DNA from: Candidatus Latescibacterota bacterium
GTDB taxonomy: Bacteria; Latescibacterota; UBA2968; UBA8231
DNA length: 33,484 bases
Direction of reading: 5' to 3'
Assembly (NCBI GenBank): GCA_009691525.1
Contig: SICG01000032.1
Coordinates: 1-33,484, forward strand
The translations under genes were made by a program, and so were the position numbers. This document shows, piece after piece, positions 1 to 33,484 of this stretch (position 1 is its first letter; every line of letters starts with the position of its first letter). The notes under the pieces were generated by a model. It made no database searches and was not told the origin of the DNA. It worked only from the letters and a program-made list of their open reading frames with translations.

Positions 1-8
1 CCGAACAG

Positions 9-821
9 ATGATCGGGGTGGGCATCGCCGGGGGTTGGGCACTTTTGATCCTCCTGGGCTCCTGTAGCCCGCCCGCCCTGCCCGGAACGCCCGCCACTAC
101 GGTGGACATGGTTTTAGTGCCTGCCGGCCCCTTTATCATGGGCATCGATGATCCCCGGGCCAGCAAGGACGAGAAGCCGGCCCGCCAGGTGTTCCTGAAC
201 GCTTTCCACATCGATAGGCACGAGGTGACCACTGCCCAGTTCGCCGAGTTCGTCAGTGCCACCGGGTACCGCACCTCTGCCGAGCAGGAAGGTCAGGCGG
301 AAAAGACCGACAGGATCGACTGGCGCCATCCCCGCGGCCCCTGCACCGATACCCTGGCCATCGACCTTCACCCGGTGGTCTATATCAGCTGGCACGACGC
401 GCAAGCCTACTGCGCCTGGCGAGGCAAGCGCCTGCCCACCGAGGCCGAATGGGAGAAAGCCGCACGCGGCAGCGACGGCCGGGTTTGGCCCTGGGGCAAT
501 CTCTTTGACCACCGCGCCAACCACTGGGGCAGCGCCGACGGGCACGAACAGACGGCCCCGGTGGGCAGCTATCCGGCTGGGGCCAGCCCCTTCGGCGCTG
601 TGGACCTGGCCGGCAATGTGTGGGAGTGGTGCGCCGACTGGTACAGCGGGGCCCTTCCTGTCGGAGAAAATCCTCAGGGACCCGCAACGGGGCAGTTCAA
701 GGTGCTGCGCGGCGGCTCGTGGATCAACCCCCCTCCCATCCTGCGCAGCACCAACCGCTTCAAGCTGCTGCCCTCGGAGCGCAGCGGCTATGTGGGCTGC
801 CGCTGTGCGCTGTCGGAATGA
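9..821 (+). CDS. SUMF1/FGE-sulfatase-fold lipoprotein lacking the FGE catalytic cysteines
   Basis: 270 aa. The N-terminus has a hydrophobic stretch and a lipobox (LGSC, Cys19), so the protein is probably membrane-anchored and extracytoplasmic. The rest is a formylglycine-generating-enzyme (SUMF1) fold. It opens with the typical start (MVLVPAGPFIMG), then HEVTTAQFAEF, RLPTEAEWEKAARG, WPWGN, GNVWEWCADW and RGGSW near the C-terminus. True aerobic FGEs carry a Cys pair just after RGGSF/W. Here that stretch reads INPPPILRSTNRF, so formylglycine synthesis is unlikely and a binding or structural role is more plausible. The ATG at 9 sits in an ATGA whose TGA (10-12) would end an upstream frame (Pro-Asn-Arg-stop), matching the coupled style of the next genes. 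The stop overlaps the start of the next gene. Family confident; function unknown. Confidence 0.85.
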   Translation: MIGVGIAGGWALLILLGSCSPPALPGTPATTVDMVLVPAGPFIMGIDDPRASKDEKPARQVFLNAFHIDRHEVTTAQFAEFVSATGYRTSAEQEGQAEKTDRIDWRHPRGPCTDTLAIDLHPVVYISWHDAQAYCAWRGKRLPTEAEWEKAARGSDGRVWPWGNLFDHRANHWGSADGHEQTAPVGSYPAGASPFGAVDLAGNVWEWCADWYSGALPVGENPQGPATGQFKVLRGGSWINPPPILRSTNRFKLLPSERSGYVGCRCALSE

Positions 822-2473
822 GCCGCCTTGTGAAGCCCGTGGTCCTGGCGCTGTCTTGTTACTTGTTATCTTGTGCCGCAGAGCCCACCCCGGCGCCTCA
901 GATCCGCTTTGCCGAGGTGACCAGGGCTGCTGGCATCCATTTTCAGCACCACTCCGGCAACCGGGTGAAGAATTACCTGCCCGAAGCCAAGGGCGGCGGC
1001 GGCGCCCTACTGGACTACGACAACGACGGTTACCTCGATCTCTACCTAGTGAACGGCTCCCGCTTCGGGGGCCGCACCCCCGCAGACCAGCCAAGCGCCC
1101 TCTACCATAACCAAGGCGACGGTACCTTTGCCGAGACCACTGCCCAAGCCGGGGTGGGCGACACCTCCTGGGGCATGGGCTGCGCCGCGGCCGACTACGA
1201 CAACGACGGAGACAGCGACCTCTACCTCACCAGCTTTGGGACCAATGTGCTTTACCGGAATGAGGGGAAGGGGCGCTTTGCCAGTGCCGCACCTCAGGCC
1301 GGGGTGGCCCTGGAGGGTTGGAGCACCGGCGCTGGCTTCGGCGATTTTGACCAGGACGGGGATCTGGATCTGTACGTGGCTCGCTACGTGGATTTCAGCC
1401 CTGAACGCGTCCCCCCCAAGGGCGGCATGTGGAAGGGGACCCTGGTCTTTGCCGGCCCCCTCGGCCTGCCGGCCTCCCCAGACGTGCTTTACTGCAACGA
1501 GGGCGACGGCACCTTTGCCGACTGCACCCGCCAGGCAGGGCTTGCCGCCTCTCCGCCCGGATATGGCCTGGGGGTGGAGTGGGGCGATTACGACGACGAC
1601 GGCGACCTGGACCTGTATGTGGCCAATGACTCGGAACCCAACTTCCTCTACCAGAACCAGGGCAAGGGCACCTTTGCCGAGGTGGGCCTCCAGGCCCGCG
1701 CCGCGCTGAGCGCGGAGGGCCTGGCCCAGGCCAGCATGGGTCTGGCCTATGGAGACTACGACAACGACGGCCGGCAGGACTACCTGGCCACCCACTTCGA
1801 GGACGAGTACAACACCCTCTACCACAACCAGGGGGATGGCACCTTTGCCGTGGCCAGCTTCGAGGCCGGCCTGGGCGAGCCGAGCCTGCCCATGCTCGGC
1901 TTTGGCACCTGCTTTCTGGACTACGACAACGACGGCGACCTGGATCTGGCCGTGGCCAACGGCCATGTCTATCCCCAGGTCGAACAGACCCGCCCCGGCA
2001 CCTATACCCAACCCGGCCAGCTCTTCGTCAACCAGGGGGCACCGCATGGCTGGCGTTTTGCCCTGGCCGCCGACGACGACCTGAGCCTGCCCAGGGTGGG
2101 CCGTGGCCTGTGCAAGGGCGACTACGACAACGACGGGGACGTGGACCTGCTCCTCCTCAACCTGGACGGCCCGCCGGCCCTGCTGCGCAACGAGGGGGGC
2201 AACCGCAACCACTGGTTAGTCCTGAAACTGGCCGGCACCCGCAGCAACCGCGACGGCATCGGCGCCAGGATCGCGGTGACCGCCGGAGGCCTGCGGCAGG
2301 TGGTCGAAGTGGCGGGCGGGGGCAGCTTCCTCTCCCACAGCGACCAGCGGGCGCACTTCGGCCTGGGTGCCCACACCCGGGCCGAACAGGTGGAGATCCG
2401 CTGGCCCACAGGCGCTGTGCAATACCTGCGAGAGGTAGCTGCCGACCAATTTTTGACGGTGAGCGAGGAATGA
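818..2473 (+). CDS. CRTAC1-like FG-GAP/VCBS repeat lipoprotein with C-terminal ASPIC/UnbV domain
   Basis: 551 aa. The start is the ATG at 818, which overlaps the previous stop as ATGA; the open frame extends upstream to 620 but lacks a secretion signal there. The N-terminus has a lipobox (LLSC, Cys19). The body is a beta-propeller-like series of at least seven DxDxDG calcium-type loops (DYDNDGYLDLYL, DYDNDGDSDLYL, DFDQDGDLDLYV, DYDDDGDLDLYV, DYDNDGRQDYLA, DYDNDGDLDLAV, DYDNDGDVDLLL). The last ~90 residues match the ASPIC/UnbV domain (NHWLVLKLAGTRSNRDGIGA, then VEIRWPTG). Such proteins are exported and bind calcium, ligand or matrix; the exact role is unknown. The gene is coupled at both ends (ATGA at 818 and 2470) to the SUMF1-like lipoprotein and the membrane protein, so the products probably work together. 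Confidence 0.9.
   Translation: MSRLVKPVVLALSCYLLSCAAEPTPAPQIRFAEVTRAAGIHFQHHSGNRVKNYLPEAKGGGGALLDYDNDGYLDLYLVNGSRFGGRTPADQPSALYHNQGDGTFAETTAQAGVGDTSWGMGCAAADYDNDGDSDLYLTSFGTNVLYRNEGKGRFASAAPQAGVALEGWSTGAGFGDFDQDGDLDLYVARYVDFSPERVPPKGGMWKGTLVFAGPLGLPASPDVLYCNEGDGTFADCTRQAGLAASPPGYGLGVEWGDYDDDGDLDLYVANDSEPNFLYQNQGKGTFAEVGLQARAALSAEGLAQASMGLAYGDYDNDGRQDYLATHFEDEYNTLYHNQGDGTFAVASFEAGLGEPSLPMLGFGTCFLDYDNDGDLDLAVANGHVYPQVEQTRPGTYTQPGQLFVNQGAPHGWRFALAADDDLSLPRVGRGLCKGDYDNDGDVDLLLLNLDGPPALLRNEGGNRNHWLVLKLAGTRSNRDGIGARIAVTAGGLRQVVEVAGGGSFLSHSDQRAHFGLGAHTRAEQVEIRWPTGAVQYLREVAADQFLTVSEE
1013..2136 (+). repeat. Five identical 17-nt copies encoding the calcium-loop motif
   Basis: GACTACGACAACGACGG occurs exactly at 1013, 1193, 1754, 1919 and 2120, each encoding Asp-Tyr-Asp-Asn-Asp-Gly in the FG-GAP repeats. 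The nucleotide identity exceeds what protein conservation alone needs. It fits strong codon bias or recent repeat homogenisation. Confidence 0.8.
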
Positions 2474-4422
2474 CCCCCGATCCCCCGCCCGGCCTGCGCG
2501 CCTTGCTGATCGGTGCCGTGGGCGCCGGTGTCATCGGTGCCGGCGTGCTCTATTGCAACATGGTGCTGCAGGGCTCGCGCATCGCCTCTTACTTCAACAC
2601 CCCGGCAGCCCTCATCCTCTTCTTCTTTTTGATTCTCATTGTCAATACCGGCCTGGGCCTGGCTCGGCGCTCCTGGATGCTCAGCCGCGCCGAGTTGGCC
2701 TTGATCTACATCATGTGGATCGTGGCCACCGCCATTCCCGAATGGGGCCTCACCTCCTTCCTGCTGCCCGACCTGACCAGTGCGCTCTACTACGCCACCC
2801 CGGAGAACAACTGGCGGGAACTGCTGCTGCCGCTCTTCCCCGACTGGATCATCCCGGCGCCCGATCCGGGGCCCATTGCCCACCTGTACGAAGGGGCGCC
2901 CAAGGATCTGCCCATTCCCTGGGATTTCTGGTTGCGGCCGCTGTGGTACTGGCTTCCCTTTGTCCTGGCCCTCTATCTGGCGATGATCTGCTGCATGGTG
3001 CTCTTGCGCAAGCAGTGGGTCGACCACGAGCGCCTGGTCTTTCCCCTGGTCCAGGTGCCACTGGCCATGATCCAGGATGATCCAGCCCGGCCCGGCGCCC
3101 TGCTCAAGCCCTTCTTCAAAAACCCTCTGATGTGGCTGGGTTTCAGCGTGCCGGCCCTGCTGCAGAGCATCAACGGCCTCAATCCCTACTTCCCCGCCAT
3201 TCCCCGCCTGTACTGGGGCACCTCGATCGCCCTCTTCCGCAACACCATCGATATCCCCATTGTGTTGAGCTTCCAGATGCTCGGCTTCTCCTATTTTATT
3301 AACCGCGACATCGCCTTTGGCCTGTGTTTCTTCTACTTACTCAACACCGTCCAGCAGGGGCTTTTCAACATCCTGGGGCTGCAGGAGGTGGATCCGGTCC
3401 TGGGCGCGTACAGCCGCTACACCGGCTCCATCATCGTCCACCAGGGGTTTGGGGCCATCATCGTGCTGGTGCTCTTCGGCCTGTGGACCGCGCGTGCCCA
3501 CCTGGGGGCAGTGTGGCGCAAGGCCTGGCACCAGGATCCCCAGGTGGACGACGGGGATGAGATCCTCTCTTATCGCGCCGCTCTGGTGGGGCTATTGGGT
3601 AGCCTGGTTTTCATGGGGGTGTGGTTGTGGCAATCGGGCCTGCCGGCCTGGATCACCCCCATCTACCTTTTCCTGACCTTTGTGCTCTTCATCGGCATCA
3701 CCCGGATAGTGGCCGAGGGCGGGGTGGCCTTCATCTTTGCCCCAATGGTGGTCTCGGACTTCGTCGCCGCCGGCTTTGGCACCCGCGCCCTGGGGCCCCA
3801 AGGCATCGTCGCCTTTGCCTTCACCTATATCTGGGCCAGCGACATCCTCACCTTTGTCATGGCCTCCTGCGCCAACAGCCTCAAGCTGGTGGAGGAGGCC
3901 GTGAAGCAGCGGCGGCGCCTGGTGCTGGGGGCCATGTTCGCCGCCATCCTGGTCACCCTGGCCAGTTCGGTGTGGGCCATGATCGCCCTAGCCTATCGCT
4001 ATGGCGGGGTCAACACCGACGGCTTCTTCTTCAACTACGTCAACCTGCTGCCCTTTGAGAACGCCGCCTCCCGCCTCCAGGAACTGGAGGGCCCCCACTG
4101 GAAGAACTGGGGCCACACCGCCATGGGCGCCGGAATCATGACCCTGCTGATGATGGCCCGCCAACGCTTTTTGTGGTGGCCCTTCCATCCCCTGGGTTTC
4201 CCCATCAGTGCGGTCTTCGGCACCATGTTCTTCAGCGTGCTGCTGGCCTGGCTGCTCAAGAGCGCGGCGCTCAAATACGGCGGTCCCAGCCTCTACCTGA
4301 AGACCCGTCCCTTCTTCCTGGGGCTGATCCTGGGCCAATTCGTCACCGCTGGACTTTGGTTGCTGATCAGTTATTTTACTGGGGTGCAGGGAGGGTACAA
4401 CTATCTCTCAGGATACTTTTGA
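2470..4422 (+). CDS. Polytopic membrane protein, DUF6785/DUF6784 type (copy 1 of a tandem pair)
   Basis: 650 aa. The start is the ATG at 2470, overlapping the upstream stop (ATGA). About 12-16 hydrophobic segments fill the protein, beginning LRALLIGAVGAGVIGAG. Features typical of the DUF6785/6784 family (as I recall it) are LSRAELALIYIMWIVATAIP near residue 75, a conserved region around ATPENNW, FLLNTVQQG-type helices, GITRIVAEGGVAFIFAP, and a C-terminal RFLWWPFHPLGFPISAV segment followed by a last pair of helices. The family is widespread in Planctomycetes-like and FCB metagenomes. It resembles transporters in topology, but no substrate is established. The next gene is a close paralogue 5 nt downstream. 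Membrane location is certain; transport is inference. Confidence 0.82.
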   Translation: MTPDPPPGLRALLIGAVGAGVIGAGVLYCNMVLQGSRIASYFNTPAALILFFFLILIVNTGLGLARRSWMLSRAELALIYIMWIVATAIPEWGLTSFLLPDLTSALYYATPENNWRELLLPLFPDWIIPAPDPGPIAHLYEGAPKDLPIPWDFWLRPLWYWLPFVLALYLAMICCMVLLRKQWVDHERLVFPLVQVPLAMIQDDPARPGALLKPFFKNPLMWLGFSVPALLQSINGLNPYFPAIPRLYWGTSIALFRNTIDIPIVLSFQMLGFSYFINRDIAFGLCFFYLLNTVQQGLFNILGLQEVDPVLGAYSRYTGSIIVHQGFGAIIVLVLFGLWTARAHLGAVWRKAWHQDPQVDDGDEILSYRAALVGLLGSLVFMGVWLWQSGLPAWITPIYLFLTFVLFIGITRIVAEGGVAFIFAPMVVSDFVAAGFGTRALGPQGIVAFAFTYIWASDILTFVMASCANSLKLVEEAVKQRRRLVLGAMFAAILVTLASSVWAMIALAYRYGGVNTDGFFFNYVNLLPFENAASRLQELEGPHWKNWGHTAMGAGIMTLLMMARQRFLWWPFHPLGFPISAVFGTMFFSVLLAWLLKSAALKYGGPSLYLKTRPFFLGLILGQFVTAGLWLLISYFTGVQGGYNYLSGYF

Positions 4423-4427
4423 GACCC

Positions 4428-6377
4428 ATGGATCCAGACGCTGAGCACCAGTTTACCCCCACCCTGCGCGCCCTGCTCATCGGGGCCCTGGGCTGTGCGG
4501 CCATCGGCGTGGGGGTGCCGTATTGCAACATGGTGCTGCACGGCTCGCGCATCGCCTCCTACTTCAACACTCCAGCCGCCATCATCCTCTTCTTCTTCTT
4601 GGTGCTCTTTGGCAACACCGCGCTGGGCCTGTTGCGCCGCTCGTGGATGCTCACCCGCGCCGAACTGGCCCTGATCTACATCATGTGGATCGTGGCCACT
4701 GCCATCCCCGAATGGGGGCTGACCGCCTTTCTCCTGCCCGATATCACCAGCGTGATCTACTACGCCACCCCGGAGAACAACTGGAACGAATTACTAGTCC
4801 CCTTCATCCCCGACTGGATCATCCCCCACCACGAATTCTCCCAGATCCAGCATTTCTACGAGGGGGCGCCCAAAGGCGAAAACATCCCCTGGGGGCTCTG
4901 GCTCAGCCCCCTGGCCTACTGGGTCCCCTTTGTCCTGGCCCTCTACCTGGTGATGATCTCCAGCATGGTCATCCTGCGCAAGCAGTGGATCGAAGGGGAA
5001 CGCCTGATCTTCCCCCTGATCCAGGTGCCCATCTCCATGATCCAGGACGGGCCTCGCCCTTCGCTCATCAAACCCTTTTTCAAGAACGGGTTGATGTGGC
5101 TGGGATTCGCCATCCCCGCCCTCCTGCAGAGCCTAAACGGCCTGAACCACTACTTCCCCTTCGTCCCGCGGCTGCTCTTGGGCACCGAAATCTCCCTGTT
5201 CCGCAACACCATTTCTATCCCGATCAACCTGAGCTTCCAGATGCTGGGCTTCTCCTATTTCGTCAACCGGGATATCGCCTTCAGCCTGTGTTTCTTCTAC
5301 CTGCTCAATACCGTCCAGCAGGGGATCTTCAACATTCTCGGCTTCCAGAAGATTGACCCGGCGTTGGGTGTGTACAGCGCCTATACTGGGACTCTCGTGG
5401 TGCACCAGGGTTTTGGCGCTATGATCGTGCTGGTGCTCTTCGGCCTGTGGACTGCCCGCGGCCATCTCAAACAGGTCTGGCACCAGGCGTGGCGCGGCGG
5501 GACCGCGGTGGACGACTCCGGGGAAATCCTCTCCTACCGGGCGGCGCTCCTCATGCTGGCCGGAGGGCTGCTCTTCATGGGGGTATGGCTGTGGATGTCG
5601 GGGTTGCCGGCATGGATCGCGGCGGTCTATCTCTTCTTCGCCATCGTGCTCTTCATCGGCATCACCCGGGTGGTGGCCGAAGGCGGAGTGGCCTTCATCT
5701 TTGCGCCGATGGTCGCCTCGGACTTTGTGGCTGCCGGGCTGGGCACGCGGGCCCTGGGCCATTCGGGCATCATCGCCCTGGCCTTCACCTACATCTGGGC
5801 CAGCGACATCCTCACCTTTGTGATGGCTTCCTGCGCCAACGGCCTCAAACTGGCCGAAGAGACCATCAAGGAGAAAAGGCGCCTGATCTTCTGGGCGATG
5901 GTGGTGGCCATCGCCGTCACCCTCTTCAGTTCCATCTGGTCCATCCTCAACCTAGCCTACCGTTACGGCGGCATCAACACCGACCAGTTCTTCTTTGACG
6001 GGGCCGCCCGTTATCCCTTTGACAATGCCGCCTCGCGCATGCAGTCCGCCGAAGGGCCGCACTGGGAGAACTGGGCCTACACTGGCATCGGGGCCACCAT
6101 CATGGGCCTGCTGATGGTGGCCCGCCAGCGCTTCCTCTGGTGGCCCTTCCACCCCTTGGGCTTTCCGATCAGCGCCGTCTTCGGCACCATGTTCTTCAGC
6201 GTTTTCCTCGCCTGGCTGCTCAAGACCCTGGCCATGCGCTACGGCGGCCCCAAGCTCTACCTCCAGACCCGTCCTTTCTTTCTGGGGCTGATCCTGGGGC
6301 AGTTCGTCACCGCCGGCATCTGGTACGCCATCGATTACCTGAACCACTCCAGCGGCAATGCGGTGATGAGCTGGTAG
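4428..6377 (+). CDS. Polytopic membrane protein, DUF6785/DUF6784 type (copy 2 of a tandem pair)
   Basis: 649 aa. The ATG at 4428 lies 5 nt after the previous stop; the open frame continues upstream to 4173 only as a shadow of copy 1. It aligns end to end with copy 1, sharing LRALLIGAL, LTRAELALIYIMWIVATAIP, ATPENNW, NRDIAFSLCFFYLLNTVQQG, GITRVVAEGGVAFIFAP and RFLWWPFHPLGFPISAVFG, with around three quarters of residues identical by eye. Long DNA stretches are also nearly identical, for example around 2700-2755 and 4660-4715. Differences concentrate in extramembrane loops (residues ~120-150) and the C-terminal tail. The duplication suggests either a heterodimeric transporter or substrate divergence. 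The cluster ends here, 12 nt from the convergent lyase gene. Confidence 0.82.
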   Translation: MDPDAEHQFTPTLRALLIGALGCAAIGVGVPYCNMVLHGSRIASYFNTPAAIILFFFLVLFGNTALGLLRRSWMLTRAELALIYIMWIVATAIPEWGLTAFLLPDITSVIYYATPENNWNELLVPFIPDWIIPHHEFSQIQHFYEGAPKGENIPWGLWLSPLAYWVPFVLALYLVMISSMVILRKQWIEGERLIFPLIQVPISMIQDGPRPSLIKPFFKNGLMWLGFAIPALLQSLNGLNHYFPFVPRLLLGTEISLFRNTISIPINLSFQMLGFSYFVNRDIAFSLCFFYLLNTVQQGIFNILGFQKIDPALGVYSAYTGTLVVHQGFGAMIVLVLFGLWTARGHLKQVWHQAWRGGTAVDDSGEILSYRAALLMLAGGLLFMGVWLWMSGLPAWIAAVYLFFAIVLFIGITRVVAEGGVAFIFAPMVASDFVAAGLGTRALGHSGIIALAFTYIWASDILTFVMASCANGLKLAEETIKEKRRLIFWAMVVAIAVTLFSSIWSILNLAYRYGGINTDQFFFDGAARYPFDNAASRMQSAEGPHWENWAYTGIGATIMGLLMVARQRFLWWPFHPLGFPISAVFGTMFFSVFLAWLLKTLAMRYGGPKLYLQTRPFFLGLILGQFVTAGIWYAIDYLNHSSGNAVMSW

Positions 6378-6389
6378 CCCCCCGCCTCC

Positions 6390-8849
6390 CTACTCCTCCA
6401 TTCCCGCCTCCCGCAGGGCATCGAGAAAATAGGGCACCCCGAAAAAGAGCAGGCTCACGTACATCGGGCTGAGGCCCACCGCCCCCCGCTTCCGCTCGTC
6501 CTCGCCCCAGTACTGGCTCTCGCGCAAATGGCGCAGCACCTGCTGGCCGATCTCCAGATAGCGCCGCTCCCCGCTCAGGCGGTAGGCGTAGGCCAGGTGC
6601 CGGCAAAGCACCCCGCCGTAGTGCTGCTGGACCGCGAAGCCGGCGTCGAAGCTGTTCCCGCAGAACCAGTCCACCGCCCGGCAGTACACCCGGGCCACCT
6701 CCGGCCGGCCCGTCATCCGGTGCAGCAATTCCAGGCCGATCATCAGATAGTGGGTCTGGTAGCCCTTCTGCTCGGCGTAGGGCAGCACCCGCTTCAGGTT
6801 GGTGAACCCCCCGCCCAGGGCGCGGTACTCCTCGTCGGTGAAGGGTATAGCCGTGCCCATTTCCACCGCCAGCGTGGTGCCCTCGGTGGCCATGCCGTAC
6901 GGGACTTGGTCGGGCAGACGATCGGCGGTGGAGACCTGGAAGCGCTTGTGCCAGCTGCCGTCCTCGTTCTGGGCGCGGGCGATGAGCGCATAGACCTCGT
7001 CGGCCCGCTGCCTGAAGCGCTCCTCGCCCGTGATCTCGTGGAGGTAGAGCAGGCCGCGCAGGACATTGGCGATGCTGCGCAGGCTAAAGCTGAAGCGGGG
7101 GTCTTCGGTCCAGCGGTAGCGCAAGAAGAAACTGCCGGCCTCGCGCAGCACCTCCAGGGTGCGCAAATCCCCGGTGAGATAGTAGTAGTCCACCCAGTTG
7201 TCCACGAAGGTGTGCGAAGCGCTGGGCTCGTCGCCGAAATGGTCCACGCTATGGCGGAAACATCCACCCACCATGTAGGGCCGGAAGGGATGGAAGTGGC
7301 AGGTGTCCACGTCTGCCGAATGGCGGGTCATGGCCTCCCCCAGAGCAAAGTAGCGCGGCTCGCCGGTGCGCAGGTACTGGATCCACACGCCGTGGCGTGG
7401 GTCCCACTCGCTGTTGCACCAACCCCACCGCCCCCTGAAGCGCCAGTCCCCGGCCGACTCGTCCCAGGCCACCAGGGCGTCCCCCCAGTCGAAGAAGCCG
7501 TACCACCGCCCGAGCTGGATGTTCCGCTCCAGCCAGTCCAGAAAACCGCGCATCATCCGCTCCGAGGTGGGAAAGCGGCTTTCGTCCAGCGGGGCAAAGC
7601 CGCCGGCCGCCTGGCAGTGGGCCATCCACTCGGGGGCCACCGCCACCTGCGGCTGGGCGAGCAGTCCCCGCAGGGTGGGAACCGGATCGGTTCCCGCCTG
7701 GTAAAATACCAGGAAGAACTCGCTGGTCTTGGCCGTGCCGGTCCCATCCGCGTACACGCCCTCCCCCTCGTGCCAAGCTACCTCTTCGGCGTAGCGCCTG
7801 AAATTCAGGCGTTTTCCTTCCGGGTCCCGCCACAGATAGAGTTCGAGCCCGCCGCCGCTAGCCCTGAGGGCCTTGGGGTGCTCCTCGGCCAGGTGGCGCA
7901 GCGCCACTCCCACCCCCATCTCCCCGTCCTCCACCGCCATCCACCCCTCAGCGCGCTCCCCCTCGGCCACCCTGATTCCCCGCCGCTCCAGGGAGAAATG
8001 GTGGTCCAGGCCCTGGCTCAACAGCACCTCCTCCCCTTCCTGCAAGGCGTCCTCGATGAGGCGGTTGGCCCCCAGGAGAAAGCGCTTTGTCCCCCCCAGG
8101 ATCAGGCGCACCCCGATCTCCTCCACCTCGGTCTGGCGCGGATCGCAGGCCACCACCACGGTGTGCAGCATTCGCACATGAGCCTGGCCGGCGTAGGCAT
8201 AAATCCGCGTGATGAAACGGAAGGGCTGGTATCCCCGGTAATGGTGCATGGGCACCTCCGCCTCGAAGCCCCCGGCACAGCGGATCACCGCCCGCAGGGG
8301 TCCGGCCTCCTCTACCTTTGCCTCGTAGCCTTCCCGGTCCAACGAGGCCAGGCAGTTCCCCCCCATCCCGTAGACCCGCCGCTTCAGCCCGCCGTCCGAC
8401 CAAGATTCGCAGATCCGCACCCAGGCCTCCCCCACCCCACCCATCCGGCGGCCAGCGAATTCCACTTCCTCCAGCAGCCCGAAGCGCCGCTTGCTGATCG
8501 CAAAGCGCAGCGCTCCGGTGTGCACGCGGATATATTCCCCGTCCTCCTCAATGCGCAGTCGCGGACCGCCTGTTTCCGGTTGCTTCCCCCCACTGCACAG
8601 GTAGTACTGCCGCCGAGTCCCGGCGGGCACCTCGGCCTGGAAGTCCACCAGCACCCATTTGAGACTGCCATCGGGCCAGCGGCTGAGCGGACGGAACTGC
8701 GCCGGCACCGGCCGGCCCTGGGAATCTTCGACCCCCAACTCGTCTGGGGAGGACACCGCTCCCAGGGGCAGAGGTATCCCTTGGCTGAGGGGCCATCCCT
8801 GCCTGGCAAGACCCCGGCTCTCACTCACCTCAATTGTTATCCTGTGCAT
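6390..8849 (-). CDS. PcRGLX/YetA-like polysaccharide lyase (PL26-type RIFT-barrel protein)
   Basis: 819 aa from the ATG at 8849. The frame opens earlier at a GTG (8867), but GAGGG 5 nt upstream of 8849 favours the ATG. The N-terminal ~85 residues match the RIFT-barrel domain of exo-rhamnogalacturonan-lyase-like proteins: QGIPLPLGAVSSPDELGVED, then GRPVPAQFRPLSRWPDGSLKW and VLVDFQAEVPAG. A central beta-sandwich region and a C-terminal alpha-helical toroid (RWGWCNSEWDP, residues ~480-780 rich in Trp/Tyr) follow. The expected activity is lyase cleavage of rhamnose/uronic-acid-rich glycans (PL26 family), but no catalytic residue can be assigned by eye. There is no clear signal peptide, so it may act inside the cell. 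It starts 19 nt after the CNBD-REC gene and is probably cotranscribed with the pilus operon tail. Confidence 0.78.
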   Translation of the reverse strand: MHRITIEVSESRGLARQGWPLSQGIPLPLGAVSSPDELGVEDSQGRPVPAQFRPLSRWPDGSLKWVLVDFQAEVPAGTRRQYYLCSGGKQPETGGPRLRIEEDGEYIRVHTGALRFAISKRRFGLLEEVEFAGRRMGGVGEAWVRICESWSDGGLKRRVYGMGGNCLASLDREGYEAKVEEAGPLRAVIRCAGGFEAEVPMHHYRGYQPFRFITRIYAYAGQAHVRMLHTVVVACDPRQTEVEEIGVRLILGGTKRFLLGANRLIEDALQEGEEVLLSQGLDHHFSLERRGIRVAEGERAEGWMAVEDGEMGVGVALRHLAEEHPKALRASGGGLELYLWRDPEGKRLNFRRYAEEVAWHEGEGVYADGTGTAKTSEFFLVFYQAGTDPVPTLRGLLAQPQVAVAPEWMAHCQAAGGFAPLDESRFPTSERMMRGFLDWLERNIQLGRWYGFFDWGDALVAWDESAGDWRFRGRWGWCNSEWDPRHGVWIQYLRTGEPRYFALGEAMTRHSADVDTCHFHPFRPYMVGGCFRHSVDHFGDEPSASHTFVDNWVDYYYLTGDLRTLEVLREAGSFFLRYRWTEDPRFSFSLRSIANVLRGLLYLHEITGEERFRQRADEVYALIARAQNEDGSWHKRFQVSTADRLPDQVPYGMATEGTTLAVEMGTAIPFTDEEYRALGGGFTNLKRVLPYAEQKGYQTHYLMIGLELLHRMTGRPEVARVYCRAVDWFCGNSFDAGFAVQQHYGGVLCRHLAYAYRLSGERRYLEIGQQVLRHLRESQYWGEDERKRGAVGLSPMYVSLLFFGVPYFLDALREAGMEE

Positions 8850-8854
8850 GGTTT

Positions 8855-8859
8855 CCCTC
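8855..8859 (-). promoter_or_regulatory. Ribosome binding site choosing the ATG at 8849
   Basis: GAGGG on the minus strand with a 5-nt spacer to ATG 8849. The alternative GTG at 8867 would overlap the upstream stop codon at 8869-8871 closely and has no comparable site. Confidence 0.6.
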
Positions 8860-8868
8860 ACTCGCACC

Positions 8869-9699
8869 CTAGCCGTAGACCTTGGCCAGAACCCGGCTCA
8901 CCACCTCGGCCAGTTGCACCAGATCAAAGGGCTTGGCCAGGTACTCATCCGCCCCGTACATCAACCCCTTCACCTTGTCCGGGGTCGCATTCAGGGCCGT
9001 GAGCATAACCACGGGTATGCGCTCGGTCTCGGAGCGCAGCTTCAACTGGCGGCAAACCTGGTACCCGTCTATCTCCGGCAGGCGCAGGTCCAACAGGATC
9101 AGGTCGGGTTTTTCGGCCAGGGCCAGGGTCAGAGCCTCTCGCCCGTCCTGGGCAGTGGTCACCTCGTAGCGCTCGGCAAAGAACTCGCCCAGCAACTGGC
9201 GGATCTCGATTTCGTCGTCGACGATCAGCAGCTTGAACCGGCGCCGCCGCTCGGCCTCGCCGGTGCTCAACAGCCGGCGCTGGACCTCGGCGATGCGCTG
9301 GTTCCGCCCCGCCAGCACCCCTACCCAGACCTTGAACAGATTGCGGCAGAACTGCTGGAAAAGCTGTCTGGGACGCGCTTCGAAGAAACCCAACACGGCC
9401 TCGCGATGGATGCGCCACAGGCGCCCGGAGGTGTTGCCCCAGATGGCCGAGCGCTCGATCTGGGGGGCCAGGATGGCCGAGGTGCCGATGGTATCCCCCG
9501 CCCCCAATTCGGCCAGGGTCACATTGCCCACCCGGACCGCGGCCTGCCCCTCGTCCACAATGTGGATATCCCACTCGCTCCGGCCGGCCGGCAGGATCAC
9601 CTCACCCGCGTCAAAACCCACCGGCTTGCCCAGCGCCAGAAAAGCCTTGCGCTCCGGGTCGCTGAAGCCGCGCAACAGGATCTCGATCTCGCTGGCCAT
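8869..9699 (-). CDS. Cyclic-nucleotide-binding-fold domain fused to a response-regulator receiver domain
   Basis: 276 aa. Residues ~1-120 form a CNBD-like beta-roll (GFSDPERKAFLALG, then VILPAGRSEWDIHIVDEG and LAELGAGDTIG). The phosphate-binding Arg is kept in ERSA (R83), but the usual Glu of the FGE-type motif is replaced (IGTSAIL). A helical linker follows. Residues ~155-276 are a complete REC domain: DD161-162, phospho-acceptor D204 in LLDLRLP, T234 and K256. There is no HTH or output enzyme, so it probably acts by protein contact like single-domain receivers. It is paralogous to the CNBD protein at 18214-18654. It has a strong RBS (GAGGAGGG) before ATG 9699 and lies 21 nt after the secretin gene. 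Inference: it couples a second messenger and a histidine kinase signal to pilus function. Confidence 0.85.
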   Translation of the reverse strand: MASEIEILLRGFSDPERKAFLALGKPVGFDAGEVILPAGRSEWDIHIVDEGQAAVRVGNVTLAELGAGDTIGTSAILAPQIERSAIWGNTSGRLWRIHREAVLGFFEARPRQLFQQFCRNLFKVWVGVLAGRNQRIAEVQRRLLSTGEAERRRRFKLLIVDDEIEIRQLLGEFFAERYEVTTAQDGREALTLALAEKPDLILLDLRLPEIDGYQVCRQLKLRSETERIPVVMLTALNATPDKVKGLMYGADEYLAKPFDLVQLAEVVSRVLAKVYG

Positions 9700-9720
9700 G
9701 CCGCCCTCCTCTCGCAGGGG

Positions 9721-10857
9721 CTATTCCTGCTGCCGGCGCAGGATCTCCTCCAGCGGCGCCTCCTTTTGCAGCTGCCGCTCGACGCGCTGGCGCACACTGG
9801 GCACGATATCCACCTTGATCAGCACCACCAGTTCGGTTTTGCTGACCTGCTTCGAATTGTAGCCGAACAGATAGCGCAGGCCGAAAAACCAGGCCGGCAA
9901 TTCCTTGAGCAGCGGTATCCCAGCCCGCGTGATGGTGGTCTCGTCGCCGTACAGGCCGCCGATGGCCGTCTGCTCCCCGTCGCGCAAGAGCGCCGAGGTG
10001 CGCGCCACGGTCCGGCTGATCAGGTTGCGGACCGGATCGATCAGGGCGCTGCGCTCGGCCACCACCACCAGATCGACAAAATCGATCCCATCCTGGGAGA
10101 CGATCACCGGGTTGACGGTAAGGATGGTGCCGGTGCTGAAGAACTGGGTGATGGCATTGCCGGCGTAGTCGGCAGTGGTGACCGAGAAATCCGTGCCCAC
10201 CTGGATATAGCCCTGCTTGCCGCTGCGTACCTTGATCTGAGGCCGGGCGGTGATCTCGCCCATGCTGCGCTCCTCAAAGGTCTTTAAGAGCAAATCCACA
10301 CTCAGGGAGCGGTTGACATTGCCCCTCGCTGCGATGGTGAATTGATCGCTCACGACCCGGCTGGCCCCCAGGTGGGCGGCGCTCACATCCACCCGGCCGC
10401 CGCTGAGGGTGCTCCAGTCGATGCCCAGCTCCCGCAGCGCCCGCCGGTCTGCCTGGAAGAAGACCGCCGAGATCTCCACCTCCTGACTGTCGAGGGTGAC
10501 CTCCGGGGCCGGCGGCGCCGCGGCCGGGCCTCCTGTCTGGGGCGGCAACAACTCCACGTAATTCTCCCGCGCCACCACCTGCAGGCCCTGGCCCTCGGCG
10601 ATCTCCTGCAGGGCCTGGCGCCAGGGCTGGCGGTCTATATCTACCCCGATGGGCACACTCAGGCGCTGGGGGTCCACCACCACCTGGCCGGCCACGGCGT
10701 GAATCACCCGCAGGGCCTGGTCCAGGGGCATGTCCCGGCTCAGGGTGACCAGTTCCCGCTCCGGTGCCCGGCCGGCCGAGGTCGGGATCTGTCCCCAGGC
10801 TGTCGAGCCGGCCAGGGCGCCGGCCAGCAGATAGGCCGCAATTCTTCTCGATTTCAT
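9721..10857 (-). CDS. pilQ: Short type IV pilus/type II secretion secretin (PilQ-like)
   Basis: 378 aa, starting at ATG 10857, which overlaps the PilO/P stop (ATGA). A signal peptide (AAYLLAGALAGSTAWGQ) is followed by one small N-domain of the STN type (residues ~35-105), a Pro/Ala linker, and the secretin barrel. The barrel region includes VEISAVFFQADRRALRELGI, ITARPQIKVRSGKQGYIQVG and the signature ALLRDGEQTAIGGL, followed by GIPLLKELPAWFFGLRYLFG and KTELVVLIKVDIVP. Canonical PilQ proteins are often 600-900 aa with AMIN and several N-domains; this one is about half that. It should form the outer-membrane gate through which the filament passes. It sits directly after the PilM-N and PilO-P fusions, the classical pilMNOPQ order. 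Confidence 0.85.
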   Translation of the reverse strand: MKSRRIAAYLLAGALAGSTAWGQIPTSAGRAPERELVTLSRDMPLDQALRVIHAVAGQVVVDPQRLSVPIGVDIDRQPWRQALQEIAEGQGLQVVARENYVELLPPQTGGPAAAPPAPEVTLDSQEVEISAVFFQADRRALRELGIDWSTLSGGRVDVSAAHLGASRVVSDQFTIAARGNVNRSLSVDLLLKTFEERSMGEITARPQIKVRSGKQGYIQVGTDFSVTTADYAGNAITQFFSTGTILTVNPVIVSQDGIDFVDLVVVAERSALIDPVRNLISRTVARTSALLRDGEQTAIGGLYGDETTITRAGIPLLKELPAWFFGLRYLFGYNSKQVSKTELVVLIKVDIVPSVRQRVERQLQKEAPLEEILRRQQE

Positions 10858-11735
10858 CGCTTGGCGTCGAACTCCGCTTTGAGGGCGACCCGCTCCTCTA
10901 TTCCCCCCTTGTTGAGCACGAACCACACGCGGTTGCGCCGGATGTCGATCGCAGCCAGCCGACCCATGAAGACCCGGTCCCCTTCCCGCAGGATGTGCGC
11001 CCGCCCCTTTTTGTCGACCAGATAAGCCGTGTCGTGGGTCAGGGCCTTGACCCTGGCCCCCTCCACCTCGAAAAAGTCGGAGCGGTTTTCGGGCAGATGC
11101 TGGGTGATCGAGGGCAGAAAGGGATTGGGCGCCGCTTCCTCGGCTGACAAGGGTGCCCCGGGCAGGGCCTCTTCGATCTGGCCGGGGGCGAAAAAGGCGC
11201 GCATGAACATCTTGAAACGCACCTGTTCCCAGGCAGCGGTGTACATCCCCGAATCCGGCTCCACGTACTCGATCTCCACATGGTCCACAGCGTAAAAATG
11301 CCGCCCGTGCTCCAGGCGCCAGATAAAGGAATAGAGCTTCTCGAAATGCCCAACGCCCTCCAGGGCATAGCGGTTGACACTGTAGCCCTTTTCATCCTTC
11401 TGCCCCTTGTACACCAGGTCAAAGCTCACAAAAGACCCAGGGCTTTTCAGGATCTGATACAGATAGTCCAGGGTCTGCGCCGGACTGTCCACTGCGGGGA
11501 TCACCTGGGTCCTGGCGCTCCAGCGCTCCTCCTGGCGCTCCAGGTACGCCCGCGTGGTGTCGTACAGGGCCAGCACCGAGTTGGCATTGTCCAGCTCGGC
11601 CCTGAGGGTCCGCTCGCGCTCCTGGAGCTTTTTGACCTGGCCTGCCTGGCGCACCTGGGTCCAGTAGAATCCTCCGGCAGCTAACAGGGCCAGCAGCACA
11701 CCCATGATCAGGGTATTGCGCCAGGCGTAGGACAT
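10854..11735 (-). CDS. PilO-PilP-like fusion protein (inner-membrane alignment subcomplex)
   Basis: 293 aa. One transmembrane helix at residues ~9-28 is followed by a coiled coil (VKKLQERERTLRAELDNANS) and a PilO-type periplasmic fold (DSPAQTLDYLYQIL, GHFEKLYSFIWRLE, residues ~80-185). A linker then leads to a C-terminal PilP-like beta-sandwich (NPFLPS near residue 204, then VKALTHDTAYLV, ILREGDRVFMGRLAAI). In classical systems PilO and PilP are separate; PilP links the inner-membrane complex to the secretin. Here the fused protein would do both. It starts 4 nt after the PilM-N fusion, and its stop overlaps the secretin start. Domain borders are judged by eye; the PilP assignment is less certain than PilO. 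Confidence 0.75.
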   Translation of the reverse strand: MSYAWRNTLIMGVLLALLAAGGFYWTQVRQAGQVKKLQERERTLRAELDNANSVLALYDTTRAYLERQEERWSARTQVIPAVDSPAQTLDYLYQILKSPGSFVSFDLVYKGQKDEKGYSVNRYALEGVGHFEKLYSFIWRLEHGRHFYAVDHVEIEYVEPDSGMYTAAWEQVRFKMFMRAFFAPGQIEEALPGAPLSAEEAAPNPFLPSITQHLPENRSDFFEVEGARVKALTHDTAYLVDKKGRAHILREGDRVFMGRLAAIDIRRNRVWFVLNKGGIEERVALKAEFDAKR

Positions 11736-11739
11736 GGCT

Positions 11740-13353
11740 TTAGCGCCCTGCCCCGGACGGGACGAGGGGGATGCGCATCTCGAATTGGTGGACTGCTCGG
11801 CCGCGGATCTGGTCGCGCATACTGGAACGGACTAGCGTTTCCCCCAGGCGCTGGGCCAGTTCGGGCACCCGGTCCCGGTAAAGCGCTTTGCCGTACAGGG
11901 AGATGGCCTGGGAAGGGGGCAGGCCCTGCGCCTCCACGTCGCGCCGCACATCGAGGTTGCCCTCGGCGGTGGACAGTTTCTCCAGCCAGATGTCCTCGGT
12001 CCACAGGACGGCCCACGCCACCTCGCCCAAGTGCTCGGCCCAGCGCAACCGCCGGGCTTCCAGGGTGTCGAGCAGGGCAAAACGGCCTTCGTACTGATTG
12101 ATCCGGGCGTTCAGGTCGTCTACCATCTTCACGTACGCGGCGTTTTCCCGCACCTGGCCCTCCAGCACCTCCACGGCCAGGCCCAGTTCGTCGAACTGCT
12201 GTTCTTGCTCCTGGGCAATCCCGCCCAACCACAGCGCCGCCACTGCCAGCAGCGCCAACAGGAGCAGGCCGTGCCAAGCCAGCTCAAAGGGGTTTTGCTG
12301 CTTGCGGCGCGCCCTGGGGAGGAAATTGACCGGGTACAGCCGCTTTTCCTGCAAATACAGGGCCTTGAGCGCCAAACCTATGGGCACGGCAAAACTGGAG
12401 ACCTGTTCCCGCTCCGCATCGTCCAATTCTCCCAGGTCCAATTCCGGCACCGCCAGATAGTCGACCTGGGCCTGGGGGAACTGCCCGGCGAAGAAGGGCT
12501 GGGCCTGGATGGCCTTGCACCCCCCGGCCAGGACCACCTGGCCTATTTCGGGCAGGTCGTTGTTGTCCTGCTCGTAGAGGATGCGGCTGTACACGGTCTG
12601 GAGCACCTGGGAGGAGACCAGGCCCTCGTGGATGGGCTGGGAAAAGGCCAGACACTCGCCCTGGCGCATGAAGATCACCCGGCTGTACTCCTCGCCCACA
12701 AACACGATGGCCATCACCTGTTCCGCCGCAGGGTAGGCCAGCTTGGCCAGGTCCATCAGCGCCACCTCCAAAGGCTCGATGGCCCCGACCCGTACCCTGC
12801 CGATGAAGGGGGTGAGAGAATCCAGCAGCCCCAGCAGCTCGAGGGGGTCCTCGTGGATGATGGACAGCAGGCGCTGCGGGCCGGTGGCGAAGAAGGCGTG
12901 GCGCTCGGCCAGGGGCAAGGCGCCGGCCCAAGTCCTCCCCTTCTCGGTCTGGGCGATCAGCCGCTCTTTGAGGCGTTTGCCCTTGAGGCCAAAGCTATCC
13001 TCAAAGGGGGTGAAGAAGACGCAACTCTCCACCAGGGAAAAAGCCAGCCTGCAGCGTTTTACCGGAAAGCGCTCGAGCAGCCCGTACAGGACCTCGGTGT
13101 TGGTCTCCGGCGGACCGCCTTCTTCCTCGACCCCTTTGGCAGCCGGCTCCTCTACCAGTCCCAGAATATCCCCTGGGCTGGCCGACCCCGCCGCTGCCCC
13201 CCCCTCCTGGCCCACCTCCAGCCGGCTGGCCAGCGAGGCGCTGCGCAGGCCAGCTGCCACCACCTTGCGCCCCTGGCGCCGCAGATGGGCCACCAGGACC
13301 CGCTGGCCATCTACCTGCAATCCCAGTGCTTCTCTGGTTCCAGTCCCCAGCAT
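11740..13353 (-). CDS. PilM-PilN fusion protein
   Basis: 537 aa in one uninterrupted frame. Residues ~1-335 resemble the actin-like cytoplasmic PilM (ALGLQVDGQRVLVAHLRRQG at the start, VVLAGGCKAIQ near residue 273, AVPIGLALKAL near 323). Residues 338 onward match PilN. First comes the cytoplasmic peptide (PVNFLPRARRKQQ) that in classical systems docks into PilM, then a TM helix (~357-378). A coiled coil and a small periplasmic fold end the protein. The covalent link replaces the usual PilM-PilN docking. No internal start codon with an RBS was noticed near the junction. Spacing to neighbours is 6 nt upstream and 4 nt downstream, so it is strictly cotranscribed. The role is a platform joining the motor ATPases and PilC to PilO/P. 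Confidence 0.82.
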   Translation of the reverse strand: MLGTGTREALGLQVDGQRVLVAHLRRQGRKVVAAGLRSASLASRLEVGQEGGAAAGSASPGDILGLVEEPAAKGVEEEGGPPETNTEVLYGLLERFPVKRCRLAFSLVESCVFFTPFEDSFGLKGKRLKERLIAQTEKGRTWAGALPLAERHAFFATGPQRLLSIIHEDPLELLGLLDSLTPFIGRVRVGAIEPLEVALMDLAKLAYPAAEQVMAIVFVGEEYSRVIFMRQGECLAFSQPIHEGLVSSQVLQTVYSRILYEQDNNDLPEIGQVVLAGGCKAIQAQPFFAGQFPQAQVDYLAVPELDLGELDDAEREQVSSFAVPIGLALKALYLQEKRLYPVNFLPRARRKQQNPFELAWHGLLLLALLAVAALWLGGIAQEQEQQFDELGLAVEVLEGQVRENAAYVKMVDDLNARINQYEGRFALLDTLEARRLRWAEHLGEVAWAVLWTEDIWLEKLSTAEGNLDVRRDVEAQGLPPSQAISLYGKALYRDRVPELAQRLGETLVRSSMRDQIRGRAVHQFEMRIPLVPSGAGR

Positions 13354-13359
13354 AGAACC

Positions 13360-16035
13360 TCAGTCCACGGTCACGCCAATGGCCAACTGGCGGTCGCCAT
13401 TGCGCGAGCGGACCTGGATCAGCACCGAGCCCCGTTTGGGCGGGTCCGACGGGTCCTCCTGCGGAGAGGGATCAGCGATGAAGATGGCATACTCGGTATT
13501 GCCACCCAGTGCGTCGGGAATGGTCAGCTCGGCGTCTCCCGAAATACCCGCCACGTCGCTGGTGACCCGGATGGTGCTGCCTCCCATGATGGGGTTGCCG
13601 TCTAGATCGCTGACCGAGAAGGAGACGATTTGAAACTGGCTGTCGGGGATGAAGAGCTGCCCGGCCGCCAGCGTGTCGGCGCCGGCGCCAGTGAGGCGGA
13701 TGGGCGCGGTGGGGCCGCTGAAGAGCACTAGGGCAGTCGCCTCGATCTCCAGGCCGCTCTCGTCCACGGTCTGGCCGGTGATGGTGGCCAGAAAAGCTGG
13801 GGCAGGAGGCATGGGCTCGGCGGTGAAGAGCGTCACCCCGGCCTGGCCATCCTCACTGGTCTGGGCCGATCCCTGCACTCCCCCGCCATCGGTGCGGAAG
13901 CGGATCGAAGTGCCCGGCCTGACCGGGTTGGAGTACTTGTCGAAGACATAGGCGGTGATGATGCTCTCCAGGCCCGAAATGACCCGGCCTGCCAGGTTGA
14001 GCGGGCCGGCGGCCAAACTGAAGTGGGCCTGGTCGGGCAGGCCGCCGTGGATGGCGATGGGCACCGGGGTCGAGCGCACCGTGTCCCCGGAGGCCAGGGG
14101 CGCTTCGGCGATCAGGCGCAGGGTGCGCGCCTGTGTGCCGCTGCTGACCGCCGCCTGCACCCGGCCGGCCACGGTGGTGGTGCGCTCTGGCCCCACCCGC
14201 TCGTCCCCCCCCGGCGGGGCGTCGAAGCGGAAGAGCACCCCCTCGCCGTCGGCCACAGTATTGCCCCGCGCGTCGCGCACCTCAAAGGTGACGATGGCCG
14301 TCTCGTTGCCGCCCGCACCCCGCACACTGATGGAGGGCGGTGCCACGGCCACCACCGCGATGCTGGCCGGCGGTCCTTTGGCCAGGATCACCGCTACCTG
14401 GGCGCTCAGGCCAGCGGCATAGGTGGCCCTCACCAGGGCCTTGCCCGCCTCGGTCCCAGCCACCAGGAGGACCTCGGCCAGACCCTCGGCATCGGTCTCG
14501 ACGCTCGCTGCCGACAAGGTCCCCAAGGTGGTGGAAAAGTGGACCGCCCTGTTGGCGATGGCCACCCCGTCGCTGCGCTCTAGCTGCGTCCGGATGCGGG
14601 CCTGAGCATTGCCGTCGGCGGCAATGGTGTCTGCCGAGGCCGAAAGTGAGAGCCTCACCCCCACCAGCCCCAGGCTCGTCTGCGCCCTCAGGCGCCCGGC
14701 GCTGACTTCGAGCTGCACCTCCGACACCCCCGGGTTCACCGGGCTCTGGTACAGGACGCGGGCCCGTCCGTCTTCGTCGCTCAGGCCGCTGGATTCCACG
14801 GTGCCGGCGCTGGCGGAAAACTGTACCACCACCCCGCTCACCCCGCTGCCGGCGCTGTCCAGCACCGTGGCCACCACCTGGGTCTGGCTGGCCCCGTCTG
14901 CCACCAGCGCGCTGTCGGCCACCGCCACGGACAGGGCCGCCGGGGCACCGCTGCTCGCCGCCGGGACCGCACCGCTGCCAAAGGAGGCCTGGGCATCCCC
15001 ATTGGGGGAAACTACTGTTATAGTCAGCCGCGGCACTTCCCCGGCCGGGTCGGCCTGGAAGCTGACTGAAAACAAGGTGGCCTCGGGCGATTGGGTGTCG
15101 GGCAGGGTGAGGTCGATCTGGCCGCTGGCCGTCCCCCCGGCGGCCTCCACCCTGATCCGCGTGCCCGCGGCCAGGGGATGGCCCTGGGCATCTCCCACAA
15201 AAAACAAAAAGGTCTGCGCCGCGCCCGGGGCTACTTCGAAGCGGGCCGGCTGGATCAGCCTGACTGAGGTGGGCCCGCTGAAGAGCACCTGCATTTGCGC
15301 CGTCAATACGGCCCCCCCGGCGCCCTGGGTCTGGGCACTGACCACCACCCGCCCGTCCTCTGGCAAGGGCTGGGCCGTGGTCAAGGTCGCCATGGCCCGC
15401 CCCGCACTGTCGGTCCTGGCCACCTCCTCGATGCCCCCGCCGCTGGTGCGAAAACGCACCAGGGTGCCTGGGGTGACCGGGTTTGAGGAGGCATCGAAGA
15501 CAAAGGCGGTGATCCTGTCGCTAAGGCCAAAGCGCACCCCGCCGGGCAGGTTCAGCTTTTCGGCGGCCAGGCTGAAGTGGGCCGCATCCGGCAGGCGCAG
15601 CGGGCCGGCACTCACCTCGCCGGCCTCGCCCTCTGCCTTTGCGGTAAAGGTGGGCGGCAGGCCTGCCAGACCCTGGACCGTGGCCCTCACCTGTTGGATG
15701 CCCGGTGAGGACCCCAGGGTCAGGCGGGTCTGGGCCCGGCCGTCGCGGCCAGTAGTGGCGGCGGTGTCGGCGAGCACCCCGCCCCCATCGACCACGGCAA
15801 AGCGCACCCGCACCCCCGCCACCGGGCCACCGGCCCCGTCCACGGCCTCGACCACCAGGGGCTGGGGCAGTTCTTCCCCCGGACTGCCGGTCTGGTTGTT
15901 GCCGGCGACGATGCGCAGATCGCGAAACACCCCAGGGGCGGTAGGCAAAGCGGGACTATCCTTTTCGCAGCCCGCCGCTCCCAGCAAGAGCAGCGCTCCG
16001 ACCCACCCTGCCAGGAATCGTTTCCGCACGTTCAT
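13360..16035 (-). CDS. Large lipoprotein with repeated bacterial Ig-like (Big_1/invasin-type) domains
   Basis: 891 aa. The start is ATG 16035, 1 nt after the upstream stop; a GTG at 16050 would overlap that gene. The lipobox gives Cys23 (LLLGAAGC). The protein is a chain of Ig-like beta-sandwiches rich in Ala, Gly, Thr and Val, with Big_1 signatures such as ALVADGASQTQVVATVLDSA and DTIAADGNAQARIRTQLE, each followed by GxAxVxL strands. Two segments of ~210-220 residues (about 149-355 and 666-889) are clearly homologous, sharing LPDxAHFSLAA, ITAxVFD, SNPVxPGT and RFRTxGGG. It has no TM or autotransporter domain, so it is probably tethered to a membrane and extends outward. Its position between the PilT-like/lipoprotein pair and pilMN suggests a pilus-associated adhesin or a structural collar. 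Confidence 0.85.
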   Translation of the reverse strand: MNVRKRFLAGWVGALLLLGAAGCEKDSPALPTAPGVFRDLRIVAGNNQTGSPGEELPQPLVVEAVDGAGGPVAGVRVRFAVVDGGGVLADTAATTGRDGRAQTRLTLGSSPGIQQVRATVQGLAGLPPTFTAKAEGEAGEVSAGPLRLPDAAHFSLAAEKLNLPGGVRFGLSDRITAFVFDASSNPVTPGTLVRFRTSGGGIEEVARTDSAGRAMATLTTAQPLPEDGRVVVSAQTQGAGGAVLTAQMQVLFSGPTSVRLIQPARFEVAPGAAQTFLFFVGDAQGHPLAAGTRIRVEAAGGTASGQIDLTLPDTQSPEATLFSVSFQADPAGEVPRLTITVVSPNGDAQASFGSGAVPAASSGAPAALSVAVADSALVADGASQTQVVATVLDSAGSGVSGVVVQFSASAGTVESSGLSDEDGRARVLYQSPVNPGVSEVQLEVSAGRLRAQTSLGLVGVRLSLSASADTIAADGNAQARIRTQLERSDGVAIANRAVHFSTTLGTLSAASVETDAEGLAEVLLVAGTEAGKALVRATYAAGLSAQVAVILAKGPPASIAVVAVAPPSISVRGAGGNETAIVTFEVRDARGNTVADGEGVLFRFDAPPGGDERVGPERTTTVAGRVQAAVSSGTQARTLRLIAEAPLASGDTVRSTPVPIAIHGGLPDQAHFSLAAGPLNLAGRVISGLESIITAYVFDKYSNPVRPGTSIRFRTDGGGVQGSAQTSEDGQAGVTLFTAEPMPPAPAFLATITGQTVDESGLEIEATALVLFSGPTAPIRLTGAGADTLAAGQLFIPDSQFQIVSFSVSDLDGNPIMGGSTIRVTSDVAGISGDAELTIPDALGGNTEYAIFIADPSPQEDPSDPPKRGSVLIQVRSRNGDRQLAIGVTVD
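13879..14040 (-). repeat. Intragenic repeat, copy 2 (Ig-like lipoprotein residues ~666-719)
   Basis: This encodes the segment starting LPDQAHFSLAAGPLNLAGR and is homologous to copy 1 at 15433-15591. The two copies flank the four or so simpler Big_1 domains. Confidence 0.75.
15433..15591 (-). repeat. Intragenic repeat, copy 1 (Ig-like lipoprotein residues ~149-201)
   Basis: This encodes the segment starting LPDAAHFSLAAEKLNLPGG. It matches the segment encoded at 13879-14040 at many positions, and the similarity continues downstream in both copies through LFSGPT and a C-terminal beta-rich part. Confidence 0.75.
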
Positions 16036-16036
16036 C

Positions 16037-16438
16037 TCAGGGATTAACACTCGAAATCAGCACCTTGACCAGGGCAGTGGCGTCGCGGAAGGAGGCGCGC
16101 ACCTCGGCAATCCCCGGCTGCCTCGCGGTGAATACCACACTGTACACCAGCTCACGGGTCTGCTCGTCGGCCACCAAAACCAGCACCTCAGGGGTATTGA
16201 CCACCCCATGCACCGAGGTAGTGACCACAATCACCGCCTGCATACCGCGCGCCAGATTGCTCTGGTCCACCCGCTTGAGCTTAAGGGTGAGCAGGGTCTG
16301 GTCCCCCACGTGGATAAGGCGGTCGGCCACCTCCGCGCTGAGTTCAAAGTCGTCGTGCGCGGTGGTGCCTGCGCTCTTGTCCACCGGTTCGCAGGCCAGC
16401 AGGGCGCACAGTCCCAGGAATAAAATTTCCGCTCTCAC
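16037..16438 (-). CDS. Small predicted lipoprotein with a single beta-sandwich domain
   Basis: 133 aa. The start is GTG 16438, overlapping the PilT-like stop (GTGA). The frame is open further upstream, but that part is a shadow of the PilT-like gene. The N-terminus is a lipoprotein signal (LFLGLCALLAC, Cys16). The mature part is predicted beta-rich (LIHVGDQTLLTLKLKRVD, VIVVTTSVHGVV, ELVYSVVFTARQPGIAEVRA) and looks like one Ig-like domain. No family is recognised. Being coupled to the ATPase gene and followed 1 nt later by the large Ig lipoprotein suggests the two lipoproteins form one surface structure. It could be a pilotin or secretin partner, but nothing in the sequence proves that. Confidence 0.7.
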   Translation of the reverse strand: MRAEILFLGLCALLACEPVDKSAGTTAHDDFELSAEVADRLIHVGDQTLLTLKLKRVDQSNLARGMQAVIVVTTSVHGVVNTPEVLVLVADEQTRELVYSVVFTARQPGIAEVRASFRDATALVKVLISSVNP

Positions 16439-17640
16439 AGCAACTCCTCCATGCGGCGCTTGTTGTTGGCGAAGTTGATGGCCTCCTTGTCGGAGATCTT
16501 GCGGGCATCGACCAGGCGCTTGAGATCCTGTTCCATGGTGTTCATGCCCTGGGCATTGCCCTCGTGCATCATCTGATAGATCTCGCTGGTGTTGTTGTTC
16601 TTGATGGCCGAGCGCACCGATGAATTCACCACCAGCACCTCCTTGACCAGGGCCCGCTTGCCGTCCAAGCTGGGCACCAGTTTCTGGGAGATGATACACT
16701 TGAGCACGTCGCCCAGGCGCTCGCGCACCCGGTTCTGCTCCTCGGGAGGGCACTCGCCCACAATGCGGTCGACGCTATCCGAGGCCGAGGCCGTGTGCAG
16801 GGTGGAGAAGACCTTGTGGCCGCTGTCGGTGATCTCCAGGGCGGTGATGATGGTCTCGGGATCGCGCATCTCTCCGATGACGATAATGTCGGGGTCCTGT
16901 CTGAGAGCCTGCACCGCCCCCTCCTTGAAGGAGAGCACATCGCGGCCCACCTCGCGGTGGCGCACGATGGATCGCTGGGGCTGGTGGATGGTCTCGATGG
17001 GGGAGCCGATGATCACGATGTGGCCGTCCACCAGCTGGTTGTTGGCGTCGATGATGCTGTCGAGGGTGGAACTCTTGCCAGAGCCGGTGATGCCGGTGAC
17101 CAGGGTCAGCCCCTGCTTGTCATAGGTGAGGATAACCGCCTTCACCGCATTGGGGTGGAGTTCGATGTTCTTGAAGGGGCGGATGACATTGGCCACATAG
17201 CGCATGTTCAAGGCCAGATGGTCCAGGTCGAAGTAGAGGTCCGCCCTGAAGCGGTACGGCTTGCCCTCCCACTCAATGGCGTAGGAGAAATCCAGGTTGC
17301 GGTGGAGGTAAAGGTACTCCCGCTGCCGCTCCATCAACAAACTATGGAAGAGCAGGTCGGTCTGGTCCTGGGTGAAGGGACCGCTCGCCTCGTCGGGTTT
17401 TTTCTCCCCGTAGATCCGGTACCACACCCGGCCCCCGCAGCCGCCGCCGCCCAAGTCGATATCCGAGGCGTTTTTGGTGGCCATCTGAGCCAGGAGGCCG
17501 TTGATGGCGCTTCGCAGCACATCGCTCTCCTCGCGCGGCAGGCTTTCCACTAATTGGGCCACACACTGCTGGCGCTCGACTCCGCTCAGGTTCTGGGAGA
17601 TCTGCGCAGCGGCCTTGCTCAGGATCTCTTTCACGTCCAT
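16435..17640 (-). CDS. pilT: PilT/PilU-like pilus retraction ATPase with altered Asp box
   Basis: 401 aa. Residues ~40-150 are a PAS-like N-domain and ~160-400 the RecA-type motor. Walker A is GITGSGKSS (183-191), Walker B is DPDIIVIGEMRDPE (249-262), and the His box is GHKVFSTLHTA (274-284). The C-terminus has the PilT/U-style SAIKNNNTSEIYQMM and GMNTMEQDL. There is no tetracysteine zinc motif, which separates it from PilB. The usual Asp-box IEDPIEY reads IGSPIET (211-217), so the Glu-Asp pair is lost. A poly-Gly stretch with a Cys (GGGGCGG, ~64-70) is also odd. Expected role: hexameric cytoplasmic motor for filament depolymerisation. Spacing of 9 nt to the upstream PilW-like gene and GTGA overlap downstream show tight coupling. 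Confidence 0.87.
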   Translation of the reverse strand: MDVKEILSKAAAQISQNLSGVERQQCVAQLVESLPREESDVLRSAINGLLAQMATKNASDIDLGGGGCGGRVWYRIYGEKKPDEASGPFTQDQTDLLFHSLLMERQREYLYLHRNLDFSYAIEWEGKPYRFRADLYFDLDHLALNMRYVANVIRPFKNIELHPNAVKAVILTYDKQGLTLVTGITGSGKSSTLDSIIDANNQLVDGHIVIIGSPIETIHQPQRSIVRHREVGRDVLSFKEGAVQALRQDPDIIVIGEMRDPETIITALEITDSGHKVFSTLHTASASDSVDRIVGECPPEEQNRVRERLGDVLKCIISQKLVPSLDGKRALVKEVLVVNSSVRSAIKNNNTSEIYQMMHEGNAQGMNTMEQDLKRLVDARKISDKEAINFANNKRRMEELL

Positions 17641-17649
17641 AGGGTCTCT

Positions 17650-18207
17650 TCAGAGATTCTTGGGCCGGATGCGCAGGGGCAGAAAAGCCCGCACATAGGT
17701 CGTGTCATAGGGCTCCGTGCTCTCGACCACCATGTCGACGCTGATCTGGCGTATATCCCCCACGGTCACGGGCAGGGCCAGGGAATCCCCCGCGGCATCA
17801 AAATAGCTCAGATTGAATCTGGTGATCCCCAGATCCAGCGATTGGGGGGCCCCGCCATTGAGGGCGCGGTAGAGGATGCGGTCCTCTGGGTTCTGGGTCG
17901 CGCTCGCCGCTGCCGTGCTGCTCAGATAGTAATGGAGCGTGTCCACAGCGCTGTCCCCATCCAGATCCGCCCTGAACTCGAATTCGGTCGAATCGGCCAG
18001 CAGGATGGCCGGCCCCGAGGCGCCATAGCCGGCCTTGGCCACGTCCTCCTCGACGATCTGGGCAATGGTCAGAGCGCCGTGCTGGGCGATATAGGTCAGC
18101 GAAGCCTCGAAGGAGTGCTCGCTCATATCCGCATTCAGGCGCAGCACATTGAGACCCAGCAACGACCCGAAGACAAACGATCCGATGAGATCGATCCAGA
18201 CGCCCAT
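17650..18207 (-). CDS. PilW-like minor pilin-like protein without a canonical prepilin motif
   Basis: 185 aa. The N-terminus is Met-Gly followed by a hydrophobic helix (VWIDLIGSFVFGSLLGLNVL), then a soluble domain typical of PilW-type minor pilins (IAQIVEEDVAKAGYG, EFEFRADLDGDSAVDTLHYY, NGGAPQSLDLGITRFNLSYF). The phrase about residual one-strand 'DxDGD' followed by a RALNG region is usual in PilW-like proteins. No G|FTLIE peptidase site or Glu5 is seen; a Gly at position 2 is the only candidate cleavage residue. It lies between the CNBD protein (6 nt) and the PilT-like ATPase (9 nt). The likely role is a priming or tip subunit of the filament. Confidence 0.7.
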   Translation of the reverse strand: MGVWIDLIGSFVFGSLLGLNVLRLNADMSEHSFEASLTYIAQHGALTIAQIVEEDVAKAGYGASGPAILLADSTEFEFRADLDGDSAVDTLHYYLSSTAAASATQNPEDRILYRALNGGAPQSLDLGITRFNLSYFDAAGDSLALPVTVGDIRQISVDMVVESTEPYDTTYVRAFLPLRIRPKNL

Positions 18208-18213
18208 TTATGC

Positions 18214-18654
18214 TCACCTAGCCGGCAGTTCCCGGCTGAGCTGGATCAGGCGCTCCTCGCAGCGCCTGATCAGGTTCATATGGATGTGGAAGGCGTTGAT
18301 ATAATATAAATGGGCCAGCCTCTCGGGCAAAGCCTCCAGATGAGCCAGCACGGCCGAGCGCATGAAGCGGCGCAACTCCACTTCGGTCTCGGCCACCAGC
18401 GAGGCGGTGCGCTCGTGCGGTTCCACCAGCGCCGTGACCCCCAGGACGCTGTCGGCGCCCACTTCGCTCACCTTGACATCCCTGGCCCAGATGGAGAGCA
18501 GCCCCTCCTCGATGAGCAGCATGTCGCTGCCCAATTCACCCTCCTTCAGCAGCAGGGCCCGGATCGGATGGCGCTCCGGTGTTCCCAGCGCCAGAAAAGC
18601 CCGGCGCTCGGCCTCGGAAAAGCCCTTGAAGAGGAGTTCTAGGTCGCTGGTCAT
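18214..18654 (-). CDS. Stand-alone cyclic-nucleotide-binding-fold protein
   Basis: 146 aa from ATG 18654, 5 nt after the PilV-like stop. It is a single CNBD-like domain (LKEGELGSDMLLIEEGLLSI, VSEVGADSVLGVTALVEPHE, RTASLVAETEVELRRF) followed by two C-terminal helices. The phosphate-cassette Arg is present (RTA, R82), but the Glu expected in the preceding turn is Val (LGVTAL), so cAMP may not be the ligand. No DNA-binding HTH follows, unlike CRP. The first 24 residues closely resemble those of the CNBD-REC protein (GFSEAERRAFLALG against GFSDPERKAFLALG), so the two are paralogues. Being inside the pilus operon, it probably modulates the assembly machine by protein contact. Confidence 0.82.
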   Translation of the reverse strand: MTSDLELLFKGFSEAERRAFLALGTPERHPIRALLLKEGELGSDMLLIEEGLLSIWARDVKVSEVGADSVLGVTALVEPHERTASLVAETEVELRRFMRSAVLAHLEALPERLAHLYYINAFHIHMNLIRRCEERLIQLSRELPAR

Positions 18655-18659
18655 ACGCT

Positions 18660-19043
18660 TCAGCGCTCTCCGACAATGGCGTTCAGGGTGACGGCCCCCG
18701 ACAGGTACGGACTGGCGGCGCTGACCTGCACCCGCTTGAGCGGGGTGGGGCCGGCCACGGCCTGGTCGGGCGAGGCGGCCGTCACATAATCCACCTGAGT
18801 GGTGCAGGCATAGACGGCGAAAGAGGTGGTTTCGGCCGCGGCCGAAACGCCGATGGCCACCGAATCGAAGCCAGCGGCGAGCGCTTCCTCCAGCCGGTCC
18901 TTGCACAGGGCTATGGCCACCATCCCAGCCTGGGCCTCGATGGCCACCTGGTCGCTTTGCAGCAGGGTGCTATTGACCGACAGGGCGATGGTGGACAAGA
19001 GCATCATGCCCGCCACCACCAGCAGCATCTGTCCGGTGTTCAT
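18660..19043 (-). CDS. PilV-like minor pilin-like protein without a canonical prepilin motif
   Basis: 127 aa. The start is ATG 19043; upstream open sequence lacks a start with an RBS. The leader is Met-Asn-Thr-Gly, followed by a hydrophobic helix (QMLLVVAGMMLLSTIALSV) and a region resembling PilV-type minor pilins (VAIALCKDRLEEALAAGFDS), then a beta-rich domain ending LSGAVTLNAIVGER. There is no FTLIE-type motif; Gly4 is the possible cleavage point. Two cysteines (in ALCKD and YACTT) could form a disulfide. It is 10 nt from pilB and 5 nt from the CNBD gene. Pilin-like status is inferred from size, N-terminal helix and operon position. Confidence 0.68.
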   Translation of the reverse strand: MNTGQMLLVVAGMMLLSTIALSVNSTLLQSDQVAIEAQAGMVAIALCKDRLEEALAAGFDSVAIGVSAAAETTSFAVYACTTQVDYVTAASPDQAVAGPTPLKRVQVSAASPYLSGAVTLNAIVGER

Positions 19044-19053
19044 GGGATGGACC

Positions 19054-20826
19054 TCACTCGCCGGTAGTGGTGGCCGCCAGCACTTCCTCGAGGGTGGCCT
19101 GGCCCTCGGCAACGCGCCCCAGGCCCGACTGCCGCAGGCTCATCATGCCCTGCGAGAGGGCCAGGCTGCGGATGGCCTCCTCGTCCACGGCATCCCCCGA
19201 GGAAACAATCAGCTGGCGGATCTCCTTGGTGAAGGTCAGGGCCTCATGGATGCCGGCCCTGCCCTTGTACCCGTTGTTGTGGCAGGAGGGGCAGCCCACC
19301 GGCTGGTGGATGCGGGCCTGGGCCAGCTGGGCCTCGGCCATGCCGGCCTGGAGGTACGCGTCTCGATCCACCTGATCGGCCGGCTGCCTGCACTCTTTGC
19401 ACAGGGTGCGGATAAGGCGCTGGGCCACCACGATATTGATGGCATTGGCGATCAGAAAAGGTTCTACCCCCATCTTGTACAGACGCGAGATGGCGCTGGG
19501 GGCGTCGTTGGTGTGTAATGTCGAGAAGGTCAAGTGTCCGGTGTTGGCCAGTTTGATGGCGGTCTGGGCCGTCTCCAGATCGCGCATCTCGCCCACCATG
19601 ACGATGTCGGGATCATGGCGCAGGATAGCCCGCACCGCATCCTCGAAGCGCAGGCGCGGCCCGATCTTGATCTGCCTGGCCCCGCGCAGGACGTACTCCA
19701 CCGGGTCCTCGATGGTCAGCACACACACCGTGGGGTCAATCACCGAGTGGAGGGCGGCGTTGAGGGTGGTGCTCTTGCCCGAGCCGGTGGGCCCGGTGAG
19801 GATGACGATGCCCTGGGGCTTGGCGATGGCCGCCTGAAAAGCGTTGAGGGCCGCCGACTGCAACCCCAGCTTGTTCAAGTCGGTGACCACCTTGCGGTCG
19901 TCGAGGATACGGATGACCACACTCTCGAAGCGGCGCTCGGGCTGAGCCCCGGCAATGGGCAGCACCGACACCCTGAAGCGGATCAGGAAGCCGTCGACTT
20001 GGCGCTGGATGAAACCGTCCTGGGCCTTCTCGCGCTCGAAACGGTCCACCCCCCGCGAGCGGTCCTTGACCACGGCGACCACGGCCTCAGGTTTGGTGGC
20101 CTCCTGGGCGTACCACAGCTGGAGATTGCCATCGATGCGGAAGTGAAACTCAGTGCGGTTGCCCTCCTGCGGGATGATGTGGATATCGCTGGCCCCCTGC
20201 CGCACCGCCTCCACCAGGCAGCCCTCCACCAGGTTGGTGAGCATGCTCTGGTTGATCTCGGCGTCCAGCGAGGCTTCGTCGAGATGCTCATCGGCTGCTT
20301 CCTCGGCGGCCGGCGCGTTCACACTCTTGAGGATGTCGAGAAATTCGTTCTTGGGCGGGAAGATCCGGTCGATCAGGCCCTCGATGACATCCAGCCGGCC
20401 GTAATAGATCTCCGGGCGCCGGTACCCGAACTGCCCGGCGATGCCCATCACCTCCCTGTCCGTCGGGTCAGGCGTCACCACCAGCAGGCGGTCCTGGGGT
20501 TTGTCCAGGGCCTTGAGGGGCAGCACCCGCTTGGCCAGGGCCTGCTCCCGCACTGCCTCTGGCAGAGTTTCCAGGGTCTTCTTGACGAATTCGCAGCCGG
20601 CCTCCTCAAAGCCCTCGGCCTGGAAATCGAATTCCTTGAAGGCATAGACCTTGGCCAGGCGGCTGAAGATGGCGTGGTGGTCCACCCCCAGATCGCGCAC
20701 CAGGATTTCGCCGAACTTGCGGCTGGGGTGCTGGTCCTGAATCTCGGCGGCCTTCCGCTCCGTCTCCGCGTCGATGACCCCCTCGCGGATGAGGATCTGC
20801 CCGATCCGGCTCTTGCTCTCAGCCAT
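19054..20826 (-). CDS. pilB: Type IV pilus/type II secretion assembly ATPase PilB/GspE
   Basis: 590 aa. Residues ~5-65 resemble an MshEN/T2SSE_N module (RIGQILIREGVIDAETERKA), a fold that binds c-di-GMP in some PilB/MshE proteins. The middle domain contains ASDIHIIP (212-219). The motor has Walker A GPTGSGKST (345-353), Asp box TIEDPVEYV (371-379), Walker B DPDIVMVGEMRD (405-416) and His box TGHLTFSTLHT (429-439). A zinc-binding tetracysteine follows (C476, C479, C512, C515 in LCKEC and GCPSC). This is a full-length extension ATPase powering polymerisation with PilC. It is 19 nt downstream of pilC and 10 nt upstream of the PilV-like gene. Confidence 0.95.
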   Translation of the reverse strand: MAESKSRIGQILIREGVIDAETERKAAEIQDQHPSRKFGEILVRDLGVDHHAIFSRLAKVYAFKEFDFQAEGFEEAGCEFVKKTLETLPEAVREQALAKRVLPLKALDKPQDRLLVVTPDPTDREVMGIAGQFGYRRPEIYYGRLDVIEGLIDRIFPPKNEFLDILKSVNAPAAEEAADEHLDEASLDAEINQSMLTNLVEGCLVEAVRQGASDIHIIPQEGNRTEFHFRIDGNLQLWYAQEATKPEAVVAVVKDRSRGVDRFEREKAQDGFIQRQVDGFLIRFRVSVLPIAGAQPERRFESVVIRILDDRKVVTDLNKLGLQSAALNAFQAAIAKPQGIVILTGPTGSGKSTTLNAALHSVIDPTVCVLTIEDPVEYVLRGARQIKIGPRLRFEDAVRAILRHDPDIVMVGEMRDLETAQTAIKLANTGHLTFSTLHTNDAPSAISRLYKMGVEPFLIANAINIVVAQRLIRTLCKECRQPADQVDRDAYLQAGMAEAQLAQARIHQPVGCPSCHNNGYKGRAGIHEALTFTKEIRQLIVSSGDAVDEEAIRSLALSQGMMSLRQSGLGRVAEGQATLEEVLAATTTGE

Positions 20827-20845
20827 CGCTGTCCCGGCTCACTGC

Positions 20846-22183
20846 TCAGCCGGCGCCCTTGGGTCTGACCATCGCCGTCTCGGAAGACACCAGGGTCAGC
20901 GCCGTCATCACCACCATGATCAGCATCGAGATAATCACGTTGATCAGTTCGACGACGTTTTTCATCTTGTAGGAAGTCTCGCGCTCGTAGTAATTGGCCA
21001 ACTGTAGCGCGGTATTGCGCAAGGCCCCTGATTCCTGGCCCGAGCGCAGCCTGGAGATGGCGGTGACGGTGAAGATCTCGGCCCGCTCCAGCGACTCCAC
21101 CAGCCCCCTGCCCTCCTTGAGCATCATCGGGATCACCACCTCCTTGACCTGGCGCTCGATATAGGTGTTGCGGCAGGCCTCGGCCGCCACCCGGATGACC
21201 GGGATATTCTCCCCCGACCCCGAGTACAGGGCATAGAACACCCGCGCGAAGATCTCGATGCTGGTCTTGTGCAACAGCGAGCCGATCACTGGTATCCTGA
21301 TCATGAAGCGGTCGCGCAGGTAGCGGCCCCGCGGGGTGCGGAAGAAGAGACCCAAGGCCACAAAGGGAGCCAGACAGGCCGGCAGCAGCCAGGCGATATT
21401 GCCCCGCAGGAAATTGCTCAACTGGAGGGTGGCCTTGGTCATGGGGGGCAGATCGATGCCGAACTTGAGGAACATCTGGGCCGTGGCGGGAAAGATATAG
21501 CCCACATAATAGGCCACTGCCCCCAGGAGCACCATCACGATCACCGCCGGCATGATCAGGGCGCTTTTCAGGCTCTTCTTGAATTCCTCGTCCCGCTCCA
21601 GGAATTTGGCCGTGCTCTCGTACACCTCGGCCATATTGCCACTGGTGGAGGCCACCCCGAGCATATAGGCGGTGAAGCGCCCCAGCACGTCTGCGTGTTT
21701 GCCGAAGACCTCGCTCCCCTCCTTGCCGTTCTTGAGATCCTGCTGGATCTCGCGGATGGTCTTGGCCATGGTGGGGTTTTCGGTGTCATTGACCATCAGG
21801 GTGAGGATCTCGTCGTAGGGCAGGCGCTCGCGCAAGAGATCGGCGCAGATGCGGGTGAAGAGGACGATATCCTTGGCGGGCGGCTTGAACTTGAAGTCCA
21901 GCAGCACCTTCTCCACCCGCAGCACCCGGTAGTTCAGCTTGCGCAGGCCATTCTCCACCTCCTCCCTGGAGAAGGCCGCCTGCTCGCCGTGGATGGGCTT
22001 CTCGTCCCCGCGCCGGGCCTTGTAGCGGAAGGTGGATTTCTGCTGCAGGGTGGTGAGACGGATATTCTGCCGCCGGCACAACTCCTCCACCCGCTCCTTG
22101 GCTTCCCTGCGGTTTTTGGCGTTCAGCACACCCTGGGCCAGCCGGCCGGAGAGGCCGGTCCCTTGGTAGCGAAATTCGGGCAT
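20846..22183 (-). CDS. pilC: Type IV pilus inner-membrane platform protein PilC/GspF
   Basis: 445 aa from ATG 22183 (MPEFRYQG is the usual PilC start); the frame is open further up but crosses the hairpin region. It has a cytoplasmic N-terminus and two T2SSF repeats: first LFTRICADLLRERLPYDEIL to a TM pair (LIMPAVIVMVLLGAVAYYVG), second IEIFARVFYALYSGSGENIP to a final TM (VIISMLIMVVMTALTL). An ~85-residue segment before the first repeat includes FSREEVENGLRKLNYRV, which is longer than in many PilC proteins. It couples the ATPases to the growing filament. The gene follows the pilin by 84 nt with a stem-loop in between, and is followed by pilB. Confidence 0.93.
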   Translation of the reverse strand: MPEFRYQGTGLSGRLAQGVLNAKNRREAKERVEELCRRQNIRLTTLQQKSTFRYKARRGDEKPIHGEQAAFSREEVENGLRKLNYRVLRVEKVLLDFKFKPPAKDIVLFTRICADLLRERLPYDEILTLMVNDTENPTMAKTIREIQQDLKNGKEGSEVFGKHADVLGRFTAYMLGVASTSGNMAEVYESTAKFLERDEEFKKSLKSALIMPAVIVMVLLGAVAYYVGYIFPATAQMFLKFGIDLPPMTKATLQLSNFLRGNIAWLLPACLAPFVALGLFFRTPRGRYLRDRFMIRIPVIGSLLHKTSIEIFARVFYALYSGSGENIPVIRVAAEACRNTYIERQVKEVVIPMMLKEGRGLVESLERAEIFTVTAISRLRSGQESGALRNTALQLANYYERETSYKMKNVVELINVIISMLIMVVMTALTLVSSETAMVRPKGAG

Positions 22184-22205
22184 TGGTTCTCTAAATATAG
22201 TGAGC

Positions 22206-22240
22206 GTGGGGGTAGACCAGCGACGCCAGCCTACCCCCAC
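22206..22240 (-). terminator. Stem-loop between the pilin gene and pilC (attenuator or processing hairpin)
   Basis: A perfect 10-bp inverted repeat: GTGGGGGTAG at 22206-22215 pairs with CTACCCCCAC at 22231-22240, with a 15-nt loop. On the transcribed minus strand the stem is followed by GCTCACTATATTTAG, not a T-run, so full termination is doubtful. It more likely protects pilin mRNA or partly terminates, giving excess pilin over assembly proteins. Confidence 0.6.
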
Positions 22241-22267
22241 CGAAAGAGCAGCACCTCAGTCCAGGGC

Positions 22268-22663
22268 CTACAAATTGTCCGTGGTGGTGGGGTTGGCGTC
22301 CCCGAGGTTATATACCATGGTCACCACGACTGGTACTCCCGCGCTTTTCTCCTGATTGCCGGTGCCAGTGCAGGTGATGGTGTCCGCGTCGTTGACCTTC
22401 ACGGCAACAGCGCCATTGGCGTTGGTGGCGCCTGCGCCGATCTTCGCCAGGGTCATCCCGGTAAAAACATTGCCGCCGCCGCCCAGGCTAACCGGTTTCT
22501 TGGCCCACTGCTGAGAGAGGGCGACGACGCGCTGGCAATCACCAGCCATTGCATCCCGATTGCCAGCCAGCGAACTCTCACCGAACTGGGTCATACCCAC
22601 AGTGACCGCGATGCCGATGATGATCACCGCCAGGATGATCATGAGGATTTGCGTTTGTCCCAT
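22268..22663 (-). CDS. Pilin-like major subunit candidate without a canonical prepilin motif
   Basis: 131 aa with AAGGAG 8 nt before ATG 22663. The sequence begins MGQTQILMIILAVIIIGIAV: Met-Gly then an uninterrupted hydrophobic helix, followed by TVGMTQFGESSLAGNRDAM and a small Gly/Thr/Ala-rich beta domain. Two cysteines (in GDCQRV and ITCTG) may form a disulfide loop, as in pilins. It lacks FTLIE and Glu5 of type IVa pilins. From memory, similar MGQxQ-starting proteins occur beside PilB/PilC genes in FCB-type bacteria. It has its own promoter region with a CRP-type site and a downstream hairpin, both suiting a highly expressed filament subunit. The major-pilin role is inference. Confidence 0.7.
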   Translation of the reverse strand: MGQTQILMIILAVIIIGIAVTVGMTQFGESSLAGNRDAMAGDCQRVVALSQQWAKKPVSLGGGGNVFTGMTLAKIGAGATNANGAVAVKVNDADTITCTGTGNQEKSAGVPVVVTMVYNLGDANPTTTDNL

Positions 22664-22835
22664 GACCTATGCTCCTTGTTATGAGGTGGATGGGATAGGG
22701 GGAGTTAGTTGTAGGATGACTTACAACAGGTGGCCTGATGATCCTCCCAGAGAACTCACCCCCTTTCAGCCCGATTATTGGCATTGGGCAGTGGCAGGGC
22801 ACAGCCAATCAAGAAGTGCTACATAATACCAATTT

Positions 22836-22852
22836 AAAAATCTTTTTCAGCG
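22836..22852 (-). repeat. Direct repeat flanking the CRP-type site, copy 1
   Basis: The minus strand reads CGCTGAAAAAGATTTTT. A near-identical copy (CGCTGAAAAGTTTTT) lies at 22890-22904. Starts are about 52-54 nt apart, close to five helical turns, with the CRP-type site between them. Confidence 0.5.
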
Positions 22853-22857
22853 CTAAA

Positions 22858-22873
22858 AGTGATGCCCGTCACA
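22858..22873 (-). promoter_or_regulatory. CRP-family operator candidate upstream of the pilin gene
   Basis: The minus strand reads TGTGA-CGGGCA-TCACT, matching TGTGA-N6-TCACA at 9 of 10 positions. A -10-like TAAATT (22831-22836) stands at the spacing expected for class II CRP activation (site centre about -41.5). The same half-sites recur at 24145-24160. Confidence 0.55.
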
Positions 22874-22889
22874 AGCATCTTTTATCGAG

Positions 22890-22904
22890 AAAAACTTTTC
22901 AGCG
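22890..22904 (-). repeat. Direct repeat flanking the CRP-type site, copy 2
   Basis: The minus strand reads CGCTGAAAAGTTTTT, related to the copy at 22836-22852 by two single-base insertions. The AT-rich tail could also serve as an UP-element-like sequence. Confidence 0.45.
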
Positions 22905-23014
22905 AAGAAAGATGTTTCGATCCCCTCCCAGGGGTAGGTAGACAGCAGGGTTTCCCCTTATGCGCCAGCAATATAGCTCCAGAAGCGGAGCGAGGTCAAG
23001 TTGGTTTTCGCCCC

Positions 23015-24082
23015 TCATTCCAGCCACGAAAGCACGTTCAGGGTCCCTCCGCCCCCGGCGGCCACTGTGGAAGCCTGGATCAGGGCGGCATTGCTGTAGC
23101 GGATCTGCCCGTTCCCATTGCCGATGCAGTTGCCAGAGGGTTTGGTGGTCAGGGAGACCACCGCGCCGATGATGGTGGTGTGGACCTTGTCGATATCGTC
23201 GGCGATGATCAGGCCCGTGAAGGTCCCGGAGTTGAGGTTCTTGATCACCGCATTCCTGGCGCTGTTGTGGACCACCAGCACCCCGCTGCTGGCGCCAAAA
23301 CCCATAGACTGCCAGGTGGCTCCACTCGCCAGTTCCACATAGGTCACCCCCGAGAGGGGGAAGGTCAGATTGGCGGGATTGGTCACGTACTGGCTGCCAT
23401 TGGCCCCTGACTGGGCCATGGCCTTGAGACTACCCGAGGCGTACCCGAACACCGAATCGGGGCTGGCGGGAAAGGCGTAGACGGCATTCTGCTCGATGGT
23501 GGCGGCAGTGGCGGGTTTTGAGGGCGCGTAATCCACTCCAGCCACGGTGCCTCCTGCCTTTGAATTGCCGCCCCGATTATAGGTCTGGGTAGTGCTCACC
23601 CCCAGGGTCCCCTCCCCCGCAATCAGGTTGCCGTTCAGGTCGTGGTCCCGCCCGTCGATGATCAGGCCGCCCAACGTCGTCACCGTGGAATTGGCGGTGA
23701 CCCCGCCGCGCACCCCCGGCGGCACTGAGGGCAGGCTCACCAGCACTTCCACGGTATCCGCTGATTCACCGGCGTGCCCCCCGGCCCTGATCCGCACCTC
23801 ATCGGCGTTCAAGCTGGTGTCAGTGGAGCTGTCCTCCAGCGTCACCCACCCCGTGCCATCCCCTAGGGAGAGATTGGCGTACCCGGCCCGCCAGCTCAGG
23901 CTGTCGCTCAGAGCGGCCAGGGCCATCTGGGCCGCCGAAGTGGCCGAGAGCCTGGACACGGTCCGGTAGTAGTACTCCAGGAAATTGTCGGAGAAGAGCG
24001 CGTTCACCTCGTTGAGGTTGGCCCTGATCCAACCAAAGGTGACGACGAAGCCGGCGATGACGATCAGCGAGTACTTGCCCAT
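23015..24082 (-). CDS. PilX-like pilus assembly protein, first gene of the pilus operon
   Basis: 355 aa from ATG 24082; an upstream in-frame start at 24139 would place the hydrophobic helix too far in. The sequence starts Met-Gly-Lys-Tyr then a helix (SLIVIAGFVVTFGWIRANL), followed by an amphipathic segment with small residues (SATSAAQMALAALSDSLSW) typical of PilX-type N-termini. The long C-terminal part is Gly/Ser/Thr-rich and beta-helical in style (GGLIIDGRDHDLNGNLIAG, GVLVVHNSARNAVIKNLNSG, TFTGLIIADDIDKVHTTIIG), resembling the polymer-forming C-terminal regions of PilX-like proteins. It has no FTLIE motif. A CRP-type site lies 62 nt upstream. It is separated from the pilin gene by the regulatory gap but shares its strand. 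Confidence 0.7.
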   Translation of the reverse strand: MGKYSLIVIAGFVVTFGWIRANLNEVNALFSDNFLEYYYRTVSRLSATSAAQMALAALSDSLSWRAGYANLSLGDGTGWVTLEDSSTDTSLNADEVRIRAGGHAGESADTVEVLVSLPSVPPGVRGGVTANSTVTTLGGLIIDGRDHDLNGNLIAGEGTLGVSTTQTYNRGGNSKAGGTVAGVDYAPSKPATAATIEQNAVYAFPASPDSVFGYASGSLKAMAQSGANGSQYVTNPANLTFPLSGVTYVELASGATWQSMGFGASSGVLVVHNSARNAVIKNLNSGTFTGLIIADDIDKVHTTIIGAVVSLTTKPSGNCIGNGNGQIRYSNAALIQASTVAAGGGGTLNVLSWLE

Positions 24083-24115
24083 ATATGCCTGCCTGGAGTA
24101 CACTGGAACACAGAT

Positions 24116-24123
24116 GTAATATG
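24116..24123 (-). promoter_or_regulatory. -10-like element for the pilus operon
   Basis: The minus strand contains CATATT/TATTAC overlapping in this stretch. It lies 21-24 nt downstream of the CRP-type site and about 34 nt before the ATG at 24082. No good -35 accompanies it, as expected for an activator-dependent promoter. Confidence 0.35.
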
Positions 24124-24144
24124 CGGCAAAATCTCCCACAACGC

Positions 24145-24160
24145 AGTGAGAGGGATCACA
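24145..24160. promoter_or_regulatory. CRP-family operator candidate between the pilus operon and the rhomboid gene
   Basis: AGTGA-GAGGGA-TCACA (plus strand) matches the CRP consensus TGTGA-N6-TCACA at 9 of 10 positions on the minus strand. It sits 62 nt upstream of the PilX-like start and 75 nt upstream of the divergent rhomboid start, so it could regulate both. The half-sites are identical to those at 22858-22873. Confidence 0.55.
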
Positions 24161-24235
24161 CTCCCCCCGTACTCCCTTGATCTCCTGTCAACGCTGCGGT
24201 ATCTTCCGGTCATCCTCTTCTGAAGCAGCCAAAAA

Positions 24236-25117
24236 TTGGACCTGCCCGCACCAGAATCCGCCCCCTGGATCCCGCTTTTCCGCGCCCCCCAATTCGGCCC
24301 CTGCGCCGAGCGGGCCCTGGTCCTGGCGGCGCTGGGCATCGACTATATCCTGCTACAGGAGGACGGGTCGTACGTCCTGCTGGTAGAAGCCGGAGCCGCC
24401 CAACGCGCCGCCGGCGAGTTGAGCCAGTTCGAGGGGGAAAACGTGGGCTGGCCCCCTCCCGAGGAAATCCTGCCCCCCGAGGTGCCGGGCAGCCTGCACA
24501 GTCTGGTGGGATACGCGGGTATCCTCTGCTCGATCTTCTACCTGCAACGCACCCGCACCTACTCCCTGGACTGGTGGCAGGCCGGCAGAGGGGATGTCGA
24601 CCTCATCGCCGTGGGCCAGTGGTGGCGTGTCTTCACCGCCCTCACCCTGCACGCCGACGAAGCCCATCTGCTGGGCAATCTGCTCTTCGGCACTTTCTTC
24701 GCCTTCCTGCTCTGCCGCCAACTGGGGGCCGGCGCTGCCTGGTTCGCCATCCTGCTGGCCGGCGTCACCGGCAATCTCGTCAAGGCCCAGTTACACCCGG
24801 CTGACCACCACTTCATCGGCGCCTCCACCGCCGTGTTCGGTGCCATCGGCATGCTCTTGGCGCTGCAGTGGAAACCCCGCCCCTCGCGCTGGCGTCAGTG
24901 GGCACCCCTGATCATCGGCGCCGTGCTGCTAGGCTTTTTAGGCACAGCCGGCAAACACACCGACGTGCCGGCCCACATCGCCGGCATGGGCACTGGCCTG
25001 CTCATCGGCCTGGTCTGGCGCTGGCTGCCCGCGCCGCTGTCCCCATCCGTGCAGACAGCCCTGGGGGCTGCCACGTTGCTCTCCTTGGTATTCGCCTGGG
25101 CCTGGGCGCTGGCCTGA
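24236..25117 (+). CDS. Rhomboid-family intramembrane serine protease
   Basis: 293 aa with a TTG start at 24236. No better start was seen; the true start could lie slightly downstream. Residues ~1-80 form a small cytoplasmic domain (ALVLAALGIDYILLQEDGSY, then AAGELSQFEGEN) of a type common before bacterial rhomboid domains. Membrane part: a TM near residue 90, an L1 loop with WWQAG and WWRVFTAL, HLLGNLLFGTFFAFLL in the second core helix, the catalytic serine motif IGASTAVFGA, and the catalytic His in DVPAHIAGMGTGLLIG. A final TM ends the protein. It should cleave TM segments of single-pass membrane proteins. Divergent from the pilus operon and sharing its CRP-type site, so a processing role for envelope proteins there is possible but unproven. 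Confidence 0.88.
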   Translation: MDLPAPESAPWIPLFRAPQFGPCAERALVLAALGIDYILLQEDGSYVLLVEAGAAQRAAGELSQFEGENVGWPPPEEILPPEVPGSLHSLVGYAGILCSIFYLQRTRTYSLDWWQAGRGDVDLIAVGQWWRVFTALTLHADEAHLLGNLLFGTFFAFLLCRQLGAGAAWFAILLAGVTGNLVKAQLHPADHHFIGASTAVFGAIGMLLALQWKPRPSRWRQWAPLIIGAVLLGFLGTAGKHTDVPAHIAGMGTGLLIGLVWRWLPAPLSPSVQTALGAATLLSLVFAWAWALA

Positions 25118-25220
25118 GGCGGCGGGGAGACGGCCCCGAGGACCTTTCCCGGGGAGTGGCCGGGAAGGGAAGTCCGCGTGGTCGGGCGGCGGGGTAGCGG
25201 AGCCAGAGCGAGCGAGGGGA

Positions 25221-25246
25221 CGCAACACCATATAGATGGTGTTGCG
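25221..25246. repeat. Hairpin in repeat copy A (11-bp stem, 4-nt loop)
   Basis: CGCAACACCAT (25221-25231) pairs perfectly with ATGGTGTTGCG (25236-25246). The stem begins like the copy B hairpin (CGCAAC). Confidence 0.75.
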
Positions 25247-25280
25247 GGGGCCGGGTCACCGAGCGGCCCCGTAGGGACGG

Positions 25281-25309
25281 CGCCGCACCCCATACGTTGG
25301 GGTGCGGCG
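25281..25309. repeat. Hairpin in repeat copy A (12-bp stem, 5-nt loop)
   Basis: CGCCGCACCCCA (25281-25292) pairs with TGGGGTGCGGCG (25298-25309). Its core CCCCATACGTTGGGG is the exact reverse complement of the core of the hairpin at 30301-30329. Confidence 0.78.
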
Positions 25310-25364
25310 GGACGCGCCTGGGGAAAGGCCGCAGCGGGTCGTTCCCCGACGCCACCCCCGCGAC

Positions 25365-26183
25365 CTACCACCGCACCTGCGACTGCACCGGTCCGCGATG
25401 CTGATCCGACCGCTTCTCGATGGGCCAGGCCTTGATCTCGTCGACGAAATCCACCAGCCCGCTCACGGCCGCTTCGAGGATCACCTTGCCCTTGGCCGCC
25501 GTGGCCTTGGTCGGGTCCCCGTGTACCCCCAACTTGGTCCAGCGGCCCCAGTAGTCGTTGAAGCGGGCGTACCGCGAGGTGCTGTCGGAGCTGGCGTACT
25601 TGCCCATGCGGTCGTTGTCTTCGGCCGCTTTGTCCATCTGCACCCGCTCTGGGGCCAGGTGCAAGTACAGGGAGGTCTCGAACTCATCGGCGTGGGCCAT
25701 CACCTCGGTCTCCTTGACCTTGGCAAAAGCCTCGGTGGCAAAGGCAAAATAGCCGCAGGCGAAACACAGGGACTGCGTGGCCAGCACCGTCTTGCGCGCC
25801 ACCAGATCCACCAGGGGCGCGTTGGAGCCGTGGCCATTGACCAGCAGGATCTTCTCGAAGCCGTGGTACGCCACACTCTTGGTGATGTTCAGGCAGAAGG
25901 CGATGAAGACCTCGGGTTCGATATGGATGGTCCCGGGAAAATCGATGTGGTGCATATTGAGCCCATAGGCGATGGGCGGCAGCACCAGCACCCGGTCCGG
26001 GGCGCGGCGTCCCACCTCCAGGCACACCGATTCGGCCAGGAACAGGTCCACATCCAGGGGCAGGTGCCGGCCGTGCTGCTCGGTGGAGCCGGTGGGCAGG
26101 ATCACCACCTTCTGCAGGGCGATGGCCTCGTCCAGTTCGGCCCAGGTCAGGCGGTTGTAGCGGTATTCCTCGCGGGCGTTCAT
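25365..26183 (-). CDS. Creatininase-family metal-dependent amidohydrolase
   Basis: 272 aa with AGGAG 9 nt before ATG 26183. The fold signature GSTEQHGRHLPLDVD supplies metal ligands E35, H37 and D46. NGHGSN (H118) and the HADEFETS segment (H164, E169) complete the binuclear site. The family hydrolyses cyclic or linear amides (creatinine, FAPy deamination intermediates, the mycofactocin peptide by MftE); the substrate here cannot be told. The family usually has HAGEFETS; here the second Gly-Glu pair reads Ala-Asp-Glu. The C-terminus is extended by a basic tail (IEKRSDQHRG). It is divergent from the SAF-domain oxidoreductase, sharing a 125-nt promoter region, which suggests a common catabolic role. 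Confidence 0.88.
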   Translation of the reverse strand: MNAREEYRYNRLTWAELDEAIALQKVVILPTGSTEQHGRHLPLDVDLFLAESVCLEVGRRAPDRVLVLPPIAYGLNMHHIDFPGTIHIEPEVFIAFCLNITKSVAYHGFEKILLVNGHGSNAPLVDLVARKTVLATQSLCFACGYFAFATEAFAKVKETEVMAHADEFETSLYLHLAPERVQMDKAAEDNDRMGKYASSDSTSRYARFNDYWGRWTKLGVHGDPTKATAAKGKVILEAAVSGLVDFVDEIKAWPIEKRSDQHRGPVQSQVRW

Positions 26184-26308
26184 GCAGAAAACTCCTGTAA
26201 TTTGGGGCAGAGAGGAAACTGAATAGCCCGCTCAATCTAAGAAATTTTGCACCCGCCCGGGAATTGCTTTTTTATTGATAATCTACCCATTGCAAACGAG
26301 GTGATCCG

Positions 26309-27628
26309 ATGATCCACCGCCGGCTGGCCGAACTCGACAAAAAAGGCACCCCGATCCGGGTGGGCATCGTGGGCTGTGGCCGCATGGGCACCGGCGTGAT
26401 CAACCAGGTCTCGCGGTCGCCGGGCATGAAGGTGGTGGCCGTGGCCGACCAGGACCGTGGCCGGGCCGAGCAGGCAGCGCTCGCCGAATTGCCCTCCACT
26501 GCCCAGGTCTGCGCCACCGACGATCTAAAAGCGGCGGAGCAAGCCCTGGTGCGCGGCGAGGTAGTGGCCTCGGCTGACGGCCGGCTGGTCTGCCACCTGC
26601 CCCTGGACGTGGTGGTGGAGGCCACCGGCATCCCCGAGTCCGGGGCCCAGGTGGCGTACGAGGCGATCTTGCAGCGCAAACACGTGGTGGCCCTCAACGT
26701 GGAGACCGACGCGGTGATCGGCCCCATCCTCAAGCAGTTGGCCGACAGCGCCGAGGTGGTGTACACGGTGACTGCCGGCGACGAGCCCGGGGTCATGGGC
26801 GGCATGTACGAGTGGGCCGCTGCCATCGGCCTGGAGGTAGTGGCGGCGGTGAAGGGCTGCATGCGGCCCATCGACTGGAACGCCAACCCCCAGACCCTGG
26901 CCGGCGAGGCCGCAACCCTGGGCATCAATCCCAAGATGCTGGCCTCCTTCCGCGACGGCTCCAAACACTGCGTCGAGGTCTGCGTAGTGGCCAACGGCAC
27001 CGGCCTGGTCCCGGATGTGCGGGGCACCCACGCCCGCCCCCTCAGCTACGCCGAGATCCCCCGCTACCTGAAACCCAAGAAAGACGGCGGCATCCTGAGC
27101 CGCTCCGGCGTGGTCGAACTCTCCCCCCCGGTGCTCAAGCCCGACGGCACCCCGGACCTGGAAAAGAGCGTCACCCCCGGCGTGTACCTGGTGGTGACCA
27201 GCGACCACACCCAGATCCGCGCTGATTTCACCTATCTGCTCATGGGCGAGGGACCCTACTATGTGCTCCACCGCCCCTACCACCTGTGCGCCATCGAGAC
27301 CCCCTATTCCATCGCCCGGGCCTTCCTCTACGGCGACGCCACCCTCAGTCCGGTGGGCGCGCCGGTGGCCGAGGTGATCTGCGTGGCCAAACGCGATCTG
27401 GAACCGGGCGAGTGGATCACCGGCAGCGGCGGGGCCGAGGTGACCGGGCAGATCGACACCCATGCCGTGTGCCGCCGCGAGAACCTCCTGCCCCTGGGCC
27501 TGTCCTACGATATCCAGGTGAAGCGGCCGGTGGCCCGAGGCCAGGCCCTCACCCTCGACGATGTGCACCTGCCCGAAGATCTGCTGGTCTACCGGCTGTG
27601 GCAGTTGCAGCGCTCGACCTTTGCATGA
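26309..27628 (+). CDS. NAD(P)-binding oxidoreductase with C-terminal SAF domain
   Basis: 439 aa, with AGGTGATCC close before ATG 26309. An N-terminal Rossmann fold (GIVGCGRMGTG, residues 19-29; VVAVADQD) is of the homoserine-dehydrogenase/DapB-like type, with VVVEATGIPE near residue 100 and HVVALNVETDAVIGPIL after it. A central catalytic-type domain (PGVMGGMYEWAA, KGCMRPIDWN) follows. The C-terminal ~90 residues form a SAF-like domain (LPLGLSYDIQVKRPVARGQA, LTLDDVHLPEDL). Proteins of this layout are annotated as SAF-domain or homoserine-dehydrogenase-like oxidoreductases, some in sugar-acid catabolism. The exact substrate is unknown. It overlaps the next small ORF as ATGA. Confidence 0.83.
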   Translation: MIHRRLAELDKKGTPIRVGIVGCGRMGTGVINQVSRSPGMKVVAVADQDRGRAEQAALAELPSTAQVCATDDLKAAEQALVRGEVVASADGRLVCHLPLDVVVEATGIPESGAQVAYEAILQRKHVVALNVETDAVIGPILKQLADSAEVVYTVTAGDEPGVMGGMYEWAAAIGLEVVAAVKGCMRPIDWNANPQTLAGEAATLGINPKMLASFRDGSKHCVEVCVVANGTGLVPDVRGTHARPLSYAEIPRYLKPKKDGGILSRSGVVELSPPVLKPDGTPDLEKSVTPGVYLVVTSDHTQIRADFTYLLMGEGPYYVLHRPYHLCAIETPYSIARAFLYGDATLSPVGAPVAEVICVAKRDLEPGEWITGSGGAEVTGQIDTHAVCRRENLLPLGLSYDIQVKRPVARGQALTLDDVHLPEDLLVYRLWQLQRSTFA

Positions 27629-27789
27629 ACAAGAAATTCCGCGTCGCCCTCGGCCAAATCCCCTCCAAGTCCAACCACTTTGTCTCGTCCTCCTGCGATC
27701 TGGACTTCTTCCGCACCACCGGGTACCTGCGCGGGGGAGAGGATATTTTCGGCCTAGGCCCCACCGACACCGAGGTGGGCGGCCTCTAG
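27625..27789 (+). CDS. Small 54-residue ORF translationally coupled to the oxidoreductase
   Basis: 54 aa, starting with an ATGA overlap at the end of the SAF-domain gene. It has basic and hydrophobic residues first (MNKKFRVALGQIPSKSNHF), then a short acidic/Gly-rich end (FGLGPTDTEVGGL). No family recognised, no TM or signal peptide. It could be a small partner protein or the remnant of a longer gene cut before the next promoter. The coding case rests on the coupled start and natural composition only. Confidence 0.45.
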   Translation: MNKKFRVALGQIPSKSNHFVSSSCDLDFFRTTGYLRGGEDIFGLGPTDTEVGGL

Positions 27790-27834
27790 GCGGGGAGTTC
27801 CTCAGGGCCAATCTCGTAGCTCCTCCACCTATAC

Positions 27835-27872
27835 TTGATGAGGTTCAACTGATCCCGGTTATTATTTATTAT
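27835..27872 (+). promoter_or_regulatory. Possible sigma70-type promoter for the serine hydrolase gene
   Basis: TTGATG at 27835-27840 is followed after 19 nt by TATTAT (27860-27865) and again TATTAT (27867-27872), in an AT-rich patch that contrasts with the GC-rich surroundings. It is 43-80 nt before ATG 27916. Spacing is not ideal. Confidence 0.35.
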
Positions 27873-27915
27873 ACCCATTAGCCCGCTCACCCCATCTGCC
27901 TGCAGAAGGTCTGCC

Positions 27916-29442
27916 ATGAAACCCTCGCTGGTGCTCTTCGCCGCGGCCATCCTCGCCACCGCCCTTTCCTCCCCTGCCCGCGCCGCCGACCCCAACCCGG
28001 AGCAAGCCGCCATGCTGCTGCCCCACAGCACCCCCGAGGCTCAGGGGATCTCCTCGAAGGACCTGCTGATCTTTGTCCAGGAAGCCGAAAAGCGCATCGA
28101 CGCCCTGCATGGCTTTGTATTGGTGCGACACGGCCATACCATCGCCGAAGGCTGGTGGGCTCCGTACGCCGCAGACCAGCCACATATGCTTTACTCGCTG
28201 AGCAAGAGCTTCACCTCCACGGCCGTGGGCATGGCCGTGGCCGAGGGCCGGCTCAAGGTGGAGGACCTAGTGCTCTCCTTCTTCCCCGACGAAGCCCCAG
28301 CCCATCCCGACGCCAACCTGGCGGCGATGAAGGTGCAGGACCTGCTCACCATGCAGAGCGGCCACGCCGAGGACACCCTGGGCAAGCTCTTCGAGTACCA
28401 GGATGGCAGCTGGGTCAAAGCCTTTCTGGCCCAGCCGGTGGAGTACCAACCGGGAACTCACTTCGTCTACAATACCGGGGCCACCTACATGCTCTCGGCT
28501 ATCGTCCAGAAACTGAGCGGTCAGACCCTGCTCGAATACCTGCAGCCGCGCCTCTTCGGCCCCCTGGGCATCCAGAATCCCACCTGGGAGACCTCCCCCC
28601 AGGGCATCAGCTTCGGCGGCTCTGGCCTGAACGTCACCACCGGGGATATCGCCCGCTTCGGGCAATTGTACTTGCAAAAGGGCATGTGGCAGGGCAAGCA
28701 GCTAGTGCCCGCCGCCTGGGTGGAGGAAGCCACTGCGGCCCACGCCGACAACAGCGCCATGCCCTACCTGGACTTGCAGCAGGGCTACGGATACCAGTTC
28801 TGGCGCTGCCGGCATGGGGCGTACCGGGGCGAGGGCGCCTTTAGCCAGCACTGCATCGTCTTCCCCGAGCAGGACGCGGTGCTGGCCATCACTGCTGGGG
28901 TGAAGGATGCGGATAAGCAAGGCGTGCTCAATCTTGTCTACGAGCAGGTGCTGGCCTCCATGAGATCCGGCCCCCTACCCCCTGCCCCCCAGGCCCACGC
29001 AAAGCTGCAGGCCAAACTCGCCTCGCTCACCCTGGCCCCGCAGCCGGGTCAGCCCACCGCGGCCCTGGGTGCCAAGATTTCGGGCCAGCACTACTTCTTT
29101 GCCCCCAACGACCAGAAGATCGAAGCCATCACCTTAGAATTCAGCGAAAAACAGGACGCGATCACCATCCGCAACGATAGGGGCGACCACCACCTCGACT
29201 TGGGCCACGGTGCCTGGATCACCGGTGTCACCACCTTCGACGACGAGGAACCCCAACCAGTGGCTGCCACCGGCGGCTGGACCAGCGACAGCACCTATGT
29301 GGCCAAACGCAGTTACTACCAGACCCCCTACTGCCCCTCGCTCAAATTCACCTTCACCCAGGGCAAGCTGCGCTACGACTACGAGGACAACGTCTCCTTC
29401 GGCGAGACCAAGCGCCCCCAGTTGGAGGGCCAATCCAGGTGA
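27916..29442 (+). CDS. Exported serine beta-lactamase-family hydrolase
   Basis: 508 aa with AGAAGG upstream of ATG 27916. A Sec signal peptide (FAAAILATALSSPARAA) leads to a PF00144-type serine hydrolase domain (residues ~35-365). The catalytic SxxK is in YSLSKSFTS (S94, K97), and the second motif is FVYNTGATYMLSAIV. Other family segments are VQDLLTMQSGH, GPLGIQNPTWE and GLNVTTGDIARFGQLYLQKG. A C-terminal beta-rich domain of ~130 residues (ISGQHYFFAPNDQKIEAITL, WTSDSTYVAKRSYYQTPYCP) is extra to the core fold, as in esterase/DD-peptidase-like members. It probably acts in the periplasm on an ester, peptide or D-amino-acid bond; antibiotic resistance is not implied. Its own promoter candidate lies upstream. 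Confidence 0.87.
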   Translation: MKPSLVLFAAAILATALSSPARAADPNPEQAAMLLPHSTPEAQGISSKDLLIFVQEAEKRIDALHGFVLVRHGHTIAEGWWAPYAADQPHMLYSLSKSFTSTAVGMAVAEGRLKVEDLVLSFFPDEAPAHPDANLAAMKVQDLLTMQSGHAEDTLGKLFEYQDGSWVKAFLAQPVEYQPGTHFVYNTGATYMLSAIVQKLSGQTLLEYLQPRLFGPLGIQNPTWETSPQGISFGGSGLNVTTGDIARFGQLYLQKGMWQGKQLVPAAWVEEATAAHADNSAMPYLDLQQGYGYQFWRCRHGAYRGEGAFSQHCIVFPEQDAVLAITAGVKDADKQGVLNLVYEQVLASMRSGPLPPAPQAHAKLQAKLASLTLAPQPGQPTAALGAKISGQHYFFAPNDQKIEAITLEFSEKQDAITIRNDRGDHHLDLGHGAWITGVTTFDDEEPQPVAATGGWTSDSTYVAKRSYYQTPYCPSLKFTFTQGKLRYDYEDNVSFGETKRPQLEGQSR

Positions 29443-29473
29443 GTCTCTGGCAGCTGGACGCGGGTACCCGGTG

Positions 29474-30133
29474 ATGCAACTGCTCTCCGTCAATGTCTCC
29501 CTGCCCAAAGAAGTAGCACACGAGAGAGAGACCGTGCGCACCGGCATCTTCAAGGAACCCGCAGCCGGCCCGGTGCAGGTGCACATCGGCGGCCTGGAGG
29601 GCGACGGTCAGGGAGATCCTGAAAACCACGGCGGCCAATTCAAGACCGTGTACGCCTACCCCTACGAGCACTATGCCCACTGGGAGGGCATGCTTAAACG
29701 CGGCCCGCTCCCCTATGGGCAACTGGGCGAGAATCTCACCGTGGAGGGAATGCTCGAAGACCGGGTCCACATCGGCGCCCTGTACCGGATGGGCACCAGC
29801 CTCCTACAAGTAACCCAACCGCGCAAGCCCTGCTTCAAGCTGGGCATTCGGATAGGCATGACCAAATTCGTCGCGATTTTCTGGAATAGCGGCCGGACCG
29901 GAATCTATCTGCGGGTAGTGGAGGAGGGAACGGTACAGGCCGGCGATCCCATCGCGTTGATCGAGGACGCGCCCGAGAACCCCACCGTGCGCCGGCTCTG
30001 GCAACTGGCCTATTTCGAGGAAGAGTGCTTCGACGAATGCCTCCTGGCCCTGCGTCTGCCCTACCTCTCCCCCGAATGGCGCCGCCCCCTGACCCTGCGT
30101 CTGCGCAAGGCAGACATCGCGCTGGAAGGCTAA
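29474..30133 (+). CDS. MOSC-domain protein of the YiiM type
   Basis: 219 aa from ATG 29474; a GTG at 29471 is an equally placed alternative. The MOSC hallmarks are TGIFKEPAAGPVQVHIGGL, GDxxxDPENHGGQFKTVYAY, GENLTVEGMLEDRVHIGALY and the conserved Cys in QPRKPC (C120). A C-terminal helical region ends in LRKADIALEG, as in YiiM proteins. MOSC domains bind molybdenum cofactor-type sulfur carriers; YiiM-like members reduce N-hydroxylated compounds with a partner reductase. There is no such partner nearby. It is 31 nt downstream of the serine hydrolase and may be cotranscribed with it. Confidence 0.88.
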   Translation: MQLLSVNVSLPKEVAHERETVRTGIFKEPAAGPVQVHIGGLEGDGQGDPENHGGQFKTVYAYPYEHYAHWEGMLKRGPLPYGQLGENLTVEGMLEDRVHIGALYRMGTSLLQVTQPRKPCFKLGIRIGMTKFVAIFWNSGRTGIYLRVVEEGTVQAGDPIALIEDAPENPTVRRLWQLAYFEEECFDECLLALRLPYLSPEWRRPLTLRLRKADIALEG

Positions 30134-30180
30134 CAATCACTGGCCAATCGCGGCGGGGAGATGACTAGGAGGGACGGGGA

Positions 30181-30205
30181 TGCCCTGGAGGTATTTCCCA
30201 GGGCA
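30181..30205 (+). terminator. Stem-loop after the MOSC gene
   Basis: TGCCCTGG (30181-30188) pairs with CCAGGGCA (30198-30205), with a 9-nt loop. There is no T-run after it (CTGATCTAG follows), so it may be a weak terminator or only part of the repeat. Confidence 0.35.
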
Positions 30206-30300
30206 CTGATCTAGCGATGGGCGAAATGCCCTGGAGGCTTTTCTCGGGGAAAGGTCGGGCTGGGAAGGTCCGAGGGGTCGGGCAGCGGGGTAGCGGAGCC

Positions 30301-30329
30301 CGCAACGCCCCAACGTATGGGGCGTTGCG
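30301..30329. repeat. Hairpin in repeat copy B (12-bp stem, 5-nt loop)
   Basis: CGCAACGCCCCA (30301-30312) pairs perfectly with TGGGGCGTTGCG (30318-30329). The 15-nt core is identical in inverted orientation to the 25281-25309 hairpin. Confidence 0.78.
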
Positions 30330-30493
30330 CGGGTAGGGTAGCTGGGCAGGGTAGCGAGCGAGGGCGAAGGACCGCGCCTGGGGAAATACCGGAAGGACAT
30401 ACCCGGCCCAACCTACTCGCGCCTGGGGAAACGCCAGAGGAGCGCTCCCGAGCGCTCCAACACATGCACGCAGATCAACCCATAGGAGATAGC

Positions 30494-31441
30494 ATGGCAG
30501 CAGGTAACCTGGCCGGCAAGGCCGCCATCGTCACCGGAGGCGCCCAGGGCATCGGCGGGGCCACTGCCCGCAGACTCGCCGCTGCCGGCGCCAAGGTGCT
30601 GATCGTCGACGTGGACAAAGAGGCCGCCACCGCCAACGTGCAGACCATTGCCCAGGCCGGCGGCCAGGCCACCTACCTGATCGGCGATGTGGCCAAAGAA
30701 GAAAATACCAAGGCCATGGTGGAGCGGGCAGTGAACGCGTTCGGCCGCCTCGACATCGTGGTGCAGAACGCCTACGGCGGCGGCCGGAACCGCGCCGGCA
30801 GCGCCGTGGAAGTGGACCCCGAAGCCTGGCGCGAGGGCCTCGACCTGCTGGTGGGCGCCCTCTTCCTCGGCGCCAAATACGCCGTGCCGGCCATGGTCCA
30901 GTCCGGCCCGCCCCCCGGGTACGACCCCGGACCCTGGCAGGGCGCCGGCCTGCGCCATGGCACTCCGCCGCCGCGCGAGGTGGGCCGCATCGTCAACGTC
31001 TCCTCGGTCCACGGTCTGGTGCAGGCGCCTCGGTCCCTGGTCTACGAGGTGGGTAAATGCGCCGTGATCGGCCTGACCCGGCAGATGGCCATCGACTTTG
31101 GCCCCCAGGGCATCACCGTCAACGCCGTGGCCCCGGGCCATATCGTCACCGAGGGCATGGAGCGGATGTGGCAGCAGACCGGCAACGAGGAGGGGTTCCA
31201 CCTCTTCGAGTTGCACTATCCGGTGCGGCGCACCGGCGTGCCCGACGACATCGCCCACGCCATCACCTTCCTCTGCTCGCCGGAGGCCGCCTTCATCACC
31301 GGGGTAGTGCTGCCGGTGGACGGCGGCATGTCCATTCAGCTACAAGAAAACGTCATCATGGATGTGAAGGACTATATCCTCCAACACCCCCAGCTTCGCA
31401 CCCACTTCGACCGGCCCGGCCGCAACACGGCGCGGAGCTGA
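30494..31441 (+). CDS. Short-chain dehydrogenase/reductase (SDR) with a loop insertion
   Basis: 315 aa. The start is ATG 30494 with AGGAG 5 nt upstream. Cofactor motif TGGAQGIGG (14-22), acidic D39/D41 after beta-2 (favouring NAD), catalytic S170-S171, Y184 and K188 (VYEVGKCAVIGLTRQ), and the C-terminal PVDGGMS are all present. Two departures stand out. The tetrad Asn region reads LDLLVGALFLG, without the Asn. A Pro/Gly-rich insertion (about residues 137-162) separates helix alpha-E from beta-5. A ~35-residue C-terminal tail with NVIMDVKDYILQHPQL follows. Substrate unknown. It is followed by an M48 protease gene 27 nt downstream. Confidence 0.88.
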   Translation: MAAGNLAGKAAIVTGGAQGIGGATARRLAAAGAKVLIVDVDKEAATANVQTIAQAGGQATYLIGDVAKEENTKAMVERAVNAFGRLDIVVQNAYGGGRNRAGSAVEVDPEAWREGLDLLVGALFLGAKYAVPAMVQSGPPPGYDPGPWQGAGLRHGTPPPREVGRIVNVSSVHGLVQAPRSLVYEVGKCAVIGLTRQMAIDFGPQGITVNAVAPGHIVTEGMERMWQQTGNEEGFHLFELHYPVRRTGVPDDIAHAITFLCSPEAAFITGVVLPVDGGMSIQLQENVIMDVKDYILQHPQLRTHFDRPGRNTARS

Positions 31442-31468
31442 ACGAGTATCTTCCGGAGGACAAAGACG

Positions 31469-32263
31469 ATGAGACTCGCCGCCTTTACCCTGGCCTTGAC
31501 CCTGACCCTCGCCAGCTGCGCCATCCTGCGCGAGCAGTTGGGCCTGGCCCTGGTCAGCCAGGAGACCGAACTCGAACTGGGCCGCAAGCTATCGGCCCAA
31601 ATAGAAAAGAAGGAAAAACCCCTCGCCGATTCGCGAATCCAGGCCTATGTGCGCCAACTGGTGGCCCCTATTGCCCAGCGCAGCCTCCAGGACCGCCCGG
31701 GCATCGTGTACCAGGTAACCGTGATCGACAATCCCAAGCAGATCAACGCCTTTGCCCTGCCCGGCGGCTACGTCTATGTCTATTCTGGATTGCTCAAAGC
31801 CGCTGACAACGAGGCCGAGTTGGCCGGGGTCATGGCCCACGAGATCGGCCATGTGGTGGGCCGGCATTCGGCCAACCAGTTGGCCGCCCAATACGGCATG
31901 GAGCTGCTGACCCAGTTAGCCCTGGGCGAGGATGCCGGGCAACTGGGCGAGATGGCCGCCAGTCTGGCCGGGGCCGGGGCCATGGCCCGCTTCAGCCGCG
32001 ACGACGAACGCGAGGCCGATGAATACGGGTTCAGGTACATGACCGCCTGCGGCTACGACCCCCGCGCCCTGCTGACTTTCTTCACCAGGCTGGAGCAGTT
32101 GGAAAAGAGCCGGCCCAGCGATTTGGAACGCCTCTTCGCCTCCCACCCGCCCACCCCCGAGCGCGTCAGCCTCATCGAGCAGATGATCACCAAAGCCGGG
32201 GTTTCGGGGGGCAAGTTGGAGCGGGATAAATACCAGAAGAGCGTTGCGTCGCTGAAGCGTTAG
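31469..32263 (+). CDS. M48-family lipoprotein zinc metalloprotease (BepA/YfgC-like core)
   Basis: 264 aa with GGAGG 9 nt before ATG 31469. A lipobox (LASC, Cys17) means envelope location. The peptidase M48 features are AFALPGGYVYVYSGLL, zinc motif HEIGH (124-128) in VMAHEIGHVVGRHSANQ, the third ligand region DDEREADEYGF (E182), and FASHPPTPERVSLIE near the C-terminus. It lacks the TPR extension of BepA, so it is a compact, single-domain version as in many FCB and Deltaproteobacteria. The likely role is quality control of outer-membrane or envelope proteins. The substrate is unknown. Confidence 0.92.
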   Translation: MRLAAFTLALTLTLASCAILREQLGLALVSQETELELGRKLSAQIEKKEKPLADSRIQAYVRQLVAPIAQRSLQDRPGIVYQVTVIDNPKQINAFALPGGYVYVYSGLLKAADNEAELAGVMAHEIGHVVGRHSANQLAAQYGMELLTQLALGEDAGQLGEMAASLAGAGAMARFSRDDEREADEYGFRYMTACGYDPRALLTFFTRLEQLEKSRPSDLERLFASHPPTPERVSLIEQMITKAGVSGGKLERDKYQKSVASLKR

Positions 32264-32338
32264 CGCTTGTTGCCCGAACCCTCTCACTGGCTGATACCCG
32301 GAGCAGACCGTTCCAAAATATCTAAGAAGGATCGCCCC

Positions 32339-33022
32339 ATGCCTGCTGTCTCTACCCATGAACTCCGCTTCGTCGCCACCCCGGACAAGGGCGAAGTCTC
32401 CGCGATTCTGGATCGGCCTGACAACGCCCGGACCCTCCTGGTCCTCGGGCACGGGTCCGGCAGTCATATGCGCCATCCGCTGGTGGCCGGGCTCAGCCGC
32501 GCGCTGGTTGAGGCCGGAGTGGCCACGTTCCGGTATCAGTATCCGTATTCGGAGAAGGGCGGTGGGGGGCTCGACGGCCGCCAGGTGCTGCTGGCCACCG
32601 TGCGGCAAGCGGTCGACACGGCGGGTCGGGAAGCTCCGGATTTGCCCCTCTTCGCAGGTGGGCACTCCATGAGCGCGAGGATGACCTCTCTGGCGTGGGC
32701 CGAGGTGCCTTTGGCGCAGGTTTGCGGCCTCGTCTTCGTGGCGTTCCCGCTGAACGGCGGCAAAGGGCCCACAGAACGAGCGGAGCACCTCCGGGATGTC
32801 AGGGCGCCCCTACTCTTCCTACAGGGGTCACAGGACAAACTCGCGGATCTCGACCACGTCCGCGCCGTGTGCAAAAAGCTGGGTGCGCAGGCCACGCTGC
32901 ATGTGGTCGACACGGCCGACCACGGATTCAAGGTCCTCAAGCGGTCGGGGAAGACTCATGAGCAGGTCATCGAGGAACTGGCCAAAACGATAGCAGCATG
33001 GACCGTCGGCGTGAAGTCCTAG
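32339..33022 (+). CDS. Alpha/beta hydrolase of the KANL3/Tex30 (dienelactone hydrolase-like) type
   Basis: 227 aa with AAGAAGG upstream of ATG 32339. The segment order is LLVLGHGSGSHMRHP (oxyanion region), FRYQYPYSEKG, nucleophile elbow GGHSMSARM (S110), acid in LQGSQDKLAD (D166) and catalytic His in DTADHGFKV (H195). The family usually has GGRSMGGRM; here it is GHSMSARM, still with Ser at the elbow. No signal peptide, so it is cytoplasmic. Substrate unknown; esters or lactones are likely. Its stop codon overlaps the stop of the convergent truncated gene. Confidence 0.85.
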   Translation: MPAVSTHELRFVATPDKGEVSAILDRPDNARTLLVLGHGSGSHMRHPLVAGLSRALVEAGVATFRYQYPYSEKGGGGLDGRQVLLATVRQAVDTAGREAPDLPLFAGGHSMSARMTSLAWAEVPLAQVCGLVFVAFPLNGGKGPTERAEHLRDVRAPLLFLQGSQDKLADLDHVRAVCKKLGAQATLHVVDTADHGFKVLKRSGKTHEQVIEELAKTIAAWTVGVKS

Positions 33023-33217
33023 CGCAAGAGCAGCAACCTGCGGGTCTGCACGAAATCGCCGGCCTGCAGCCGGTAGCAGTACACCCCCACCGCCACCTCG
33101 TGGCCCTGCTGATCGCGCCCGCCCCAGGTGACCTGATGCCCGCCGGGGACCAGCGATCCTGCCACCAGCGTGCGCACCGTCTGCCCCAGCAGATCGTAGA
33201 TCTCCAGACGCACCGGC
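33019..33217 (-). pseudogene. 3' fragment of a surface/secreted protein gene: FlgD-Ig-like sorting domain cut by an IS element
   Basis: The last 65 codons are in frame: PVRLEIYDLLGQTVRTLVAG, then GGHQVTWGGRDQQGHE, VAVGVYCYRLQAGDFVQTRR and a basic LLLLR end. This is the C-terminal FlgD-Ig/type IX-sorting-like domain that FCB-group secreted proteins carry. At 33217/33218 the homology stops and an IS3-type terminus (TGACATGACCCC) begins. The remaining frame to 33378 is IS sequence read backwards. The 5' part of the gene must lie beyond the IS. The stop (TAG, 33019-33021) overlaps the convergent hydrolase stop. Confidence 0.8.
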
Positions 33218-33484
33218 TGACATGACCCCTCAAATTTGCGCCACATGGGATGTGAGTATTTCTTCAGATCGACGGAGGGATACTCATGAAGCGGAAAGTC
33301 CAGAGCGTCGAAGAGATCATTCGGATTCTGCGGCAGGCAGACGGCGGTGAAACGGCCCAGGCGGTGTGCCGGGAGCACAAGATCTCGGAGCAGACGTTCT
33401 ACCGCTGGAAACAGAAGTATGGCGGCATGGACCTGGCCGATGCCAAACGGTTCAAGGAGTTGGAAAAGGAAAACAGGGAGTTGA
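33218..33484 (+). mobile_element. IS3-family insertion sequence, left end, runs off the window
   Basis: It begins with TGACATGACCCCTCAAATTT at 33218, a TG-starting end typical of IS3-group terminal inverted repeats. A transposase orfA starts at 33286 with GGAGG 8-9 nt upstream. The right end, orfB and target duplication are outside the window. Confidence 0.8.
33286..33484 (+). CDS. IS3-family transposase OrfA (partial, 3' end beyond window)
   Basis: 66 codons are visible: MKRKVQSVEEIIRILRQADG, a helix-turn-helix (AQAVCREHKISEQTFYRWKQ), then KYGGMDLADAKRFKELEKEN, the start of the leucine-zipper region. This is the standard HTH_Tnp_1/OrfA layout; OrfA is normally ~90-100 aa and frameshifts into OrfB. 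OrfA binds the IS ends through the HTH and oligomerises by the zipper. Nothing in the visible part is broken, so the element may be active. Confidence 0.92.
   Translation, partial: MKRKVQSVEEIIRILRQADGGETAQAVCREHKISEQTFYRWKQKYGGMDLADAKRFKELEKENREL

Follow-up and report, generated by a model that had tools for sequence, protein, structure and literature searches.

One question that is raised by a pilus locus of Candidatus Latescibacterota bacterium is how a type IV pilus can be assembled from subunits that carry no prepilin leader. In the literature, the class III signal peptide, a leader of 6–26 residues that ends in Gly, is treated together with its dedicated peptidase as defining type IV filaments (PMC4471445). 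The locus lies in the window, which is the whole stretch of 33,484 nucleotides of contig SICG01000032.1 that was analyzed. An earlier note on this DNA, made from the sequence alone, had pointed to four ORFs as a coherent class of pilin-like subunits without the prepilin signature. These ORFs are found on the minus strand where it had placed them, and they do begin MGKYSLIVIAG, MGQTQILMIIL, MNTGQMLLVVAG and MGVWIDLIG.

The window contains a complete type IV pilus set in one locus, namely PilB, PilC, PilT, a secretin and four pilins, and all of the genes described here are encoded on the minus strand. Pilin 4 (23015..24082; MGKYSLIVIAG), probably a long minor pilin of the PilX/GspK type, heads the locus and is followed by the major pilin candidate, pilin 1 (22268..22663; start MGQTQILMIILAVIIIG). 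Next are a PilC/GspF platform protein that belongs to a distinct subfamily and has ~445 amino acids (20846..22183; PF00482, 1.6e-30), and the PilB assembly ATPase (19054..20826; PF00437, 1e-104; TIGR02538 PilB, 5e-125, under the curated cut-off). Pilin 2 (18660..19043; MNTGQMLLVVAG) is a small minor pilin, presumably of the PilV/GspI type, and pilin 3 (17650..18207; MGVWIDLIG) is a PilW/GspJ-type minor pilin. Between them, within the pilus operon, there is a cyclic nucleotide-binding (CNB) domain protein (18214..18654; PF00027, 7.5e-8), and 40 of the loci compared have ORFs related to it. The PilT-type retraction ATPase (16435..17640) matches TIGR01420 at 2.5e-93, and its score of 313 bits is just under the cut-off of 319. 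A small protein of unassigned function (16037..16435) is without a Pfam match and has homologues in Latescibacterota loci only, which are the nearest relatives; beside it an Ig-like (Big_1/Invasin_D3) repeat protein (13360..16050; PF02369, 5e-45, six stretches) is a possible pilus-associated adhesin. The product of 11740..13353 gave no Pfam match, has related ORFs in 49 loci, and by its position and homologue distribution is probably PilM with a PilN-like C-terminal part. Likewise, the protein at 10854..11735, for which the Pfam search gave nothing informative, is a probable PilO-like alignment protein by its position and has related ORFs in 45 loci. The last gene encodes a PilQ-type secretin (9721..10926; PF00263, 2e-24; PF07660, 2e-7). 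The locus therefore has the traffic ATPase (PilB/GspE) and the polytopic platform (PilC/GspF) of the type IV filament superfamily, together with the retraction ATPase and outer-membrane secretin of retractile type IVa pili.

Pfam and NCBIfam give pilins 1–3 no name, and DUF4900 matches are found in 10 of 17 pilin 4 members. The AlphaFold model of pilin 1 (pLDDT 88.5) shows a helix at residues 2–55 followed by four strands. Its top five PDB matches are all type IV pilins, the best being the full-length PAK pilin (1oqw) with a probability of 0.98 and a Foldseek E of only 0.04, and 27 of 90 members of the family match ComP_DUS, the ComP pilin family, weakly. Pilin 3 was modeled with a similar confidence (pLDDT 87.9) as a helix at residues 2–57 and then a beta domain. 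Its best PDB matches are 3cfi and 2ret, the EpsJ (GspJ) pseudopilin, with probabilities of 0.99–1.00, and its top seven matches come from EpsI:EpsJ pseudopilin structures and, to judge by their length, are the EpsJ chains. Both models thus predict pilin folds for pilins 1 and 3, as in subunits of the type IV filament superfamily, and the lack of such a fold, which the earlier note had named as an outcome that would speak against it, was seen in neither. Synteny and the helix pattern suggest that pilins 2 and 4 are pilins as well.

When public genomes were scanned with the major pilin, 365 relatives were found, and 80 loci were retained from these. These come from Latescibacterota, KSB1, Ignavibacteriota, Kryptoniota, Calditrichota, Cloacimonadota, Neomarinimicrobiota, and from assemblies labeled as Bacteroidota and Gemmatimonadota. 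The co-occurrence with PilB/PilC, which had been proposed as a check, is found across phyla: all four pilin families recur next to these machinery genes in Ignavibacteriota, Kryptoniota, KSB1, Calditrichota and Cloacimonadota, among others, and pilin 1 is often present in several copies. The order pilin1–PilC–PilB–pilin2–CNB–pilin3–pilin4–PilT is the same in relatives L021 and L024; other loci thus have pilin 4 between pilin 3 and PilT, and in the window it comes first. With syntenic families, two modeled subunits with pilin folds and genomes that are mostly without A24 prepilin peptidase, the idea of a coherent class is borne out. A large group of bacterial type IV pili that was not recognized before appears to use leaderless subunits.

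Are the short N-termini real, or do alternative starts further upstream restore a normal leader? In 93 of 99 pilin 1 homologues no ATG, GTG or TTG separates the Met from the in-frame stop that precedes it, and in 83 of 99 a GGAG, GAGG or AGGA motif lies within 16 nt upstream. An alternative start is also missing in 17 of 21 pilin 2, 17 of 20 pilin 3 and 16 of 17 pilin 4 homologues. The window ORFs at 23015 and 18660 can be extended to GTG/TTG codons, but these extensions are not conserved in relatives, where in-frame stops rule them out. The pilin 1 N-terminus recurs across genomes as MG(Q/T)QQ(L/I)LLIVLG, and M1, G2 and Q5 are invariant in 90 aligned homologues whose mean column identity is only 31%, so that the pattern exceeds what is expected by chance. 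As a positive control, canonical prepilins in the same genome set carry leaders of the usual basic kind, e.g., MLRKLKNQKG|FTLIE. In the four families no class III signal peptide was found, and the leader is 0–2 residues long by alignment of pilins 1–3. By these start sites, the short N-termini are genuine.

The next question regards the enzyme. It had been suggested to look for A24 genes in the same genomes, and most carriers are without one. The window genome, which is 84% complete, yielded no PF01478 hit up to an E of 10 and has no canonical prepilin; the same search detected the A24 family in 12 of 14 controls and in the majority of genomes from other lineages. A24 is absent from 33 of the 50 genomes that were reached via pilin-bearing loci and from all seven pilin-bearing Latescibacterota genomes in the relatives sample. 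Of 149 genomes sampled evenly from the Melioribacter (G086) class, 82 carry the pilin and 74 of these are without a dedicated A24 peptidase, while all eight A24-bearing genomes of the sample are among the 82. Most of the genomes searched are draft assemblies.

By looking at what A24 travels with, its presence in some carriers can be placed. Among 58 genomes, 15 have both A24 and N_methyl prepilins, two have A24 only, four have N_methyl prepilins only and 37 have neither (Fisher p = 1.5e-8, a descriptive value since these are related genomes, selected by the leaderless pilin and its genus). The presence of A24 follows that of canonical N_methyl prepilins, and genomes with the enzyme usually have these too. 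In nine A24-bearing genomes both are found on one contig, often with a canonical PilC, and in the class sample, where eight genomes carry A24, the leaderless pilins listed for these eight are on other contigs or, in G089, 58 kb away. Among the discordant genomes, G097 carries a pair of short T2SSF genes along with an A24 of 190 aa, probably as part of a Tad-like set, and G103 has a leaderless pilin and A24 with no canonical prepilin detected. In the PilC tree, the proteins from leaderless loci are separated from canonical PilC, which in this tree comes largely from A24-bearing genomes that also carry a leaderless pilin, by a branch with a support of 100/100 and a long stem. The leaderless-locus PilC is a separate clade in this unrooted tree and may have one origin.

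How these N-termini relate to the usual cut site can be seen from a profile alignment to canonical prepilin N-termini, which served for the register only: it places Met at −2 in pilin 1, −1 in pilin 3 and +1 in pilin 2 relative to the canonical cut, with a weak match (probability <60%) that makes the position of residue 1 uncertain. The claim that Glu5 is lacking is true by letter. Yet in pilin 3 an Asp (Asp6), invariant in 20 of 20 homologues, aligns with this place, and in pilin 2 the place is taken by Gln, sometimes Glu; in the major pilin a hydrophobic residue is found. Methionine aminopeptidase is expected to act on MG, MA, MS and MT starts but to leave MN and MF intact. By this rule, residue 2 would allow Met to be removed from all pilin 1 homologues, from 18 of 20 pilin 3 homologues and from no more than about half of the pilin 2 and pilin 4 sequences, and therefore Met removal is likely but would not be a requirement.

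The mechanism that we propose, and which we hold to be very probable, is that these are leaderless, born-mature pilins that are assembled without a prepilin peptidase, with at most the initiator Met being removed. The four pilin types would be translated without a prepilin leader, with the start codon at, or no more than two residues from, the usual cut place, and the subunits would enter the membrane essentially mature. PilB and PilC would then assemble them, PilT would retract, and the fiber would exit via the secretin; an A24 prepilin peptidase would not be needed. The computational analysis shows the start sites, two pilin folds, a conserved operon, the absence of A24 and a PilC clade of its own, and from these we infer that pili are made, as we do the removal of Met and the exact mature N-terminus. 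More generally, this type IV pilus class of several FCB-type phyla has probably dropped prepilin maturation altogether, with every pilin family encoded as the mature protein, so that cleavage and N-methylation by the prepilin peptidase are not required for assembly.

One other option is that processing is normal, the A24 peptidase having been missed through incomplete genomes or high divergence and the leaders through start-site errors. The incompleteness of the window genome would fit this, as would the divergent A24-like proteins that occur in some relatives (L007–L009). However, A24 was not found in three pilin-bearing genomes that are nearly single contigs, with main contigs of 3.74 Mb (G204), 3.67 Mb (G210) and 5.24 Mb (G137), and incompleteness does not account for this; the search did recover A24 in the controls and in other lineages; and the upstream stops leave little place for missed starts. 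Nor does a hidden peptidase of the divergent kind fit, as its profile hit the pilin-bearing, A24-negative genomes just twice, and marginally (E about 6e-4), and in L008 such a protein adjoins an FMN-binding-like ORF (judged by eye) and not pilus genes. We consider this option extremely unlikely. Another hypothesis is that Met-Gly is a two-residue micro-leader, cut by a non-A24 peptidase, with a mature major pilin that starts with Gln (or Thr), perhaps as pyroglutamate. In pilin 1, all 99 of 99 starts have Gly2, which aligns, in the weak profile alignment, with the canonical −1 Gly, and to this extent the Gly that the earlier note had seen before the helix is confirmed. It does not extend to the other pilins of the operon, which keep no Gly at one fixed distance from the start: residue 2 of pilin 3 is G, S, A, T, N or Q, with residues other than Gly in many genomes; pilin 2 (21 sequences, M1 invariant) typically begins M(N/G)TG(Q/E), with the Gly usually at residue 4 and sometimes missing; and the alignment of 17 pilin 4 sequences has one invariant Gly column with an MFG start in seven. 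Gly is thus not a common rule for all four pilins, and the flanks of the loci hold no conserved uncharacterized peptidase family. A rhomboid adjoining the window operon was considered as the processing enzyme and rejected, as it occurs in same-genus loci only. A micro-leader therefore seems quite unlikely to us, and between the two possibilities that had been left open, an unusual peptidase or no processing, the evidence favors the latter.

A different reading, which is compatible with leaderless subunits, takes the locus as a type II-like machine for secretion, or for other trafficking, in which the pseudopilins form no surface fiber. Pilin 3 is most like, and folds like, the pseudopilin EpsJ (GspJ). 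GspK lacks the acidic residue, and pilin 4 resembles it in this. On the other hand, type II pseudopilins GspI/J/K have cleaved leaders, whereas here there are none, and the locus encodes a PilT-type ATPase (TIGR01420), which is typical of retractile pili. In addition, the major subunit, often multicopy, matches PAK pilin and ComP-type families. We regard such a machine as unlikely and return to a leaderless pilus.

Such a pilus is alike to the type IVa pilus in having, in one locus, a major pilin with an extended N-terminal helix and a beta domain, a PilW/GspJ-type minor pilin, PilB, PilC, PilT and a secretin. It differs in its four subunits without a class III signal peptide, in the absence of A24 from most genomes, in a Glu5 that is missing or replaced by Gln or Asp, and in a PilC that falls in a separate long-stemmed clade. 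Archaeal type IV pilins often lack Glu5 too (PMC4471445), but they have leaders and prepilin peptidases; Nanoarchaeota are the only group for which it was reported that no prepilin peptidase was detected (PMC4471445). Species that have the other components without identifiable prepilins were also noted (PMC4471445). In the open-licence literature we found no description of a class with leaderless pilins and no prepilin peptidase.

One case in which the finding may apply directly is Melioribacter roseus. In its 2013 genome paper pilT, pilQ, pilB and pilC were reported, pilA and pilD were “not found,” and the pilus set was taken as incomplete (PMC3534657). Melioribacter MAGs, as distinct from the type-strain genome, carry a leaderless pilin beside PilC, and those tested (G083, G086, and G098) are without A24. 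Based on these MAGs, the pilA that seemed to be missing from M. roseus would be the leaderless pilin, and there would be no need for pilD.

If our explanation is true, the step of leader cleavage, which is treated as defining and universal, is dispensable, and the roles of the leader and of N-methylation become directly testable. It would also explain genomes that have pilus motors without a recognized pilin or peptidase. Pilins are searched for by the signature of their leader; MGQQQLLLIVLG beside PilC can serve as a signature for finding such pili in many uncultured lineages.

The platform protein PilC of this locus (window 20846-22183) belongs to a subfamily of about 445-460 aa, which exceeds the canonical PilC length, and the N-terminal part of this PilC appears to contain a repeat (FRYQGTGLSGRLAQGV... 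and SREEVENGLRKLNYRVLRV...). Two cyclic nucleotide-binding proteins accompany the machinery, one encoded within the pilus genes (window 18214-18654) and the other beside them and fused to a response-regulator domain (window 8869-9699); related ORFs occur in 40 of the compared loci. The rhomboid-family gene at window 24236-25117, divergent from the long minor pilin, pilin 4, turned up in same-genus loci only among those compared. At window 2110-6377, tandem duplicates encode a neighbouring pair of large membrane proteins that closely resemble each other.

Divergent A24-like proteins, long membrane proteins with the aspartate motifs present, are found in three relatives (loci L007, L008, and L009 of genomes G016, G022, and G034), and no leaderless pilin was found in these carriers. 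In L008, the ORF adjoining the A24-like gene looks FMN-binding-like.

In one same-genus genome (G002, L022/L019) the major pilin is disrupted by a stop and a frame change past residue 21 (G002:C16:24169-24500) and the pilin 4 homologue is in fragments, so this pilus locus seems to be undergoing decay. The related locus L021 (G025) carries a tandem second copy of the major pilin at about 19477-19850 (G025:C15:20456-20824); it starts MG-TAG-TQIL, with an amber codon right behind Met-Gly and the rest of the gene intact. Leaderless major pilin matches number 6-10 per genome in G126, G230, G147, and G165, several of them in tandem, and this multiplicity suggests variation of the fibre subunit.

Follow-up and report, generated by a model that had tools for sequence, protein, structure and literature searches.

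The type IV pilus of this Latescibacterota bacterium is probably built under the control of cyclic AMP. Two short palindromes in the two large gaps of the pilus operon are predicted to be operators of the host's own CRP-family regulator controlling the pilus genes, an assignment that is favored, if not strongly, by their sequence and surroundings. Binding of the regulator, cAMP as its ligand, and activation rather than repression as its effect are in each case the most likely interpretation.

The window analyzed is a stretch of 33,484 nucleotides from a genome of 4,022,406 bp (200 contigs, 84% complete). Its minus strand carries the parts of a type IV pilus machine, namely an assembly ATPase (PF00437), a platform protein (PF00482), a secretin (PF00263) and a pilin-like gene, and the same cluster also encodes a protein with Big_1 domains. 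The genes concerned are:

9721-10926, minus strand: PilQ-type secretin (PF00263; TIGR02515 scores below its curated cut-off)
16435-17640, minus strand: second T2SSE ATPase, PilT-like (PF00437, E 8.3e-32)
19054-20826, minus strand: T2SSE / PilB-type assembly ATPase (PF00437, E 1e-104)
20846-22240, minus strand: T2SSF / PilC-type platform protein (PF00482, E 1.8e-30)
22268-22663, minus strand: pilin-like gene, 131 aa, MGQTQILMIILAVIIIGIAVTVGM..., annotated from its N-terminus and its neighbors
23015-24082, minus strand: PilX-like gene, 355 aa from the ATG, named in the initial annotation
24236-25117, plus strand: rhomboid-family gene, divergent, with the site 2 region in common (PF01694, E 1.2e-22)

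The pilin-like protein has no match in Pfam, and the PilX-like protein has none in Pfam or NCBIfam. Because neither matches a Pfam model, both names rest on sequence character and place.

Within the genus, the source genome (G000) was compared with four relatives, G001 to G004. The pilus is absent from three of the four, and G003 (JACPJE01) is the only other genus member that has it. Given this distribution, the locus could be suspected of being contamination from a wrong bin. This is unlikely, as the G003 locus is syntenic and G002 holds a relic of the pilus inside the same flanking genes. Among the 47 genomes of the class, a close T2SSF orthologue occurs only in G000, G003 and G025. In G025 (L089, about 140-1250), two similar pilin genes stand in tandem ahead of the T2SSF gene, and the PilX-like gene is placed further down the operon. 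The first of these pilin genes has only about 170 bp of contig upstream of it and for that reason was left out of the site comparison.

The two palindromes read AGTGA-N6-TCACA on the plus strand and TGTGA-N6-TCACT on the strand of the pilus genes:

22858-22873, minus strand: site 1, predicted CRP-type operator TGTGACGGGCATCACT, ahead of the pilin gene
24145-24160, minus strand: site 2, predicted CRP-type operator TGTGATCCCTCTCACT, in the gap that separates the PilX-like gene, which it precedes, from the divergent rhomboid gene

As the initial annotation had described, each site agrees with the consensus TGTGA-N6-TCACA, with its 6-bp spacer, at nine of ten positions, and the deviating base is identical in both. 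The accompanying claim that the two copies occupy the two gaps of one operon and are seen nowhere else extends to the whole genome: the window has no further match to the consensus with one mismatch or fewer, and sites 1 and 2 are the only two exact copies of TGTGA-N6-TCACT in 4.02 Mb. In dinucleotide shuffles, a site with at most one mismatch arose in 0.7% of the trials for the gap at 22664-23014 and in 0.75% for the gap at 24083-24235, and the exact variant arose in 0.075% and 0.05%, respectively. For both gaps together the probability is about 5e-5, a figure that is not corrected for the selection of the motif after inspection.

The possibility that the palindromes are chance occurrences, bound by no protein, is unlikely, although it deserves the most serious attention among the alternatives. 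Sites with at most one mismatch number 23 in the genome against 19 for the reversed control, which is near background, and the asymmetric variant TGTGA-N6-TCACT shows no enrichment among family genomes (31 against 27 in 15 of them). All such tallies are pattern searches with the reversed pattern as control, taken from draft assemblies, and the related genomes among them are non-independent. The motif alone is thus weak and its placement is the signal, so that the pilus sites must be argued from placement and conservation. On these grounds a chance origin is disfavored: the joint probability is low, the only two copies of the genome both fall into the two gaps of one operon, and their cores are kept in G003.

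The perfect palindrome TGTGA-N6-TCACA behaves differently from the asymmetric variant. It occurs 73 times in 24 family genomes against 9 for the reversed control, and 17 times against 1 within the genus. The mean number of such sites is 4.8 in the family genomes that have a full-length CRP orthologue and 0.6 in those that lack one; the counts of the two groups (13 and 5 genomes) do not overlap (exact P 1.2e-4, uncorrected for relatedness). One perfect palindrome of the source genome, on contig C61 (L006:1501-1516), has an amidohydrolase gene on one side, and on the other a gene for a small membrane protein, after which comes argininosuccinate synthase. Both of its half-sites are kept in G000, G004 and G003, whereas the spacer has diverged. 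The enrichment and the retained half-sites together suggest that members of this genus make use of a CRP-type signal. The initial annotation had proposed to weigh the sites against the random density of the motif, and the outcome of that comparison is divided, the asymmetric variant being at the family background and the perfect palindrome strongly enriched.

A CRP-family regulator, which had been named as a gene to look for, is present once in the genome (219 aa, contig C105, HTH_Crp_2 with E 2.1e-19). A second CRP paralogue occurs in G001, G002 and G004; as the genome is 84% complete, this paralogue could be absent from the assembly only. In E. coli CRP, residues R180, E181 and R185 read the TGTGA half-site, and the cAMP pocket includes G-E, R-S and T residues. 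Residues R189, E190 and R194 of the regulator align with the three DNA-reading residues, and the recognition helix reads RETVSR here and RETVGR in the E. coli K-12 sequence. In the pocket, G-E, R-S and T are all kept, and D occupies the position of S128 of E. coli CRP. Over its full length, the regulator is closest, among solved structures, to Mycobacterium tuberculosis CRP and proteins like it. The genome also has three matches to Guanylate_cyc (PF00211), representing class III nucleotide cyclases.

The relatives allow the conservation of the sites to be followed in both directions. In G003, the two gaps are 85% and 90% identical to those of the source genome, and none of the 16 core bases (GTGA and TCAC at each site) has changed. 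Site 1 of G003, TGTGATGGGCATCACT, differs in one spacer base, and site 2, TGTGATCCCTCTCACG, differs in its outermost base. This is the conservation that had been proposed as a check, found in the sole genus relative with a pilus, a small sample. The support is modest, since even without selection 16 bases would stay the same with a probability of several per cent or more. Between site 1 and the pilin gene, G003 (L050) carries a 111-bp MITE-like insertion with perfect 12-bp inverted ends (TAGATATTCCGA/TCGGAATATCTA), which is absent from G000 and G002.

In G002, about 13 kb of the locus has been deleted, and the pilin gene is now fused to the receiver part of the cNMP-REC gene, which stands at the opposite end of the operon. 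The relic (L212, contig C16, about 4700-6900) retains the conserved flanks, and its PilX-like gene is frameshifted. Three of the 16 core bases are broken over the two sites: both half-sites of site 1, TGTAATGGGCGTCAAT, are broken, and so is the pilX-proximal half of site 2, TGTGATCCGGCGCACG. The sites decay at no higher rate than the gap around them (64-69% identity), and their decay thus reflects relaxed constraint, not selection for their loss. The breakage of the predicted operators in G002 is more telling than their conservation in G003. No comparable pair of sites, other than that of G003, was found among 80 named pilus loci of FCB phyla, which means that the pair is not an ancestral feature of this type of pilus.

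Site 2 lies between two divergent genes, one of which has a conserved promoter of its own:

24177-24205, plus strand: rhomboid promoter TTGATC-N17-TATCTT (predicted), hexamers identical in G000, G003 and G002

The view that the pilus is the sole owner of site 2 is not supported. It might be that only site 1 is a pilus operator and that site 2 serves the rhomboid gene, with CRP at site 2 centered at about -60 relative to the predicted start of that gene's transcript, a class I distance. The invariance of the rhomboid hexamers in three genomes is consistent with this arrangement, as is the fact that the gap in G003 is more conserved on the rhomboid side than on the pilX side. Furthermore, the hexamer CATATT at 24123-24118 (minus strand), which is at class II distance from site 2 toward pilX, becomes CATCGT in G003, so that the class II geometry of site 2 is not conserved. 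The arrangement is nonetheless doubtful. Both the rhomboid gene and its promoter are intact in G002, yet there the pilX-proximal half of site 2 is broken and the spacing from the site to the -35 element is shorter by 5 bp. The rhomboid gene of G001 has no site resembling site 2. These cases, which are very few, suggest that the pilus is the main client of site 2.

The gap upstream of the pilin gene contains three elements from which transcription might start:

22970-22999, minus strand: promoter P1, TTGACC-N18-TATATT (predicted), directly after the PilX-like stop codon and upstream of site 1
22831-22836, minus strand: -10-like hexamer TAAATT, seen in the sequence at exactly class II distance from site 1
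22823-22850, minus strand: alternative promoter P2 (predicted), CTGAAA-N16-TATTAT, the -10 being preceded by TG

The distance from TAAATT to the center of site 1 is 29.5 bp, which places CRP at a predicted -41.5, and G003 has TATGTT at the same spacing. The AT-rich -10-like hexamers that had been placed at class II distance thus both exist; the spacing of that at site 1 is kept in G003, but the hexamer at site 2 is lost there. P2, which is kept in G003 (TATCAT) and decayed in G002, competes with the TAAATT promoter as the predicted promoter downstream of site 1, and it would place site 1 at about -49.5, an unfavorable phase. No other promoter of the gap is as strong or as conserved as P1, whose hexamers are identical in G000, G003 and G002; site 1 is at about +97 relative to P1. 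The 18-bp spacer of P1 contains the dyad GCTCC-N6-GGAGC, an arrangement that recalls MerR-type promoters; G003 retains both arms of the dyad but has a different loop. A resemblance of 22900-22960 to the tail of a c-di-GMP riboswitch was rejected by the Rfam check.

The position of P1 upstream of site 1, together with its strength and conservation, raises the possibility that CRP at site 1 represses, either by blocking readthrough from P1 or by hindering P2. Such repression is rather improbable, because the class II spacing of the TAnnTT hexamer is kept in G003. It is very improbable that the palindromes act as hairpins of a leader RNA (an attenuator or part of a riboswitch), for although GUGA-N6-UCAC is able to form a short stem, the folding is no better than that of shuffles (z -0.96, -0.85 and -0.38), no Rfam match lies above threshold and no terminator was found.

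The proposal that sites 1 and 2 are CRP-type operators of the pilus genes is supported by the regulator, the cyclases, the probable family regulon, the conservation in G003 and the breakage in G002; class II geometry at site 2 and its sole ownership by the pilus are not supported. By combining this information, it is possible to describe how the pilus genes might be controlled. The class III cyclases would make cAMP and most likely supply it to the 219-aa regulator, which most likely binds it. The cAMP-bound regulator would then recognize TGTGA-N6-TCAC(A/T). The most likely effect of CRP bound at site 1 is to activate the pilin gene from a class II promoter (-10 TAAATT, CRP at -41.5), beside which the upstream, CRP-independent P1 would work. 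At site 2, CRP most likely controls the head of the operon, the PilX-like gene, with a geometry that is not fixed.

The pilus operon also encodes, on the minus strand, two proteins that have a cyclic-nucleotide domain and no helix-turn-helix, at 8869-9699 (with a receiver domain) and in the C-terminal part of 18214-18906. It might be speculated that the circuit has two layers, in which cAMP-CRP sets pilus transcription via both operators and these two proteins tune the machine at the protein level. This speculation is a long shot. Both proteins are without the glutamate of the phosphate-binding cassette, having LGV and IGT instead of FGE, and may for this reason not bind cAMP.

In the class II CRP-dependent promoters of E. 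coli (galP1 type), CRP is located at -41.5. Site 1 has the same distance from its -10-like hexamer, the start being predicted, whereas the geometry of site 2 is not conserved. CRP-S sites have an altered core and require Sxy/TfoX; unlike the CRP-S sites of Vibrio and Haemophilus, the sites described here have normal TGTGA halves. The competence pili of Vibrio and Haemophilus are under CRP control through CRP-N and CRP-S sites (PMC4299799), and the likeness is that a type IV pilus machine is tied through CRP, here by prediction, to carbon or nucleotide status. In Pseudomonas aeruginosa, cAMP-Vfr controls the type IV pilus fimU operon, which includes PilX, and the CRP-family protein Vfr activates from a TGNGA-N6-TCACA-type site upstream of the minor pilin genes (PMC8787478). 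The Latescibacterota locus is similar in having a CRP-type site upstream of pilus genes, including a PilX-like gene. It differs in phylum and in pilus type, its sites are nearer the consensus, and binding is shown in P. aeruginosa and is a prediction in the present case. No paper joining CRP, the type IV pilus and Latescibacter was found in the literature. Control of pili by cAMP-CRP is of a known kind in Pseudomonas and Vibrio, and the instance predicted here is new, in another phylum.

If the proposed control is true, an uncultured FCB phylum joins the groups in which type IV pili are controlled by cAMP-CRP, and a cAMP-responsive pilus is predicted in an organism that has never been grown. 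The genus can be compared to a small natural experiment, in which the pilus and its putative operators are intact in G000 and G003, while in G002 the pilus is deleted and the sites are broken.
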